Shown one piece after another: positions 1 through 64,000 of a DNA stretch of 64,000 bases (position 1 is the stretch's first letter; every line of letters starts with the position of its first letter). The notes below the pieces were generated by a model that was given only the letters and a program-made list of their open reading frames with translations, did no database searches and was not told where the DNA came from. This DNA comes from Haloferula helveola (GTDB lineage Bacteria; Verrucomicrobiota; Verrucomicrobiia; Verrucomicrobiales; Akkermansiaceae): contig NZ_AP024702.1 in NCBI RefSeq assembly GCF_037076345.1, positions 5,270,001 to 5,334,000 of the forward strand, read 5' to 3'. The translations under genes were made by a program, and so were the position numbers.

Positions 1-1116
1 GAAGGATTCCTGCATGGGCGAGTTGTGCTCGCCGATTGATTCCGAGAATTCCCGCAGTTTGGCCTGCTGGTCGGTGTTCAGCCGTGTCGGCACCTCGACC
101 TGCACTTCGACATGGAGGTCACCCTTCCGTCCTCCGGACAAGACCGGCATCCCACGTTCCTTGAGACGGAACAGGGTGCCTCCTTGGGTGCCGGGTGGAA
201 TCCGGATGGACGCCTTTCCGTCAAGGGTGGGGACTTCCAGTTCGCCGCCGAGCGCGGCCGTGCTGAACGGCAACGGCATGCGGCAGTAAAGGTCACTCCC
301 CTCCCGCTCGAACACATCGTGCTCCCGGACGTGCAGGAAGACGTAAAGGTCGCCGGGGGTTCCTCCCCGAACTCCTGCGTCGCCATTCCCGGACGAACGT
401 AGACGCGTGCCGTCTTCGACTCCGGCCGGAATCCGAATCTTGATCCGGCTCGGCTTCTGGACCCTGCCCTCGCCGTGACAGTCCGTGCACGGGTCGGTGA
501 CCGTCTCACCCGCTCCCCGGCACTCCGGGCAGGTCGTTTGCTGGATGAAGATTCCGGCCTGGCGGGCAACCACGCCGCGTCCGCCGCAGGTAGTGCACGG
601 ACGCGAGCCACCGCCATTCTTCGAACCGGTCGCCGAGCATCGGCCACAGGGGAGCTGGTGCTCGATCTCCAGTTCCTTCTCAGAACCCTTGGCCGACTCC
701 TCAAGCGAGATTTCGAGGTCGTAGCGAAGGTCACTACCCCGCTGCTTGCCGGATCGCGTGCGCCGGCCACCACCGAAAAACTCCTCGAAGCCGCCACCGA
801 ACGCGTTCCCGAAGACCTGCGAGAAGAGGTCCATCGGATCGTGGAAACCGCCGAAGCCGCCACCACCGAAACCACCACCCGCTCCCGCACCGGCGAACGC
901 CTGATGGCCGTAGCGGTCGTAGGCTGCCCGCTTGTCGGCATCACTCAACACCTCGTAGGCATGGCCGAGCTCCTTGAACTTTTCCTCCGCCTCGGAGTCC
1001 CCCGGATTCTTGTCCGGGTGAAATTTCACCGCCAGCTTGCGGTAGGCCTTCTTGATCTCATCCGGGCTCGCATCGCGTGCGACTCCGAGGACCTCGTAAA
1101 AATCTCGATCCGCCAT
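1..1116 (-). CDS. dnaJ: Chaperone DnaJ (Hsp40), 3' end cut by window edge
   Basis: Co-chaperone that delivers unfolded clients to DnaK and stimulates its ATPase. I translated this frame by hand; it stays open from the ATG at 1114-1116 to base 1 (372 codons), so only a few C-terminal residues are probably missing. The N-terminus is a J domain starting [12 protein letters not shown] with the HPD motif (KFHPDKNPG). A Gly/Phe-rich linker with repeated GGGFGG follows, then four zinc-finger repeats ([32 protein letters not shown]), so this is a full class I DnaJ, and then the two substrate-binding beta domains. It starts 4 nt after the grpE stop, so the two are co-transcribed. No CIRCE-like inverted repeat is visible upstream of grpE. 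Confidence 0.97.
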
Positions 1117-1120
1117 GGAT

Positions 1121-1699
1121 TCAGTCGGGCTTCGCTTCCGGTGACTTCGAAACGACAACGCTGGCGGGCCGCAACAGGCGATCACGCAGCGTGTAGCCCC
1201 GGCGGACAACACGGATCACCTTACCCTCCTCGACTTCCGAACTTTCCTCTTGGGAGACCGCCTCGTGCAGGTTCGGGTCGAACTCGAGCCCTTCGGCAGG
1301 AACCTCGGTAACACCGCTTCCCGAAAGGAACTCGTTGAGCTGCTTTCTCACCATATCCATCCCGACGAAGACCATCGAATCCTTCTCCTGAGCCGCCGCC
1401 TGCATCCCCATCTCGAAGTTATCGAGGATCGGCAGAAGTTCCTCGAGCAGCGACTGGTTCGCGTAGCGAACGGACTCTTCCCGCTCCCGCGCGGCCCGCT
1501 TCCGGAAGTTTTCCAAATCGGCGGCGGTACGCATCGCGAGCTCCTTCCACTTCAGGACATCCTGCTCAAGAGCCGCATAGGGATCCTGCTCATCGGTCTC
1601 CGGATCCACCTCAGCGGCGGGCGTCTCTTCCGACAGCTCCGGATTCACGGGAACTTCCTCTTCCTCCTCGGTTTTCACGTCGGGATCGCTCGAATTCAT
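1121..1699 (-). CDS. grpE: Nucleotide exchange factor GrpE
   Basis: Exchanges ADP for ATP on DnaK, working with the DnaJ encoded directly downstream. The protein has 192 residues, a normal length. The first 40 residues are acidic and disordered. A long helix (about 45-100) with the family sequence [16 protein letters not shown] forms the dimer coiled coil, and a C-terminal beta domain carries the conserved stretches [11 protein letters not shown] and [17 protein letters not shown]. Only 45 nt separate its start from the stop of the upstream phosphatase gene, so it may be read from that transcript. A TTGACG box lies in the gap, but the matching -10 is poor. DnaK itself is not in the window. 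Confidence 0.97.
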
Positions 1700-1744
1700 G
1701 GCCGCTACCTGTCACGCGCCGGGCGGATCGTCAACCCCCTCAAG

Positions 1745-3193
1745 TCAACGCCGTTCCAGAACCAGAAGCGTGATGTCATCCATTTGCGGCGCTTCGCCAC
1801 CGAATTGCCGGAGATCCCTCTGGATTCCGGCTATCGTCGCTTCGGCCCCGAGCACCGCGTTCTCGAGAAATGAGGTACGGAGCCGGACCATGCCAAATTC
1901 CTCGCCGCGGTCGTCGACCGCCTCCTTGACCCCGTCGGTGTAGAACAAGAGGCAATCTCCCGCGTCCAACGTCAGTTCGCGCATCTTCGTCACCCGCTCG
2001 AAGACGTCGCCCTCGTCGACGCCCAGCGCGAGACCGGGGGGCTTGATTTCCTCGACGGTCCGGTCCTTCGCCCGGAACAGGAGAGCGGCGTCATGTCCGG
2101 CGCGGGCGACCCGTATGGTCCCGCTTTCGGAATCGATCACACCGTAGTAGAGGCTGATGAACATGTCCTCCCGGATGTCGGGAAAGAGCTGCCGGTTCAC
2201 CGCGGCGAGAACTTCCACGGGATTCGCGAGTGAGCCTGCGCGGCAGCGGAGCACGCTCCGGCACATCGCCATCATCAATCCCGCCGCGACCCCCTTCCCC
2301 GAGACATCGGCGATGACGACGCCATGGAGTCCGTTGTCGAGATCGAGGTGGTCGTAGTAGTCGCCGCTGATGATGCGCGCAGGCACATTGGTACCGGCGA
2401 CCCGGAAGCCGGGAATCACCGGATCGGCCTGAGGCAGCAGCACCCGTTGCACTTCGCTCGCGTTCCGGATTTCGCTCTCGAACTGCCGCTTCTCGTGCGC
2501 GTCCTTGTAGACGAGGGCATTGCCGAGCGCGAAGGCCGACTGCTCGGCAGCAGACCGGAACACCGCGAAATCATTGGCCGAGAATTTCCCGTCCTCTCTC
2601 GTCCTCGCGACAGCCAGCACCCCGATATCCTTGCCGGCGTGCCGCAGGGGCGCCACCAGTGCGGCAACCTCTCCACCACCATAGCCGAGAAATGCGTCCC
2701 GAAACGACTCATGCGATCTCACGTCACCGAAGTGGATCGCCTGGCCGGAGGAAAGGACCGCTCCGAAGACGCCCTGATCTGCCGGGACCTGCGACAATCG
2801 TAGGTAGCTGTCCATCGCCCTCGAGTCCCTTTCCGCTTTCTTGCGGACCTCAAGCGGGACGCCGACCAGCGCCGGGCAATTCTCCGACAGATACTTCGGC
2901 TGGAGCATCTCGCCGCTCTCATCCAGAAGATAGAGCGCCCCACCCCGGGCCTTCACCACTTCGTCAAGGCCCTCGACGATGATGCGGTAGAGCCCGATCG
3001 AGCTGGTCTCGGCACCGATTGAGACGCCGAGATTGTGCAGAAACTCGAACATCCGGGCCTCTTCTCCCTCGAATGACCTCAGCAGCGCCTTCTTGCGCCG
3101 CACCTTCCGTTGCAGCCGGATCAGAATGATCGCCAGCGCCCCCAGCAGGACAACGAAGACGGCGTAGGCAATGAGGTGGGGAAGGTCGGGCAT
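1745..3193 (-). CDS. Membrane-anchored GAF-PP2C (RsbU/SpoIIE-type) serine phosphatase
   Basis: Probable Ser/Thr phosphatase of a partner-switching pathway, predicted to dephosphorylate a STAS anti-anti-sigma protein. The 482-residue protein begins with one membrane helix (about 5-26) and a basic stop-transfer patch. A GAF-type sensor region follows at about 45-220 (LYRIIVEGLDEVV and later residues). A SpoIIE/PP2C catalytic domain occupies about 240-482, with metal-binding motifs SGDYYDHLDL, VIADVSGKGVAAGL, ARAGHDAALLF and FYTDGVKEA. Its ATG shares one base with the stop of the STAS gene upstream (TGATG), so translational coupling is likely. No kinase/anti-sigma (RsbW-like) gene is adjacent, so the third partner must be elsewhere. 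Confidence 0.92.
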   Translation of the reverse strand: MPDLPHLIAYAVFVVLLGALAIILIRLQRKVRRKKALLRSFEGEEARMFEFLHNLGVSIGAETSSIGLYRIIVEGLDEVVKARGGALYLLDESGEMLQPKYLSENCPALVGVPLEVRKKAERDSRAMDSYLRLSQVPADQGVFGAVLSSGQAIHFGDVRSHESFRDAFLGYGGGEVAALVAPLRHAGKDIGVLAVARTREDGKFSANDFAVFRSAAEQSAFALGNALVYKDAHEKRQFESEIRNASEVQRVLLPQADPVIPGFRVAGTNVPARIISGDYYDHLDLDNGLHGVVIADVSGKGVAAGLMMAMCRSVLRCRAGSLANPVEVLAAVNRQLFPDIREDMFISLYYGVIDSESGTIRVARAGHDAALLFRAKDRTVEEIKPPGLALGVDEGDVFERVTKMRELTLDAGDCLLFYTDGVKEAVDDRGEEFGMVRLRTSFLENAVLGAEATIAGIQRDLRQFGGEAPQMDDITLLVLERR

Positions 3194-3723
3194 CAGCCTT
3201 CGGTCTCCGGATCGTCGGAGGCCTGCTTTTCAAGCACCTGAAGGACACCGGCAAACTTTTTCGCGTTGTCCTCGTTGGTATTGGCGAGAGTTCGGTGAGC
3301 CTCAAGCACGTGGCGTGCCCGCTCGCTCATGCCCGGAAGCCGCTTCCCGACATAGGGCTGGAGCCCCTGCCGGATCTCATCGGCCTTGCCACGCCAAGGT
3401 GCCTCGGGCGGCGAGATCTCCAGAACGCAGTCGAGTCCGAGATCCTCAAGAGACTGGCGGTTCCTGTCACCCGGGGAGGCGATGTGCACCCACCCGTCGC
3501 TGCGACCGACCCTAGCAGACAGACCGGCGAGGAAGCCCATAAAGGTCGAGTCCATGCCCGTGCAGGCCTGCAGGTCGATGACGAAGTACTTCTCGCCCTC
3601 GTCCTGCCGCTGCTTGGTGCACTCCTTCAGGGCGGGACTCTGCATGAACGAACCCTTGCCCTCGCACCGGATCCAGGTGAATCCGTCGAGGACGCCGAAC
3701 TTGATGCCAGTCTCTTTATCCAC
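3193..3723 (-). CDS. STAS-domain protein, anti-sigma factor antagonist type
   Basis: Predicted phosphorylatable switch protein that releases a sigma factor or other target from an anti-sigma kinase. The STAS fold occupies about residues 1-110; the segment VIDLQACTGMDSTFMGFLAG matches the SpoIIAA core, where the Ser of the MDS motif is the usual phosphorylation site. Residues 110-176 form an extra helical, charged tail not found in minimal SpoIIAA-like proteins. The start is GTG with no recognisable ribosome site. The stop overlaps the start of the PP2C phosphatase gene by one base, which supports a functional phosphatase/substrate pair. Exact partners are inferred. Confidence 0.85.
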   Translation of the reverse strand: MDKETGIKFGVLDGFTWIRCEGKGSFMQSPALKECTKQRQDEGEKYFVIDLQACTGMDSTFMGFLAGLSARVGRSDGWVHIASPGDRNRQSLEDLGLDCVLEISPPEAPWRGKADEIRQGLQPYVGKRLPGMSERARHVLEAHRTLANTNEDNAKKFAGVLQVLEKQASDDPETEG

Positions 3724-3822
3724 AGGAAGGTTGCGGGCAACGTCTGGTCCGCATTGGAACTTAGGCGAGCGTCGGCCGGACGGTCAACCGCTCATCGCTC
3801 GGTTTTGGCTGCGCAATTTCCC

Positions 3823-4287
3823 TTATTCCCACAGGTAGGAGTGCCGGCTCGCGATCTCCCGCTGGCCGCGGAAAAGGCTGCACTTCCATGCCAGAACCCG
3901 CCCCCCTTCAAGGTAGGAATCACCCGTGATCCGGAATTCCGCCCGACCGTTGTCGGACGACGGGTCGAACTCCTGAACCTGCCGGTGAATCTTGCTCGCC
4001 GTCGACGCCTGCTGATACTCGAAGACCACCCGGACCGGCTCTCCGACCGAATCCTCGTTCCAGAGCACCACATAGTAGTGACCGAGGCGCTGCTCTTGCT
4101 CCCGGACTCCGATCGCGCCGTAGAAATGCCGCTGCTGATCGCCGCGGATCATCGGCTGGTCGGAGTCGACCACCTCAAGGCTGCGCAAGTGGGTGGGCCT
4201 CACGTCGAGGATCTCGTTGGTGCCGCAAGCCGACAGGGCCAGCGCGGCGAAAAGGGCGGACGCGTTCCGAAAGTGCATCAGGGGCAT
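3823..4287 (-). CDS. Hypothetical lipoprotein
   Basis: I do not recognise a family. The 154-residue protein has a short hydrophobic signal ending in the lipobox LSAC at about residues 18-21, so it should be lipid-anchored. The mature part is a small soluble domain rich in beta-prone segments (HYYVVLWNEDSV, VRVVFEYQQ, RAEFRITGDSYLEGG). Its tone resembles small Verrucomicrobia lipoproteins of unknown role. It is transcribed divergently from the fur-family gene, with a 92-nt gap that must hold both promoters. Its stop lies 99 nt upstream of the STAS gene start on the same strand. Confidence 0.75.
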   Translation of the reverse strand: MPLMHFRNASALFAALALSACGTNEILDVRPTHLRSLEVVDSDQPMIRGDQQRHFYGAIGVREQEQRLGHYYVVLWNEDSVGEPVRVVFEYQQASTASKIHRQVQEFDPSSDNGRAEFRITGDSYLEGGRVLAWKCSLFRGQREIASRHSYLWE

Positions 4288-4379
4288 TCAAGCGAACCAA
4301 CGCCGCTTGCCAATCCGGAAAGCTGCCTTCCCGGGGAAATGCTTCACCTCCGGACCTCACCCGCTCTAGCATCCCCGCC

Positions 4380-4880
4380 ATGGACGATGCCGCCCTTGCC
4401 AAACTCGACGCCTTCATCCGGCGCAAGGGCCTCCGCCGCACGCCCCAGCGCGACGCCATCGCCCGGCTCGCCTTCGCCAATGACGAGCACTTCACGTCCG
4501 AGGAACTCTTCGACCGGGTCCGGCGGAACAACATCAACGCGTCGCGAGCCACGGTCTACCGGACCATCGCACTGATGGTGGAGGCCAAGCTGCTCCACGA
4601 GATCGACCTCGGCGGCGACCTCAAGACCTACGATCCGAACTTCCTGGAAAAGCCGAGCCACAACCATCTCGTCTGCATCGACTGCGGCAAGGTCCTGGAG
4701 TTCGAGGACTCGCACCTCGAGTTGCTGAACGATTGCCTGACGCGCAGGATGGGATTTCGGCCGGTCCGCCAAACGATCAAGATCGAGGCCTGCTGCGAGC
4801 AACTGCGGACCAAGGGCGCATGTCCGAACTTGATCGCGGCCCGGGTCTCGGGCAAACGCCTGCCCGCGCGGAAACGCTGA
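4380..4880 (+). CDS. Fur-family metal-responsive repressor
   Basis: DNA-binding repressor of the Fur/Zur/PerR family. The 166-residue protein has a winged helix (about 10-75) with the recognition segment NASRATVYRTIALM. A dimerisation domain follows with the histidine cluster SHNHLVCIDCGK and two cysteine pairs, CIDC and a later CCEQLRTKGAC, which resemble the structural zinc site of Fur proteins. The metal sensed cannot be settled from sequence alone; the HNHLVCxxCG form and length suit Fur best. It is divergent from a lipoprotein gene and is followed after 58 nt by argH, a neighbour with no obvious metal link. Confidence 0.92.
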   Translation: MDDAALAKLDAFIRRKGLRRTPQRDAIARLAFANDEHFTSEELFDRVRRNNINASRATVYRTIALMVEAKLLHEIDLGGDLKTYDPNFLEKPSHNHLVCIDCGKVLEFEDSHLELLNDCLTRRMGFRPVRQTIKIEACCEQLRTKGACPNLIAARVSGKRLPARKR

Positions 4881-4938
4881 ACCGGATGGCCGAAGCCATT
4901 CACGGATCCCCCTCAATCAATCTCCAAAACGCAACATC

Positions 4939-6294
4939 ATGTGGAAAGGTCGCTTTGCCGTTGAAACCGCCGAACTCGTCCAGCAGTTCGGCGAGTCCAT
5001 CAGTTACGACTGGCGGCTCTACAAGCAGGACGTGGCCGGCTCGATCGCCCATGCGCACGCCCAGCGTGAGGCCGGACTCCTGACCTCCGAGGAATTCGAC
5101 CAGATCGAAAACGGACTGCGGCAAATCGAGGCCGACATCGACGGCGGCAAATTCGAGTTCAAGACGTCCCTTGAGGATATCCACATGAATATCGAGGCCG
5201 AGCTTACGCGCAGGATCGGCCCGGCGGGTGCGAAGCTGCACACCGCCCGTTCACGGAACGATCAGGTTGCGACCGACACCCGCCTTTACTGTAGGGCCGA
5301 GGTGGACGCGATCTCGGTCGGAATTCGCTCCCTCCAAAGCGCGCTTCTGGATCGTGCCGAGAAGTATGCTGCCACCGTGCTGCCCGCCTACACCCACCTT
5401 CAGCGGGGCCAGCCCGTGACCGTCGGCCATCACCTTCTCGCTTACGTCGAGATGCTGGATCGTGACCTCGGCCGTCTCGCCGACTGCCGCAAGCGGCTCA
5501 ATGTTTCCCCTCTCGGGTCCGGTGCACTCGCCGGATCGACGATCAATCTCGACCGTCAGGCGATCGCCGACGAGCTTGGCTTCGACCGCATATCCACGAA
5601 CTCGATGGATGCCGTTTCGGATCGCGACTACATCGTCGAGTTCCTCTTCGCCATGTCCCTCTGCGGCGTGCATCTGTCCCGACTATCCGAAGACCTGATC
5701 CTCTGGTGCTCGGCCGAGTTCGGATTCGTCACCCTGTCGGATGCGCACACGACGGGTTCCTCGCTGATGCCGCAGAAGAAGAATCCCGACGTCTGCGAAA
5801 TTACCCGCGGCAAAACCGGACGCCTTCTCGGCAATCTGGTTAGCCTGCTGACGGCCGTGAAAGGCCTCCCGCTGACCTACAACCGTGACCTTCAGGAAGA
5901 CAAGGAACCACTCTTCGATTCCATCGACACCCTCAAGCTCACGCTCGCGGTGAACGCCGAGATGATCGCCGCCATGGAGGTGCGCGAGGAGAATTGCAGC
6001 AGGGCCGCCAGCGACCCCATGCTGCTCGCGACAGATCTCGCGGACTGGTTGGTGAAGCAAGGCGTCCCTTTCCGCAATGCGCACGAACTCGTCGGGAAGG
6101 CGGTCGCCGAATCCGTCAAAACCGGCACCCCGCTGAACCAACTCGACCTGAGCGCGATCGACCCTGCCTACACCAGTGAGGCCGGTTCAGTGTTTGACCT
6201 AGGGAGAGCGTTGGCGGCCCGTACGAATCCGGGCGCGCCATCGGTTGAGAATGTTCGGTCGGAGATCCGCCGCTGGCGAGAGTCCGGACTTTAG
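4939..6294 (+). CDS. argH: Argininosuccinate lyase
   Basis: Last step of arginine biosynthesis: argininosuccinate to arginine plus fumarate. The 451-residue protein has normal family length and starts MWKGRFAVETAELVQQF. It carries the conserved HTARSRNDQVATD stretch near residue 100 and the fumarase/aspartase-superfamily signature SSLMPQKKNPD near 272-284, which holds the catalytic serine loop. The start is preceded by the fur-family gene without an obvious ribosome site. Its TAG stop interleaves with the TAA stop of the giant minus-strand gene in a four-base TTAG overlap, so the two genes converge with no terminator space. Confidence 0.97.
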   Translation: MWKGRFAVETAELVQQFGESISYDWRLYKQDVAGSIAHAHAQREAGLLTSEEFDQIENGLRQIEADIDGGKFEFKTSLEDIHMNIEAELTRRIGPAGAKLHTARSRNDQVATDTRLYCRAEVDAISVGIRSLQSALLDRAEKYAATVLPAYTHLQRGQPVTVGHHLLAYVEMLDRDLGRLADCRKRLNVSPLGSGALAGSTINLDRQAIADELGFDRISTNSMDAVSDRDYIVEFLFAMSLCGVHLSRLSEDLILWCSAEFGFVTLSDAHTTGSSLMPQKKNPDVCEITRGKTGRLLGNLVSLLTAVKGLPLTYNRDLQEDKEPLFDSIDTLKLTLAVNAEMIAAMEVREENCSRAASDPMLLATDLADWLVKQGVPFRNAHELVGKAVAESVKTGTPLNQLDLSAIDPAYTSEAGSVFDLGRALAARTNPGAPSVENVRSEIRRWRESGL

Positions 6295-9200
6295 TCCTTG
6301 TCGGCCGGCTCCGGAGTTTTCTCGCGGCGACATCCGATCACCAGGATGACGGCGGCAAGCAGGCCGATCAGTCCTCCGTAGAACCAGCCCTTCGGACGCT
6401 CCGGCTGAAGCTTGAGTTGAAGCGTCATTGGCTGATCGCCCTTCACCTGAAGGCTTCTCTCGAAGCGCAGCAAGCGGCCTTGGCCGAGGAGATCGACGCT
6501 CAGCGCGTCAGGCGCGCCCTCCATTTCCAGTTGCTGCTCGACGATTGCGTTGGCGATCTCACGCAGCGAGCTCGTTTCCTCGGCCGAGTTGCCCGCCATC
6601 AACCGGTCGAACTGGGTCGGATCGAAGTTGTAGTCACCCTGAAGAATCGGGTTCTCCTCGGCGGCCTGTTCGATCTGCTGGTTCGGCACGTCGACCTGGT
6701 TGAAGCGGTTGTCGAGGTAGTTCCGCTGGCGTCGGGTGTTCAGGCCGAGCACCGCCTGCTGCATCTTCAGATTCCGGAATTGGACCCGCGCGTCCTCGTT
6801 CGAGGCTTCGTCGAGGTAGCCATTGCGGGCTGCCTTGCCGAGCACCTTGCCGGCCTTGTCCTGTTGACCCGCCTGCAACCACGCGTAGCCCTGATCAAGC
6901 TCCGCAACGGCCTCGGCTTTGCCGCGGTCGCGACGTTGCTGAACATAGCCGCGATAATCAGCCAGGCTCATCTCGCCAACGTCGTCGGATCCGGTCCACT
7001 GGAAATCGCCCGAGCTGTCGGCAAGCAGCCAGCCCTCGGGCACGAATACATCCCAAGTCAGATTCTCAAGCGGCACGTCAAGCTGCGGTGCGACCAATTC
7101 GCCCACTCCTCCCGCGTCCAGAGAATAGGTGAATGCCACCTCCGCAGGACCGTCGCCGAGTGGCGAAGGACTTACGTAGAACAACCACTCATCACCATTC
7201 CGGACCAATGGCACACCTTCGCCATTGACGAGCAGGTTGAACGGCTTGGCGCCGCCGGGCAGGCGCAACCGAAGGCTGGCTTTCTCCGCCACCTCGATCT
7301 GCAGCTTCACCGCCGTCATCGATGATCCGTCCATCGAGATCAGCGTGCTCAGTCGGCCCGCGGTGACGCGCAGGGCTTCCGCGTCGGCGAGTCCGTGACG
7401 GGCGAGGGCGACTTGCAGGGGCGCTTCGGCCTCCGCCACACGGAAGGTGAAATCGGGCACTTCGGGTCCACGCAGCTCGCGCAGCACGGTTGGCACCGCA
7501 TTCCAGTCAAGCTTCTGCCAACCCCGGGGGATCGAGCCGAGACTCGCGTTGAGTCGGCCACCGGCTTCGACAGCGATGAAATACGACGACTGGCGGACAT
7601 CCGTCAGCTCGAGGGGAACCACCGCGAATTCCTTCGAGTCGCTTTGCCGTTGCTGCTGGAACTCGATGTCCACCGGCGTCTCCCCGGCGACACCGCGCTG
7701 GAAACGGATTTCCCAAACACCTTCTTCCCCGTCGATCGGAACGAAGTCGCCGACGGCCGGACCCGTGGCACGTACTGTCCCTGCAGCACGTTCATCGAGC
7801 CCCGGAAGCTTCACCCGGAGGCTCTTGCGCGCGGCATTCTCAATGCGGTAAAGCAGCCGTGCCTGAGTCCTCACCTGCCCTTCCCGCAGTGTCACTTGCT
7901 GGAGGACCTGAGCGGTGACCCACGGATCGAGTTCCTGCACCGCCAGTTCCAGCGACCAGTCCGCCTGCAGTAATCGGAATGCGAGCGCTCCCGGACGCGG
8001 CACACCCATCTCGCGTGGGTCCAACTGGGAGACGTTGCTACGATTCACGGCCCGCACCTGGAGTCCACGCTCGGGCACGACGCTCAACGTTCCCCGCTGC
8101 CGTGCCGCGTCGCGCAGCAACAGTCGGGGAACCGGCCAGGCCTCGATACTGCCGGGCGAAGGGCCGGCCAGGGACAACGAGAAGTTTTGTTGCCCCATGG
8201 TTCGCCCGTTGAGGTTGAGCGTCAGCAAACGGACGCCGTCGACCTCGCTTTCGGTCCAGTGACTGAGCGCACCACCGGTCACCGACTCGACTTCCATGCC
8301 CGCCGGCAGTTCCACCGTGAGACGGAAAACGCCTGCACGGCTGATCGTGGCAAGCAGGTCCGCGGCGAGCACCATTCGGTCGTCGCCGAGCGACAGGGTC
8401 TGCTTCATCTCGGCACGGATTTCCGGCGCAACCGGAGCAACCTTCAGGCTGACCGATGCTTCGTCGGACCCATACCGGAATGCGTGTTGAAGCAACGCGA
8501 GTGGGCGCTTCTTCGAGTCCATCGGAATGAGCACCGACGGGAAGTCGTCGAGATTGATCTCTCCCATGCCGGCAGGCTCGACGGCTTCCGGTTGCGCTTC
8601 GCCGCCGAAGCCAAGGCCGAGCATTCCTACCGAGCCTGACGAGCCTCCTACGCGCATCGGCGACAGCTTGAGGTCGACCGGCAATGACCCGGCAGCTTGC
8701 TGGGTTGCGGCCTCGAAGGTAAACGGCCGCTCCTGGGCAGGTTCGATCGCCACGCGAAGTTCGCGCGTCTCTGGATTGAAGCGCCAGCGCCCGACGGGTC
8801 CGCCATAGACGTCGCCGACCGTAAAGCCGTCCGGAACGGTCAGCAGGAGTTCGTCGACCACACCCTGGGCGGGCCGGACCGCGACACGGTGGATCCCGTT
8901 CACCACCCCGGGTCCCGGGAGGTAAAGGTCAGCCACCTCGGTGAAGAACTTCACCTCTTCCTGGCTCGCGTCGCGCTTCTTCGGGCGGACCAGCACCTTG
9001 CCCGGCTGGCCCGCAGCCAACTGGATTTCCGTAACCTTTCCTGCCATGCCGGCCCACACGACCTGCTCGCGGATCCTTGCGGCGCCATCCGCCTCGAATT
9101 GCCAACCTGGCTTCTCGTAGCGGGCGTAAATCGTCTGGACGGCTGCCGGCCCGGTCGGCACCGCGAAACCGTTTCGAGGTGAGCCCACCTTGAGCTGGTA

Positions 9201-12200
9201 GGACCCGGTGCCCTCGATAACCCCTTCCCGTTGGGCGATCATGACGTAGCCGCCATCCTGCTTCTCGACCTTCAGGCCGTCGGACTTGAATCCGGTGAGC
9301 ACGGCAGGCGCCGAAAGCAGATGGAATCGTTCTCCGATCTCCGAAGCGCGGACGCGCACATCGATCTCACCCTTCAACGATTCATCGGTGAGTTCCCAGC
9401 CTTGGACGATCGACTCCGCCGGCTCCATCGAGAACACCCGCTCGCCTAGTCCGAGGAATGCCAATGCAATCATTGTTGCTGCGGCCGCCGGGGTCTTCTT
9501 CAAACCCTTGAAGAATGCGATTGCCTTCGGAAATACGCCCAAGGCGAGGAGCGCGATCCCGAACAGGATGAAAAATGGCACCGCTCCGCCGTGCTGAGCC
9601 AGCACACCGAAGGCGATCAGCGCGACTCCTCCCGCGATCAGCGGACGAACCATCGACTGGCGTCCGACCGTCCTGAGGATCGCCCAAACCAAAAGCCCGC
9701 AACCGACCAAGGCGACAAAGACCCCCGCACCACTGACGAGAGCTTTCCATGGTTCCACATTGTCGACCACGACGTGCAGATCGGCGTTGCCGAGAATCGC
9801 AGGCGCGGTGTACTCCAGCGCCCCCAAACTTACCCTCCGCAAATCGAGCGCCTTGTCGGCCAACACAAAGGCCATCACCGCGGCTCCGATCATGATGGCC
9901 AACCCGAGGATCTGGATCGGGGGGATGCGGGCGAGCACCAACCCGATCACGGCGAACATCAGAAGGAGAGGAGCCCACCGTCGGCCATGGCTGGCGATCC
10001 ACTCGAAGCCGGTCTCGGTGGTGACCGGACGAACGAGTTGGGCACCCTCGGCATCATGGGGAATCAGGCGCCGATTCTCGTCGCCGCGCACCGTCCAGTT
10101 GGCGATGGCGGTTGCTGTGCCGACTTTCGGAGCGTCGAGTTGGATCCGCTCCTCCTCGAAACTCTGGCCATATCGCAGGACCACCTCGACCGCCTCATTG
10201 GGATCCACCTGTCGGGAAAGGGGCACGAGGGTCTTGGCGCCGTCCTTGCGGGCATTGACCCGCTCGCCATCGACGAGCGCCTCCCACAGGTTCGCACCCT
10301 CGGGAAGATTGAACTCAAGGGTGGCCGCACCTTTCGAGCGGGCAAACAGGCGCGCGGTCGTGACGACCTGTCCATCGCGCGACACATGACTGTCGAGCGA
10401 GGCGAAATCGATCACCTCTCCGATCGCCTCGCCGACCTCATACCACTGGATGTCCATCTGAAGGTCGACATCTCCGGCGGTGTACTGCCAAGCGCCGAGT
10501 GTCGGCGCACTGGTGAGCAGGCGGTATTCGGCGGGCAACTCCGTGGCGTCGATCCGAAGCACGGACCCTTCGCTCTTCGTGACGGACGAATTCACCTGGA
10601 GCGGACTGGTCACCTGCACGTAGCCCCGTTCCGATTGCACGCCCAACGGGCGGATCTCGCCAGGCTTCAGTGTTCCGCCCCGGGCGCTCATGGGTTGCTC
10701 GAAAGTCACCAGCAAGATCGACGCGCCAAGGGCGGGACGGGCGAGCGGAACGATGAGTTCCTCACCCTCGCGACGCCAATCGCGCCCGACCCCTTGTCCG
10801 GTCACCTCGATGTTGCCGATACCTTCCGGCACCCGCAGACGCCACTCGTTGGACGGAGCACCAACCACGAAATAGTTGAGGACGACACTGCCGTAAGCCA
10901 CACCCTCCTTCAGCGAGTAGAGATGGAACACGTCCGCCTGCACGCTCTGGGCAAGAGCTTCGACCTTCATCGTGCAGGTCCACGCCTCGTCACGGATCCG
11001 GAATCCCTGCTGAAGTCTCGCCATCTTCTTCGGAAAGTAATCGACCGGGGTTTCGACGAGTCCGGTGACTTCGCCGGGCACGACCCGGTATCCGGCTGCC
11101 GAAGCGACTCCGATGTAACCCCTACTCGACTTGGCTCCGTCATGCCGAAGTCGTGGCAGCGTCCACTCACCTGCAGCGGCTCCCTCATTTCTCTCCAGCT
11201 TCATCTGGATCAACTGCCGCCCACTCACGGCCTCGCTGAAGAGGAACTTCAGCATCCGCATGCCGTCCTTTTCTTCGCTCGCCAGGCTGTAGTCCGCGAC
11301 CGCGGCTCCGGTCACCTCGGCCACCGCGAAGGCGGCGGGAATCCCGACGCTCCACTCGCGCACCGGGGCCTCGCGAATATCCAACTCAAGATCGCTTAGA
11401 ATGCGCCGGTCGGTCTCCCCCATTTCATGGATGGTCACCTCGGACACACTCACTTCCGGCAGCACCTGATCGGCCGCGACCGAATATTCATAGTCCCCTG
11501 AGGGGAATCGGTAGACGAAGACCTGGCGGAAACCCTTCGCCTCGCCACCCGGAAACTGAGCGGGGGCGAGCTGCATCATTCCCTTCTCGCCGACAACCTC
11601 CAACCGAACCGCTCCTTCGTTGGCGATGCGCAGGTAACCACTGTGCCGTAGCGTGCCTTCGGGAAGGAAGCGCATCGGAGCGGCCTTCACGGGAAAAGCT
11701 CCGAGGGCCGACTGGCTAACCACACTCAGTTGTTCCGTGCCCTCGATCGGGCGGCTCAGTTCGACGTCGAGAAAGCGTTTTCCGTCGGCCTCGCGAAGCG
11801 ACCAACCGAGCACCGGATCGCCATCGACCGACAGTACCTCGCCCGGCCCCTCAATCCCGATGCGTACCGTCTCCAGCTTGCCCTGCAGGATCCGGAAGCC
11901 CACTTGCGACGATTGGCGGATCAGTCCGGCTCCGACACGAACCTCGGCAACCTCGCTCGAGGAAAAGAACAAGGCGCCGTCATCTTCCATTCCGGACTCC
12001 TTCCATGCCATCCGCGCGTTGCCTTGTGCGTTCAGGAAACCCAACCAACTCTTGCCCTTCTTCTCGGGCACGAGCTGGCGCCCCGGATCGAAAGTCAGCT
12101 CCTCGCCAAGACCCTCGAGCCGGACCGGAACCACAACCCCGGCCGGGAGGTCGAAGGCAAGCATTCGCCAATCGTCGCTCCGATCGGCGGCCACCTCGAA

Positions 12201-13178
12201 GGTGAGCTCAAGCGGTGCCACGCCAAACGCCTCGCCACTCGCGACCAGTTCGTGAACCCAGGTCTTGCCCTCGCGCGCGAGTCGGACGTGCCAGTTCGGA
12301 CCGGACACCTCACCCGTCAGGGCAACCCCCCTGAGCAAAACCAGCGACGCATCCGCTTCGCGTGTGCGGACGCGGCCGGTGAGAGTGAACGACATGCTCT
12401 TGCCATCCTCGGCCAGCTGTCCGGTGAGACGCGGATCGATCAGTTCGATGCCGGCGGTCTTGCCGGTGTCGGGAACCACTTCGATTCTCATCTTGGCAGG
12501 CCCACTCCCTTGGAAGCGCAGGCCTTCACCTTCCTCGCGCACCATTCCTCCGATCTCGAGCACCTTGCTCCGGAACCCCTGCTCTTCCTGAATGAGCAGT
12601 TTCGACGTGAAGCCGACCGCATCCCCGGCCGCCGGAAGCAACTGTGCGAAAACGGTCTCATCATCCAGGTCGTGGGTCGCGGTCACCGAGAAACGGAACG
12701 TCTTCGGTCCGTCCACCACCGGCGCGGGAGGCGCGATCGGCCGGAACGGCGCGATTCCGTCCCACCACGGATTCACCGTATTGAACGAAGGGCTCTGTGG
12801 CTGCGCGGCCGGCAGTTCGGGAAACAGGTCGAGGAATCGACGTCCATCGGATTCCCGGCGGACCGCCCACGACTTGAGGATCTGGCCTTTCTGGGGCTTC
12901 ACCTCGGTGACTTCTCCATCTCCGGCGAGACCGATCGACAGTTTCTCCGCCCTTCCCTGATGCACGTTCACCGTGAGCTGCATGCTGGTGAGCGCACGCG
13001 AGCCGTTGTGCGAGGCGGTGGTCGAGGCGTCGACCGAATAGAAGAGCGGCGGTTGCTGTTTGATCTTCTCCGCCGGAACCACCGCAACACCTTCACCGAG
13101 GCCCTGCCCGCGGGCATTGAGTGTGATCGCGGCGAGCGCGAGGACTGTCCAGATCCTACTTCCTAACAAGGTCTTCAT
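6291..13178 (-). CDS. Giant secreted/membrane protein of about 2300 residues with repeated beta motifs, function unknown
   Basis: I do not recognise a named family. I prefer the ATG at 13178 (MKTLLGSRIWTVLALAAI, a signal peptide) over the GTG seven codons earlier, because GAGA lies upstream of the ATG. The protein looks extracytoplasmic and rich in beta strands. A degenerate motif of the form VxxVtGxxVxxWxxxxxdGxRxLxL recurs at least seven times, at nt about 12835-12925, 11761-11838, 11236-11330, 10735-10815, 8745-8823, 8208-8297 and 7697-7782. A cluster of about six or seven hydrophobic helices sits in the middle (nt about 9420-9990), and a last helix near the C-terminus (GWFYGGLIGLLAAVILVIG) is followed by a short charged tail. 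It lies directly downstream of the VWA and ECF sigma genes and is presumably in their operon. It has no enzyme motif that I can see. Confidence 0.9.
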   Translation of the reverse strand: MKTLLGSRIWTVLALAAITLNARGQGLGEGVAVVPAEKIKQQPPLFYSVDASTTASHNGSRALTSMQLTVNVHQGRAEKLSIGLAGDGEVTEVKPQKGQILKSWAVRRESDGRRFLDLFPELPAAQPQSPSFNTVNPWWDGIAPFRPIAPPAPVVDGPKTFRFSVTATHDLDDETVFAQLLPAAGDAVGFTSKLLIQEEQGFRSKVLEIGGMVREEGEGLRFQGSGPAKMRIEVVPDTGKTAGIELIDPRLTGQLAEDGKSMSFTLTGRVRTREADASLVLLRGVALTGEVSGPNWHVRLAREGKTWVHELVASGEAFGVAPLELTFEVAADRSDDWRMLAFDLPAGVVVPVRLEGLGEELTFDPGRQLVPEKKGKSWLGFLNAQGNARMAWKESGMEDDGALFFSSSEVAEVRVGAGLIRQSSQVGFRILQGKLETVRIGIEGPGEVLSVDGDPVLGWSLREADGKRFLDVELSRPIEGTEQLSVVSQSALGAFPVKAAPMRFLPEGTLRHSGYLRIANEGAVRLEVVGEKGMMQLAPAQFPGGEAKGFRQVFVYRFPSGDYEYSVAADQVLPEVSVSEVTIHEMGETDRRILSDLELDIREAPVREWSVGIPAAFAVAEVTGAAVADYSLASEEKDGMRMLKFLFSEAVSGRQLIQMKLERNEGAAAGEWTLPRLRHDGAKSSRGYIGVASAAGYRVVPGEVTGLVETPVDYFPKKMARLQQGFRIRDEAWTCTMKVEALAQSVQADVFHLYSLKEGVAYGSVVLNYFVVGAPSNEWRLRVPEGIGNIEVTGQGVGRDWRREGEELIVPLARPALGASILLVTFEQPMSARGGTLKPGEIRPLGVQSERGYVQVTSPLQVNSSVTKSEGSVLRIDATELPAEYRLLTSAPTLGAWQYTAGDVDLQMDIQWYEVGEAIGEVIDFASLDSHVSRDGQVVTTARLFARSKGAATLEFNLPEGANLWEALVDGERVNARKDGAKTLVPLSRQVDPNEAVEVVLRYGQSFEEERIQLDAPKVGTATAIANWTVRGDENRRLIPHDAEGAQLVRPVTTETGFEWIASHGRRWAPLLLMFAVIGLVLARIPPIQILGLAIMIGAAVMAFVLADKALDLRRVSLGALEYTAPAILGNADLHVVVDNVEPWKALVSGAGVFVALVGCGLLVWAILRTVGRQSMVRPLIAGGVALIAFGVLAQHGGAVPFFILFGIALLALGVFPKAIAFFKGLKKTPAAAATMIALAFLGLGERVFSMEPAESIVQGWELTDESLKGEIDVRVRASEIGERFHLLSAPAVLTGFKSDGLKVEKQDGGYVMIAQREGVIEGTGSYQLKVGSPRNGFAVPTGPAAVQTIYARYEKPGWQFEADGAARIREQVVWAGMAGKVTEIQLAAGQPGKVLVRPKKRDASQEEVKFFTEVADLYLPGPGVVNGIHRVAVRPAQGVVDELLLTVPDGFTVGDVYGGPVGRWRFNPETRELRVAIEPAQERPFTFEAATQQAAGSLPVDLKLSPMRVGGSSGSVGMLGLGFGGEAQPEAVEPAGMGEINLDDFPSVLIPMDSKKRPLALLQHAFRYGSDEASVSLKVAPVAPEIRAEMKQTLSLGDDRMVLAADLLATISRAGVFRLTVELPAGMEVESVTGGALSHWTESEVDGVRLLTLNLNGRTMGQQNFSLSLAGPSPGSIEAWPVPRLLLRDAARQRGTLSVVPERGLQVRAVNRSNVSQLDPREMGVPRPGALAFRLLQADWSLELAVQELDPWVTAQVLQQVTLREGQVRTQARLLYRIENAARKSLRVKLPGLDERAAGTVRATGPAVGDFVPIDGEEGVWEIRFQRGVAGETPVDIEFQQQRQSDSKEFAVVPLELTDVRQSSYFIAVEAGGRLNASLGSIPRGWQKLDWNAVPTVLRELRGPEVPDFTFRVAEAEAPLQVALARHGLADAEALRVTAGRLSTLISMDGSSMTAVKLQIEVAEKASLRLRLPGGAKPFNLLVNGEGVPLVRNGDEWLFYVSPSPLGDGPAEVAFTYSLDAGGVGELVAPQLDVPLENLTWDVFVPEGWLLADSSGDFQWTGSDDVGEMSLADYRGYVQQRRDRGKAEAVAELDQGYAWLQAGQQDKAGKVLGKAARNGYLDEASNEDARVQFRNLKMQQAVLGLNTRRQRNYLDNRFNQVDVPNQQIEQAAEENPILQGDYNFDPTQFDRLMAGNSAEETSSLREIANAIVEQQLEMEGAPDALSVDLLGQGRLLRFERSLQVKGDQPMTLQLKLQPERPKGWFYGGLIGLLAAVILVIGCRREKTPEPADKD

Positions 13179-13250
13179 CGATTCTCGGGTGGGGTTCACA
13201 GGGTGCTTTATCGCCGCACGCAGGCGGCTTCTGGGTAAATCCGTGGTAAA

Positions 13251-16200
13251 TTATCGAAGCTGGCCGATCATCCGGTTGAGCTTCTCGACCGGTTCGGCTC
13301 CCGTGTATTTCGCAGCGACATTGCCCACCACCGGTGCCAATTCGCGGAAGTCAACCGCAGCCGCCATCGGGGCATCGCGCAGGCGCTCGGCCGTGAAGGC
13401 AGCCAGACCGGCGAGTTGGAGAGAAGGCGCCGCGCGGTCGAAGGCAGGTGCCTGCGGGTCATAGGGAATGGTCCAGTTCCGCTCGACCATTCGCCCGGTC
13501 GCGGCATCACGGAAGCGCACACGGACTTCACCGACCTCCCCCCGCCCCTCCGGCTTCACTTCGAACTGATAGAGCGCGACTCCCGCCTCTTCCGAAGCCA
13601 TCTCGGCGGCATCCACCGCGTCGTTGCGGAAGTCCTCCTTCTTGAGCCGGTGTTCCTCGAAGCCGATCAGCTTGTAGAGATTTATCCGGTCCGGGTTGAA
13701 AACGACCTGGACCTTCACGTTCTCCGCGGCCGGCCGGAACGCACCTGCCAGTTTCTTCGCAAAGCCCGCGTCGGCTTCCTCGGGAGTGTCGACCACGTAG
13801 TAGCGGCCGTTGCCGTTGCGCGTCAGCCGTTCAAGGAGCCGGTCGTTGAGTCCGTCGGCCCCGAATCCGGCAGCATCGAACGCGATGCCGTTGTTCCGGA
13901 GTTCCTCGACCTTCCGATTCAGTGACTCGGGATCGGCATCACCGAGATTCGCGGCACCGTCGGTGAACAGGACCACCCGGTTCTGGGCGCCGTCGATGAA
14001 CTGGCGGGTGGCGAGCTCGGAGCCGAGCGTCAGTGCATCCTCCAGATTGGTTCCGCCTTCCGCCGGCAGTTGGGCAACCAACCCGTTGAGCTGGGCTGCG
14101 TTGCTTCCGTCCAGGCGGTCCGCCAAAAGCCTCGGCTGACGGGCGAATCCCGCGACGCTGATCTTGTCTCCCGGCTGGAGCAGGCTTGCGAGTTGTTCGA
14201 CTGCTTGGCCGACACCCGCGGCCCGGTCGTCCCGTTCCATGGACCCCGAGTTGTCGAGAAGCAGCGTGAGATTGAGAGGCGTCGACTGGCCGCGTCCCGC
14301 GGCCCCTGTGCGCACGGCCACCCGCATCAGATTCCGCTGGGGAAATGCCGGGTGGGCACTCTGCTCGATCACACATGCCACCGGTTCGCCATTCGCCGGG
14401 GACGGATCGCCGTAGTCGAAGGCGTTGTAGAACTCTTCCGGTCGGATGCCCTCCTTGTCGGGGATCTCGCCCCGTTCCATCGCCGCTGCGGCAACTTTGA
14501 AGGATGAATCGCTGACATGGAGGGAGAAGGTCGAATAGGGCTCGTCGGCCGCCGAAACCTCTTCCATCAGATCAAGTGGCTCGATCACCGGCTCCGGCAC
14601 CGGGTGAAGTTTCGTCAGTTCTTCGACGAGCTCGAGGCTCGTTCCCGTACCCCGGACCAACAGCGTTGAATTTTCCGGGAAGTATTGAACGGAAGAATCG
14701 GGTCCCAGATGGACACCGTTGCGAACGAGAAGATCCCGAACGCTGGTCCTGCCTTGCAGAGCCGCCGAGTCGGTTGGCGCGGCGAACGGATCGTCGACGA
14801 TCACGCCCGCCGTGCTTTCGGTCTCTGTAGCCAGGCGCGCGATGAAGTCCGGCGCGACCTCGAAGGTGCGCGTCTGCAGATCCTCTCCGGCTTCGGTAGC
14901 CGGCTTCACGACCACCGAATGATCGTCGGCGAACCACCTCATCCGTGAAGCTTCCGCGACATAGTTGAGCGCTTCGCCCAAGGGCACGTTCCTCAACCGT
15001 AGCTCGGAAATCCTGGAGTCCGCCTCGCTCCCCCCGCCAAGCTCCATGTCGTTTTCGGGGAGCCGGTCCGGCGTCTTCAGGAACAGGTTGATACCCTCTC
15101 CGCTGGGATCCGCTTCAAGCGCCTTGGCTTTCAACGTATCGAGCGCTTCGGCGACCGATACATTCTTGAAGTCAACCTCGGGGATCACGATCTCATTGAG
15201 CTTCTGCAACTGGGCGGCCTGCGCCACCTCCCGCTTCTCGCCTTCGACCGGAGGCACAGTCATTTCCCAAGAAGCATCAACCTGCGAAAGCAACTCGGCC
15301 CGCGTTTGGTCGTAAGCGGCCCGGTAGTAGCTCGACTGTGCCTCACCGACCTTCTCCAGTCCGCGCCGCGCCGACATATTGTAGGGATCAACCTTGAGAG
15401 CATCCTCGTAGTCCGTTCGGGCGCCATCAAGGTCTCCCAACTCCATCTTGCCTTCGGCTTCGACGAGCGAACTGCGCACCGCCTCAATCTGCTCGTCGTG
15501 CTTGCCCGTCATGGCGGGATTCGTGCGGATCGGATCTTGCAAGGCCTCCTTCGCACGTTTGGCATACTCGTTTCCAGGGTCACGCTTCAGAGCTGAGTCG
15601 AGCAGCTGCTCGGCTTCCTCGTAGCGCCCCATCCGCCGGCTCTCTTCTGCCGACGCGACCTCCGCATCCGCCAGCGACTGCTTGAGGAATCCTTTTCGGT
15701 CCTCCATCAGCGGCGCGTCGGGGAGCACCTCGAGGCTCTCGCGATATCGTTCCCGTGCCTCATCATACTCGCCCCGCGAGTAGGCATCGCGGGCGTCGTC
15801 GCGCTTCCGATCGGATTCCGCGACCGACAACTGCCTACGCAGCATCTCCTGCTCCACCAACTTTGAGTAGCCGCTGATGTTGCCGCTTCCACTTACGGGC
15901 TTCGAGTCGTCAGGCGCATTCCCGCCAGCCAAGGCCCCGTTCCGGCCATCAACCAGCCCGGCATCTGGTACTGCCCGCTCCAAGCGCTCCAATTCAATCC
16001 CGAGCGCCATCGTCGAATCCAATTCCCGGACCTTCTTGTTCTCGGCCTGCCGCTCTTTCTGAAATTGGACAAGGCCCTCGGCGTTCTCAGCAGGCGGTTC
16101 CGGTTGACCGGTAACAGGCGGGATGCGGTCGACAATCATACCTCGAGCGTGCGGCACCTCTCCGCCGCGACCCGCAGTCCGGCCATCTTGATCGGGAACC

Positions 16201-17570
16201 GGGTTGGCGAGCCGCGTCGTTGGCACCGGTCCCGAGTCATCGATCTTGTAGCGGACTTCCTCGGTCGGCAGAGTTGCCGGTGCGGGTGGTGGTTCCGGAC
16301 GGTCTTTGGCAGCGCGGCCTCGGCCGTTCTCAAGTCCGGTAACGAAGTCATCCATGTTCGCGTCGCCAAAAGGGTCGCCGGCCACGTTCGAGTTGCCGTC
16401 GCTCGTGCCGCCATTCACCCCGTAAAACGGATCCACGGCCGGACCTGATGCGACCGATCCTTCCGGATCGGCGGGAGCGTTCACGTTGCCCGCGGTCCCA
16501 CTGTAGAATCGATCGCCACCCGGTTCGCCATCCTTCGATTCGTCTTCGCCGAACAAACGACCTCCGACCGGAATATCTCCGAGGAGCGGGACACCTTTTT
16601 CAGCGGCGACGCCCCCTCCGACCTGCCCGGGACGCCCTGCATCACCGGAATTCATCTTCCAGTTCTTCTCGTCGGTGGAATTGGTATTGAAACCTCCGCC
16701 ACCGCCACCGGTGACACCCCACCCGTTCCCAAAACCGTCGCCATCGCTGAAGACGATGCTGGGTTCCTCAACCGCTTCCGGTTCGGGAACGGGAACGGCG
16801 GCAGGCGCGACGGTGTTCGAGGCGACCGGCGCGTCCTTGTCGCGCTCCAAGACAATCGCGGGCTTCTGCGGAGCCGGCAGGATCCCGTCGATCGACTGCT
16901 CGGCGACCTCGGCATCTCGTGACCGATAGGCGATCGAACCCAAAGAGATCGAATCGTTGGTCTCCACTCCCTCCATTGCGGCAAGCGAATCCTCTTTCCA
17001 ACCGTCCGTCGCCGCTCCCGACTGCCTGGAGAATCGAGGCGAATTGGAGGTGCCATTAGGCAGCTCGGGTGGTTCGTATTCCGTATTGTAGTGGAACTCA
17101 CGAGTGACCTCGACCTGCGCTTGCTCGTCAGCGGCTGCCGCCGAGTAGGCGACAATCATTTCCGGACTCATCTCCACCGAGTTTCCCACCCGACCCATTC
17201 CCGCCATCGCCCCCCAGAACGCGACCGTCAGGACTACCAGCGCGGCGGCGACCGACCACCATGGCATGCTCCGACGCCTGGTCTTCTTCTTCGATTCGTC
17301 GTCCTCGCCTAACAGCTTCATCACCTGCCAGCGTTTCGCCTCGGGCAGGCGCCAATCCGCGTCTGGTTTGTTCTCCCCATTCTCGGCCACGAGGCCGTCG
17401 AGCATGCGGATCCTCCGGACAAACAGCTTCAGTTCCGGATCCTCTTCGACCTGCTTCTCGAGCTCAGCCGCCTCGAACGGCGAAGCCTCGCCAAGAACCC
17501 AGGCGACGATCCGCGCCTCAAGCGCGTCGTCTCCCACCGGTTCCAGTGGCTGGTTCGTGTCGTCGTTCAT
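13251..17570 (-). CDS. Anti-sigma-like transmembrane protein with TPR region and YfbK-type von Willebrand factor A domain
   Basis: Start chosen at the ATG at 17570 (MNDDTNQPLEP), which has GGAGAG just upstream; the reading frame extends further into a repeat that overlaps the sigma gene. Residues 1-100 resemble the cytoplasmic N-terminus of PVC anti-sigma-type proteins (AWVLGEASPFEAAELEKQVE) but lack a zinc-binding HxxxCxxC. One membrane helix lies near 100-126. Then come a long Gly/Pro-rich disordered stretch, a TPR-like helical region (about 590-740) and two secretin/STN-like segments (about 795-890 and 960-1010). A YfbK-type N-domain and a VWA domain with an intact MIDAS (LLLDNSGSM, about 1102) follow, then a DUF3520-like C-terminus. 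Predicted topology is tail in the cytoplasm and VWA outside. It sits between the ECF sigma gene and the giant-protein gene. Confidence 0.9.
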   Translation of the reverse strand: MNDDTNQPLEPVGDDALEARIVAWVLGEASPFEAAELEKQVEEDPELKLFVRRIRMLDGLVAENGENKPDADWRLPEAKRWQVMKLLGEDDESKKKTRRRSMPWWSVAAALVVLTVAFWGAMAGMGRVGNSVEMSPEMIVAYSAAAADEQAQVEVTREFHYNTEYEPPELPNGTSNSPRFSRQSGAATDGWKEDSLAAMEGVETNDSISLGSIAYRSRDAEVAEQSIDGILPAPQKPAIVLERDKDAPVASNTVAPAAVPVPEPEAVEEPSIVFSDGDGFGNGWGVTGGGGGGFNTNSTDEKNWKMNSGDAGRPGQVGGGVAAEKGVPLLGDIPVGGRLFGEDESKDGEPGGDRFYSGTAGNVNAPADPEGSVASGPAVDPFYGVNGGTSDGNSNVAGDPFGDANMDDFVTGLENGRGRAAKDRPEPPPAPATLPTEEVRYKIDDSGPVPTTRLANPVPDQDGRTAGRGGEVPHARGMIVDRIPPVTGQPEPPAENAEGLVQFQKERQAENKKVRELDSTMALGIELERLERAVPDAGLVDGRNGALAGGNAPDDSKPVSGSGNISGYSKLVEQEMLRRQLSVAESDRKRDDARDAYSRGEYDEARERYRESLEVLPDAPLMEDRKGFLKQSLADAEVASAEESRRMGRYEEAEQLLDSALKRDPGNEYAKRAKEALQDPIRTNPAMTGKHDEQIEAVRSSLVEAEGKMELGDLDGARTDYEDALKVDPYNMSARRGLEKVGEAQSSYYRAAYDQTRAELLSQVDASWEMTVPPVEGEKREVAQAAQLQKLNEIVIPEVDFKNVSVAEALDTLKAKALEADPSGEGINLFLKTPDRLPENDMELGGGSEADSRISELRLRNVPLGEALNYVAEASRMRWFADDHSVVVKPATEAGEDLQTRTFEVAPDFIARLATETESTAGVIVDDPFAAPTDSAALQGRTSVRDLLVRNGVHLGPDSSVQYFPENSTLLVRGTGTSLELVEELTKLHPVPEPVIEPLDLMEEVSAADEPYSTFSLHVSDSSFKVAAAAMERGEIPDKEGIRPEEFYNAFDYGDPSPANGEPVACVIEQSAHPAFPQRNLMRVAVRTGAAGRGQSTPLNLTLLLDNSGSMERDDRAAGVGQAVEQLASLLQPGDKISVAGFARQPRLLADRLDGSNAAQLNGLVAQLPAEGGTNLEDALTLGSELATRQFIDGAQNRVVLFTDGAANLGDADPESLNRKVEELRNNGIAFDAAGFGADGLNDRLLERLTRNGNGRYYVVDTPEEADAGFAKKLAGAFRPAAENVKVQVVFNPDRINLYKLIGFEEHRLKKEDFRNDAVDAAEMASEEAGVALYQFEVKPEGRGEVGEVRVRFRDAATGRMVERNWTIPYDPQAPAFDRAAPSLQLAGLAAFTAERLRDAPMAAAVDFRELAPVVGNVAAKYTGAEPVEKLNRMIGQLR

Positions 17571-17579
17571 GGTTCTCTC

Positions 17580-17612
17580 CGTTCGATGTTCAAAGTTGGG
17601 CGTTCGATGTTC
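17580..17612. repeat. Pair of 12-bp direct repeats (GAACATCGAACG on the minus strand)
   Basis: CGTTCGATGTTC occurs at 17580-17591 and exactly again at 17601-17612, a period of 21 bases, separated by 9 bases of unrelated sequence. It lies in the short gap between the sigma stop and the VWA start. Translated in the VWA frame it gives HRTPNFEHRTER, a peptide seen, from memory, as a spurious N-terminal extension in many Verrucomicrobia annotations because similar GAACATCGAAC-type repeats are scattered through those genomes. Function unknown. Confidence 0.75.
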
Positions 17613-17619
17613 GCGCTTG

Positions 17620-18192
17620 CTATCCCTCCGAGCCCTCAATCCCCATACGCCGCAGCGACATGGAGAGCCCCTTCAGGAGGTGGTGCAGCTTGTAGCCGAC
17701 ATTGCCGACCGACAGGCCCGTCCGGGTGCTGATCTGCTCGTATTTCAGGCCTTCATGGTATTTCAGGCGGATCAACGCCTGCTCCTCGTCGGGCAGTTCG
17801 GCTAGCAACAGCCTGACCGCCCCCATGGCCTCCATTCGCGCGAGCTGTTGTTCGGGGCCGCCGGTGTTGTCCCACTCCGGCGGCTCGTCGGTCACCCGCT
17901 CCCGCTTGTGGTCGCGGAGGTGGTTGAGTGACAGGTTCCGGACCGTGCGAAAAAGCCACGCCCTCGGGTTCGCGACCTCGTCCCAATGCTCATGCAGCCG
18001 GACGAAGGCATCCTGGACGATATCCTCGGCCACCTCACGCCGCCCGAGGATTCCGTAGGCGAACCGCAACAGCGGGCCCTCCTCGGCCTCAAAAATCCCA
18101 CGGAGTGTCGGTTTCTCGGGATTCATCGGACCTAGGGTGACCACCGTCGCCGGCTTAGCCTTGGATGACCGGGGCTGTCGGGCGGGTTTCAT
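17620..18192 (-). CDS. ECF-type RNA polymerase sigma factor (sigma-70 family)
   Basis: Group IV sigma factor of about 190 residues. Region 2 is clear (FAYGILGRREVAEDIVQDAF and the following RAWLFRTVRNLSLNHLRD), and region 4 has the helix-turn-helix LKYEQISTRTGLSVGNVGYK. The ATG at 18192 is preferred over a TTG two codons earlier; an ATG at 18126 is also possible and would give a shorter, more canonical N-terminus. It is the first gene of the minus-strand block that continues with the anti-sigma-like VWA protein and the giant protein, so the likely regulator of this sigma is the next gene. No -35 GAAC/-10 GTC autoregulatory promoter could be made out with confidence. Confidence 0.93.
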   Translation of the reverse strand: MKPARQPRSSKAKPATVVTLGPMNPEKPTLRGIFEAEEGPLLRFAYGILGRREVAEDIVQDAFVRLHEHWDEVANPRAWLFRTVRNLSLNHLRDHKRERVTDEPPEWDNTGGPEQQLARMEAMGAVRLLLAELPDEEQALIRLKYHEGLKYEQISTRTGLSVGNVGYKLHHLLKGLSMSLRRMGIEGSEG

Positions 18193-18383
18193 GGGCAATC
18201 ATCATCGACCTTTCCTTAGCGACACACCAGCCGGGGATTCCTTGGGCGAATTCGCGGATTTTCTCCCCGGCAGGCGGATTCATTGGCCTCACCCGGCCAA
18301 ATTGTGACCCCGGCGGCCATTTTCGGGTCAGGATCGGGGCTTGCGAAAGAATCGGCCCACCGACCAGTATCCGCCCGCGCTCG
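18193..18383. promoter_or_regulatory. Divergent intergenic region between the ECF sigma gene and tatC
   Basis: About 190 bases with no convincing reading frame. It must carry the promoters for both the sigma/VWA/giant block (minus) and tatC-yicC (plus). I see no clear paired -35/-10 elements, inverted repeat or riboswitch. Confidence 0.45.
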
Positions 18384-19772
18384 ATGTATTTGCTCAAGAA
18401 GGTTTTCCAACTCAGGGACAAGGCCAATCCCGACATGGAGAAGCCCTTCCTCGACCACCTCGAGGATCTGCGGGCGACGATCACCCGCATCATCCTGACG
18501 CTCATCATCTCGATGATCGCCTGCTTCTCGCTGCAGGGCTACCTGATGGACATCCTGCGCAAGCCGGTCGAGGACGTCTGGCTCACCCATTCCCAGTCGA
18601 TGATGCCCGACGGCATGGAGGCGGGCGACTGGGAGCAGGCAAAGGACATTCTCGAGCGCGCCGCCCTGCTCAGTTCGGAGGAGCGCGAGCTTCTCTTTTC
18701 CTATTTCGATGATGCCACCCGCGAGCGGGTCGAGGCGGCCCGCCTGATGCGCGCTTCGCTCGGGCTTCCCGACGACAAGCGCGACGAGTTTCTGAAAGCT
18801 TCGGCTGCGGGAAACGAGTCGCTGGCAAAGCTCATCGAGCAGCTCGCTGAAGCGGGAGCCGATCCGGATTCGATCGGTGAACGGGACCTGATGCGAATGT
18901 CGTCGCTGAATCCGACCGAGACCTTCATGCTCTCGATGAAGCTGGCCTTCTTCGCCGGGGTCATCGTTTCGTTCCCCTTCCTCCTGTTTTTCATCCTGCA
19001 GTTCGTTCTCCCCGGCCTTCACAACAACGAGCGCAAGATCCTTTGGCCATCCATGGCGATCGGATTCGGTCTGTTCCTGCTCGGCGTCCTGTTCGCTTAC
19101 TTCGTGGTGCTGCCGCGGGCCTTGGTCTTCTTCTACGAATGGGGATTGGGCATGGGGGTCGACAACGAGTGGCGCATCGGTGCCTACATCGGTTTCGCAA
19201 CCCAGTTCACCCTGCTCTTCGGCCTCTCGTTCGAACTGCCGGTGGTGATCATGGCGCTGGTGAAGCTGGGCTTGCTGACCTACGAGATGATGAGCCGCAC
19301 CCGTTCCTACGCGGTGCTGACGATCGTTGTTCTGGCGGCGATGATCACACCGACTTCGGACCTGCTGACCCTCTCACTGATGGCGGTCCCGATGTACATC
19401 CTCTACGAAATCTGCATCTTCCTGGCCTGGCTCGACCGCCGGAAGCAGCGCCGCGAGGAGGCGGAAGAGGAAGCCGAGCGCATGAGCCGGCTGCTCGAGG
19501 ACGACGGTGGTGAGGAGCATGACGGCGTGGATGACCACGACCCGCACGCTCACGATCCCTACGACCATGATCCCTACGATCACGATGACCCCCATGCCCA
19601 TGACCACTTGGAGCATGACTTCGAGCCCGAGGCCGACGCCCCTGAGGACGGCGAGGAGGAGGATATCGGTGACGACCTCGACGACGAACCGCTCTATGAG
19701 GAAGAGGAGCGGCGCGACATGGACCCGCCTGACACGACGCCGGATGAAGAAAGGCGCCGGGAGGACGACTGA
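18384..19772 (+). CDS. tatC: Sec-independent protein translocase TatC with enlarged loop and His/Asp-rich tail
   Basis: Core receptor of the twin-arginine pathway for folded proteins. The ATG at 18384 (MYLLKKVFQLRDKANPDMEK) is chosen because the upstream extension has no family resemblance. It has the conserved cytoplasmic FLDHLEDLR, six predicted membrane helices, and the diagnostic ETFMLSMKLAFFAG near residue 180 with FVLPGLHNNERK after it. Two oddities are visible. The first periplasmic loop (about 62-180) is roughly twice the usual size and helical/charged. The C-terminal tail (about 372-462) is very acidic and contains repeated DPYDHD/DPHAHD units, a possible metal-binding stretch. yicC follows 41 nt downstream. 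TatA/B genes are not in the window. Confidence 0.95.
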   Translation: MYLLKKVFQLRDKANPDMEKPFLDHLEDLRATITRIILTLIISMIACFSLQGYLMDILRKPVEDVWLTHSQSMMPDGMEAGDWEQAKDILERAALLSSEERELLFSYFDDATRERVEAARLMRASLGLPDDKRDEFLKASAAGNESLAKLIEQLAEAGADPDSIGERDLMRMSSLNPTETFMLSMKLAFFAGVIVSFPFLLFFILQFVLPGLHNNERKILWPSMAIGFGLFLLGVLFAYFVVLPRALVFFYEWGLGMGVDNEWRIGAYIGFATQFTLLFGLSFELPVVIMALVKLGLLTYEMMSRTRSYAVLTIVVLAAMITPTSDLLTLSLMAVPMYILYEICIFLAWLDRRKQRREEAEEEAERMSRLLEDDGGEEHDGVDDHDPHAHDPYDHDPYDHDDPHAHDHLEHDFEPEADAPEDGEEEDIGDDLDDEPLYEEEERRDMDPPDTTPDEERRREDD

Positions 19773-19813
19773 GCAAGCTTGTCCGGAGAAGGGATCTCCC
19801 TTGTAATCGGCCC

Positions 19814-20689
19814 ATGCATTCCATGACCGGATTCGGCCGGGGATCGGCCTCCACCGACCGCTGCACTGCGACCGTCGAGATCGCGGGCGTCAACCGCAAG
19901 CAGGCGGAGGTGGTGGTCCAGGGCCTCCGGGATCAGGTGGAACTCGAAAACCGGATCCGGAAGGCCGTTCTAGCACGGATTTCGAGGGGCCGACTCCAAG
20001 TCTCGGTGGTGATCGAGCGCACCGACGGAGACGGATCGTCGGTTCAGGCGGACCTCGCGTTGGCATCCCAACTTGACGACGTTTTCAAAAGCCTGTCCCA
20101 ACATCTCGGAAGGACGGTTGCACCGGAGCCGGCCGATTTCCTGCGAGTTCCCGGGCTGATCCGTTTCGATGGCCAGGATATCGATCCGGAGGCCTCGTGG
20201 GAGGCGGTCGATCCCGCCTTGGAGGAAGCGCTCGCCCAACTCATGTCGATGCGTAAGGCGGAGGGAGCCGATCTTGTTGCCGACCTCCAGCAGCGTCTCG
20301 AACAGCTGGAGTCACACCGGAATGCGATTGGCGAAATCGCACCCACCCGCCCCGCTCATTTCCGGGAAGTCCTCTTGAAACGGCTCTCGGATGCCGAGCT
20401 CGACCTTGATCTCGACGATGAACGGGTTCTGCGGGAGATCGGGTTGTTCGCGGACCGATGCGACATCACGGAAGAATTGACCCGTCTGGACGCCCACTTC
20501 GGCCGGTTTCGAGAGTATCTGTCGGGCGGCGAGCCGGCGGGCCGCCCGCTCGATTTCCTCTGTCAGGAGATTCACCGCGAATTCAACACCATCGGATCCA
20601 AGGCGTCCGATGCCGCGATTGCCCAGCTGGTGGTGGCGGCAAAGACCGAGCTCGAGAAGATTCGGGAACAGGTCCAGAACATCGAATAG
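19814..20689 (+). CDS. YicC-family endoribonuclease
   Basis: Member of the YicC/YloC family, shown in E. coli to be an endoribonuclease acting on RNA turnover. The 291-residue protein has the family N-terminus MHSMTGFGRG, the middle motif CDITEELTRLDAHFGRF and the C-terminal signature DFLCQEIHREFNTIGSKASD. Length and both termini agree with complete family members. It follows tatC on the same strand by 41 nt and converges on hemB, with 7 nt between the two stops, so no separate terminator is visible. Confidence 0.95.
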   Translation: MHSMTGFGRGSASTDRCTATVEIAGVNRKQAEVVVQGLRDQVELENRIRKAVLARISRGRLQVSVVIERTDGDGSSVQADLALASQLDDVFKSLSQHLGRTVAPEPADFLRVPGLIRFDGQDIDPEASWEAVDPALEEALAQLMSMRKAEGADLVADLQQRLEQLESHRNAIGEIAPTRPAHFREVLLKRLSDAELDLDLDDERVLREIGLFADRCDITEELTRLDAHFGRFREYLSGGEPAGRPLDFLCQEIHREFNTIGSKASDAAIAQLVVAAKTELEKIREQVQNIE

Positions 20690-20696
20690 CGCCGCA

Positions 20697-21677
20697 TCAG
20701 CGGAGCCACTCCGCCGCACGCTTGGCGTAGTAGGTGAGGATCATGTCCGCTCCGGCCCGCTTGATACCGATCAGGCTCTCGAGTGCGACGGCCTTTCCGT
20801 CCACCCAGCCTGATGCGGCCGCGGACTCGATCATGAGGTATTCCCCACTCACTTGGTAAGCCGCAACGGGAAGCACCGTACTTTCGCGAATCCGCGCGAT
20901 GATGTCGAGATACGGTCCGGCGGGCTTGACCATGAGCATATCGGCTCCTTCCGCCTCATCGAGAGCCGCCTCACGGAGCGCCTCACGGGCGTTTCCCGGG
21001 TCCATTTGGTAGGTCTTCTTGTCGCCCTCCTTGGGCGCCGAGTCGAGCGCACCCCGGAATGGGCCGTAGTAGCCCGAAGCGTACTTTGCCGAGTAGCTGA
21101 GGATACCGACGTCTTCGAAGCTCTCGGAGTCGAGCGTGTGCCGGATCATGGCGACGCGGCCGTCCATCATGTCGCTCGGTGACACCATGTCGGCACCCGC
21201 CTCGGCGTGGCAGAGAGCCTGACGACAAAGCACCTTCACGGTTTTGTCGTTGAGAATGATCAGTTCACCTTCGGGCGAGCGTTCGACCAAGCCATCGTGG
21301 CCGTCGCTGTTGTAAGGATCGAGCGCGACATCCGTGATCACGCACAGTTCGGGATGAGCCTCCTTCAAGGCGCGCACCGCCCGAGGCACGAGACCCTCGG
21401 GATTCCATGACTCCGCGGCATCCGGCGTCTTGAGCGATTCGGGAATCGCGGGAAACAGCACCACGGCCGGCACTCCGAGCGCGAGAGCCTCTCCCGCCTC
21501 CTTGACCAAGCCGTCGATCGACCAGCGCGTACAGCCGGGCATCGAGGCGATCGGCATATCTTCTGCCGAATCGTGAAGGAACAGCGGGTAGATGAAATCG
21601 GCAGCCGAAAGATGGGTTTCCCGGACCAGTGATCGGATCGCGGGTGAACGGCGGTTGCGGCGGGGACGGATGTGCAC
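20697..21677 (-). CDS. hemB: Delta-aminolevulinic acid dehydratase (porphobilinogen synthase)
   Basis: Condenses two 5-aminolevulinate molecules to porphobilinogen in tetrapyrrole synthesis. 326 residues, full length. The metal-site segment reads DVALDPYNSDGHDG, with Asp in place of the three cysteines of the zinc enzymes, so this is the zinc-independent, magnesium/potassium-type variant. Both active-site lysines are in context: SAKYASGYYGPFRG and MVKPAGPYLDI. It follows cysS on the same strand with only 3 nt between stop and start, so the two form an operon. Confidence 0.97.
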   Translation of the reverse strand: MHIRPRRNRRSPAIRSLVRETHLSAADFIYPLFLHDSAEDMPIASMPGCTRWSIDGLVKEAGEALALGVPAVVLFPAIPESLKTPDAAESWNPEGLVPRAVRALKEAHPELCVITDVALDPYNSDGHDGLVERSPEGELIILNDKTVKVLCRQALCHAEAGADMVSPSDMMDGRVAMIRHTLDSESFEDVGILSYSAKYASGYYGPFRGALDSAPKEGDKKTYQMDPGNAREALREAALDEAEGADMLMVKPAGPYLDIIARIRESTVLPVAAYQVSGEYLMIESAAASGWVDGKAVALESLIGIKRAGADMILTYYAKRAAEWLR

Positions 21678-21680
21678 AGC

Positions 21681-23069
<1,389 letters not shown>

Positions 23070-23126
23070 CGCGTTGCTACTAAACGCCCGCCAAGCGCGA
23101 ATCAACCGTCACCGACGGAAATCCAG

Positions 23127-23348
23127 TCACGGCAGCACCATGATCTGGCGCACTGAGGGATCCTGCCCGACCTCGATGACCTCTACCGGGACGCTCAAAG
23201 CAATCGGGACCGTCGACCGCAAACCCTCTGTCCTGGCCGAAGCGGATGAAGCGGAATGCCGGGAAAGCAGGGTCAGAGTGACCGCGACGACGAAAAGCGC
23301 GGCGAGCCCGATGTGCTTGAGGAAAGTCACCCGGCGAAAAAACCACAC
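23127..23348 (-). CDS. Small single-pass membrane protein, hypothetical
   Basis: A 73-residue frame starting at GTG 23348, or possibly GTG 23330. It begins basic, then has a clean hydrophobic helix (HIGLAALFVVAVTLTLL) and an extracytoplasmic tail ending EVIEVGQDPSVRQIMVLP. No family recognised and no ribosome site seen. The AT-rich stretch directly upstream would suit a promoter, and the hydrophobic profile plus uninterrupted frame favour a real gene over chance. It lies 57 nt upstream of cysS on the same strand. Confidence 0.45.
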   Translation of the reverse strand: MWFFRRVTFLKHIGLAALFVVAVTLTLLSRHSASSASARTEGLRSTVPIALSVPVEVIEVGQDPSVRQIMVLP

Positions 23349-23383
23349 TTTTTAAAATTATCAACAAAAATTAAAAAACTCTG
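23338..23383. promoter_or_regulatory. AT-rich divergent promoter region
   Basis: A run of nearly pure A/T (TTTTTAAAATTATCAACAAA and onward) in an otherwise GC-rich window, placed between divergent small membrane-protein genes. Candidate -10 boxes such as TAAAAT are present, but spacing to a -35 is ambiguous. Confidence 0.4.
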
Positions 23384-23977
23384 ATGGGTGTTGGTCATGA
23401 GGGTCGACCGTGCTTCATTCGCCCTGTGCCCTCACCCGAGCCCACATCGCCCTCAAAAGTGAAGCAGTTGGTCATCGGCGGCCTCCTGATCGTCTCGGTG
23501 GGCCTGCTGGCGATCGTGTGCTGGTTGGCCCGAGGTCTCCCCGGCTTCTTCGGCGAGTGGTTCGGTGTCATCGCCGGCATCGTGAGCACCCCGTTTCTCA
23601 TGGAGGCCTCGTTTGTCCTCATCGGCCTCATGCTGGTGCTCGCTGTCAATCACTGGCGGCAGCAACGCGAGGGCGATGAATTCGTCTATCTCGAGCAAGT
23701 CGAGGGCCCCGAGGCCGAAACACTTCCTGATTCAGCCCGGTGGGCGGTTTACCGCGAGGCACCCCTCGATGTCGAACTGCCGGGCCCACTCGATGAGATC
23801 GAGGGACTGATCGAGGCGGGTGAATACGCCGAGGCGGAAAACGGCTTTGCAACCCTGCCTACGGCTGAGTTGCAAAGCACCAAGGTGGTCGCACTACGGA
23901 TCAGACTCGCCGAAGCCACGGGAAATACCGCGCTCGCCAAAACCCTCAGGCAGCGGGCTGCAGGCGAGGGTCACTGA
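23384..23977 (+). CDS. Two-helix membrane protein with C-terminal cytoplasmic domain, hypothetical
   Basis: No family recognised. About 197 residues from ATG 23384; a GTG at 23426 (VPSPEPTSPSKVKQ) is an equally good start. Two hydrophobic helices (QLVIGGLLIVSVGLLAIVCW, and FLMEASFVLIGLMLVLAV near 70-88) are separated by a short loop. The soluble tail, EGLIEAGEYAEAENGFATLP and onward, reads like a single TPR-type helical pair. The gene overlaps the stop of the next, minus-strand gene by 7 nt (convergent). Confidence 0.65.
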   Translation: MGVGHEGRPCFIRPVPSPEPTSPSKVKQLVIGGLLIVSVGLLAIVCWLARGLPGFFGEWFGVIAGIVSTPFLMEASFVLIGLMLVLAVNHWRQQREGDEFVYLEQVEGPEAETLPDSARWAVYREAPLDVELPGPLDEIEGLIEAGEYAEAENGFATLPTAELQSTKVVALRIRLAEATGNTALAKTLRQRAAGEGH

Positions 23978-24582
23978 CGCCGGGCTGCTTCCTCGAGGAA
24001 CAGCTCGGCAATTCGGAAGCTTCTGCGACTCAGTTCACGGGCATCGTTGTCGTTGATCAGAGCCAGGCCCTCCTCGCTTACCTCCGACAGGTAGATCTTC
24101 CACGCCTTCCTCTCGACCTCGCGCGGATCCAGCTTCGGACGATTCGAGGGACTCTGGCCGTCTTGCGCCTCCCCCTCGTCACCGCCACTCCCGCGACGAC
24201 GACGGCGTCGACGACGCTTGCCGCCGCTGCCTTGATCGTCATTGCCCGGAGGCTCGGAGATCACCGGTGCTTGCTCGTCATCATTGCCACGCGGTGAGTC
24301 CTCCACCTTGGAATCCCCCTTTGGAGAGTCCGGCTTTGACGAGATCCGGCGGACCTTCGGATTTTCCGTGGCCACGTCCTGACCCGAGGAATCAGCACCC
24401 GATTCGGGGGCCGGTTCCCCGTCACCCTTGGGTGGGCTGACCGCGGGCCTCTCGGACTCGGCTTTCGGCTCAGCCTTCGCAACGGCGGCCTTCTTGGAAG
24501 CACGCTTCTTTGTCGCCTTCTTCTTCGGCTGCTTTTCTTCCGCCGGTTTCTCCTCGGGCACCTCGGGTGTCTCGTCAGTCAT
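23971..24582 (-). CDS. Lys/Ala-rich protein with polyarginine stretch, possible nucleic-acid binding
   Basis: The start is the ATG at 24582 (MTDETPEVPEEKP); frame upstream of it crosses a terminator and is not coding. The 203-residue protein has an acidic/lysine-rich, histone-H1-like disordered N-terminus (KKKATKKRASKKAAVAKAE). A tract of eight consecutive arginines follows, flanked by Gly/Ser, then a short folded C-terminus (ERKAWKIYLSEVSEEGLALI and onward). The strong positive charge suggests DNA, RNA or polyanion binding; this is inference. It is downstream of the pseudopilin gene but separated from it by an intrinsic terminator. Confidence 0.7.
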   Translation of the reverse strand: MTDETPEVPEEKPAEEKQPKKKATKKRASKKAAVAKAEPKAESERPAVSPPKGDGEPAPESGADSSGQDVATENPKVRRISSKPDSPKGDSKVEDSPRGNDDEQAPVISEPPGNDDQGSGGKRRRRRRRRGSGGDEGEAQDGQSPSNRPKLDPREVERKAWKIYLSEVSEEGLALINDNDARELSRRSFRIAELFLEEAARRQ

Positions 24583-24669
24583 CGGCGGAAGCAAGACGTC
24601 TCCCCCGCCCTGCGTCGAGCGCATTTGCCGAAGGAGGGCGGACTTTTCGCGGTTCGGATTGGCAACGCC

Positions 24670-24700
24670 AAAAAAAAGGCCCGCCGGGATGGCGGGCCTT
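24670..24700 (-). terminator. Intrinsic terminator of the gspE-gspE-gspF-gspG operon
   Basis: A perfect 10-bp stem (AAGGCCCGCC at 24676-24685 with GGCGGGCCTT at 24691-24700) and a 5-base loop. Read on the minus strand it is followed by eight T. It lies 24 nt beyond the gspG stop. Confidence 0.92.
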
Positions 24701-24724
24701 GGGAAATTCGTCGGCAGGTTCGGC

Positions 24725-25273
24725 TTACCAGCCGCGGATGTCATCCAGATTGTCCGGATGCTTCGGGTCGTAGGATCCGTTGGACCCTGCCGAGGTTTGC
24801 CCATCTGGACCGGCAGACCAAAGATCGAAGTCGGGATTCGCGGCGAAGGACCGATTGGGACGCGCGGGATTGTTGGTGCGATAGAAGTATTCCGTTCCCC
24901 ATGGATCGTAGATCTTCAGGGAGCGCCCGGTTTGGCCGGCGAGCCAGCCTTGCCCGTCGTTGTCCGGATTCAGCTCGCTCAGGTAGACCTTGTCGTCAGC
25001 ATTCTGCGGATAGAGAGCGTCGTAGACCTCGGAAGTCCCGTTCTTGCCATTGCTAACCGCGTTGACCGGATAAGCTCCGTTGTCCGCCTTGTATTCCTCC
25101 AGCGCGAGCTGAAGCAGCCCGATCTGGACCTTGGCCTGCTCGCGCGCCTGCTTGGCTTTGACGAAGTTGAAACCGCCGAAGGTCAGGCCGGCCAGGATCA
25201 CGATGATGCTCACTACCACCAGCATCTCCATCAGGGTGAAGCCGCCGGTAGCGCGTTTCGGACAGGTTTTCAT
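24725..25273 (-). CDS. gspG: Type II secretion major pseudopilin (GspG-like)
   Basis: Subunit of the periplasmic pseudopilus of type II secretion. The 182-residue protein has a class III signal, with prepilin cleavage before Phe in TGGFTLMEMLVVVSIIVILA (Gly at -1, Glu at +5). A long N-terminal helix follows, with KQAREQAKVQIGLLQLALEEY. The globular part carries the GspG-typical DPWGTEYFYR and a late NPDFDLWSAGPDG, the calcium-loop region of GspG. It is the last gene of the operon, 30 nt after gspF and just before an intrinsic terminator. No prepilin peptidase or secretin gene is in the window. Confidence 0.94.
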   Translation of the reverse strand: MKTCPKRATGGFTLMEMLVVVSIIVILAGLTFGGFNFVKAKQAREQAKVQIGLLQLALEEYKADNGAYPVNAVSNGKNGTSEVYDALYPQNADDKVYLSELNPDNDGQGWLAGQTGRSLKIYDPWGTEYFYRTNNPARPNRSFAANPDFDLWSAGPDGQTSAGSNGSYDPKHPDNLDDIRGW

Positions 25274-25303
25274 GGAATCGTTGGGTTGTTTTGAGAGGTC
25301 GGA

Positions 25304-26605
25304 TTACTGACCCACCTCCTGAATAACCTTAATCAACGGCAGGAAGAGCGCAAACACAACCGATCCGACGACCAGCGCCAGGATCACGATCATGATCGGT
25401 TCGAGGATCGAGGTCAGGGCCGTCACGGCGTTGTCCACCTCGTCATCGTAGACATCCGCGACCTTCAGCAGCATCTCGGGCAACTGGCCGGTTTCCTCAC
25501 CGACATCGACCATGGAAATCACCATCCCGGGGAACACCCCGGAAGCCTGTAGCGGTGTCACGATGGATTCACCCTCTTTGACCGCGGAGTGAACCTTCTC
25601 GATCGCGCCGGAGATGATCACGTTTCCTGCCGTGTCCCGGGTGATGTTCAGGGCCTGGAGAATCGGAACACCGGAGGTCACGAGCGTGCCGAGAGTCCGG
25701 GAGAAGCGGGCAACGGCGCTCTTCCTTTGGATATCACCGAAGATCGGGGCCTTCAGCTTCATCGTGTCGATCGCCTTCCGTCCGCCCTTGGTCTTGCCCC
25801 ACGCGCTGAACCCGATACCCAGCAGGACAAACACCAGGATTACCCAGATGACGTTGGGCACCGGCGGTAGCAAGGCGGCCTCCTGTTTGATGAAGAAACT
25901 CGAGGTGCCGAACACGATCTGGGAAATCATAGGAAGCTCCGAGTTTTCCATTTCTTGGAACATCGCCTCGAACTTCGGAACGATGACCAACATCAGGAAG
26001 ATGAGGATCGCGATGGCGATGAACATGACGATCACCGGATAGACCATCGCCGACACGATCTTGTTCTTCAGCTTCTGGGCCTTCTCCTGGTACTCGGCGA
26101 GACGCAGGAGAACCACTTCGAGAACACCGCCGAGCTCACCGGCCTTCACCATGTTCACGTAGAGCTTGTTGAAGATCTTCGGGTGCTGGGCCAACGCTTC
26201 GGAGAATGTCGAACCCGACTGAACGGAATCGGCGAGAGCTCCGAGCGTTCCCCGGAGCACCGGATTCGGCTCCTGCTTTCCAAGCACCGTCAAACCGCGC
26301 AAAAGCGGCAGACCGGAATCGATGAGCGTGGCCAGCTGACGGGTGAAAATCATCAGCGCCTTCGGCTTGATCCGACCGCCCGTCTTGGCCTTGCCCTTCG
26401 GGGCTGCGGGCTTCTTGCCTCCCTTGGCCTTCTTGGTCGCTTTCTTCGCCGGAGCCAGCGTGCCCTTGCCTTCTTCGACGACCTGGAGCGGGTAGTAACC
26501 CTGGGTGCGAAGCTGGTTAATGGCCTCGGCCTCGGTGGGCGCTTCAACGGTTCCGGACAACTGCTCCCCTTTGGCGTCGGCTGCGGTGAATTGGAATTGG
26601 GGCAT
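25304..26605 (-). CDS. gspF: Type II secretion / type IV pilus inner-membrane platform protein (GspF/PilC family)
   Basis: Polytopic platform that couples the assembly ATPase to pseudopilin addition. 433 residues. It starts with the GspF small domain (MPQFQFTAADAKGEQLSGTV), then a Lys/Ala/Gly-rich linker unusual for the family (about 55-85). Two T2SSF repeats follow, each with the typical helical core (FTRQLATLIDSGLPLLRGL and FSRTLGTLVTSGVPILQAL), and three membrane helices. It is preceded by an 81-nt gap after the GspE stop; the gap contains an imperfect inverted repeat (ATGTCGT / ACGACGTCAT) of unknown meaning. Confidence 0.95.
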   Translation of the reverse strand: MPQFQFTAADAKGEQLSGTVEAPTEAEAINQLRTQGYYPLQVVEEGKGTLAPAKKATKKAKGGKKPAAPKGKAKTGGRIKPKALMIFTRQLATLIDSGLPLLRGLTVLGKQEPNPVLRGTLGALADSVQSGSTFSEALAQHPKIFNKLYVNMVKAGELGGVLEVVLLRLAEYQEKAQKLKNKIVSAMVYPVIVMFIAIAILIFLMLVIVPKFEAMFQEMENSELPMISQIVFGTSSFFIKQEAALLPPVPNVIWVILVFVLLGIGFSAWGKTKGGRKAIDTMKLKAPIFGDIQRKSAVARFSRTLGTLVTSGVPILQALNITRDTAGNVIISGAIEKVHSAVKEGESIVTPLQASGVFPGMVISMVDVGEETGQLPEMLLKVADVYDDEVDNAVTALTSILEPIMIVILALVVGSVVFALFLPLIKVIQEVGQ

Positions 26606-26686
26606 GGGTATTTTCTAGCTAAAATTGATAGGCGGAGAATGACGTCGTGTCGAGTGAACTGACGACATCAAAATGCGGGTGAATGA

Positions 26687-28363
26687 TCAGGTATACTTAA
26701 GGACTTCTTCGATGGACGTCTTGCCGAGATAGATGTTCCGGAGACCGTCTTCGCGCAGCGTCGTCATGCCGTGTTCCATGGCCTTCTGCTTGATCACGAC
26801 AGTCGGTGCCCGCTCGGTGATCAGGTCGCGGATCGGATCGGAGATATCGAGGAGCTCGTAGAGGCCGGCGCGACCCTTGTAGCCGGACTGCCCACAAGTC
26901 GCGCAGCCGCGACCGGTGAAGAAGTCCTTGTCTCCCAGTTCATGCGGAGAAACGCCGAGCTGGTTGAGGATCGCCTCGCTCGGCTCGTAGGGAGCTTTGC
27001 ACTCCTGGCAAATCGTCCGCACCAGACGTTGGGCAAGGATGCCTTCAAGGGAAGCCGCCACGAGGAACGGCTCGCATCCCATATCGACGAGACGGGTCAC
27101 CGCCCCGGGGGCGTCGTTCGTGTGCAGCGTGGAAAGCACAAGGTGACCGGTGAGCGACGCCTGAATCGCGATTTGCGCGGTGTCGAGGTCCCGCATCTCC
27201 CCCACCATGATCCGGTCGGGGTCCTGACGGAGGAATGCACGAAGCACCCGCGGAAATGTCAGACCGATGCCCTCGTTGACCGGAATCTGGATGATGCCGT
27301 CGATGTCGTATTCGACCGGATCCTCCGCAGTGAGAAGCTTGTGATCGATCGTGTTGATCCGGCGCAATCCCGCGTAAAGGGTCGTCGTCTTTCCGGCACC
27401 CGTCGGACCGGTCACGATGAAGATCCCGTTCGGCTTCACAATTGTGTCACCGATGTATTCGTAGATGTGATCGGGAAGCCCGAGGGCCTCGAGCGAGAGG
27501 TTGACCGAAGAACGGTCGAGGACCCGGAGCACGACCGACTCGCCGTGATAGGTCGGCAGCGAGGAAACCCGCATGTCGACCTGGCGGTCGCCGACCTGTT
27601 TTACGATCCGTCCATCCTGCGGCACGCGGCGCTCGGCGATGTTCATGTTCGCCATCACCTTCACACGCGAAATGATCGGCAACGCGAGGTGCACCGGTGG
27701 AGGCGCCATCTCGTAGAGCGCGCCATCGACGCGATAACGGATCTTGAAGTCCTTCTCGAAGGGCTCGAAGTGAATGTCGGACGCCCTTTCCTTGATCGCC
27801 TGGTAAAGCACCAGGTCGACGTAGCGGATGATCGGCGCGGAGTTCGCCTCGTTCTCCAACTCGGCCGCGTTGAGGTCGCCATCGGGGCCGCCGAACTCGA
27901 GTTGCTCGAGAATCGCGTCCATACCACCGCCTTCTCCGCCGTAACAATCGTTGATCTTTTCCTCGACCTGGTAGTCGGGCGCCACAGCCAGCACCAGTTC
28001 ACGGTCGAGTGCGAACCGCAGGTCCTCCAGGGTCTGCGGATTCATCGGGTCGACCAACACGATGTGCAGTCCTTCGTCGGTCAGATTGACCGGGAGCGCA
28101 CCGTGAAGACGTGCCGTGCCGGCCGGCATCAGGGCGAGCAACTCGTCCGGCGGCGTCCAATCGGTCAGGTCCACCTGTTGGGCGCCGAGCTCGGACGCGA
28201 TCACGGGCCAAATGTCGTCCTTGGTCTGGATGACCTGGAAGTCGGCGAGGACCTCCCCCGCCTCCTTGCCGCTGTTTTCCACCTCGTTCAGGATTTCCTG
28301 CCCGAGGGAGCGGTCGATCAGACCGCGGCCGATAAAGAGATCTACTAGCTGGTTGCTATCCAT
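26687..28363 (-). CDS. gspE: GspE/PilB-type secretion ATPase (second copy)
   Basis: Hexameric cytoplasmic ATPase powering pseudopilus or pilus assembly. 558 residues: N1E-type domain (about 1-150), then the ATPase core with Walker A GPTGAGKTTT near 318, the Asp box ITAEDPVEYDIDG-like segment, Walker B RIMVGEMRD and the His box LSTLHTNDAPGAV. A tetracysteine zinc site is present (CQECKAP and CATCGQSGYKGRAG). The gene begins 21 nt after the stop of a paralogous ATPase gene and precedes gspF. The pair probably arose by tandem duplication, with this copy having the more divergent N-terminal domain. Confidence 0.95.
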   Translation of the reverse strand: MDSNQLVDLFIGRGLIDRSLGQEILNEVENSGKEAGEVLADFQVIQTKDDIWPVIASELGAQQVDLTDWTPPDELLALMPAGTARLHGALPVNLTDEGLHIVLVDPMNPQTLEDLRFALDRELVLAVAPDYQVEEKINDCYGGEGGGMDAILEQLEFGGPDGDLNAAELENEANSAPIIRYVDLVLYQAIKERASDIHFEPFEKDFKIRYRVDGALYEMAPPPVHLALPIISRVKVMANMNIAERRVPQDGRIVKQVGDRQVDMRVSSLPTYHGESVVLRVLDRSSVNLSLEALGLPDHIYEYIGDTIVKPNGIFIVTGPTGAGKTTTLYAGLRRINTIDHKLLTAEDPVEYDIDGIIQIPVNEGIGLTFPRVLRAFLRQDPDRIMVGEMRDLDTAQIAIQASLTGHLVLSTLHTNDAPGAVTRLVDMGCEPFLVAASLEGILAQRLVRTICQECKAPYEPSEAILNQLGVSPHELGDKDFFTGRGCATCGQSGYKGRAGLYELLDISDPIRDLITERAPTVVIKQKAMEHGMTTLREDGLRNIYLGKTSIEEVLKYT

Positions 28364-28384
28364 GGAAACGGGTTTTGAAAGGGA

Positions 28385-30040
28385 TCAATCGGCGTCGGAC
28401 ATCGTCACGTGCAGCACCTCTTCGGCGGAGGTCAGTCCAGCCTGGACCTTGCGGATGCCGTCCTCACGCATCGAGCGCATGCCAAGTTCGCGGGCCCGGC
28501 GTCGGAGTTGGGAGGTCGTCAGGTTCTCGTTCACCATGTGCCGGACCTCATCGTCGATCTTGAAGAGCTCGAAGATGCCCATACGGCCGCGGTAACCGAG
28601 GTCGCGGCATTTCTCGCAACCGGTCGGTCCCATGATGGTGCTCTCGGAGAGCCGGGCCGCGTCGAGATTCAGCGCCCGCAACTGTTTGTCGTTGAGCGTC
28701 GCGGGAGCTTTGCAGACCGGGCAGAGTTTCCGGACAAGCCGCTGGGCGAGAATGGCACGGACGGCCGATGCGATCAGGAAGCGCTTGATCCCGATATCCG
28801 CCAGACGGGCAACTGCCGAAGGAGCATCGTTCGTGTGGAGCGTGGAAAGCACGAGGTGACCGGTGAGCGCCGCGTTGATGGCGATATTCGCGGTCTCGGC
28901 ATCCCGAATCTCACCGATCATGATGATGTTTGGCGCCTGACGCAGCATCGAGCGCAGTGCCGCGGCGAAGGTCATGCCGATGTCAGCTTTCACCATCACC
29001 TGATTGATGCCGGGAAGCTCGTATTCGACCGGATCCTCGACCGTGATGATCTTGCGGTCCGGCCGGTTGATCACGTTGAGACAGGTGTAGAGCGTGGTGG
29101 TCTTGCCGGAACCGGTCGGGCCGGTCACAAGGAGGATGCCGTCCGGCAAACCGATCAGCTCCTCGAACTCGGACTGGTCGTCCGAGAAGAATCCGAGTTC
29201 GGGCAGACCGAGCACCAACGCGCTCTTGTCGAGAATCCGCATGACGATCGACTCGCCATGATTCGAAGGGACCGAAGAAACCCGAAGGTCGATCTCCTTG
29301 TCACCGGCCTTGAGCTGGATCCGGCCGTCCTGCGGCAGGCGCTTTTCCGCGATCGACATCGATCCGCTCATGACCTTGAGACGGGCGATGATGGCGGGCA
29401 GCAGCTTCTTCGGATGATTGTCCACCTCCACGAGGCGGCCGTCGATCCGGTAGCGGATCCGAACGGAAGTCTCCAGCGGCTCGATGTGGATGTCCGAGCA
29501 ACGCATCTTCATCGCTTCGGCGAGCATATGCTGCACGAGACGGATGATCGGAGCGTCGCCTTCCTCGACCTCGGCGCCCTCGCTGGTCGGGACATTCATG
29601 TCACCGCCCAGAGTGTCCTGCGCGCCGTAGAACTGCTTGAGGAACTCCTGAATCGCGGAATGGGTGGCACAGACGAACATCAGCTCCCGACCGAGAATGG
29701 TCGGCAGGCTGTCCATCGTCTCGAAATCGAATGGATCCGCGACCGCGACCGTGAGGTAGACACCGTCATCCGCGACCGGAACCACCTTGTAGCGGACCGC
29801 GATGTCGTCTGGCACGGACGATGTTACCTCGGCGGTAATGGAGGCTTCTCCCAGGTCGACGGTTTCGATTCCGGCATTGGTCGCCAGAACACCCGCGATC
29901 GTCGCCTCGGTGAGCTCGGTGTTCTCAAGCAGATTCTCGATCAGCGATCCCTTGCCGGACCGGGCCTGATCGACTTGCTCCTGAGTGGTGGCACCTGCTT
30001 CGACCAGCAGATCGGCGAGATAATCTTCGTTTGAGAACAC
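28385..30040 (-). CDS. gspE: GspE/PilB-type secretion ATPase (first copy)
   Basis: 551-residue paralogue of the next gene, with N-terminal MshEN-like domain, Walker A GPTGSGKTTT near 304, Walker B NIIMIGEIRDAE, His box LSTLHTNDAPSAVARL and a zinc site made by CPVCKAP plus CEKCRDLGYRGRMG. The start is GTG (translated MFSNEDYLADLL) without a visible ribosome site. It is the first gene of the operon gspE-gspE-gspF-gspG. Two full-length, apparently active ATPases suggest separate or opposing motor roles or a mixed system; neither looks like a retraction PilT, which lacks the N1 domain and zinc site. Confidence 0.94.
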   Translation of the reverse strand: MFSNEDYLADLLVEAGATTQEQVDQARSGKGSLIENLLENTELTEATIAGVLATNAGIETVDLGEASITAEVTSSVPDDIAVRYKVVPVADDGVYLTVAVADPFDFETMDSLPTILGRELMFVCATHSAIQEFLKQFYGAQDTLGGDMNVPTSEGAEVEEGDAPIIRLVQHMLAEAMKMRCSDIHIEPLETSVRIRYRIDGRLVEVDNHPKKLLPAIIARLKVMSGSMSIAEKRLPQDGRIQLKAGDKEIDLRVSSVPSNHGESIVMRILDKSALVLGLPELGFFSDDQSEFEELIGLPDGILLVTGPTGSGKTTTLYTCLNVINRPDRKIITVEDPVEYELPGINQVMVKADIGMTFAAALRSMLRQAPNIIMIGEIRDAETANIAINAALTGHLVLSTLHTNDAPSAVARLADIGIKRFLIASAVRAILAQRLVRKLCPVCKAPATLNDKQLRALNLDAARLSESTIMGPTGCEKCRDLGYRGRMGIFELFKIDDEVRHMVNENLTTSQLRRRARELGMRSMREDGIRKVQAGLTSAEEVLHVTMSDAD

Positions 30041-30212
30041 TTGAGGTTTGGGCCTTTAGGTCGTTCCCGCTGGAGAGATTTCGGAAAGAATCGGAAACTT
30101 CCTGCGGTGTCGGACATTGGTCAAGCGGCTCCCCCTTTGTCAACCGGCCGGATGGGCAGCCTGCCCAGGTTTTTCCCTCGGTAGGAACAGGGTATTCACG
30201 TTGCCCCTTCGA
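30041..30212. promoter_or_regulatory. Intergenic region upstream of the secretion operon
   Basis: About 170 bases with no credible gene. On the minus strand TTGACA and TTGACC boxes occur 65-90 nt from the gspE start, a plausible location for the operon promoter, but no good -10 lies at the right distance. Confidence 0.4.
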
Positions 30213-31022
30213 TCACCCGAATTTCGCGCCACAACGACGGCAATACTTTGCATCCGGAAGGTGGCCGTGAACCCCGCACGAGGGACAAGCAAGCGTCGAT
30301 TCATCCCCATCGATCTTCGAGATCTCGGAGGAAATGATGCCAGTGGGGACCGCGATGATGGCGTAACCGGTCAGAGCGAGGACCGAGGTCAGCAACTGTC
30401 CGAGCTGGGTCGTCGGAGTGATGTCACCAAAGCCGAGGGTCGTGATGGTGACCACCGCCCAGTAGACCCCGACGGGGATACTGGTATAGCCGCCCGCCTC
30501 ACCCTCAACGAGATACATGGTCGCCCCGGCAATCAAAGCGACGGTAGCGAGGGCGAGAAAGAAGACCGTAATCTTCGCCCTGCTCGCGTAGAGCGCCCGC
30601 ATCAGGACCGTCGCACCGCTGATATGACGGACCATTTTGAGGACCCGGAACACCCTCAGCACCCGAAGGATCCTGACCACCATCAGGGCCTGACCACCGG
30701 GCAGAAGCAGCCCGACAAAGCTGGGTAGGATCGACAACAGGTCAACGACCCCGAAGAAGCTTCTCGCGTAGCGGATCGGCTGACGGGACGTCCATAGCCT
30801 CAGCAAATACTCGACCGTGAAAAGGCCGGTGAAGACCCATTCGAGAATGTAGAGCTCCTCGCCGACATTCCTCCGGACGGAAGGAACGCTCTCCAAGACG
30901 ACCGCCAGAACGCTGAGCAGGATCAGCACCAGCAGCACGACATCGAAGCGACGGCCGGAAGGAGTCTCGGCCTCGAAGATGATTTCCCGCCACCTTTCCC
31001 GGGTGCCCTCTGAGTCCACCAT
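30213..31022 (-). CDS. Voltage-gated-type potassium channel with C-terminal zinc ribbon
   Basis: Tetrameric six-helix cation channel of the inner membrane. The start at ATG 31022 (MVDSEGTRERWREII) gives 269 residues; frame upstream has no similarity. S1-S4 are clear, with an arginine-rich S4 voltage-sensor segment (VVRILRVLRVFRVLKMVRH). The pore helix and selectivity filter TTLGFGDITP near residue 194 indicate K+ selectivity. After S6 comes a short cytoplasmic tail ending in two CxxC pairs (CPSCG and CRRCGAKFG), a zinc-ribbon knob. That tail replaces the RCK/cNMP domains of classic channels and may act as a tetramerisation or gating element (inference). Divergent from tamB. Confidence 0.92.
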   Translation of the reverse strand: MVDSEGTRERWREIIFEAETPSGRRFDVVLLVLILLSVLAVVLESVPSVRRNVGEELYILEWVFTGLFTVEYLLRLWTSRQPIRYARSFFGVVDLLSILPSFVGLLLPGGQALMVVRILRVLRVFRVLKMVRHISGATVLMRALYASRAKITVFFLALATVALIAGATMYLVEGEAGGYTSIPVGVYWAVVTITTLGFGDITPTTQLGQLLTSVLALTGYAIIAVPTGIISSEISKIDGDESTLACPSCGVHGHLPDAKYCRRCGAKFG

Positions 31023-31128
31023 GCGGGCAGGCTGACAACTCGGATGGCCGACCACAAGCCGCCGGAATTGAAGATCGTTGCCAGCCGGTAGTTGCCGATT
31101 CGGCAAACGGGGTTCATTCTGCCTGCGG

Positions 31129-34100
31129 ATGGCGGATGAGGAAAAACCAGCCAAGAAGCAGCCCGCGAAGAAGGCGAAGAGACGGTTCTGGCGCAAGAAG
31201 CGGTGGTGGACGCTCTTCCTGCTCGTTGCCGGATTGGTTTGGCTCGATGGTCCCGGTTGGCGTTGGATCGCCCAAAAGGCGGCGAGTCATTACCTTCCGG
31301 AGCTCGGGTATGAGGTGGAGTTCGAAGTCGACGGTCGACTGTCATCCGGGGAGCTGAGCGTTTCGAATGTCAGTCTGACCGGCGACGAAGCGGTTGTGAA
31401 AGTCGCCGGCCTCGACTCGCTGAAGGTCGGCTACCTGCTCCCGAAAGTGGTCCGGGGGGAGGTCGAGTCGGTTATTCTCGACAATCTGCACGTCGACGTG
31501 GACCTCGCGGCCGTTCCGCCGAAGGAAGACGAGGAATCCGAGCCGAGTGACCCTGCCGAGCTCTTGGCCAACCTCAGGCAAAGGCTGGTGCCGATGCAGA
31601 TCGAGTTGCGAAACATCAGTGCGATCATCCGGCGCGGTGACGAGCTCCTCTTCTCCATCGAACCGACGACCCTGCTGCATTCCCCCAATGAAGATGAGTT
31701 CGAGCTCGATCTCGGTGACATGGAACTGCCCGGAGGGCGTGCCATCGCCGCGCAGCAAGCGACGCTATCGTGGACGCCCGGCGAACTCACCATCGACAAG
31801 TTGAAGTTGATGGACGGAATATCTGTCCGCGACGTGCTCGCGCGATTTGCCGAAGGCGAGCAACCGGAGTTCGGCGCGGGTATTGTTCTCGACGAAAAGC
31901 GCATCGACGTGACGACGGATCTAAGTGTCGCCTCTGTCATCCTTCGTGAGGAGATCCCTTCCCTCAAAGAGACAGCCAAGCTTTTCGCATTCGAACTCCC
32001 TGCGGAGGGCGCGCTGCACAAGCTCGACCTCAAGGTCACAGGAATCGATGGCGGTCTCGAAACCCTGGCGGGAGAACTCGAACTCGAGTTGGGAGACGTC
32101 GCCTACGATGATTGGACCGCTGAAGTGCTCGAGCTCCGCGCCACACTCGAGGGCTCCCGGGCCGACCTCGGCCTGACGGGAATCGCCTTGGGTGCCCCTC
32201 TCCAGCTTGGCGCGGAGGCCGAATTGTCGCGTTCCGAGATGGAACTCCTCCCGACCCGCGCGACCGCCAACCTGGAGACGCCGAATCTCGAGCGAATCCT
32301 AACAGCGGTAAGGGACCGCTTCACTCCTTCCGATGATCCCGTGCAGGTGCCAGCATCGTCGCTCAAGGTCAACGCTTCCGCTGACTTCACGAAGGGATTG
32401 CCTTCCGCCGCTCGCGCCGAACTCGCAATCGTCAGCAGCGTCGATGCCCCGCCCGTTTCAATCGATGCGACTTGGAACGACTCGCAGGAAATCACGGCTG
32501 CCGTCCGTCTCCCGGCGGTGGAAATCGATGGGGGCTTCGCGCTGGAGGCGAAGACCTACGAAGGGACGGCGAGTCTGGATTCATTCACACCGAGCTCGCT
32601 GAGAGCGTGGCTCCAGCCCTTCGGCATCGAAGTTCCCGACGGCATCCTAGCCACCCTGGACTGGGAAGGTTCCGGCGATCTCGAGCAGAACAGGCACCAA
32701 GGCAAACTTGAGATCAACGGCGCCGAGTGGAAGCGAGACGAAGACTCCGACACGCTGAAGGCCTTCGCTTCCGCTGAATATGCATGGCCGGAGTCGGTCA
32801 AGCTGGCCCCTCTGAACGTCCAGCTTTCCACCCAGAAGATCGAGACCCGTGCCGAACTGTCCGACCGCACCCTGACGCTTGAACAACTCGAGTGGAGCGA
32901 CGCCGACGAGGTCCTTGCTTCCGGCAATGCCAGCATTCCCGTTCCCGAGGATCTCTCCGACTGGAAAGCTCTTCTTCGGGAAACACGGCCGATCGAACTG
33001 AAGTTCGAAACACCCGAGCTGCCGCTTTCGAAACTTCATCCGTTTCTCCCGGAGAGCTCCAGGTTCGTGGATTCGAGCCGCGCCAAGCTCTCGATTCACC
33101 TGACGGGATCCCCGGCCAATCCGGAGTTGGATACCAATCTCACCGCACTTGAACTCGGCCTGGTGAGCCAACCGGACGTTCCGCTTGCAAACATTGAACT
33201 CGAGGCCGTCGGGAAGGAGAAGACCCTCAAGCTCGAGGGCGAGGTCACCGCGCCGGGTTATCCTCCCGCGGTCATCAGTGCGGTGACGAACTGGGATCCG
33301 GACCAATGGGCTGAGGATCCGGATACCGTCAAAGCCGCCAGCCTCGATGCGAGGCTCACGCTGACGGACCTCAACATCGCAACCCTCGGGTCGTTCCTTC
33401 CCAAGACCAAGAAGCTGTCGGGCGAGATCAATGCCATGGTGGAGGTCACCGGCACGGTTGGCGAACCGGCTCCTCGGGCCGAAGTCACTCTCGATGGCGG
33501 CGCCTTCGAGATGCACGACCCCGGAGTGCCGCGTGTGAGCAAGGGTGCGTTGCGCGTCACGGCAACTCCCGCCGAAGTCAACCTGGAGAATCTGTCTGCC
33601 GAGGTTTCCGGGGGCACACTCGTGATCAACGGCGGGATCAAGCTGAACGATGGGAAGCCGGGTGACGTGAATCTCGCGATCGACGCGAAGTCGCTCCCGG
33701 CGGTTCGCAACGAATCGATGATTGTCCGGATCAGTTCCGATTTGAAGGTTGGCGGACCTTGGGAGACCGCCCGCATCTCCGGCGGCATCAAGGTCGTCGA
33801 CAGCCTGTTCTTCAAGGACATCGAGCTGCTGCCGATTGGCGTGCCGGTCAACAAGGTCGCCGAGCCGAGCTTGCCGGCCATCGATGCCCCGCCCCCTTCC
33901 GAGCTTGCAGCAAAAGTGCCGGCTCCCTTCAACGATTGGTCCTTGGATGTCTCGCTGAAGACGGGCAGTCCGTTCCTCATCCGGGGCAACCTCGCAAACG
34001 GCGAAGTGTATGTGGATGCGCGGATCGGGGGCGCCGTCGGCACTCCCCGCCCAAGCGGTGAAATCAAGCTTCGCGAGATCGAGGCGAAACTCCCGTTCAG

Positions 34101-34587
34101 CACGCTTGAGATCGACGCGGGCAAGATCACGCTCCGTCCCGATCACCCTTTCGACCCGGTTCTCGACATCCGTGGCACCTCGCGCATCCGCCCGTATGAC
34201 GTCACCATCTATATCTACGGCCCGGTCTCGGATCCGAATATCCAGCCGACTTCGAGTCCTCCGCTCGCCGAAACGGAAGTCATGACGCTCATCGCCACAG
34301 GCACGACAACCCGGGGCTTCGAGGATCCGAGCGCTGCCACGGCACGCGCAACGCAGCTGCTGATCGAAGAGGCCCGACGCGGTCGCATCGGAGCGGTCAA
34401 AGTGCTTCGCCCGGTCTTCAAGGTTCTGGACAAGGTCGACTTCCAGGTCGGTGAGGTCGATCCCTACACCAGCAAGAAATACAACTCGGCCACCTTCAAC
34501 CTCGATGACAACTGGCTGCTGACCGCCGGAATCAGCGATGAGGGCAACACCCGAACCAAGGTCACTTACCTGCTCCGCTTCGAGTGA
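31129..34587 (+). CDS. tamB: TamB-like translocation and assembly module protein (AsmA/DUF490 family)
   Basis: Inner-membrane-anchored periplasmic bridge protein implicated in lipid transport or outer-membrane protein assembly. Start at ATG 31129 (MADEEKPAKKQPAKK), 1152 residues. A basic N-terminus is followed by one membrane helix (about 27-43: WWTLFLLVAGLVWLDG). A very long stretch of repeating beta strands alternates hydrophobic and charged residues, as in the beta-taco fold, and the C-terminal DUF490 domain ends with the GTSRIRPYDVTIYIYGPV and PPLAETEVMTLIATG segments. Its stop overlaps the start of the BamA-family gene by 4 nt (GTGA), the standard tamB/tamA linkage in inverted order. Confidence 0.93.
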   Translation: MADEEKPAKKQPAKKAKRRFWRKKRWWTLFLLVAGLVWLDGPGWRWIAQKAASHYLPELGYEVEFEVDGRLSSGELSVSNVSLTGDEAVVKVAGLDSLKVGYLLPKVVRGEVESVILDNLHVDVDLAAVPPKEDEESEPSDPAELLANLRQRLVPMQIELRNISAIIRRGDELLFSIEPTTLLHSPNEDEFELDLGDMELPGGRAIAAQQATLSWTPGELTIDKLKLMDGISVRDVLARFAEGEQPEFGAGIVLDEKRIDVTTDLSVASVILREEIPSLKETAKLFAFELPAEGALHKLDLKVTGIDGGLETLAGELELELGDVAYDDWTAEVLELRATLEGSRADLGLTGIALGAPLQLGAEAELSRSEMELLPTRATANLETPNLERILTAVRDRFTPSDDPVQVPASSLKVNASADFTKGLPSAARAELAIVSSVDAPPVSIDATWNDSQEITAAVRLPAVEIDGGFALEAKTYEGTASLDSFTPSSLRAWLQPFGIEVPDGILATLDWEGSGDLEQNRHQGKLEINGAEWKRDEDSDTLKAFASAEYAWPESVKLAPLNVQLSTQKIETRAELSDRTLTLEQLEWSDADEVLASGNASIPVPEDLSDWKALLRETRPIELKFETPELPLSKLHPFLPESSRFVDSSRAKLSIHLTGSPANPELDTNLTALELGLVSQPDVPLANIELEAVGKEKTLKLEGEVTAPGYPPAVISAVTNWDPDQWAEDPDTVKAASLDARLTLTDLNIATLGSFLPKTKKLSGEINAMVEVTGTVGEPAPRAEVTLDGGAFEMHDPGVPRVSKGALRVTATPAEVNLENLSAEVSGGTLVINGGIKLNDGKPGDVNLAIDAKSLPAVRNESMIVRISSDLKVGGPWETARISGGIKVVDSLFFKDIELLPIGVPVNKVAEPSLPAIDAPPPSELAAKVPAPFNDWSLDVSLKTGSPFLIRGNLANGEVYVDARIGGAVGTPRPSGEIKLREIEAKLPFSTLEIDAGKITLRPDHPFDPVLDIRGTSRIRPYDVTIYIYGPVSDPNIQPTSSPPLAETEVMTLIATGTTTRGFEDPSAATARATQLLIEEARRGRIGAVKVLRPVFKVLDKVDFQVGEVDPYTSKKYNSATFNLDDNWLLTAGISDEGNTRTKVTYLLRFE

Positions 34588-36575
34588 GTCACCGCGCCCC
34601 CATCATACTGGCTGCTTTTCTAGCGGCGGCAGGACCGGTTCTTGGTGAAACCGCCGTCAGGATCGTCGGCAACCAATCCCTGTCAGAGCAGGAGATTCTG
34701 ACGAACCTCGGGGGCAGGCTCGACCACATCACCCTTCGTGAAGCTACCCGTCCGCGGGCTGCCGATGCTGCTTTCCTCGTCGAACAAGCCTACCAACTCG
34801 CCGGCTTCAACGATGTGACCGTCTACTGGAAGGTGGTCGACAAAAACACGATCCGCCTGCGGATCGATGAGGGCAAACGCGACGTAATCGGTGAAGTCAC
34901 GATCAACAACGTACCCAATCCGAAGCTGAACGAGACTCTGGTCGAACTTTTCCAACTCAACCCGAAAAAGCGGGCGACCGGACTCAACGAGTTTCCCATC
35001 CGCGACGAGGATGTTCCTGCGGGTATCCAGCTGATGGAGGCCCAGATGCAGAGCATCGGGTTCTACGATGCTGAAGTCATTCTCGCCAGTCGCCAGCCGA
35101 ATCCGGAAACCGGCAAGATCGATTTCACGTTCGACGTCAAGGCAGGCCGGATTTCAAAGATCGCCCCACCGGTCTTCCGCGGTGAGACGACACCCGGTCT
35201 CGCCGAGGCCGTCAGCCAGTATGTCGGCGAGCCTGCGACCACGCCCAACCTCAACTCCGTGAGAGCACGCGTCTCCGAGCAGTACCAGGCAGCCGGCTTC
35301 CTGCGTGCCAAGATCCGGATGGGTATCGAACGCGAAGGATTACAGCTGACTCCGGTGTTCGACGTCACGCGGGGCCAACGCTTCAAGCTGCGGAACATCG
35401 AGCTTGCCGGTCTCGGGAAGACCGATCCGGACCGTGTGCTTACCCGCTTGGACGATCTCCAGGGTGAGTATCTCGACGGCAATGTCGCCGAGAAGCGAAT
35501 CCGCCAGCTCATTGCTACCGGCGCATTCTCGAACGTCCGCACCGAGATCGAACCCGTCGCAGGCGAAACGGTCGATGTGACCCTCCGCTTGACGGAAGCC
35601 GAAGCCAGAGGGATTTCGGGCACCGCCGGTTTCGACTCATTCGAGGGGTTTCTACTAGGTGCGGCGTATTACGATCGGAATTTCTTGGGCAAGGTCCGGA
35701 ACTTCTCAGCCGGCTTCGAGATCACCCAGCGGTCTCTGCTTGGCGAGATCTCGCTGGCGGATCCGTGGCTGGCCGGCAGCGACGTGGCGGGCAAGGCACG
35801 TCTCTACGCCTTGTCGAAGGACTACGAAGGCTACAACGCCCTGCGCTCCGGCATCGAAGCCTCCGCCATCTGGCCGGTCACGGAGCACTACACGGTCGAC
35901 GCGTCGCTCGGCTGGGCCATCGTGTCGACAGATGCCGACGGATTGCCGATCGCACAGCTCGGAGAACAGGACTACCAGAACCCCTATCTCCGGATCACCC
36001 AGACTCTCGACTATCGCGACAATCCGGTTCTTCCCAAAGAAGGCTGGCATCTCGAGCTGCCGGTAGAACTCGGCGCGGCGATCGGCGACAACTCCTCGGC
36101 GTACTTCAAGGCAGGCATCGAGGGCTCATATTATCGTCCGATCGGCGAGAGCGGCCAATTGGCGGTCGGCGCCCGGGCCGGGTTCCTGATCCCGAGTGGC
36201 GGATCCGGACGATTGCCCATCGACTTACGCTACTTCAATGGCGGAGCACGCAGCGTCAGGAGCTTCCCGGACCGGGAACTCGGCCCGTGGTCGACAACGG
36301 GCTATCCGGTCGGCGGGCAGAGCTACTGGGTGACCAATATCGAGTATATCCACACGATCGCCGGCCCGCTGAAGGCGGCGGCATTCTTCGACGCAGGCGG
36401 CCTGAGCCCGGATTGGGAGGATTTCGGCACGGGCGATCCGGAGATGGCCGTCGGTCTCGGGCTTCGTCTGGATCTTCCCATCGGACCGGTCAGGCTTGAG
36501 TACGGACACAATCTGACTCAAGACGGGCGCGACCCGAGTGGCAGTTGGCATTTCGCCATCGGCACCGCGTTCTGA
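34584..36575 (+). CDS. tamA: BamA/TamA-family outer-membrane protein (Omp85)
   Basis: Outer-membrane beta-barrel with periplasmic POTRA domains, expected to work with the TamB encoded upstream. It begins at GTG 34584 and has a signal peptide (HRAPIILAAFLAAAGPVLGE). About four POTRA units follow (24-340, e.g. VRIVGNQSLSEQEILTNLGG and FKLRNIELAGLGKTDPDRV), then a 16-strand barrel domain with the Omp85 barrel-start segment EARGISGTAGFDSFEGFL and the motif FNGGARSVRSF. The last residue is Phe (HFAIGTAF), the classic BAM recognition end. 663 residues. It could equally be called BamA-like; its operon with tamB favours TamA. Confidence 0.92.
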   Translation: MSHRAPIILAAFLAAAGPVLGETAVRIVGNQSLSEQEILTNLGGRLDHITLREATRPRAADAAFLVEQAYQLAGFNDVTVYWKVVDKNTIRLRIDEGKRDVIGEVTINNVPNPKLNETLVELFQLNPKKRATGLNEFPIRDEDVPAGIQLMEAQMQSIGFYDAEVILASRQPNPETGKIDFTFDVKAGRISKIAPPVFRGETTPGLAEAVSQYVGEPATTPNLNSVRARVSEQYQAAGFLRAKIRMGIEREGLQLTPVFDVTRGQRFKLRNIELAGLGKTDPDRVLTRLDDLQGEYLDGNVAEKRIRQLIATGAFSNVRTEIEPVAGETVDVTLRLTEAEARGISGTAGFDSFEGFLLGAAYYDRNFLGKVRNFSAGFEITQRSLLGEISLADPWLAGSDVAGKARLYALSKDYEGYNALRSGIEASAIWPVTEHYTVDASLGWAIVSTDADGLPIAQLGEQDYQNPYLRITQTLDYRDNPVLPKEGWHLELPVELGAAIGDNSSAYFKAGIEGSYYRPIGESGQLAVGARAGFLIPSGGSGRLPIDLRYFNGGARSVRSFPDRELGPWSTTGYPVGGQSYWVTNIEYIHTIAGPLKAAAFFDAGGLSPDWEDFGTGDPEMAVGLGLRLDLPIGPVRLEYGHNLTQDGRDPSGSWHFAIGTAF

Positions 36576-36591
36576 ATCCGACGTAGACCCG

Positions 36592-37257
36592 ATGGCCACA
36601 ATCATTCCCACTTGCGAAACCGCGGTCTCCGCATTGCCGGAGTGGCATCGTGCGGTCTTCAACGGCAAAGAGGACCTGGTGACCTCGTCAGCCGGATGGT
36701 CGCCCGGCGCTCTCAATCTTGCCCAAGGCGTCGCCATGAAGCTCCATGCCCAGTTGCTTCACAACGAAATGACCCGCCTTCTGATCGACCTCTCAAAGGA
36801 TCCGACCGATCCGGCGAGGTGGAGTGAACACTCGATGACCCTCACCGAGGAGCAGCGTGAGAAACTCGATCAGAGGCAAAAGTCGGTTTATCTCAACGCT
36901 CTAGAGGCGCGGGTCGAGAACGCCGTGCAACGCGGCGAAACCGCGATCCACATCTCTTTTGATACGCGGCCGGACATTCGGGACGCTTGGGTCGAGATCG
37001 AGTATGATCTCCGGGTCGATGGCGAGGCCGCTTTCGCCAGGAGCTGGCGCGATGCCATGCTCACCAAGCTTCCGAACGCCGTGATCCGCGACGTCGCCTC
37101 GCCGACCAAGGGACTTGGCGCATTTCTTCGGAAGCGGCACCCCGGACTCCTGTCGCTGAGGTTTTCAGCTGCCCAGTCGATCTTTCTCGACGGGAGCCCT
37201 GTCGCGTGGACGCCCTTCAAGAAGGCGGTCATCGATTCGATCCACTCGATCCGCTGA
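36592..37257 (+). CDS. N-formylglutamate amidohydrolase-family protein
   Basis: Predicted amidohydrolase of the FGase (HutG-type) family, which hydrolyses N-formylglutamate or related N-acyl amino acids. Start at ATG 36592 (MATIIPTCETAVSALPEW), 221 residues, the small-protein form. The family features are the N-terminal metal-site region IIPTCETAVSALP, the SAGWSPGALNLAQGVA stretch, NEMTRLLIDLSKDP and HISFDTRPDI. The usual histidine of the SCEHxxN motif is replaced (PTCETAVS), so catalytic competence is uncertain. It follows tamA by 16 nt and converges on a lipoprotein gene, sharing an inverted repeat that covers both stop codons. Confidence 0.8.
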   Translation: MATIIPTCETAVSALPEWHRAVFNGKEDLVTSSAGWSPGALNLAQGVAMKLHAQLLHNEMTRLLIDLSKDPTDPARWSEHSMTLTEEQREKLDQRQKSVYLNALEARVENAVQRGETAIHISFDTRPDIRDAWVEIEYDLRVDGEAAFARSWRDAMLTKLPNAVIRDVASPTKGLGAFLRKRHPGLLSLRFSAAQSIFLDGSPVAWTPFKKAVIDSIHSIR

Positions 37258-37269
37258 CCGCGTCAGCGG
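37251..37269. terminator. Perfect 8-bp inverted repeat over two convergent stop codons
   Basis: CCGCTGAC (37251-37258), a 3-base loop, and GTCAGCGG (37262-37269). The TGA stop of the plus gene lies in the left arm and the TGA of the minus gene in the right arm. No T-run follows in either direction, so termination is only a suggestion. Confidence 0.5.
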
Positions 37270-37877
37270 CCGAGCATGTCCTTAGTGTCTTCGACACTCA
37301 GGGCTCGCTGGTTCCGCCAGTCACGGACCTCAGGTTGTTGGAAAACCCGGCGGCGGACATCCGTCTCAGCATCCGAGTTTGTGGGAATGCCCTTCTTGTC
37401 TGCCTCGCGGGCTGCTGAGGTCGGGGACTCCCCGGTTGCGAACACCCGACCGGCTTCCCGGCTGGTCGTTGAACCTTCACGAGCCAACTGTGAACCCTCA
37501 CGCGCGCCGTGCTGGAACCGGCTTCCATCCAGATTCCCGCTGTAAACCTGCTTGGCGTAATCCTTGCGCCCCCAGAAGGACTTCTTGTCGTAGTTCTTTC
37601 CCTGGAACTCGCGCTTCGAGTATTCGCCCGTGAACTGCTGATTGACCGAACTCGCCTCGCTCGCCGAACCTCCTTGCCCGTTCGAGAACATCGGATTCGT
37701 CGTGCCGTAACGCCCGAGAATCTTCTGTGAATCGTCGTCAAACATCTCGCCGCTCTTCATCTTGAAGCCCTGCTGCGGAGATGCCCCGGCATCCGCCACG
37801 CCGACCTCGTCCGTCCCGCACGAGGCGAGCAGAGAGACGCTCAAAAGCATCCATCCGAGATGGGCGGGACGGGTCAT
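37263..37877 (-). CDS. Hypothetical lipoprotein
   Basis: Start at ATG 37877 (MTRPAHLGWMLLSVSLLASC), 204 residues. The signal ends in the lipobox LLASC, so the protein is lipid-anchored. The mature part is hydrophilic and low-complexity, with many Lys/Ser/Gln/Arg residues and recurring short segments (EFQGKNYDKKSFWGRKDYAK, FQHGAREGSQLAREGSTTS). No enzyme motif and no family recognised; similar proteins occur in Verrucomicrobia by impression only. Divergent from tyrS with a 97-nt gap; convergent with the FGase-like gene. Confidence 0.75.
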   Translation of the reverse strand: MTRPAHLGWMLLSVSLLASCGTDEVGVADAGASPQQGFKMKSGEMFDDDSQKILGRYGTTNPMFSNGQGGSASEASSVNQQFTGEYSKREFQGKNYDKKSFWGRKDYAKQVYSGNLDGSRFQHGAREGSQLAREGSTTSREAGRVFATGESPTSAAREADKKGIPTNSDAETDVRRRVFQQPEVRDWRNQRALSVEDTKDMLGR

Positions 37878-37974
37878 GGGCGCGGAAGCTGACAGATCCC
37901 CGACCCTATCACAACCTTCAATCCGGTCCCCTCGCCGCTTGCAATGGACGTCCGGCTCCCCTAATTCCCGCGAC

Positions 37975-39153
37975 GTGACGCCCGAAGAGCAACTCGAAAT
38001 CCTCGTCGCCGGAACCGCCAAGGTGCTCTCGGAGAAGGAGCTCTTGGAAAAGCTCAAGCTCGGCCGACCGCTCCGAATCAAGCTCGGTGTGGATCCCACG
38101 GCTCCCGATATCCATTTCGGGCACACCGTGGCTTTGGAAAAACTGCGGCAGTTCCAGGAACTCGGGCATCAGGCGGTGCTGCTGATCGGCGACTTCACCG
38201 CGACCATCGGAGATCCCTCCGGCCGATCCGCGACCCGCCCCCCTCTGACCCGGGACGAAGTGCTCGCCAACGCCGAAACCTACACATCCCAAGCGTTCAA
38301 GGTGCTTGATCGTGACCGCACGGAGATTGTCTACAACGGCGACTGGTTCCGTAAGATGAGCTACGAGGATGTGCTGAGGCTCAACGCGCGTGTGACCCTG
38401 CAGCAGATGCTGCAGCGCGAGGACTTCCGCAATCGCATCGATGCGGCCCAGGAAGTGCGGCTTCACGAACTCCAATACCCGGTCATGCAGGGCTGGGACT
38501 CGGTCGAGATCCGGTCAGATGTCGAGATCGGTGGCACCGACCAGCTCTTCAACATTCTGGTGGGTCGCGACCTCCAGAAAGAGGAAGGCCAGCCGCAGCA
38601 AGTGGTCATGCTGGTTCCTCTGCTGGAAGGCCTCGACGGAGTGAGGAAGATGTCGAAGTCCTACGACAACTACGTCGGGGTGAACGACGAACCCCAGGAC
38701 ATGTTCGGGAAGCTGATGAGCATTTCCGATGATCTCATGGCACGCTACCACCTCCTGCTGCTCGGCGAGGAGCTGCCCGCCGGCGGACATCCGATGGATA
38801 CGAAGAAGGCCCTCGCCCAACGTCTGACCGCCCGCTACCACGGTGACGCCGCCGGCGCGGAGGCGAGGTCGACCTGGGAGGCGCGATTCTCCAAGCGGGA
38901 CCTCGGAGCCGGGGCTGCCGAACTCGCCCTTGCGGACATTCCTTCTGGCGCAACGGTGCTGAGCCTCACCGCCCATGCATTTGAAGTGGCGTTCGACCTG
39001 AAGAAGTCGAACGGCGAGCTCCGGAAACAGTTCATCATTCCGGGGTCCGTCCAAATGAATGGCGAGAAGCTCACCGATCCGGCGGCGGCAGTCACTCCCG
39101 CGGCCGGTGATGTGTTGAAGCTCTCGAAGAAGCACGCCGTCCGGTTCGTCTGA
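37975..39153 (+). CDS. tyrS: Tyrosyl-tRNA synthetase
   Basis: Class I synthetase charging tRNA-Tyr. GTG 37975 (translated MTPEEQLEILVAGTAKVL) is the best start; no in-frame ATG with similarity exists upstream. 392 residues. It has the HIGH-type motif DPTAPDIHFGHTV, the following LLIGDFTATIGDPSGRSATR stretch typical of the TyrZ-type subgroup, and the KMSKS loop GVRKMSKSYDNYVG. A C-terminal S4 RNA-binding domain (QFIIPGSVQMNGEKLTDPAA) completes it. The stop overlaps the glutaredoxin start by one base (TGATG). Confidence 0.97.
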   Translation: MTPEEQLEILVAGTAKVLSEKELLEKLKLGRPLRIKLGVDPTAPDIHFGHTVALEKLRQFQELGHQAVLLIGDFTATIGDPSGRSATRPPLTRDEVLANAETYTSQAFKVLDRDRTEIVYNGDWFRKMSYEDVLRLNARVTLQQMLQREDFRNRIDAAQEVRLHELQYPVMQGWDSVEIRSDVEIGGTDQLFNILVGRDLQKEEGQPQQVVMLVPLLEGLDGVRKMSKSYDNYVGVNDEPQDMFGKLMSISDDLMARYHLLLLGEELPAGGHPMDTKKALAQRLTARYHGDAAGAEARSTWEARFSKRDLGAGAAELALADIPSGATVLSLTAHAFEVAFDLKKSNGELRKQFIIPGSVQMNGEKLTDPAAAVTPAAGDVLKLSKKHAVRFV

Positions 39154-39389
39154 TGCCGATTCTCTACATCAAGCCGGGTTGCCCCTGGTGCGTCGAAGTC
39201 ATCGACTACCTCCGCCGTGAGGGGATCCGGTTCGAGACTCGCAATGTCTCGGTCGACCCCGAAGCGATGCGGGAAATGGTGGAGCTCTCCGGACAGACGA
39301 AGGCGCCCACGATGGATTGGAACGGCGAAGTGCTCGCCGACTTCGGCGTTGAGGAATTGGTGCCCTTTCTCGAGCAGGTCCGCCGCTGA
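39153..39389 (+). CDS. Glutaredoxin-like protein
   Basis: Small thioredoxin-fold dithiol oxidoreductase, 78 residues. Active site CPWC near residue 9 in YIKPGCPWCVEVIDYL, the cis-Pro in TKAPTMDWNG, and a C-terminal helix EELVPFLEQV. It is one base overlapped with the tyrS stop and so translationally coupled. The CPWC site is unlike the CPYC of classic Grx and recalls Grx-like proteins such as NrdH or YruB; the substrate is unknown. Two terminator-like hairpins follow. Confidence 0.93.
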   Translation: MPILYIKPGCPWCVEVIDYLRREGIRFETRNVSVDPEAMREMVELSGQTKAPTMDWNGEVLADFGVEELVPFLEQVRR

Positions 39390-39424
39390 GCGTCGGTTCC
39401 CGATGAGGCCTCAACCCGAAAAAG

Positions 39425-39470
39425 AATCGGGACCGAGCGGCTTCCCCAAGCGCGCGGTCCCGATTTCTTT
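39425..39470 (+). terminator. Intrinsic terminator downstream of tyrS-grx
   Basis: Perfect 11-bp stem (AATCGGGACCG at 39425-39435 with CGGTCCCGATT at 39455-39465), a 19-base loop and a T-rich run (TTCTTTG). It lies 36 nt after the glutaredoxin stop. Confidence 0.85.
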
Positions 39471-39506
39471 GTATCTTGGCCTGAACGGCGCCGACTCGTT
39501 GGAGTC

Positions 39507-39887
39507 TTAGCCGCGATCCCGACCATCCGGTCGGGATCTTTGCATGAACACTACTTGGCCATTGTCATCCTGAGAAAGAGGCGGAAGCGGCACCCGAGTC
39601 ATCCCCCCGAACGATTCAGGTGCCGTTTCTTCCTGGGATCCGGAGCGAATGTCGGCGCTCGGCATCGGTTCCAGAGGCCCCCCGACCTCGTTTTCGGATC
39701 CGAAACCCACCGCCGGTTCCCCCATTTGCCGGGTCCCGTTGTGGAAATCTTCGATGGCGCCTCCGAATTCCGAACCGGATTCGGAGAACGCGAACCCACC
39801 CCACCCAAGCTCAGCTTTCGGGCGATGCGTTCCCCCCAGATCGTTACCGCCTTCCAGCGCAACTTGGGATGGGGTGAAGTTCGTCAT
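39507..39887 (-). CDS. Small acidic Gly/Glu/Ser-rich protein, hypothetical
   Basis: Start at the second of two tandem ATGs (39887), 5 nt after a strong GGAGG, one of the best ribosome sites in this window. The 126-residue product (MTNFTPSQVALEGGNDLGG and onward) is rich in Gly, Glu, Ser and Pro and has no family I recognise. AT-rich DNA upstream would suit a promoter. Its last codons run through the second hairpin, whose orientation favours terminating the opposite strand. The good ribosome site and low basic content argue for a real gene; the odd composition argues against a folded enzyme. Confidence 0.5.
   Translation of the reverse strand: MTNFTPSQVALEGGNDLGGTHRPKAELGWGGFAFSESGSEFGGAIEDFHNGTRQMGEPAVGFGSENEVGGPLEPMPSADIRSGSQEETAPESFGGMTRVPLPPLSQDDNGQVVFMQRSRPDGRDRG
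39515..39541 (+). terminator. Second terminator hairpin downstream of tyrS-grx
   Basis: Perfect 10-bp stem (GATCCCGACC at 39515-39524 with GGTCGGGATC at 39529-39538), a 4-base loop and a short TTT run. It sits 45 nt after the first terminator and inside the 3' end of the minus-strand small gene. Confidence 0.65.
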
Positions 39888-40125
39888 CATTCCCTCCAAT
39901 CGCGCCCTGCTAGCCCGATTTCCAAATTTTCTTAAATTTTCTTTTTAGCCGATCGTCCCAGCAACCGATCTGTCATACTTTCCTGATAAAAAACCGCTGC
40001 CAACCATAAGGAATTCAGGGATTGCCGCTCCTAGGCACCCTGCGAGACTCACGGTCTTTGAAGTGCGCACTTTCCGACGATCTTGGGCCTCCAAGCTGCC
40101 GGGGAGTGCCTGAGTCTTTAAACGA
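39888..40125. promoter_or_regulatory. AT-rich divergent intergenic region
   Basis: About 240 bases between the small minus-strand gene and the nuclease-fold gene. The part at 39921-39990 is strongly AT-rich (AAATTTTCTTAAATTTTC). On the minus strand TTGCTG followed 17 nt later by GAAAAT is a possible promoter for the small gene. Nothing else is recognised. Confidence 0.4.
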
Positions 40126-41082
40126 ATGAGCGAACGCCAAGCCCCCCGAAAAGCCACCAAGGCCGTTGTACTCATGGCCGGAATCGTCGCTTTGCTGCCC
40201 ATATCGGGCTGGATAGGCGGGCAAATTTGGTTGCTGGACCTCTGCAACCACTTCCAAGCCCAGTATTTCGGGTTCCTCTCCCTCCTTGTTCTTTGGCTCG
40301 TGATTCGGCGGCAATTTAGGGCTGCTGCGATCCCATCGCTGCTCGCGCTCATCCCGGGCGTGCGTCTCGCAGAGCTTTGGTTCCCGAGAGTCCCGCTTAA
40401 GCCCCAGACGCTCCAAGTTACGACTTTCAACGTGTACGGCGGGAACAATCGTTACGAGACCACCGTGACGTGGGCCATCGAAGAGGGCTCGGATTTCCTC
40501 TACTTCGCCGAGGCCACACCGGAATGGATCGCGGAACTGTCGAAGCTGGACGAGGCGTATCCCTACTCGATCGACCACCCACTCAACGGCAGCTTCGGCT
40601 TCGCGTTCCGCTCGAAGCACCCTTTCCATCTGACCGACATTCAATCGGTCGGCCGATTGGCGTTGCCGCTCCTTGATACCGTCATTCAGACACCGAGCGG
40701 AGAGATCCGTGTTCTCGGTGCGCATCCGGTACCACCCGCAACCCGCTTTTGGGCGGATGAGCGGGATGCCTATCTGGCCGAACTCCGTGAGCGGGCCGCA
40801 CGATCGAACTTGCCGACTGTGATTGTCGGGGACCTGAACGCCACCCGTTGGAGTCATGCGATGACCGGCTTCTGGGAAGACGGCTACATCGATTCGGCTC
40901 GCGGCCACGGATTCAGCGCCACGTGGTCACGCGAGAATCCCATCCTCGCAGTGCCTATCGATCACATTCTCACGCGGGGCCTCGGACCCTGCGTGCTCCG
41001 ATCAACTGGTCCGAAACTGGGATCCGACCACCGGCCTGTGACGGCAGGCTTCGACTTCCGCCCTGCCCGGGAGACCGACTAG
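40126..41082 (+). CDS. Membrane-anchored endonuclease/exonuclease/phosphatase (EEP) family protein
   Basis: 318 residues. Two or three N-terminal membrane helices (about 12-75) anchor an EEP domain, which begins near 105 with LQVTTFNVYGGNN. The catalytic residues are visible: Asn in TFNVYG, Glu in YFAEATPEW, GDLNATRW with Asp and Asn, and SDHRPVTAGF with the catalytic His. Members of this layout are metal-dependent phosphodiesterases or phosphatases of nucleic acid, lipids or sugars; substrate unknown, though a membrane anchor facing the periplasm is likely. It converges with lipA, the two stops interleaving in CTAG. Confidence 0.87.
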   Translation: MSERQAPRKATKAVVLMAGIVALLPISGWIGGQIWLLDLCNHFQAQYFGFLSLLVLWLVIRRQFRAAAIPSLLALIPGVRLAELWFPRVPLKPQTLQVTTFNVYGGNNRYETTVTWAIEEGSDFLYFAEATPEWIAELSKLDEAYPYSIDHPLNGSFGFAFRSKHPFHLTDIQSVGRLALPLLDTVIQTPSGEIRVLGAHPVPPATRFWADERDAYLAELRERAARSNLPTVIVGDLNATRWSHAMTGFWEDGYIDSARGHGFSATWSRENPILAVPIDHILTRGLGPCVLRSTGPKLGSDHRPVTAGFDFRPARETD

Positions 41083-42068
41083 GCGACCGAACCCCGCACG
41101 ATCGCGGTGCGGGCTTGCGGGATTGGCAGATCCTCGGGTTGGAGGTCCAACCCATGCACCGGCGCGGTCTTCTCCACATCCTCAAGGATATCGAGCTCAG
41201 GCCTGAAGTCGGCAGCATGATAGGAACTGCGGACCAGCGGACCGCTCGCCACGTGCCTGAAGCCCTTCTCCAACGCGATCTCCTTGAACTCGGCAAACTG
41301 ATCGGGGTGGATGTAGTCGACCACCGGAAGGTGCCGCGGTGTCGGGCGGAGATACTGCCCGAGAGTCAACACGGTGACATCGTGCTCAAGGAGGTCATCC
41401 ATCGCCTTGAGCAACTCCTCACGGCGTTCGCCAAGCCCTAGCATCAATCCGCTCTTGGTCGCGACCTTTCCGTCCACCATCGCCTTGGCTTTCTTGAGCA
41501 CGGCAAGACTGCGGTCATACTTCGCCCGGGATCGGACGAGTGGCGTCAGGCGTTCCACCGTCTCGAGGTTGTGGTTGAAGATGTGCGGACGTGCGTCCAT
41601 TACCATCTGCAGCGCCCAATCCCGATCATTGAAGTCTGGAACGAGAACCTCGATGATAATCCCGGGATTCACCGCCCGCACCGCTTCGATGGTCTGCTGG
41701 AAATGCTCGGCTCCGCCGTCCCGGAGATCGTCACGGGCAACCGCGGTGATCACCACGTGGCGAAGTTTCATCCGACGTGTGGCCTCAGCGACCCGGATTG
41801 GTTCATCCTGCTCCAAGGCATCCGGCTTGGCGGTCTTCACGGCGCAAAAGCCGCACGCGCGGGTGCACTTCTCGCCGGCGATCATGAAAGTCGCCGTTCC
41901 CTGTCCCCAGCACTCCCAGCGGTTCGGGCACTGGGCCTCCTCGCAAACCGTTACCAGCTTGAGATCGGTGATCAGGGATTTGGTCGACCAGAAGACCGGA
42001 TCATTCGGGAGCCGGACCTTGATCCACGACGGTTTCTTGTCCTGGTGGAGACCGGGATCCATCCGCAT
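41079..42068 (-). CDS. lipA: Lipoyl synthase
   Basis: Radical-SAM enzyme that inserts two sulfurs into protein-bound octanoate, for example on the GcvH encoded further along this window. The start is uncertain: ATG 42068 gives 329 residues, while ATGs at 42092 or 42062 are possible; none has a clear ribosome site. The auxiliary cluster motif CEEAQCPNRWEC and the radical-SAM CTRACGFC are intact, as is the C-terminal RSSYHAADF segment with the conserved RSSY. Overlaps the convergent EEP gene by 4 nt. Confidence 0.95.
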   Translation of the reverse strand: MRMDPGLHQDKKPSWIKVRLPNDPVFWSTKSLITDLKLVTVCEEAQCPNRWECWGQGTATFMIAGEKCTRACGFCAVKTAKPDALEQDEPIRVAEATRRMKLRHVVITAVARDDLRDGGAEHFQQTIEAVRAVNPGIIIEVLVPDFNDRDWALQMVMDARPHIFNHNLETVERLTPLVRSRAKYDRSLAVLKKAKAMVDGKVATKSGLMLGLGERREELLKAMDDLLEHDVTVLTLGQYLRPTPRHLPVVDYIHPDQFAEFKEIALEKGFRHVASGPLVRSSYHAADFRPELDILEDVEKTAPVHGLDLQPEDLPIPQARTAIVRGSVA

Positions 42069-42182
42069 CTTTGGCCCGTGGCAGCCGCTCATTGGGCGGG
42101 AAACTAAGGGGCATGCCCGCCACGGGAAAGGGGAATCTCGCGCCACGCCGTGCCGATTCGGCAGTCCTGCGTGGGCAATGCC

Positions 42183-43034
42183 TCAAGTCGGCGACAGACG
42201 CGTCCCGGCGATCGCAAGGAACATCGGAAACTCCCGGGCCGCACGGTGCTCGCCCTTGCTCCGTGCCCCACCGGCTTGGGAACGTCGGTGGCTCATCAAC
42301 TCACGCGTCTCGCTGATGGCGAGCCCCTCGGCACCGAAGGCGGTAAGAACCTCACCCAAGGGCCGGTGATAAAAGATCGTCTCGCTTCCCCCGCCCTTCC
42401 CCGGATGGGTGACGATCGGGATCTCAAGATCAACCCCGTAACGATCGACCCGCCGGTACTGGAGCTTCCTGCCTTCATCCCAGCCCCAATGCGTTTGCCG
42501 GGGAATGCGGAAGCAGGGGTGCATGAAAATCGCGACAAACCGGCCACCCGGTCTCAGAGCAGCCGCCATGTTGTGGCACATGGCCGGGAGATCCGGCACA
42601 TCATGCACTGCCATCAGGGAGACGGCAGCGTCGAAGCTTCCGTCCGCCCAATCCCCATCAAGACAGGCGTCCGCGACCAGCATGCGAACTCTAGGCTCGT
42701 CTGTGAATCGTTCGGTGGCCGAATCGATAAGCCGGGGACTCGCATCGACCCCGACGACCTCTTTCGCTCCGGCATCCAACAACAGAGGCACGAAGACCCC
42801 CTGTCCGCAGCAAAGATCCAGGACGCGTGCACCGCGGACATTCCCGATCATCTCGATGGCGGCCGGCAGGACGACATGGCGGTGATAGTCGGAGCCCTTC
42901 TTGCCGACCAACTGGTCGTACCACGCCGCGACCGGATCCCAGCCCTTTCCGGCATTCTTCGCCAAAACGGGTCGCTTCTTTTTCGCAGCCCACTTGCGCT
43001 GGAACGGACGGCGTTTTGGAGGTCGGTCGGACAT
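42183..43034 (-). CDS. SAM-dependent methyltransferase (class I)
   Basis: Start at ATG 43034 (MSDRPPKRRPFQRKWAAKKK), 283 residues. The Rossmann methyltransferase core begins near residue 65 with motif I VLDLCCGQGVF, then the acidic motif II VVGVDASPRLI and the motif IV region SFDAAVSLMAVHDVPD. The basic N-terminus could contact nucleic acid, but nothing defines the substrate. It sits between recR and lipA on the same strand, 36 nt after recR. Confidence 0.88.
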   Translation of the reverse strand: MSDRPPKRRPFQRKWAAKKKRPVLAKNAGKGWDPVAAWYDQLVGKKGSDYHRHVVLPAAIEMIGNVRGARVLDLCCGQGVFVPLLLDAGAKEVVGVDASPRLIDSATERFTDEPRVRMLVADACLDGDWADGSFDAAVSLMAVHDVPDLPAMCHNMAAALRPGGRFVAIFMHPCFRIPRQTHWGWDEGRKLQYRRVDRYGVDLEIPIVTHPGKGGGSETIFYHRPLGEVLTAFGAEGLAISETRELMSHRRSQAGGARSKGEHRAAREFPMFLAIAGTRLSPT

Positions 43035-43070
43035 CTTGAAAAGTGCTCGGTCTGTATGTGGCAATCGGCC

Positions 43071-43670
43071 CTATGACTCGCGCCGTCCCTCGAACGCACG
43101 GGCCAAGGTCAACGCATCCGCATGCTCAAGTCCACCTCCGGCGGGCAAACCTTGTGCAAGACGGGTAACCCGGCATCGACTGCGAAGGAGGTCGCATAGG
43201 TAGCTGGCGGTTGCCTCCCCTTCGACGTCGGCACCGAGGGCCAGAATCACTTCCTCGATCCCTTCATCTTCGATCCGCGAAACCAGTCCCCCAATTCTGA
43301 GGTCTTCCGGAGTGACGTTGTCCAAAGGCGAAAGCCGACCTCCGAGGCAGTGATACCTGCCCTTGAACACACCCGAGCGCTCCATCGGCAGAACATCGGT
43401 AGGCTGCTCAACCACACACAATGTGGTTTCCCGCGAAGGGTGATCACAGATCGCACAGCGAGCCTCGGTCGCGAAAAACCCGCAGGTCGGACACGAGGTG
43501 ATCGCGACTTTTGCCTCGGTTAGCGCCGTGGCGAGTTCCGCCGGATCGGACTTCGGACTCTGGAGTAGCCAGATCGCGATCCGCTCGGCGCTCCGAGGAC
43601 CGATGCCGGGCAAGGTCTTCAGCGCTTCGACCACGCGGCCGACTGCCTCAGGATATTCGATTCGTGCCAT
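43071..43670 (-). CDS. recR: Recombination mediator RecR
   Basis: Works with RecO to load RecA on gapped DNA. 199 residues, normal size. It has the N-terminal HhH (LKTLPGIGPRSAERIAIWLL), the four-cysteine zinc finger CPTCGFFATEARCAICD, a Toprim domain (LCVVEQPTDVLPMERSGVF and ALGADVEGEATASYL) and the C-terminal Walker-B-like segment ending LPAGGGLEHADALTLARAF. It follows a small membrane-protein gene by 15 nt and precedes a methyltransferase. No dnaX gene is adjacent, unlike in many Bacteria. Confidence 0.97.
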   Translation of the reverse strand: MARIEYPEAVGRVVEALKTLPGIGPRSAERIAIWLLQSPKSDPAELATALTEAKVAITSCPTCGFFATEARCAICDHPSRETTLCVVEQPTDVLPMERSGVFKGRYHCLGGRLSPLDNVTPEDLRIGGLVSRIEDEGIEEVILALGADVEGEATASYLCDLLRSRCRVTRLAQGLPAGGGLEHADALTLARAFEGRRES

Positions 43671-43685
43671 GGCGGTTCTTCTAGG

Positions 43686-44108
43686 TCAGGTAGGTTCACG
43701 GTGGCGGACCGCATAGATGAGTGAGCCGCCTGAGGCCCAAATCAGCGCGGCCAGAGGCGCTGCCACGGGGACAGTGACTCCGGCAAGCGCGAGTACCGGC
43801 ACCCACGAGAGCGTGAGCACCAACGCGCTCACCACGAGCACCCATCGACGCCACTGACCGCGGACGTGGAGAACCGATTGAGGAAGCCCGATGACGAGCA
43901 GGACTGTCCAGACCCAAACGAGGAACGGAGGTGACGGATGAATCTCGCCACCCATCGGCAAACCGGTGACCCAGGCCGCGAGTGCATCATCAACTCCCCG
44001 GAGAGGGCCGATCAGATGCAGCACCAAGGCAAGCACGAGAGCCATCCCGGAGATCGCCGTCGCGGCGATGCTCGGATGGGGCTCGGGCTTCGACTTTGCC
44101 TCGGTCAT
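43686..44108 (-). CDS. Four-helix integral membrane protein, hypothetical
   Basis: Start at ATG 44108 (MTEAKSKPEPHPSIAA), 140 residues. Four predicted membrane helices (about 15-35, 58-75, 85-105, 110-132) with short loops and a basic C-terminal tail. No family recognised. It lies 15 nt upstream of recR and 51 nt downstream of the cytochrome gene, all on the minus strand, so it may be co-transcribed with them. Confidence 0.7.
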   Translation of the reverse strand: MTEAKSKPEPHPSIAATAISGMALVLALVLHLIGPLRGVDDALAAWVTGLPMGGEIHPSPPFLVWVWTVLLVIGLPQSVLHVRGQWRRWVLVVSALVLTLSWVPVLALAGVTVPVAAPLAALIWASGGSLIYAVRHREPT

Positions 44109-44159
44109 CGGAAGCGTGAAGCTAGGCGGCACCGGTGCCGATCACAAGTGCTGCAACGA

Positions 44160-47100
44160 CTACTTCCCTTTCCTGCGGCTCAGCCATTCCACGAGGTCAC
44201 GCAGTTCATCCGGTTTCAGCAGCGCGCCCATCGGCGGCATGGCCGACACAGGCTCGCTGATCGTCTCGATCTTGTCTCGCGGGATCCGCTTCTTCTCTCC
44301 TGCGACATCAAGTTCGACGAACTCAGACTGCTTTTCCACCAAGGTTCCACCCTCGGAAGTTCCATCCTTCAACGTTACCGCGACAACACCATATCCCGAC
44401 GCGACCTCGGCTCCCGGCATCACTAGGGACTCGAGGAGTTTCAGACGCGGGAGCCTCTTCCCGACCGTCGAAAGTTCCGGTCCGGCCAGATCCGCCGCGT
44501 TTGTTCCATCGGCACGGTGGCACCGCATGCATTGCGCGGCCGGATGGCTTTCGAAAAGGCGGGCACCCTTCTCCGCATTCCCGCCCAGCAGCGATGGGTA
44601 ACTCGCAAAAAGCGGGTCCTCCGATTTCGACACAGCCGCGTCGTAGCGTTCGACAGCGGCCTTTACGATATCCTCGGGACGACTCCGCGCGCCTTCAAGA
44701 ATCTCGATGGCAGCCGCTCCCTTGCCGCTCGATGCGATGAGGCCGTCGACCGCTTTCGCGAACCGTAGGGCAACCTTCTCCCCCTCCATGGCCTGTAGAA
44801 GCCCCCAAGCCTTCTGAGCCCGCGCCGCCTCTGCGGACTCCGTTTCCTTCACCAGCAACTCCGAGGCTTCAGGAGCCTTTTGCTTCTGAAGCCATCCGAT
44901 CGCCGCAAACGCCACTTCGTCCGACTCACTTGCAGCAAGTTCCATCAAGGTGGCCTTGCCCGAGTTCCCGCTGCGTTTCGCCCAAAGATCGAGGAGCCCG
45001 GCTCGTGCACCACCCGGCAGCGAAAGATCGGAGACCTTTGCCTTCAGCAGGGCGGGATCAACCTTGCTCAAATCGGTCGCGGTCTTGGCGAGCATCGAAA
45101 CCGCGTCTTCAAGCAGGGATCCGTCGATCCTCAAAAGATCATCCACCCTTCCTCCAACGGATCCCGCAAGCGCCGAACCGTCCCGTTCCGGCAGCGGATC
45201 AAAGGTGCCGGTCGAGGTATCGACCACGAATGGCTTCTTCCAATCGCCAAGCAGGCGGAGCGCCTCACGTCGGACCGGAGCAGGAACCTTGGGGTTCATC
45301 GCGGCATCCACCAAGCGCTTCGCGTTGGCCTCGCCACCCACCCGGTAAGCGCTGTGGATCAGCCGCCTCCAAATCATCTCGGTGAAGTCGTCGTAGCGGG
45401 GTTGGTCCAAGAGCTCCGCAAGCACACTGCGGGAATCCTCAATCCGGTTGTCGTGAATCACCCGGACCGCCTCACGCATGACCTCGGGATCCTCGTCGCG
45501 AAGGAAGCCAGCGACACTGGCATCATGCTTGCGCCCCAGCGCCACTACCGCAGCCAGGCGCACGGACTTGTCTTCGTGCGTCGTCAGCCCGGTCAGCGTT
45601 ACCGGATTGGCCAACTCGGCGAGCGCATACGCTCCGGCGTGCCGCAGATACGGATCCGCGTCCGAATTCGCCTCCAGCATCTTCCAGATAAACGGCAGCG
45701 AGCCCACCGCCGAGGTTTTCGCCGCGCTGATCGCGGCAAACATCCGCACCCGTGCCGACACGTCGGCGAGGAGACCGCTGAAGTTGATCTTATCGCCAAC
45801 GATTCCCGAGTCTCCCAACACCTTGACCGCCTGTGCCCGGATCTCCGGATCGCCGTCCTTGAGCAGATCCACGAGAACGTTCTGAGCCTGCTCGCGCTGA
45901 CGACCTCCGGGCACCGGCCCGAAGTCATCGTCGTCGACCTTCGGAAGCGCCATGTTCCCCCGCCTCGCAATCACGCCCAAGCCCCAGATCGCGTGCAGAC
46001 GCTCAAGCCCCTCGCCATTGGTGGCAACCTCCTTGAGCGAGTCGAGCCCGTCGGCCTTTCCGACGAGGGCAAGATGGGCTCGCGTCCTCACACGCATGTC
46101 GGGATGCTTCAGGAGCCCCACCAGCTCTTTCGACTCTCGTTGATCAAAGCCTTCGCGGATGAGCTTCGCAGTATCTCGAGCCGCATCGGCCTGGTAGGCC
46201 TCGCCCGCTGACAACTCGATGACACGTCCATCCTCGTGCGACCGCCAACCGGTCACGAAGTCGCTGACGAATACCCGGCCATCCCATGAGTAGGTGACGT
46301 CGGTCGCGCACACGCCCCACATGAAGCGTCGTGAGTCCACGAGTTTCATCCCCGCACCCGATGGCTTGACCGCGAACGACTGGATTCCGGAGCTCGATTC
46401 CGATCCGCGATAGTCGCAAATGAGGAACCGCCCGACTTCCTCCTCAAGGAACCCGGTCCCGGGGTGGTAAGCGAGGCCGGACGGACCGGACGTGATGTTG
46501 TCGACCGGCGGCAGCAGCGAGGCGGGTTGCTTGTCGTTGGCCGGCTTCCACATTTCCTCCGCCATCCAGAAGTTCGGCGGATGCTGCTCGAGGCCGATCT
46601 GCCGGTGGAACGAATGCATGATCTGATGCCCCATCCGCCATCCGGAGTCCGCACCCTCGACCACATACACGAGCCGCGCCGCATCACCCTGGTCCGAATT
46701 GTTGTCGACCGAGAAGGCGTTCCCATACTCGTCGAATGCGATCTCCTTCGGATTGCGCAGGCCGGTATGGATCACCTCGAAATTGCTGCCGTCGGGATCG
46801 AAACGAAACACGGCACCCTGATTCGGATACTCGTAATGCACACCTTCCCGCGTCCCCACATTGAATCCCCGGTCACCAACCGTGCCGTAGATCCGTCCGT
46901 CAGGCCCGAGTTCGAAGCCGTTCAGGTCGTGCCCCGAAAACGACACGCGCACTCCGAAGCCATCCTCGATCACCACCCGGTCATCCGCCTTGCCGTCGCC
47001 GTCCTTGTCGACCAACCCGAGGATGCTCGGGATGTTCGCGACATAGACCATCCCGCGATAGGGAAACACCCCCGCCATGGTTCCCTCGAGAGCGCCATTG

Positions 47101-48011
47101 AACTCGGCGGCAAAGACACCGCTTTCCGAAAAGCTTCCGTCGTCGCCCTGCTTGTCGAGCCTCAGGACACGCTCAGAAACCTCCGTGAGATACTTCTCGC
47201 TGACCTTATCGCTCCACTTCTTGAACATCGCGGCGCGATCCTCGACCGTGCGGCTGGCGATGTCGTCGAGCAGCCAATAGAGGTGATTCCGGTTATCCTC
47301 GATACCATGGCGGAAACGATGGGTCTCGGCCACGTAGAGCACTCCCTGTTCGTCGAATGCGAGCGCTGTCGGCGAAGTCACGTCCTGGTTAGCATGGTTC
47401 GCGACAACCCGCCCCATCGTACCTTGGGGGATGCTCGACCCGGGAAGCCCGGCGAAAGGAACCAGACCGGCGACACCCTTCTCACCGAGCTGCGGCGGCA
47501 TGATCGGATTCGAGTAGTTGTCGAAAACGAAGTGGTCGGCGGCGATAACACCCCAACTTCCGGTCTCGTTGTCGAGGATCCGCAAACGGACCTCCTTGCC
47601 GCGCCAGGATTTCACATTCCAGACGATGCGTCGGCACATCAGGTCATTGTTGCCCGTCTCCTCGAGTACCACCTTGTCACCGACCAGCATCTGCACCGCG
47701 GTCTTGCCCGGATGCTTGCCTCCGGCAATCGTGAAGGCGAGGTAGTCAGCCTTCACCTTCAAGGGCGGAGAAGTGAGTGATCCGGTCGCCTCGTCGCCAC
47801 CGTGGGCGGAGCAAACGAGCGATTTGCCGCTGAACCCCGTAAGCTTGCCGTTCAGCCCGGCCATTTCGCCGGGAACCGGGGCGTCACCGAAAGCCATTCC
47901 TTCGACCGACCAATCCCCCAGACCGTCACCTTCGAAGGCCTGAATCACCTCGGAGGCAGCCATCGCGGCACCCGGGCTGCCGAGAATCGCCAAAAACCAA
48001 ATCCATTTCAT
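44160..48011 (-). CDS. PVC-type secreted beta-propeller/HEAT-repeat cytochrome c (membrane-bound dehydrogenase-like)
   Basis: Start at ATG 48011, with a signal peptide (MKWIWFLAILGSPGAAMA); 1283 residues. A beta-sandwich N-domain (20-150) is followed by an NHL/glucose-dehydrogenase-like propeller (about 190-620, including PSGLAYHPGTG and NPKEIAFDEYGN). A long HEAT/ARM region (about 640-1100) has repeats such as VRTRAHLALVG and VRLAAVVALGRK. A C-terminal cytochrome domain carries the single heme motif CMRCH near 1160. This domain order matches the PVC-type proteins often linked to sulfatases and polysaccharide breakdown, though no sulfatase is in this window. The electron partner is unknown. 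Confidence 0.9.
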   Translation of the reverse strand: MKWIWFLAILGSPGAAMAASEVIQAFEGDGLGDWSVEGMAFGDAPVPGEMAGLNGKLTGFSGKSLVCSAHGGDEATGSLTSPPLKVKADYLAFTIAGGKHPGKTAVQMLVGDKVVLEETGNNDLMCRRIVWNVKSWRGKEVRLRILDNETGSWGVIAADHFVFDNYSNPIMPPQLGEKGVAGLVPFAGLPGSSIPQGTMGRVVANHANQDVTSPTALAFDEQGVLYVAETHRFRHGIEDNRNHLYWLLDDIASRTVEDRAAMFKKWSDKVSEKYLTEVSERVLRLDKQGDDGSFSESGVFAAEFNGALEGTMAGVFPYRGMVYVANIPSILGLVDKDGDGKADDRVVIEDGFGVRVSFSGHDLNGFELGPDGRIYGTVGDRGFNVGTREGVHYEYPNQGAVFRFDPDGSNFEVIHTGLRNPKEIAFDEYGNAFSVDNNSDQGDAARLVYVVEGADSGWRMGHQIMHSFHRQIGLEQHPPNFWMAEEMWKPANDKQPASLLPPVDNITSGPSGLAYHPGTGFLEEEVGRFLICDYRGSESSSGIQSFAVKPSGAGMKLVDSRRFMWGVCATDVTYSWDGRVFVSDFVTGWRSHEDGRVIELSAGEAYQADAARDTAKLIREGFDQRESKELVGLLKHPDMRVRTRAHLALVGKADGLDSLKEVATNGEGLERLHAIWGLGVIARRGNMALPKVDDDDFGPVPGGRQREQAQNVLVDLLKDGDPEIRAQAVKVLGDSGIVGDKINFSGLLADVSARVRMFAAISAAKTSAVGSLPFIWKMLEANSDADPYLRHAGAYALAELANPVTLTGLTTHEDKSVRLAAVVALGRKHDASVAGFLRDEDPEVMREAVRVIHDNRIEDSRSVLAELLDQPRYDDFTEMIWRRLIHSAYRVGGEANAKRLVDAAMNPKVPAPVRREALRLLGDWKKPFVVDTSTGTFDPLPERDGSALAGSVGGRVDDLLRIDGSLLEDAVSMLAKTATDLSKVDPALLKAKVSDLSLPGGARAGLLDLWAKRSGNSGKATLMELAASESDEVAFAAIGWLQKQKAPEASELLVKETESAEAARAQKAWGLLQAMEGEKVALRFAKAVDGLIASSGKGAAAIEILEGARSRPEDIVKAAVERYDAAVSKSEDPLFASYPSLLGGNAEKGARLFESHPAAQCMRCHRADGTNAADLAGPELSTVGKRLPRLKLLESLVMPGAEVASGYGVVAVTLKDGTSEGGTLVEKQSEFVELDVAGEKKRIPRDKIETISEPVSAMPPMGALLKPDELRDLVEWLSRRKGK

Positions 48012-48130
48012 CGGCGCCCAACCTATCCGCCGCGGGAATTCTGGCAACCTCGCTCCCGGGCAGCACCGATGGCCGCCAATCCCTCGAATCTCTTGCGACC
48101 GGAGCCATCCCGCCCTAGAACCCCGCCGCC

Positions 48131-48982
48131 ATGGCGGGCTTTCTCTCCTCCATTTACAACAAACTGGCGAACAAGGCCGAGATCGACTGGGACGAACTCG
48201 AGGCGGATTTCGTGGGCGCCGACCTCGGGCCGAAGCTCTCCATGCTGCTGGTGGACGAACTCCAGGATCTAGGAAGGAAAGTTTCGGCCGACGATGTCGT
48301 CGAGGCAGCCCGCCAGCACATCGCGCAACGCCTTCCGGCCGATTCCCCACCGCCGCTGCCGCTCTCAGCCGGCAAACCCTTCACCTTTCTCGTCGTAGGC
48401 GTGAACGGCGTCGGAAAGACGACTTCCTGCGCGAAACTGGCCCACTGGCTCCAAGGACGCGGCGCTCCAACCGTGCTTGCGGCGGCCGACACCTTCCGTG
48501 CCGCGGCCACCGAACAACTCGAACGTTGGGGCACGCGGCTCGGGATTCCGGTCGTCAAGGGGCCACCGAATTCCGATCCGTCTTCCGTCTGCTACAACGC
48601 CCACCAGCAGGCGATCACCGACGGAGCCCGCTATCTGATCTGCGACACCGCCGGTCGATTGCATACTCGGCATAACCTGATGGAGGAGTTGGCGAAGATC
48701 CGGCGCACCCTGGCGAAGCAGGATGAGTCAGCGCCCCACCTCACGCTTCTCGCGGTTGATGCGACGACCGGCTCGAATGCCCTCGAGCAGGCCAAGGTGT
48801 TTCACAAGGCATCACCCCTCGACGGCCTCATCGTCACGAAAATGGATGGCTCAGGGAAGGGCGGCATCATCGTGCCGATTTATGAGCAACTCAGAATCCC
48901 GCCCCGTTTCATCGGGACTGGTGAGGAGCCCGAACAGTTCGCTTTGTTCAACAAGGCGCGATTCCTTGAGGAGCTGATTTGA
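48131..48982 (+). CDS. ftsY: Signal recognition particle receptor FtsY
   Basis: SRP-type GTPase that docks SRP-ribosome complexes at the membrane. 283 residues, a short form lacking the acidic A-domain found in E. coli; the N and G domains are complete. G motifs: GVNGVGKTTSCAKLA, AADTFRAAATEQL, CDTAGRLHT, TKMDGSGKGG and FIGTGEEPEQFALF. Its stop overlaps the TTG start of the ketoacyl-synthase-like gene (TTGA). The divergent cytochrome gene lies upstream, with a 119-nt gap. Confidence 0.96.
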   Translation: MAGFLSSIYNKLANKAEIDWDELEADFVGADLGPKLSMLLVDELQDLGRKVSADDVVEAARQHIAQRLPADSPPPLPLSAGKPFTFLVVGVNGVGKTTSCAKLAHWLQGRGAPTVLAAADTFRAAATEQLERWGTRLGIPVVKGPPNSDPSSVCYNAHQQAITDGARYLICDTAGRLHTRHNLMEELAKIRRTLAKQDESAPHLTLLAVDATTGSNALEQAKVFHKASPLDGLIVTKMDGSGKGGIIVPIYEQLRIPPRFIGTGEEPEQFALFNKARFLEELI

Positions 48983-50028
48983 GCACGACCATCAGCGGTG
49001 CGGGCTGCCTCGGCGCCCTCGGGAACAGTCTGGAAGATCATCTCGACTCTTTGCGGAGTGGCCGGCCCGCCCTCCGTCCTCTCTCTGAACTCCCCGATTC
49101 TCCCGCCGGATTCGACGATCTGACCGCCGGATGGATCCGCCCCCGCTCCCTGCTGGTCCACCGGAAGTGGTCGCCGTCCAGCGCCGCAGCCCTCCACGTC
49201 GCCCGTGAAGCAGTGAACGCGGCCGGCTGGTCCTCTGACGATCTTGCGGAAACCGCCGTCTTCCTCGGCACCAGCCGGGGCGCTCTCGCCGGTTGGCTGG
49301 AACCGTGGCCCGGTCGCCGCGACTTCAACCTCCTCGCCGCCAGCAACTCACTCGCTTCGGAGCCGGCCGCAGCCGTGTCAGCCGAACTCGGGATTCGCGG
49401 GCCATGGCACGTGGTCTCCACAGGCTGCTGCGCCGGTCTCGACGCTCTCGCGACCGCCGAATTGTGGATCGAAGCAGGCAGGATTGAGCGGGCTCTCGTG
49501 ATCGCGGTGGACCTCCCCCTTGTCGGCCCGATTCTCGACGCCTACCGGAGAACTGGACTCCTCGCTTCCGGTGACGGTCCCGGGATGCGGCCTGCCGAAG
49601 GTGCCGCCGCTGTCTGCATCGAGAAGGCCGGAGCTCAAGATCTCGCCCAGTTGCTGCAGTGCCATTCCATCTCGGACACCGAGGCATTGGTCTCTTCCGG
49701 ACGAAGCCCCCATGCACTGCGCAAGCTCCTTCACTCGGCGAGCACCCAACATGGAGTTCCCGCCCTGTGTGTCGCCCACGCCAGCGGCACCGAACAGAAC
49801 CGAAGCGTCGAGCGAGAAGCGATCGAATCCGAATTCGGCGCCTCGATGCCGGTTGTCGAGTTCAAGTCCCGCACCGGACACTGCATCGGCTCGAGCGGTT
49901 TGCTTGAGCTCGCCCTTGCCCAGACAGGCATGACAACCCCTCCGCTTCCCCCCGGCTCACTCGTCTTCAAAATCGCATCCGCACTCGGGGGCAAACACAC
50001 CCTCGCCGCCATCTCCCTGCCATCATGA
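48979..50028 (+). CDS. Minimal beta-ketoacyl synthase-like thiolase-fold protein
   Basis: 349 residues beginning at TTG 48979 (an ATG start is absent), short for the KAS I/II family (about 410). The Cys-His-His triad appears intact: STGCCAGLDALA (Cys), AHASGTEQNRSVE (the HGTGT-like His) and KSRTGHCIGSSG (second His). The sequence is otherwise quite divergent. It may condense acyl chains or be a non-catalytic chain-length-factor-like partner. It is overlapped with ftsY (TTGA) and with the downstream transpeptidase/phosphatase fusion (ATGA), a curious coupling of secretion, lipid-type and wall-type genes. The pathway is unknown. Confidence 0.82.
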   Translation: MSTTISGAGCLGALGNSLEDHLDSLRSGRPALRPLSELPDSPAGFDDLTAGWIRPRSLLVHRKWSPSSAAALHVAREAVNAAGWSSDDLAETAVFLGTSRGALAGWLEPWPGRRDFNLLAASNSLASEPAAAVSAELGIRGPWHVVSTGCCAGLDALATAELWIEAGRIERALVIAVDLPLVGPILDAYRRTGLLASGDGPGMRPAEGAAAVCIEKAGAQDLAQLLQCHSISDTEALVSSGRSPHALRKLLHSASTQHGVPALCVAHASGTEQNRSVEREAIESEFGASMPVVEFKSRTGHCIGSSGLLELALAQTGMTTPPLPPGSLVFKIASALGGKHTLAAISLPS

Positions 50029-51143
50029 ACGCGCTCTCGATCGATGTCTCCGTGGATGACCAGGAGCTCCGCCTTCTTCGGAATGGAGAACCAGTGCGTC
50101 GATGGCCGATTTCGACCGCAGCCAAAGGTGTCGGTTTCGAGGAGGGCAGCTATCGCACACCCACCGGCAATTTCGTGATATCGGATAAGATCGGAGACGG
50201 TGCTGATGCGGCCACCATCTTCAGAAGCCGCAAGCCCGATGGTGCGTGGGATGGTTCCCAACTCGATGCCGATCTGGTTCTTTCCCGGATCCTTTGGCTG
50301 GGCGGAACGGACCCGGCGAACGCGAATACCAAAGACCGATACATCTACATCCACGGCACGAATCATATTGATGACTTGGGACACCCGGCGAGTTGCGGCT
50401 GCGTCCGAATGTCGCCTGAGGCGGTGATCGAATTGTTCGATCTCGTGGATATCGGAACGAGGATACGTATTTTCCCTAAGACACGACCGAGCGGGAAACT
50501 TATCTTCTTCGACTGTGACTCAACCCTCTCGAGCATTGAGGGAATTGATGAATTGGCACGTGCCGGCGGTGATGAAGTCTTCCGCAAGGTCGAGTCACTC
50601 ACCAACGCGGCGATGAATGGTGAGATACCGATTCATGAGGTGTTTCCAAAGCGAATGGAGATCATCCGCCCGAACCGCGACTTGTGCGATTCGGTGGCCC
50701 GCAAGTACATCGAAACCGAGACACCGGGCGTCCGTTCATTCATCAGTCAGTTGAAGGAGAGCGGCTGGACGCCGGTCATTCTCTCCGGAGGCTTCGCTCC
50801 ACTCATTGAGCCTTTGGCCAAGGAGCTCGGAATCCGGCACATCGAGGCCGTACCCTTGTATTTCAGCACTGAAGGCGAATATTCAGGCTACGGATCGGGC
50901 TTCCCCACCACCCGCAACGGCGGCAAACCCGAGGTCATCGAGGCGTGGAAACAGGCGATGCTTCCGGAACGCACCATCATGGTCGGGGACGGGATTTCGG
51001 ACATGGAATCCAAGACAGCAGTCGATCTGTTCATCGGCTATGGTGGAGTGGTGGAACGCGAACCGGTGAGGAAGGGAGCCGATCTCTGGATAACCGATTT
51101 CAATGCGGCTTCTCCGGGTGCCCTTGATGCCTTCGAGGCATAA
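50025..51143 (+). CDS. Fusion of YkuD L,D-transpeptidase domain to SerB-like HAD phosphatase
   Basis: Two complete domains in 372 residues. Residues 1-150 are a YkuD L,D-transpeptidase-type domain with the catalytic His (YIHGTNHIDDLG) and the GHPASCGCVRMS Cys motif. Residues 158-372 are a HAD-IB phosphatase with all four motifs: FFDCDSTLSS (DxDxT), ILSGGF, GGKPEV (Lys) and MVGDGISDME. The second half resembles phosphoserine phosphatase. No signal peptide precedes the YkuD domain, so the protein is predicted cytoplasmic, unusual for a cross-linking enzyme. Perhaps it processes a soluble peptide or phosphorylated wall precursor (inference). The start overlaps the KAS-like gene by 4 nt. Confidence 0.92.
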   Translation: MNALSIDVSVDDQELRLLRNGEPVRRWPISTAAKGVGFEEGSYRTPTGNFVISDKIGDGADAATIFRSRKPDGAWDGSQLDADLVLSRILWLGGTDPANANTKDRYIYIHGTNHIDDLGHPASCGCVRMSPEAVIELFDLVDIGTRIRIFPKTRPSGKLIFFDCDSTLSSIEGIDELARAGGDEVFRKVESLTNAAMNGEIPIHEVFPKRMEIIRPNRDLCDSVARKYIETETPGVRSFISQLKESGWTPVILSGGFAPLIEPLAKELGIRHIEAVPLYFSTEGEYSGYGSGFPTTRNGGKPEVIEAWKQAMLPERTIMVGDGISDMESKTAVDLFIGYGGVVEREPVRKGADLWITDFNAASPGALDAFEA

Positions 51144-51274
51144 GTACGGTCGCTCCGTAATATCAACTGGGCCGAAGGCAGGCGCAGCAACCGTTGAGGC
51201 GCTGTTCTGCCCTGCATTCACAACTCGATTATATCTTGCGCAAGACACTGACCCTCAGTATCCCGGCCTTCGCC

Positions 51275-51631
51275 ATGAGCAGCAAAACGAAAAAGACCAA
51301 CAAAGGGAAACGCTACACCGATCAGGAAAAGGCCGAGATCCTTGCCTACGTCGAAGAAGTGAATTCCGCCAAGGGACGCGGTGGCCAGAGCGCCGCATCG
51401 AAGAAATACAAGATCTCTCCGCTGACGATCTCCAGCTGGCTCAAGTCCGCTGGCGCCGCACCGAAAAAGAAGCGCGGCCGCAAGGCGAAAGCCGTCAAGG
51501 TTTCCGCAACCGGCGGCTCGATCGAGAAGAAGCTCGCGAAGCTTCAGAGTCTCCACAAGGAGATCGCCCGCACCGAGAGCACCCTTGCCAAACTCCAGTC
51601 GCAGTTCGAGAGCCTGAAGGCCTCGCTGTAA
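51275..51631 (+). CDS. Transposase-like HTH protein with coiled-coil tail, orphan
   Basis: Start at ATG 51275 (MSSKTKKTNKGKRYTDQEK), 118 residues. The middle is an IS3 OrfA-like helix-turn-helix (QEKAEILAYVEEVNSAKGRG, SAASKKYKISPLTISSWLK). A basic linker and a short leucine-rich coiled coil (KKLAKLQSLHKEIARTESTL) follow. There is no adjacent catalytic OrfB, no terminal inverted repeats and no target duplication seen, so it is probably a domesticated DNA-binding protein rather than an active element. It has its own terminator and a 131-nt upstream gap. Confidence 0.8.
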   Translation: MSSKTKKTNKGKRYTDQEKAEILAYVEEVNSAKGRGGQSAASKKYKISPLTISSWLKSAGAAPKKKRGRKAKAVKVSATGGSIEKKLAKLQSLHKEIARTESTLAKLQSQFESLKASL

Positions 51632-51656
51632 CGTCCGAACCAGCCCGAATTACGGC

Positions 51657-51690
51657 ACGCCCCGTCCTCCAACGAGGACCGGGGCGTTTT
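51657..51690 (+). terminator. Intrinsic terminator downstream of the HTH protein
   Basis: A 13-bp stem with one bulged C (ACGCCCCGTCCTC at 51657-51669; GAGGAC then GGGGCGT at 74-79 and 81-87), loop CAAC and a TTTT run. It also lies just beyond the convergent Nudix gene, but no T-run exists in that direction. Confidence 0.88.
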
Positions 51691-51695
51691 CATTG

Positions 51696-52202
51696 TCACC
51701 TACCCGAAGGCCAGAAGACATCGGTCTCGATGTCGAACCAGCCGACCTCCTCGCCATCGAAAACAAATCGGCCGAGGAAGGTCGTTCCGTCGAGCATCAG
51801 CGGCAACCAGTGGATGTCGTCACTCCACATGCGGTCGTAGGGAATGTCATCCAAGCGGCACCAGAGAGGCACTGCCTCGGGTGTTTCAACCGGCCGCCCT
51901 TCGAAGGAACCGGCAAGATAGACATGGCAAAGGATGTCCGGAACGTCGGACATCGCGAAATGGAGTTCTCCCATCTTCCGCGCACGCGGCACCCGGATTC
52001 CGAGTTCTTCCTCGGTTTCCCTCACCGCACATTCCAGAGGAGTCTCGCCGGGGTCGATCTTGCCCCCGGGGCCATTGATCTTTCCCGCACCCAGGCCGCG
52101 CTTCTTCTCGATCAGCAGGATCTCGCCGTCGCGGATCACGAACATCAGGGTCGCGTGAACCGGCGCACTCCAGCTTGCCCAGTCGATCGGTGAGTCATCC
52201 AT
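51696..52202 (-). CDS. Nudix hydrolase, MTH1-like 8-oxo-dGTP diphosphatase family
   Basis: Start at ATG 52202 (MDDSPIDWASWSAPVHATL), 168 residues. The Nudix box GGKIDPGETPLECAVRETEE plus ELGI fits GX5EX7REUXEEXGU. The upstream GKINGPGG and the C-terminal MWSDDIHWLPLMLDGTTFLG resemble the human MTH1 (NUDT1) layout, so sanitation of oxidised purine nucleotides is a reasonable guess. It follows gcvP on the same strand, 43 nt after its stop. Confidence 0.9.
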   Translation of the reverse strand: MDDSPIDWASWSAPVHATLMFVIRDGEILLIEKKRGLGAGKINGPGGKIDPGETPLECAVRETEEELGIRVPRARKMGELHFAMSDVPDILCHVYLAGSFEGRPVETPEAVPLWCRLDDIPYDRMWSDDIHWLPLMLDGTTFLGRFVFDGEEVGWFDIETDVFWPSGR

Positions 52203-52245
52203 CGGCACGCAGGGTTTCAAGCACGACCGGTGCCCGACCGCACGC

Positions 52246-55077
52246 TCATTCGGAAGCCGCGGCGTAGGCCTCGACGCTGTCGCAGGTGCAGACGAGGTTC
52301 CGGTCACCTGCCACGTTGTCGACGCGACCGACCGCCGGCCAGAACTTGTGTCGGCGCAGGGCCGCCAGCGGATAGGCGGCCTGCTCGCGGGTGTAGGAAT
52401 GACTCCAGTCATCCGCACAAACATCTTCGGCCGGATGAGGGGCGTTCTTGAGAACGTTGTCGGTCGGGTCCGCTTCACCATTGGCGACGGCCATGATTTC
52501 GCCCTGAATCGAGATCAGCGAATCGCAGAAGCGGTCGAGTTCAGCCTTCGACTCCGATTCGGTCGGTTCGATCATCAGCGTCCCGGCAACCGGCCAGCTC
52601 ATCGTCGGGGAGTGATAGCCGTAGTCCATGAGGCGCTTGGCGACATCCTCGACGGTGATACCGCTTTTGGCGGACAGACCACGCAGATCGATGATGCACT
52701 CGTGCGCGACGAGGCCTTTGTTGCCGGTGTAGAGAATCGGATAGAATGGAGCGAGACGCCGGGCCATGTAGTTGGCATTGAGAATCGCGACCTTGGTCGC
52801 CTCCGTCAGTCCTTCCGCACCCATCATGGCGATGTACATCCAGGAAATGGTGTTGATGGAAGCACTACCCCACGGAGCGGAACACACGACGCCCGCGGTG
52901 TCCCCCAGTTCCGAATGACCCGGGAGGAAGGGAACCAATTGCTCGGCAACACCGATCGGACCGACACCCGGGCCGCCACCGCCGTGTGGAATGCAGAAGG
53001 TCTTGTGCAGGTTCAGGTGGCACACATCAGCACCGATACGACCGGGACTCGTGAGTCCGACCTGGGCGTTCATGTTCGCGCCGTCCATGTAGACCTGCCC
53101 GCCCGCGCTGTGAATCCGCTCGCAGATGTCCACGATGGTGTCTTCGAACACGCCGTGCGTCGAAGGGTAGGTCACCATCAGGGCCGAAAGCCGATCGGCG
53201 TGTTCGTCGATTTTGGACTGGAGATCGGCCACGTCGATATTGCCGGCGTCGTCACAGGCAACGCCAACCACCCGCATGCCAGCCATCACGGCCGACGCCG
53301 GATTGGTGCCGTGGGCCGACAAAGGAATGAGACAGACGTCGCGATCCGCATCACCCCTTGATTCATGATAGCGACGGATCGCCAGCAACCCGGCATACTC
53401 CCCTTGGGAACCGGCATTCGGCTGGAGAGACACTGCTGCAAAACCGGTGATCTCAGCGAGCCATGCTTCGAGTTGGGAAAGCATTTCCCGATATCCCGCG
53501 CTCTGGCCGGCGGGAACAAAAGGATGCAGGTTCGCCACCTCATTCCAGCTCAGCGGCATCATCTCGGACGTCGCGTTGAGTTTCATCGTGCACGAACCGA
53601 GGGGGATCATCGATTCGTTGAGCGCGAGATCCTTCGACTCGAGACGCTTCAGGTATCGAAGCATCTCGGTCTCGGTGTGATACGAGTTGAAGACCTTTTG
53701 CTTGAGAAACTCCGACTCACGACGGAGCGAGGTCGGAATCCAGCCAGTCTCGCCCTCTTCAGACATTGCCGCACCGAAGAACTTGCAGACCCTTTCGACA
53801 TCATCGGGACCGCAGGTTTCATCGAGGGTGATCCCGACATGATCCGCATCGATCTCCCGCAGATTGAATCCACTCCCAACTGCCTTGTCGCATAGCTGGG
53901 ATGCTTCGCCTTGCACGTTCACCACGACCGTGTCGAAGCCCTCGTCAGCCAGCACCTTGACCCCACCGGCCTTCAACGAACCGGCAAGCCGACCCGCCAA
54001 TCCTGCCACCTTGCCCGCAATCGCAACCAACCCCTCGGGGCCATGGTAGACGGCATACATCGACGCCATCACGGCGAGCAGGACCTGTGCGGTGCAGATG
54101 TTCGAAGTCGCCTTGTCCCGACGGATGTGCTGCTCCCTCGTTTGAAGGGAGAGACGCAATCCCGGACGACCCTTCGGATCGTTCGAAACGCCGATCAGAC
54201 GGCCGGGAAGCTTCCGCTTGAGACGGTCGGTGCACGCCATGAATCCGGCATGCGGGCCTCCGAAACCCATCGGCACCCCGAAGCGCTGGCTCGACCCGAC
54301 ACAAATGTCGGCCCCGAACTCACCCGGTGCCTTCAGGACCGTGAGAGCGAGAATGTCAGCTGCGACAATGCTGAGGCCTTTGACTTCCTTCACCTTCGCG
54401 AAGAAGGCCGAGTAGTCCTCCACCCTGCCCAAGGTATCGGGATACTGGACGAGGGCCGCGAAGAAGCCTTCGACGGAAGAAGGTTCGAAGGTCCGCCAGT
54501 CGCCGACCTCAATCGTGATCCCCAGCGGCTCCGCCCGGGTCCTGACCACATCGATCGTCTGCGGGTGGCAGGCTTCCGAAACGAACATCACCTTCCCTTT
54601 CGGAGCGCCGGCAAGCGCGAGACTCATCGCCTCCGCCGCGGCGGTTCCCTCGTCGAGCAGGGACGCGTTCGCGACATCGAGGGCCGTCAGCTCCGTGATG
54701 AGGGTTTGGAAATTGAGCAAGGCCTCGAGCCGGCCTTGGGCGATCTCGGCCTGATAGGGTGTATAGGCGGTGTACCAGCCCGGGTTCTCAAGGATGTTCC
54801 GTTGAATCACGGTCGGGACCAAGGTCCCGTGATACCCCTGCCCGATGTAGCTGCGGAGCACGGTGTTGCCCGACATGATTCCGCGCAGCTTCTCAAGGGC
54901 CCCCGATTCGGAGAGCGCTTCGGGAAGCTCGAGCGGCCTTTCCGAACGGATCCCGGCAGGCACGGCATCGTCGATCAACCGGTCGATCGAGTCATAGCCG
55001 ACTTCTTCGAGAAGTCCGGAGAGTTCGGAACCTGTGGTGCCAAGGTGGCGGCTGCGGAAGTCGGAGTGCAGAGGCAT
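52246..55077 (-). CDS. gcvP: Glycine dehydrogenase (decarboxylating), P protein of the glycine cleavage system
   Basis: PLP enzyme that decarboxylates glycine and passes the aminomethyl group to lipoyl-GcvH. The single 943-residue chain holds both halves (the P1 and P2 subunits of some bacteria) in one polypeptide. It starts [11 protein letters not shown]-like ([13 protein letters not shown]). The PLP lysine motif is [19 protein letters not shown] near residue 689. It is the third cleavage gene after gcvT and gcvH, separated from gcvH by 70 nt that contain a hairpin. Confidence 0.97.
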
Positions 55078-55089
55078 GTCGGGGTGCTT

Positions 55090-55129
55090 GAAAATGAAGA
55101 GAGCCCGGGGGCAACGCCCGCCGGGACTC
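55090..55129 (-). terminator. Possible intra-operon terminator/attenuator between gcvH and gcvP
   Basis: A GC-rich hairpin (GAG-CCCGG-GGGC at 55101-55112 with GCCC-CCGGG-CTC at 55116-55129, two single-base bulges). On the minus strand it is followed by TCTTCATTTTC just upstream of the gcvP start. It may reduce read-through into gcvP or stabilise the gcvTH message. Confidence 0.5.
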
Positions 55130-55147
55130 GAAAGGGAGTTCGGTCGA

Positions 55148-55525
55148 TCAGCCGATCATCGAGGTGTAGGCGGCGGCATCCATCAGGCCTTCGACCTGTG
55201 CCGCGTCCTTGACCTTGAGCTTGAAGATCCAGCCGGCGCCATACGGATCCGTATTCACCAGCGAAGGGTCGCCCTCGACCGCATCATTGACCTCCACGAC
55301 CTCACCGGACACCGGCGCATAGATATCGCTGGCGGCCTTGACGGATTCGACCACGGCGGTGGGGTCGCCGGCGTCGACCTCGCGACCGACCTCAGGCAGT
55401 TCCACGAAAACGACGTCGGTCAGCTCTTCCTGGGCGTGGTCGGAGATTCCCACCGTAGCGGTGTCGCCATCAAGGCGGATCCATTCGTGGGAGCGGTTGT
55501 AGCGGAGGTCGTCGGGTACGTTCAT
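55148..55525 (-). CDS. gcvH: Glycine cleavage system H protein
   Basis: Small lipoyl carrier shuttling the aminomethyl group between P and T proteins; lipoylation needs LipA, encoded at about 42 kb. 125 residues, full length, with the lipoyl-lysine motif [19 protein letters not shown] and the family start [20 protein letters not shown]. It follows gcvT by 11 nt and precedes gcvP by 70 nt. Confidence 0.98.
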
Positions 55526-55536
55526 CGGTGCGGAAC

Positions 55537-56625
55537 TTATGATTTTTTCGCGGAGGGCTTGTAAAACGGTTTCTTCACGACAACGGCCGGGAACTTGCGG
55601 CCCCGCACGTCGATCTGGAGCTCGGTGCCGACTTTCGCCGATTCCCGTGGGAGGTATGCCAAACCGATTCCTTTCCCGAGGCTCGGCGACAGCACCCCGC
55701 TGCTCAATTCGCCGAGCAGTTCTCCATCCGCCGAGTGCACGGCGTAGTGGGCGCGGGGAGGCGCTCCTTTTTCGAGGTATTCGATCGCCGCCAGACGCTG
55801 GTCGGGTCCGGATTCCTTCTGGCGGGCGAGCACTTCGCGCCCCGTGAAGTCGCCTTTCTCGAGATCGACGAAGAAGCCAAGTCCCGCCTCGACCGGCGTC
55901 CGGTCCGGGGCGAGATCATTACCGTTGAGCGGATAGCACATTTCGAGGCGCAGGGTGTCCCGCGCACCAAGACCGCACGGTTTCACGCCGGCATCGACAA
56001 ACTTGCGGAAGACGGACGCACCCTCCGCGGCGGAGCAGAAGAGTTCAAAGCCGTCCTCACCGGTGTAGCCGGTCCGGCACACGATCACTCCCAATCCGAT
56101 CTGGGAGATCCCGTTCCGCTCGGGGAGTTCGGCGTCGGGAAAGACCTTGGCAAAGGCAGCCGCAGACTCCGGTCCCTGGACGGCGACGCCGGCCCAATTG
56201 TCGCTGTCATCGAGCAGCGTGGTGCCTTCAGCAGCATGGGAAGCGAGCCACTCGCGGTCCTCGTCGATCTTCGACGCGTTCACCACTAGAAAGAATTCCT
56301 CATCTCCGAGGCGGTAGATGATCAGGTCATCGATCACGCCTCCCTTCTCGTTCAGCAGAAAGGAATACTGACCCTGCCGATCGGCCAGCTTGGCAACATT
56401 GTTTGCCAGCATCCGGTTGAGCCACTCGAGCGCGGCACCTCCACTGACAAAAAACTGCCCCATATGGGAGATGTCGAAAATTCCGGCGGTCGTTCGAACT
56501 GCGGAGTGTTCGTCCATGATCGACGAATACATCACCGGCATGTTCCAGCCCGCGAAGGGCACCATACGGCCGCCTAGCTCCAAGTGGACCGATTCGATGG
56601 GCGAGCTCTTCAGGGACTCTGACAC
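55537..56625 (-). CDS. gcvT: Aminomethyltransferase, T protein of the glycine cleavage system
   Basis: Transfers the one-carbon unit from lipoyl-GcvH to tetrahydrofolate, releasing ammonia. 362 residues. Conserved elements are [31 protein letters not shown], the folate-site segment [20 protein letters not shown] and the late [13 protein letters not shown]. It is the first cleavage gene on the minus strand; I see no glycine riboswitch in the short gap upstream. The preceding gene is a hypothetical secreted protein 54 nt away. Confidence 0.97.
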
Positions 56626-56679
56626 GCCGGGAACCTGAAAATCAGAGGATCAAAAGTCAAATCCACCCACAGATTGTGC

Positions 56680-58116
56680 CTATTTTCGACCCACGCGTGG
56701 ATCATAGACCCGGTCAAACCGGTCGAGATAGCCGGAGATGGGATCATCGCGCTCAACCCGTGGCCGTTCTTCCAACTCCTTCTTGAGCTCGAGGTAGTCA
56801 TCGAAGCTGCCGCTTAGCTCGTTCGCTTGGGAAATCTCGACGTAGTCCATGTAGTCCCGTGCCCGCAGCGCCCGGCTGGCCATGATTTCCCGCATTTCCG
56901 CGAGGTCGGCCAGAGCTTCCGCAGTCGAACCTTTCGCCCCCTTGTCGGCCCAGCTGACCAGCAGTTCCTGATACTCGAAGAGTAGGGGCCGGTAGGAGGG
57001 GAAACACCGGTAGCTGAGACGGTTCAAGGCCTCTTGAGCGGGACGAATCACCATGAATCTCTCAGCTTCATCGAGATCCGGCAGATTCTCCAGCGACTCG
57101 AAAGACGCGGTGCGGGCAAGTCCTTCACCATCCTCGTACCGGAGAGTCAATGCCGCCGCCAATGCCTTCTCGGATTCGGCAATGCCCATCGAGTCGGTGA
57201 TCGGAGCATCGGCCAGCTTCGCCAAGGTCAATGCCCACCACTTCACCAAGCTGCGCTCGGACAGGTTCAGCTCGGGAAAGTGGCGCCGCATCAGGATCGG
57301 ATACTCACCTTCAAAGCGGGCGATCTCGTCGCAGAATCCCGCAAAGGCCTCCTGCCCCCGAGGTTGCTCGAGCAATGCCATCACCAGAGCCCCGGATAGC
57401 ACGCGGAACATGGTCCGCGAGACGCCGTCGAGACGAGCGAAACCCGCTTCGTCGATCCCGAGCAGCTGATCCATGGTGAAGTGTCCGCCCCGTTCAAACA
57501 CCCCTTGGTAGAGCGCCCGATCTCCGAGGCCTGAGCGCCACTTTTCCGCTTCGCGGAGACCCTCCACGAGCCACACCGGAGCCTTTAGCGGAGAACCAAG
57601 CCCGCCCGGTTTCACACCCTTGAGCGCCCTTTGGTAGAGCAGTCCAGTGAGCAGCGCTCGCTCCATCTTCTCATTATCCAGCCCGCGAGCCAGATCGACA
57701 TGGATCCGCAGCAGGTAAGTCTCGGCTGTGAACCGCAGTTCGAACGCCAGCGGGCGTGCCCGGGGCTCATCGCCCGGTTGTCCGTGGAGAATGATCTCGA
57801 TCGGCATCGTGACATCCGGCGATTTTTCGCCAATCAGACGGTTGAACCGTTCGCGCACCGATTCCGCCTCAAGAGCCAGCGAGCTTCGTTGCGGGCCGAC
57901 TCCACCGGACACCCCGAATTGCCCGCTCGCCGATTCGACCCGGTCTCGCAACTGGATCCCCGGATCGATCTTCGGCTCTTCCATCTCCAAGGGGACATAC
58001 TCGTCACCCGGATCGACCGCGTCCCGATCAAGCAGCGGAACCGCCCTCCCGGGCTCCTCCGCCAGAAGCGGAAGCACCACCAGCCATCCGGCCAAGAATG
58101 ACCGGAGCCACCTCAT
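56680..58116 (-). CDS. Secreted protein resembling a peptidase-MA-like fold without the zinc motif, hypothetical
   Basis: 478 residues with a signal peptide (MRWLRSFLAGWLVVLPLLAE). The middle segment PVWLVEGLREAEKWRSG recalls the W-EG-A helix that follows HExxH in MA-clan peptidases, but the place where HExxH should lie reads ALLTGLLYQRA, so a catalytic zinc site is missing. This similarity is my inference. The C-terminal part is helical with charged repeats (DDYLELKKELEERPRVERDD). Its start overlaps the preceding gene by 4 nt (ATGA), so both form a translationally coupled pair. Confidence 0.75.
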   Translation of the reverse strand: MRWLRSFLAGWLVVLPLLAEEPGRAVPLLDRDAVDPGDEYVPLEMEEPKIDPGIQLRDRVESASGQFGVSGGVGPQRSSLALEAESVRERFNRLIGEKSPDVTMPIEIILHGQPGDEPRARPLAFELRFTAETYLLRIHVDLARGLDNEKMERALLTGLLYQRALKGVKPGGLGSPLKAPVWLVEGLREAEKWRSGLGDRALYQGVFERGGHFTMDQLLGIDEAGFARLDGVSRTMFRVLSGALVMALLEQPRGQEAFAGFCDEIARFEGEYPILMRRHFPELNLSERSLVKWWALTLAKLADAPITDSMGIAESEKALAAALTLRYEDGEGLARTASFESLENLPDLDEAERFMVIRPAQEALNRLSYRCFPSYRPLLFEYQELLVSWADKGAKGSTAEALADLAEMREIMASRALRARDYMDYVEISQANELSGSFDDYLELKKELEERPRVERDDPISGYLDRFDRVYDPRVGRK

Positions 58117-58844
58117 CGCAGCCCTCCCGGAAGCGGCATCTCCAAAGCATTCGGCGAGGGATCCAGCACGAGCTTGCCTTCCTCGATCCGAATCCGGGTC
58201 ATCTCCTCTACGTAATCGAGTTCCTTCTCGGGTTTGCGGCGGTCGCCGGGCGTTCGGTAGAGACCCGCTAGCTCCTGGAATGACGGCAGCACGAGAATCA
58301 GGAAGCCCTCGGGCACCGGCAACTGCCCGAACCTTCCACCCACTCCGGGCTTCGGCAAGCTGTCGTGGTAGGGGCCTCCATCACGAAAGATCTGCGTGGT
58401 GATCTTGCCGCTCGGCTGCTCCAACTGCTCGACCCGCAGATACATCGAGAGGGTCAGAGGATAGCCCGCCACGTCGCGCACGATGATCACCTCGGCCCGG
58501 CCATCTTCGAGACGCACCGCGACATCCTTGATCTTCACTTGGTCGGCAAGGATGCCCCCTTGCTTGGAAGACAGCGTGTCCCGCAGGAACAGATTGATCT
58601 CCTCCTCGGAAATACTGACGTCGTAGTCCCGGTCGGAGGCGTTCGTGAGCACCTCGAGCAGGTCTCTCGACCGCTTACCGATCGCACCCGGCCCCCTACC
58701 ATCGAGGTCCGAAAGATCCTGGGGCTGGGAGATGAAGTAAATCGCGGCACCCAGTCCGGCCAACCCGAGGAAGGCGATCAACGTCGCCAACTTCCCCAAG
58801 CAACCGCCCTTTTTCTTCTCAGAACCTGCGTCCTTATCTCCCAT
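58113..58844 (-). CDS. Single-pass membrane protein with periplasmic domain, hypothetical
   Basis: 243 residues. A cytoplasmic Lys/Gly-rich start is followed by one membrane helix (about 16-40: LATLIAFLGLAGLGAAIYFI) and then a periplasmic domain of mixed alpha/beta character. It includes the recurring ISEEEINLFLRDTL type segment (also common in Verrucomicrobia envelope proteins, from memory) and DVAVRLEDGRAEVIIVRDV. No named family. Overlaps by 4 nt with the downstream secreted protein; 44 nt after the FmdB stop. Confidence 0.75.
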   Translation of the reverse strand: MGDKDAGSEKKKGGCLGKLATLIAFLGLAGLGAAIYFISQPQDLSDLDGRGPGAIGKRSRDLLEVLTNASDRDYDVSISEEEINLFLRDTLSSKQGGILADQVKIKDVAVRLEDGRAEVIIVRDVAGYPLTLSMYLRVEQLEQPSGKITTQIFRDGGPYHDSLPKPGVGGRFGQLPVPEGFLILVLPSFQELAGLYRTPGDRRKPEKELDYVEEMTRIRIEEGKLVLDPSPNALEMPLPGGLR

Positions 58845-58888
58845 GCCCGGGCGTTATGGACAAATGCCGGAGTTTTGCCAAGCCCGGC

Positions 58889-59191
58889 TCAGGCCGAGTC
58901 AGAGGAGGCCGGTTTCGAGGGTTTCGGGTCGGAACCCGAGGACTTCTCGGCGGCAGGCTTCTTCCCGGTCTCCGAATCCTTCTTCTGGCCGCTCTTGTAG
59001 GACTCGGAGCGGTAGTCGGTCTGGTAAAAGCCTCCACCCTTGAAGATCAGCCCCGCCCCGGTTCCCAAAAGACGACGCACGCTGCCGTCGCAGCCCTCGG
59101 CCGGACAATCCGTCAGTTTGGGGTCATTCATGCTTTGGAACACCTCGAACCGGTGCCCGCACTTCTCACAGACGTAGTCGTAATTCGGCAT
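58889..59191 (-). CDS. FmdB-family zinc-ribbon protein
   Basis: Start at ATG 59191 (MPNYDYVCEKCGHRFEVFQS), 100 residues. The N-terminal 45 residues form the FmdB zinc ribbon (CEKCG with a later CPAEGC), and LGTGAGLIFKGGGFYQTDYR follows, also typical for the family. The C-terminal half is Lys/Ser/Pro-rich and disordered. The FmdB family is broadly conserved with loosely defined roles (regulatory or scaffold). First gene of a minus-strand run that continues into the glycine-cleavage genes; divergent from a transpeptidase gene with a 138-nt gap. Confidence 0.93.
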   Translation of the reverse strand: MPNYDYVCEKCGHRFEVFQSMNDPKLTDCPAEGCDGSVRRLLGTGAGLIFKGGGFYQTDYRSESYKSGQKKDSETGKKPAAEKSSGSDPKPSKPASSDSA

Positions 59192-59329
59192 GGCCAATGT
59201 CGCTTGCGCCGCCCCCTCTACCACGTCCGCTTCCCCTTGCAACCCCTCGGTTTGAATCGTGGGGCCACTCACTCACGCCCTTGACCCGCAGCCTCTTGCG
59301 CGTATCTCTTCCGGCACCGGACCGCGACC

Positions 59330-59944
59330 ATGAGATTCTTCCCGCTTCTTTTTCCCGCCTGCCTGCTGCTGGCTTCCTGCAACTGGAATGTCACAGGTGA
59401 CCGGACCAGCCGCTACCTCGCCGCCTACGGACCACCCCAGCAGGAGCAACGATCTCCGACCGACCCCGGAGCCGCCCTTCCGGATGACGCGTCGTATTGG
59501 GCAGGCGACCACGTGAAAGGCTCTCCCCTTGTCCGCATCAACCTGAGCCAGCAGAAGGCGCACTTTTACAAAGGCGGCAAGTTGGTCGGCGTGTCACGGA
59601 TCTCGACGGGTCAGGAAGGTCACGACACTCCCCCGGGCCAGTTCAAGATCATCCAGAAGAACAAGGATCACCGGTCCAACCTCTACGGTGTCTTCAAGGA
59701 CAAGGTGACCGGTCAGGTCGTCAACGATGACGTCGACACCACCAAGGACAAGTGTCCTCCCGGCTGCATTTATGTCGGCGCCCCGATGCCCTACTTCATG
59801 CGATTCAATGGCGGAATCGGCATGCACACCGGTTACCTGCCCGGCTACAGCGCGTCCCACGGCTGCGTCCGGATGCCCGACAAGATGGCCAGGAAGTTCT
59901 TCGAGAATGTAGAAGTCGGCACTCCGGTGATCGTCGAGCGATGA
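59330..59944 (+). CDS. Lipid-anchored L,D-transpeptidase (YkuD family)
   Basis: Peptidoglycan-modifying enzyme forming 3-3 crosslinks or anchoring proteins. 204 residues. Signal with lipobox LLASC at about 13-17, so anchored in a membrane. The YkuD domain holds the active-site motif MHTGYLPGYSASHGCVRMP with the catalytic Cys, and an upstream STGQEGHDTPPGQF substrate-site segment. Its stop overlaps the rhodanese start by 4 nt (ATGA). Confidence 0.94.
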   Translation: MRFFPLLFPACLLLASCNWNVTGDRTSRYLAAYGPPQQEQRSPTDPGAALPDDASYWAGDHVKGSPLVRINLSQQKAHFYKGGKLVGVSRISTGQEGHDTPPGQFKIIQKNKDHRSNLYGVFKDKVTGQVVNDDVDTTKDKCPPGCIYVGAPMPYFMRFNGGIGMHTGYLPGYSASHGCVRMPDKMARKFFENVEVGTPVIVER

Positions 59945-60294
59945 CCTCCGATTTCGACCCGGCGCAGGGCATCGAATTGACCGTCGAGCAGGTCTCCGAA
60001 CTGGCTCCGAAGATCGAATCCGGCACTTGGCGCCTGATTGACTGCCGGGAGGCGGACGAATGGGCGATCAACCGCCTGCCCAACGCCCGCCACATTGCTC
60101 TTTCCGACTTCCGCCCGGGCGCCGAAGCGGCGGCTGCCGACGGTATTCCGTGCATCGTCTACTGCCACCACGGCATGCGCTCGCTCCGGGCTGCCGCCTT
60201 CCTGCGATCGCTGGGTCTCGATCAGGCATGGTCGATGTCGGGAGGAATCGATCTCTGGTCCGACCGCATCGACCCGCAAGTCCCGAAGTACTAG
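59941..60294 (+). CDS. Rhodanese-like domain protein
   Basis: Single-domain sulfurtransferase, 117 residues from ATG 59941. Active-site loop YCHHGMRSLRAAAFL has the catalytic Cys and the Arg at the end of a CxxxxR loop. Upstream LIDCREADEWAINRLPNARH is the CH2A-type signature. It likely moves sulfane sulfur or cyanide sulfur; the physiological donor is unknown. It overlaps the transpeptidase gene by 4 nt and is followed 7 nt later by dtd. Confidence 0.94.
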   Translation: MTSDFDPAQGIELTVEQVSELAPKIESGTWRLIDCREADEWAINRLPNARHIALSDFRPGAEAAAADGIPCIVYCHHGMRSLRAAAFLRSLGLDQAWSMSGGIDLWSDRIDPQVPKY

Positions 60295-60301
60295 AACCAC
60301 C

Positions 60302-60757
60302 GTGCGAGCGATTGTCCAACGGGTCTCCGAAGCATCCGTCGTGATTTCCGGCGAGACCGTCGCGGAAACCGGAACCGGGCTTCTGATTCTTCTCGGTATC
60401 GAGGAGACCGACACCGACGACGATCTCGCGTGGCTCGCCGCCAAGGTCGCACGGATGCGGATCTTCGCGGACCCAGAGGGAAAGATGAATCTCGGAATGC
60501 TCGATCTACCGGAGGCGGGAGCGATCGTCGTCAGCCAGTTCACACTCCACGCCTCGACCCGCAAGGGCAACCGGCCGTCCTTCATCCGGGCTGCCCGCCC
60601 CGAGCACTCGGAACCGCTCTACGAGGCGTTCTGCGCCAGGCTCGAAGAAGAATCGGGAAGAACGGTGGGACGTGGCCGGTTCGGTGCCAACATGAAAGTC
60701 CGGCTCATTAACGACGGTCCGGTTACCATCCTCATCGATTCCAAGCTCCGGGAGTGA
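60302..60757 (+). CDS. dtd: D-aminoacyl-tRNA deacylase
   Basis: Hydrolyses D-amino acids mis-attached to tRNA, protecting translation. Start at GTG 60302 (translated MRAIVQRVSEASVVISGE), 151 residues; frame upstream overlaps the rhodanese gene and is not coding. It has the SQFTLHASTRKGNRPSF segment with the active-site SQ.T and the GANMKVRLINDGPVTI loop (the usual cis-Gly-Pro appears here as DGPVT). Third gene of a tightly packed plus-strand trio with the transpeptidase and rhodanese. Confidence 0.96.
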   Translation: MRAIVQRVSEASVVISGETVAETGTGLLILLGIEETDTDDDLAWLAAKVARMRIFADPEGKMNLGMLDLPEAGAIVVSQFTLHASTRKGNRPSFIRAARPEHSEPLYEAFCARLEEESGRTVGRGRFGANMKVRLINDGPVTILIDSKLRE

Positions 60758-60781
60758 TCGCGCGGCCGACCCAGCCCCGGC

Positions 60782-61975
60782 TCACTCCTTGATCCGCACC
60801 GAGGTTCCGCAGAACGTGCAGTTGAACCATCGGAACAGGATGGTGTGCACAGCGAGCGGGAGGATGTAGCCGATACCCGGAATGTGGTGGGCCTTGCGGT
60901 TCTTGAGGCACTTCCTCGGCATCAGGACTTTCTGTCCGCAGACACGGCACTTCACCCTGCAGGACACCGCGAAATACAGCAGACCGAACACCGGAATCGC
61001 GATTGGAAAAGCGATCACCCAAGACGGAACCCAGGCAAAGCTGTTCGAAGGGTGATCCGAAAGCATCAGCAATGGTGCGGCGACAAGACCGAGCGGAACC
61101 GCCAGCTGGAAAAGGATGAAGATCACGCAGCCGAACCAAACGAGGAACGGACGGTCGTGAAGCACTCCGCGGATGAACCATCGGGAATTCGGATCCTTGC
61201 CCCGATTGGTCGACTCCCGAGCCGTGCGGATCAAACGCACCCGCTCATCCACCGGCGCCTGCTCGGTTTTCGATGGTTCGGCGAGCGGCTCATCCCGGAC
61301 ATCGTCAATGCTGCGCACGCGGGCGGAGTCGATCCCCAATCGGGTACCCGACCGGAAGTCCGCAACCTGCTTGAGACCTCCCGCCTTGCCCCGTGGTTTG
61401 CCGATCGACCCGGGCGCGGGCTTCTTCGAGTTCGACGCCACCGCCACCTCGAGATCACTGACCGCCCGATTAAGCACTTCTGCCGGTTCGATCTCCGAGG
61501 GCCGGATTCCTTGTTCCATCAAGAGACGATTCGGGATCGGTAGCGCCACGGGCGCCCGGTCAAGCATGTCCTGAACGTCCGGATCCGCCTCGAAATTGAC
61601 CGGCCCCTGAGGCACCGGCTCAGGCTCGACGACAGGCTCGCTTTCCTCAACCGCCTCTGCCTCAGCCACTTCATCCACCTCGACCGAAGCCTCCTGCACC
61701 ACGCCGATGGAAACCACCGCAGGCCCGGCTACGGCACTCTGCGGGGCCACCGTATTGCCCTCGGTGGTTTGCCGGGAAAAGCCGACCCACGCGCGGACCG
61801 ACTCGATGCCAGGAGCCGCATCGAGCAAGCCCAAGACACTATTGGCTTTCACCAACTCGGCGTGAAGCGCCTCGGGCTCCACGGTCGCAAGCTCGCGCAC
61901 ATCGGAGAAACCGGCCGCCTCGAGCAGTTCGATTTCTCCGTCTTCGATGCCTTCGATGGATTTGAACGCGACCAT
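60782..61975 (-). CDS. Membrane protein with N-terminal HhH (DUF4332-like) domain and C-terminal zinc ribbon, hypothetical
   Basis: 397 residues. Residues 1-65 are a helix-hairpin-helix-like domain (IEGIEDGEIELLEAAGFSDV) similar to DUF4332 modules. A long acidic/Pro-rich disordered stretch follows (70-240). Then come two or three membrane helices (about 275-340), a cytoplasmic CRVKCRVCGQKV half of a zinc ribbon, a further hydrophobic segment and a final CTFCGTSVR. The split cysteine pairs probably assemble one zinc site at the membrane face. No function known. Converges on dtd with 24 nt between stops. Confidence 0.72.
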   Translation of the reverse strand: MVAFKSIEGIEDGEIELLEAAGFSDVRELATVEPEALHAELVKANSVLGLLDAAPGIESVRAWVGFSRQTTEGNTVAPQSAVAGPAVVSIGVVQEASVEVDEVAEAEAVEESEPVVEPEPVPQGPVNFEADPDVQDMLDRAPVALPIPNRLLMEQGIRPSEIEPAEVLNRAVSDLEVAVASNSKKPAPGSIGKPRGKAGGLKQVADFRSGTRLGIDSARVRSIDDVRDEPLAEPSKTEQAPVDERVRLIRTARESTNRGKDPNSRWFIRGVLHDRPFLVWFGCVIFILFQLAVPLGLVAAPLLMLSDHPSNSFAWVPSWVIAFPIAIPVFGLLYFAVSCRVKCRVCGQKVLMPRKCLKNRKAHHIPGIGYILPLAVHTILFRWFNCTFCGTSVRIKE

Positions 61976-62031
61976 GGGTCGTCTTGCGCGACAGGCCGGA
62001 GACTATCCAACCCTCGCCTCGGAACAAGACA

Positions 62032-64000
62032 TCATCCGAGGGATGCTACCATCTCCTCAAGCTGGGAGAGCTTGCCTTTCCACTCCTCGAGCCGGGCCCG
62101 CTCCTGGTCCACGACCTCGGCAGGAGCCCGCTCGACGAAGCTGGCATTGCCGAGCTTGCCTTCGGATTTCCTCACCTCGATCCGGATCTTCTCGATCTCT
62201 TTCCCGAGGCGGATTTTCTCGGCCTCGACATCGATCAACCCCTCGAGAGGCAGTGCCACCTCACCGATATCGGTAAGTGCCGCCGGCGTTCCCTTCGGTG
62301 CTTCATAAGATGCATCGATCGCGATCTCACCGGCTCCCGAGAGCAGCGCGAGCACACCTTTCTCCCCTTCCAACCAGTTGGGCGCACCCTTCACCACGAA
62401 CTTCACGTCCCGGCGCGTGGCGACGTTGTACTCCGCCTTGAGGTTCCGCAGGCGACCCGCCGACTCGTAAATCGCGGCCGCCTTGGCCTGCTCGGCCTCG
62501 ACTGCCGAACGATCGGCCCCGGCAAGCAAGCCGTCGGCGGCGAGTTCCTTCTCCATGACGAACTCGCCATCGCCGGTAAAGCCCATCCGTTGCGACAGCT
62601 CCTCGGTCACATGCGGCATGTACGGGTGGAGCAGTTGCAGGTAACGCGAGATCACCGCATCGAATACCGCGAGAGTCTTGTCGCGGGCATCCGCGGACGC
62701 GTCCTCACGCAGATCCCCCTTCACCGCCTCGAGGAAGCGGTCGCAGAAATCACTCCAGAGGAACTCGTAAAGCCGCTGCGCGATTTCACCGAAGCGGTAG
62801 TCGGCATAGAGACGATCGAGGTCCGAAGCCAGCGCGTCGAGTTTCGCGATGATATCGACGTGATACGGCGGCAGCTCGCCGAGGGAGGCGGGGCCAACCG
62901 CATACGACGCCGATCCTTCCGCCATCTGGCGGAAACGGCAGGCATTGTAGAGCTTGTTGGCGAAGTTCCGGCCCTCCTCGATCTGTGATTCATCGAATCG
63001 GATGTCAGTGCCGACAGGAGCGATCCTCGTGAGTCCGAACCGCAAACCGTCCGCGCCATACTTCTCCATCAGGTCGATCGGGTCGGGCGAGTTACCGAGC
63101 GACTTGCTCATCTTCCGCCCCTTCATGTCTCGGATCAGACCGGTGAAGTAGACATTGCGGAACGGCAATTCACCTTCGAAGCGGTACCCCGCCATGATCA
63201 TGCGGGCGACCCAGAAGAACAGGATGTCGGGCCCCGTCACGAGATCGCTCGTCGGATAGAATTTCTTCAGTTCGTCGGTCCGCTCTCCAACCCCGGCCAT
63301 CGTCGCGAACGGCCACAGCCAAGAACTGAACCACGTGTCCATCACGTCCTCGTCGCGGACCCACTCATCCGCATCGGCCGGCTCCTCCACCCCCACGTGG
63401 ATGTCGCCTTTGTCGAAGTCCGCCATGTCGAGCGACTCCGCTCCCTTCAGCGCCTCAAGCTTCTCCTTGCGATACCACACCGGAATCTGGTGACCCCACC
63501 ACAGCTGCCGGCTGATGCACCAATCCTGCAGATTCTCCATCCAGTGCGCATACGTCTTGCGCCAGCGATCCGGACGGAAGGCGATCTCACCACTCTCCAC
63601 CGCCTTCGCCGCCTCATCCACGCACGGATACCGAAGGAACCACTGCATCGAAATCCTCGGCTCCACCGGGACATCGGCCCGCTCGGAGAACCCGACGTTG
63701 TTCTCATACTCCTCGACTTCGACCAGCAGGCCCATCTCCTCCAGCTTTGCCGCTGCAAGCTTGCGGGCCTTGAAGCGATCCAACCCGTCGAGATCCGGAC
63801 AGTCCGGACAGTTGATCGTCCCGTCCGGATGCAGCACGTCGATGATCTCGAGGTTGTGCTTGAGACCGATTTCGAAGTCCGCCTTGTCGTGGGCCGGGGT
63901 GATCTTGAGGGCACCGGTTCCGAACTCGATGTCGACATGCTCGTCGGCGACGATCGGAATCTCCGCGGCCGGAAACGGACGCCGCACCATCTTCCCGATA
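62032..64000 (-). CDS. valS: Valyl-tRNA synthetase, 5' end cut by window edge
   Basis: Class I synthetase charging tRNA-Val; about 655 C-terminal residues are visible and the frame is still open at base 64000 (IGKMVRRPF continues upstream). It has the editing-domain segment DIEFGTGALKITPAHDKADF, the KMSKS loop GRKMSKSLGNSPDPIDL, the tRNA-binding anticodon domain, and the ValS-type C-terminal coiled coil (KIRLGKEIEKIRIEVRKSEG). The HIGH motif lies beyond the window. Its stop is 56 nt upstream of the start of the membrane zinc-ribbon gene. Confidence 0.96.
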   Translation of the reverse strand, partial: IGKMVRRPFPAAEIPIVADEHVDIEFGTGALKITPAHDKADFEIGLKHNLEIIDVLHPDGTINCPDCPDLDGLDRFKARKLAAAKLEEMGLLVEVEEYENNVGFSERADVPVEPRISMQWFLRYPCVDEAAKAVESGEIAFRPDRWRKTYAHWMENLQDWCISRQLWWGHQIPVWYRKEKLEALKGAESLDMADFDKGDIHVGVEEPADADEWVRDEDVMDTWFSSWLWPFATMAGVGERTDELKKFYPTSDLVTGPDILFFWVARMIMAGYRFEGELPFRNVYFTGLIRDMKGRKMSKSLGNSPDPIDLMEKYGADGLRFGLTRIAPVGTDIRFDESQIEEGRNFANKLYNACRFRQMAEGSASYAVGPASLGELPPYHVDIIAKLDALASDLDRLYADYRFGEIAQRLYEFLWSDFCDRFLEAVKGDLREDASADARDKTLAVFDAVISRYLQLLHPYMPHVTEELSQRMGFTGDGEFVMEKELAADGLLAGADRSAVEAEQAKAAAIYESAGRLRNLKAEYNVATRRDVKFVVKGAPNWLEGEKGVLALLSGAGEIAIDASYEAPKGTPAALTDIGEVALPLEGLIDVEAEKIRLGKEIEKIRIEVRKSEGKLGNASFVERAPAEVVDQERARLEEWKGKLSQLEEMVASLG

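Follow-up and report, generated by a model that had tools for sequence, protein, structure and literature searches.

The question raised by this locus is whether three neighboring genes, encoding an ECF sigma factor, a membrane protein with a VWA domain and a giant envelope protein, together constitute a signaling system and, if so, which part the giant plays in it. The window, that is, the whole stretch of DNA analyzed (64,000 nt of Haloferula helveola, NZ_AP024702.1, positions 5,270,001-5,334,000, forward strand), carries the three genes at 6291-18192 on its minus strand in the order sigma, VWA, giant, just where the initial annotation had placed them. The sigma gene (17620..18192, minus strand, as are all features below) encodes a protein of 190 aa, for which 24 sequences were aligned and which matched the Pfam families Sigma70_r2 (58.8 bits) and Sigma70_r4_2 (42.1 bits) and the model TIGR02937 (83.7 bits), all above cut-off. 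It thus contains both regions, sigma2 and sigma4, of the ECF sigma factor that had been proposed.

The open reading frame of the second protein (P0002) had been called at 13251-17639 with a TTG start. Because of homology and the sequence GGAGAG upstream, ATG 17570 was preferred as the start, and the corrected gene spans 13251..17570. Its N-terminal domain (17295..17570) lacked the zinc motif HxxxCxxC, as did the 23 sequences aligned with it. This motif was present at the N-terminus of 29 of the 33 divergent orthologues, and all 29 (a set chosen by that very motif) matched zf-HC2. Aligned with these zinc-type orthologues by hhalign, the zinc-less domain of the window gave a probability of 96.5% (E 7.3e-10), compared with 0.6% or less for eight control pairs; the antisigma model NF052375 matched it with an E of 6.4e-5, yet below the model cut-off. 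As the zinc motif occurs in 29/33 divergent orthologues and the zinc-less form matches their profile, the N-terminus of the VWA protein is, by homology, an anti-sigma domain. The initial annotation had called this region anti-sigma-like and had named the lack of any such match as the case that would speak against it; the window form turned out to be a homologue. A single transmembrane helix follows (aa 127-149, 17193..17261, from hydropathy), again as annotated, and the predicted model of the orthologue L081 has a helix at 116-140.

The far end of P0002 (13254..14558) comprises vWF_A, VWA and the start of YfbK_C, all above the Pfam cut-off, an assignment also drawing on the MIDAS and on the L081 model with Foldseek. 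The three families each matched 36/36 aligned proteins at E ≤0.01, which places these proteins in the YfbK family. The MIDAS residues D1129, S1131, S1133, T1197 and D1227 were invariant in 26/26 sequences and, at the corresponding columns of a second alignment, in 36/36, and the YfbK-type VWA domain with an intact MIDAS is therefore as had been claimed. The YfbK_C match covers positions 4-62 of 184; the Pfam label of this part of YfbK is still "uncharacterized". Except for three cut at contig ends, VWA proteins of the module reached model position 438 at least, whereas 16/19 ordinary YfbK proteins ended at or before 371. Thus, the VWA C-terminus differs where the giant is present.

The TPR region and secretin-like segments annotated between helix and VWA domain do exist, but they belong to one PilQ N-terminal unit (14610..15884) and are not conserved across orthologues. 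Residues 586-1009 of P0002 matched the Amuc_1098 PilQ model (NF042912, positions 17-452 of 805) with 439.9 bits, a score below the 750 cut-off, and the barrel is missing, so that the protein is not a PilQ secretin in the sense of the full-length model. The segment (∼586-1010) shares 54% identity with the PilQ of this genome, for which the same model gave 1190.5 bits. Only 17/36 orthologues matched it, and mean identity in the region before the VWA domain was 11% (40 sequences). By this distribution, the PilQ-like middle is a trait of some lineages, and its candidacy as part of the module core was rejected, many orthologues being devoid of it. Residues 347-369 weakly matched the end of the secretin domain (E 0.021). 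The idea that the reader generally has an STN domain was likewise dropped (STN in 3/40 and Secretin_N in 4/40 segments at E ≤0.1); the L081 model is weak across the STN/Secretin_N region.

The third gene (6291..13199) encodes, when read from the GTG as called, a protein of 2302 aa, beta-rich and of the size predicted for a giant envelope protein (∼2300 residues). ATG 13178, followed by a stretch resembling a signal peptide, is the likelier start, judging from the sequence. No Pfam family matched the giant above cut-off. Its N-terminal beta copy (about aa 150-1070, 9990..12752) was delimited on an AlphaFold model of aa 36-1070, which is mostly strand with a mean pLDDT of 86.7. A cluster of hydrophobic helices (aa 1074-1233, 9501..9980, from hydropathy) separates it from a second, C-terminal beta copy (about aa 1270-2260, 6420..9392), the two parts being homologous over 765 columns (hhalign, E 2.6e-38), and a membrane anchor (aa 2270-2292, 6324..6392, from hydropathy) ends the protein. 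When aa 36-1070 were compared with the PDB by Foldseek, E-values went down to 7.2e-8 with TM-scores over the query of 0.16 or less, the matches being oligosaccharyltransferase complex chains (which we take to be ribophorin I/Ost1), integrin alpha chains and M1-type aminopeptidases; against a viral structure library, TM-scores were no higher than 0.16, either. A known fold was therefore rejected for the giant at these TM-scores, and the model is better read as a generic beta-sandwich chain.

Whether the three genes form a unit was judged from their neighborhoods in other genomes. Among named loci with sufficient room on the contig, the sigma gene lay upstream of the VWA gene in 61/61, the giant gene downstream in 73/73, and the complete order was kept in 59/59; the same order on one strand was found at 23 loci of the first batch. 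Homology of the N-terminal domain and adjacency to a sigma gene thus both mark the VWA protein as a putative class I anti-sigma factor. The order also held in 33/33 divergent loci of Verrucomicrobiota (the sigma of L167 being a 137-aa fragment with 48 bits) and in 6/6 of Planctomycetota (one sigma weak, 30 bits), each with room. The gap between VWA and giant genes measured up to 2515 bases at named loci and 2.8 kb in L154. Of 387 Verrucomicrobiota genomes searched, 65 contained a giant with at least 100 bits, and 59 of these also contained a VWA protein of the module type (told from ordinary YfbK by eye, using score and range), in 52 cases no more than about 3 kb away on one contig. The other six (G203, G229, G160, G178, G263, and G372) had none among the best candidates, up to four per genome; as no more than four VWA and two giant candidates were scored in each genome, absences of either are soft. 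In two of the six, the contig was cut beside the giant; in the other four, 1.7-7.3 kb of room contained neither sigma nor VWA gene beside it. Giants occur alone, then, in at least four genomes; L170-L173 are giants without sigma and VWA. The check for co-occurrence suggested by the initial annotation hence had a divided outcome: the sigma gene precedes every VWA gene with room, but some giants stand apart. Conversely, ordinary YfbK loci showed a pair of sigma and anti-sigma-YfbK genes in 18/19 cases, with no giant near these pairs within the 10-12 kb read. Going by these neighborhoods, the pair is the wider unit, to one part of which the giant belongs, and the basic switch can do without the giant. 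Gene pairs encoding half-giants (L057-L065, L200-L209) are weak relatives; among these 19 loci, several of them short, only L205 had sigma and VWA genes beside it, and the pairs were left out of the module.

Whether the sigma factor governs its own promoter, as had been suggested for checking, was judged from the upstream sequence. In the branch of the window, a bipartite promoter-like motif with a 12-base spacer, CYAAGRAW-N12-GTGTCKTT, precedes the sigma gene. The predicted ECF-type promoter of the window, CCAAGGAA-N12-GTGTCGCT (18218..18245), lies 25 bases before the sigma start, and this is the sole site in the genome matching the degenerate pattern without mismatch. In 50 independent loci, none of which had been used to read off the motif, the mean best score was 11.46 (of a maximum of 16) at spacer 12, compared with 9.0-10.04 at eight other spacers and 8.92 in shuffled sequences. 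A score of at least 11 was reached by 35/50 loci at spacer 12, by 1-17/50 at other spacers and by 3.6% of shuffles. As the motif precedes sigma in 35/50 independent loci, autoregulation is likely in the window's branch. The motif was not found in divergent loci, a score of 11 being reached there by only 3/33 of the Verrucomicrobiota type and 0/6 of Planctomycetota.

The motif also pointed to putative further targets. The strict pattern occurred 25 times in 18 congeneric genomes, compared with once for the reversed pattern. Module promoters made up 12 of these sites, and 9 of the remaining 13 lay 5-78 bases before a gene encoding an N-terminal hydrophobic segment (as a raw count). Thus, in relatives, the motif is found ahead of genes for exported proteins as well, among them a second giant. 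For the latter, copies carrying the motif scored 13-15 (of a maximum of 16) by the degenerate pattern, with the best of other spacers just 0-3 lower, and the score at L272 was equaled by 3/50 shuffles; support for this promoter is the strict-pattern matches in two species. The second giant was also preceded by the motif in G040 and G039, genomes in which no module was found. In the window genome, 23 sites with up to two mismatches compared with 14 in the reversed control; only the zero-mismatch site was therefore used, and a wider regulon by pattern was dropped.

We consider it fairly probable that, in Verrucomicrobiota and Planctomycetota, the module acts as a sigma/anti-sigma switch across the membrane whose extracytoplasmic reader is the VWA domain. 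Whereas sigma, anti-sigma/VWA protein, downstream giant and, in the window's branch, the promoter-like motif are seen in the sequence, the operation of the switch is one we infer from them. At rest, the anti-sigma domain would keep the sigma factor at the membrane, and the VWA domain would be bound via its metal site to the giant, or to something presented by it. A change in the envelope would alter this contact and free the sigma factor, through conformation or proteolysis, and sigma would then transcribe its own operon, restocking reader and giant, and also a small set of exported proteins. By analogy with integrins, the signaling might run outside-in: a VWA receptor that depends on metal and is joined to an anti-sigma domain would sense whether a giant rod of beta sandwiches in the envelope is occupied or under tension, and would pass this on as transcription, and YfbK-type VWA domains would be general sensor heads of ECF anti-sigma factors in both phyla. 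We put this extension forward tentatively and regard it as rather doubtful.

The giant may instead be mere output, a structural component of the envelope that shares a transcript with its regulator and plays no part in signaling, the VWA domain reading something else. This we hold to be a serious possibility, if short of probable: as ordinary sigma/anti-sigma-YfbK pairs have no giant nearby (18/19, 10-12 kb read), the reader can work alone; the giants at L170-L173 lack sigma and VWA; and the remaining predicted targets are exported proteins, too. Set against this are the company of giant and module-type VWA protein in 59/65 genomes and the C-terminus by which the VWA proteins of the module differ from ordinary YfbKs. 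A reading in which the switch monitors type IV pili, with the PilQ-like segment joining or competing with the secretin ring and sigma reporting pilus assembly, appears unlikely. Although residues 588-1010 share 54% identity with the genome's own PilQ (1190.5 bits with the Amuc_1098 model), and PilQ is placed in the outer membrane of Akkermansia by PMC4960237, the model match in just 17/36 orthologues and the 11% mean identity of the pre-VWA region (40 sequences) mark the segment as an add-on of some lineages. We deem it very unlikely that the VWA protein is a membrane scaffold whose N-terminal domain lost anti-sigma function along with its zinc ligands. HxxxCxxC is indeed absent from the window form and from its 23 aligned sequences, but in a large set of domains of this class (class I), ∼44% have no zinc motif according to PMC7406223, and the domain is still conserved and adjoins an ECF sigma factor.

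The fixed gene order in two phyla suggests that the switch, our preferred reading, is an undescribed way of sensing the state of the envelope. For most ECF sigma factors of Verrucomicrobiota and Planctomycetota, no input has, to our knowledge, been identified; with a fixed three-gene unit in both phyla and a searchable promoter motif, one such input becomes testable. YfbK-type VWA domains would gain a possible role as sensor heads of anti-sigma factors, and a giant outside all Pfam families above cut-off was accompanied by the switch in 59/65 sampled Verrucomicrobiota genomes. A description of the module was not found at the level of titles and the opening parts of abstracts; the ECF re-classification may list it as a group.

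Several known systems share parts of the module. Class I anti-sigma factors (zf-HC2) likewise have an N-terminal anti-sigma domain beside an ECF sigma factor, with the zinc motif retained in divergent orthologues of the module; its VWA sensor end is new as far as three ECF papers go, the main text of which mentions neither "VWA" nor "von Willebrand". With the YfbK family (PF12034, PF12450), it shares vWF_A, VWA and the first part of YfbK_C, but in the module this domain sits at the distal end of an anti-sigma protein. P0002 has TPR and N-domains in common with the Amuc_1098/PilQ secretin, yet it lacks the barrel and is joined to a VWA domain. The Bat aerotolerance proteins also have a VWA domain in the envelope (the Foldseek matches of L081 include BatB, 3ibs) and a beta-rich partner, BatD; the giant differs in having no Pfam family above cut-off, and Bat operons are not known to encode a sigma or anti-sigma component. 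Like the module, FecI-FecR-FecA and PupI-PupR-PupB combine an ECF sigma factor with a single-pass regulator carrying an N-terminal anti-sigma domain, and the periplasmic part of that regulator contacts an envelope protein, as the VWA domain may do with the giant. PupR ends in an STN subdomain, according to PMC7186176, and the VWA protein of the window has weak STN and Secretin_N matches. P0002 gave 23 Pfam matches up to E 1 but none to a FecR domain, which leaves it outside the FecR family, and no TonB-dependent transducer was among ten window proteins scanned. The module parts from FecR-type systems in its reader, a YfbK-type VWA domain, and in its neighboring gene, which encodes a giant beta-rich protein.

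Three consecutive genes occupy 6291-18192 on the minus strand, as the initial annotation had claimed: an ECF sigma gene (17620-18192) with regions 2 and 4 present, the VWA protein gene (ORF 13251-17639, most probably translated from ATG 17570), which is the first of two genes after the sigma, and next to it the gene for the giant (6291-13199; 2302 residues). The VWA protein consists of an N-terminal domain common to 24 aligned sequences, a single hydrophobic helix at residues 127-149, a long linker, and vWF_A, VWA and YfbK_C domains (Pfam); its MIDAS, described earlier as intact, has residues invariant in 26/26 and 36/36 sequences. From the claimed TPR region and secretin-like segments, a PilQ-like segment was retained: residues 586-1009 match the first half of the Amuc_1098 PilQ model; they share 54% identity with the PilQ of the genome itself, for which that model gives 1190.5 bits. 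The stretch that looks like the conserved secretin-barrel end (VPLLGDIPVGGRLF; 16530-16607, minus strand) is isolated in the linker and matched Pfam weakly (E 0.021). No Pfam family scored above cut-off for the giant, the N part of which aligns with its own C part (E 2.6e-38, 765 columns); for residues 36-1070 the predicted model consists mainly of strand (mean pLDDT 86.7). By VWA domain, Haloferula rosea is nearest among the named genomes (81% identity; best 80 of 396 relatives), which suggests a Haloferula-like source for the window. A TamB-family protein is encoded on the plus strand at 31078-34587.

The anti-sigma-like nature assigned to the VWA N-terminus was borne out by divergent orthologues. 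In 29 of 33 such proteins HxxxCxxC precedes the membrane helix, with H and both C invariant in the 29; zf-HC2 (Pfam) matched 29/29, a count not independent of the first because these proteins had been chosen by the motif. The window form is without zinc ligands; it aligned by profile with the zinc-type orthologues at 96.5% probability (E 7.3e-10), versus at most 0.6% for eight control pairs. About 44% of the class I domains in a large collection lack a zinc motif (PMC7406223). The predicted model of one orthologue (L081) is helical over residues 11-60 (pLDDT ≥90) and has a helix at 116-140 that is likely to span the membrane; its VWA part, 391-826, lies mostly above pLDDT 90. The model's best PDB matches were the ArnAB complex, other VWA proteins, the inter-alpha-inhibitor heavy chain and pilus adhesins.

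The giant was detected in 36 of 57 related genomes, including 16 of 17 congeneric ones, and the order sigma-VWA-giant was complete in 23 of the 36 regions read around it. Two regions (L037, L056) are cut by a contig edge and start within the VWA gene, two are giant pieces at contig ends (L066, L068), and nine (L057-L065) contained weak half-giant relatives only, with sigma and VWA matches absent. In three of the latter, from other Verrucomicrobiales families (L059, L062, L065), the later part of the half-giant gene is 26-35% identical to the window VWA protein's PilQ N-domain segment. One giant frame (L053, genome G042) contains an in-frame TGA. When named genomes were scanned with the VWA alignment (best 80 of 396 relatives retained), a sigma lay upstream of the VWA gene in 61/61 loci with >700 bases of room, all 61 with an anti-sigma domain; the giant lay downstream in 73/73 where more than 1500 bases were available, at gaps of up to 2515 bases, and 59/59 loci with room had the complete set. 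These loci span Verrucomicrobiota and Planctomycetota (Rubripirellula, Neorhodopirellula pilleata, Rhodopirellula maiorica). A duplicated module occurs in one metagenome bin (L078 and L080; two contigs, one isolate) and in genome G351 (L164 and L165).

Because the best 80 had been picked by VWA similarity, 387 Verrucomicrobiota genomes were sampled for both proteins, with at most four VWA and two giant candidates scored per genome, so that absences are soft. At least 72 genomes matched the giant, at least 65 of them at 100 bits or more; at least 59 of these 65 also had a module-type VWA, separated by eye from ordinary YfbK by score and range, within about 3 kb on the giant's contig in 52 and on other contigs in seven. 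One genome (G417) had the VWA without the giant among the matches listed, 94 bases from a contig start. Among the matches listed, no genome of genus g3, which belongs to the window genome's family and which we guess to be Akkermansia, was among the at least 72; in the best 80 of 396, some records titled Akkermansia muciniphila have the module, perhaps through mislabelling. Forty divergent regions were then read. The VWA gene was present in 34, followed by the giant in 34/34 (gap ≤2.8 kb) and preceded by a sigma in 33/33 with room, although in L167 (G284) this was a 48-bit, 137-aa fragment, a separate 110-bit sigma gene standing after the giant. In the other six the giant was without a VWA gene: two were cut at the contig beside it (L174, L175), and in four (L170-L173) sigma and VWA matches were absent within 1.7-7.3 kb of room. 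In Planctomycetota, 61 of 246 genomes matched the giant at E ≤1e-10, many weakly; at ten strong loci the VWA lay upstream in 9/9 and the sigma in 6/6 with room, one at 30 bits. Another Planctomycetota locus (L205, G562) encodes a sigma, a zinc-type anti-sigma VWA protein and then two half-giant genes; such pairs seem to belong to the giant's superfamily and to be able to occupy the same kind of operon. Whether the three genes always co-occur can thus be answered in part: the order held at VWA loci with room, but giants stand alone in L170-L173.

Nineteen ordinary YfbK loci of Verrucomicrobiota, hand-picked from the 387-genome VWA matches, were read over 10-12 kb each. In 18, a sigma match lay next to the VWA gene and in its orientation, with weak scores in four (24-39 bits; L295, L301, L305, L313), a weak anti-sigma match (15-35 bits) occurred in 12, and the giant was absent from all 19 regions. 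The exception without sigma (L302) has a lipoprotein-like protein start; at a twentieth locus (L296) the sigma adjoins a 448-aa protein with an anti-sigma domain. Apart from three truncated at contig ends, module VWA proteins align with the model at least as far as position 438, whereas in 16 of the 19 ordinary YfbKs the match ends at position 371 or before. Since 18 of these 19 loci have a sigma beside the VWA gene and none has a giant in the region, sigma plus anti-sigma-YfbK is the wider unit. In the module, the VWA protein would most likely hold the sigma via its anti-sigma domain and use its metal-site VWA domain to read the envelope. As partner of the VWA protein the giant is the likeliest candidate, because at almost every module locus read its gene stands beside the VWA gene; the main rival explanation makes it nothing more than an output of the switch. 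The VWA-giant contact, the signal and the step of sigma release are what we infer.

Whether the sigma controls its own promoter was approached through the predicted motif CCAAGGAT-N12-GTGTCGTT, found upstream of the sigma at ≥11 of 16 positions in 21 of 24 loci. The mean best score there (13.5 with spacer 12, versus ≤10.58 for nine other spacers and 9.25 for shuffles) favours the motif because it was derived from those sequences. The named loci gave 62 usable regions, 12 identical to the first set; the 50 others averaged 11.46 (eight other spacers, 9.0-10.04; shuffles, 8.92), with 35/50 scoring ≥11, versus 1-17/50 at other spacers and 3.6% of shuffles. In the window's branch self-control is thus probable, but divergent loci scored ≥11 in only 3/33 (Verrucomicrobiota) and 0/6 (Planctomycetota) cases. 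The predicted promoter at 18218-18245 is the window genome's only zero-mismatch site.

A tighter pattern gave 25 sites (≤2 mismatches) in 18 congeneric genomes, versus one for the reversed pattern. Twelve are module promoters; nine of the 13 others are followed after 5-78 bases by a gene whose product has a hydrophobic segment at its N-terminus (a raw, uncontrolled share, with start codons chosen by hand), three lie within long open frames and one has nothing clear after it. Predicted targets include a serpin (312 bits), a DUF4139 protein and, in two species, a second exported giant of about 2150 residues (window genome C1:2559302-2560687; L267:195-6764) with no Pfam match and no PDB sequence match, upstream of which the motif occurs in several species; the window genome's form is CCAAGAAA-N12-GGTTCTAT. 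Of 26 places found for this protein, 23 were tested. Among the eleven best copies (≥218 bits, query included) the motif scored ≥13 of 16 in seven and was absent from four: 5/5 from module genomes had it, as did 2/6 (G040, G039) from genomes where the giant search found no module. In these seven, other spacers scored just 0-3 lower, and the score of L272 was equalled by 3/50 shuffles. Twelve weaker copies (27-35% identical), two with doubtful chosen starts (L284, L285), scored ≤12; their genomes all had a giant match.

The sigma-VWA-giant combination was not found in the open-access literature searched, outside which the ECF re-classification lies, and 'VWA' was absent from the main text of three ECF papers. 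Novelty is claimed only in the sense that the combination was not found in print; the module's parts are already known.
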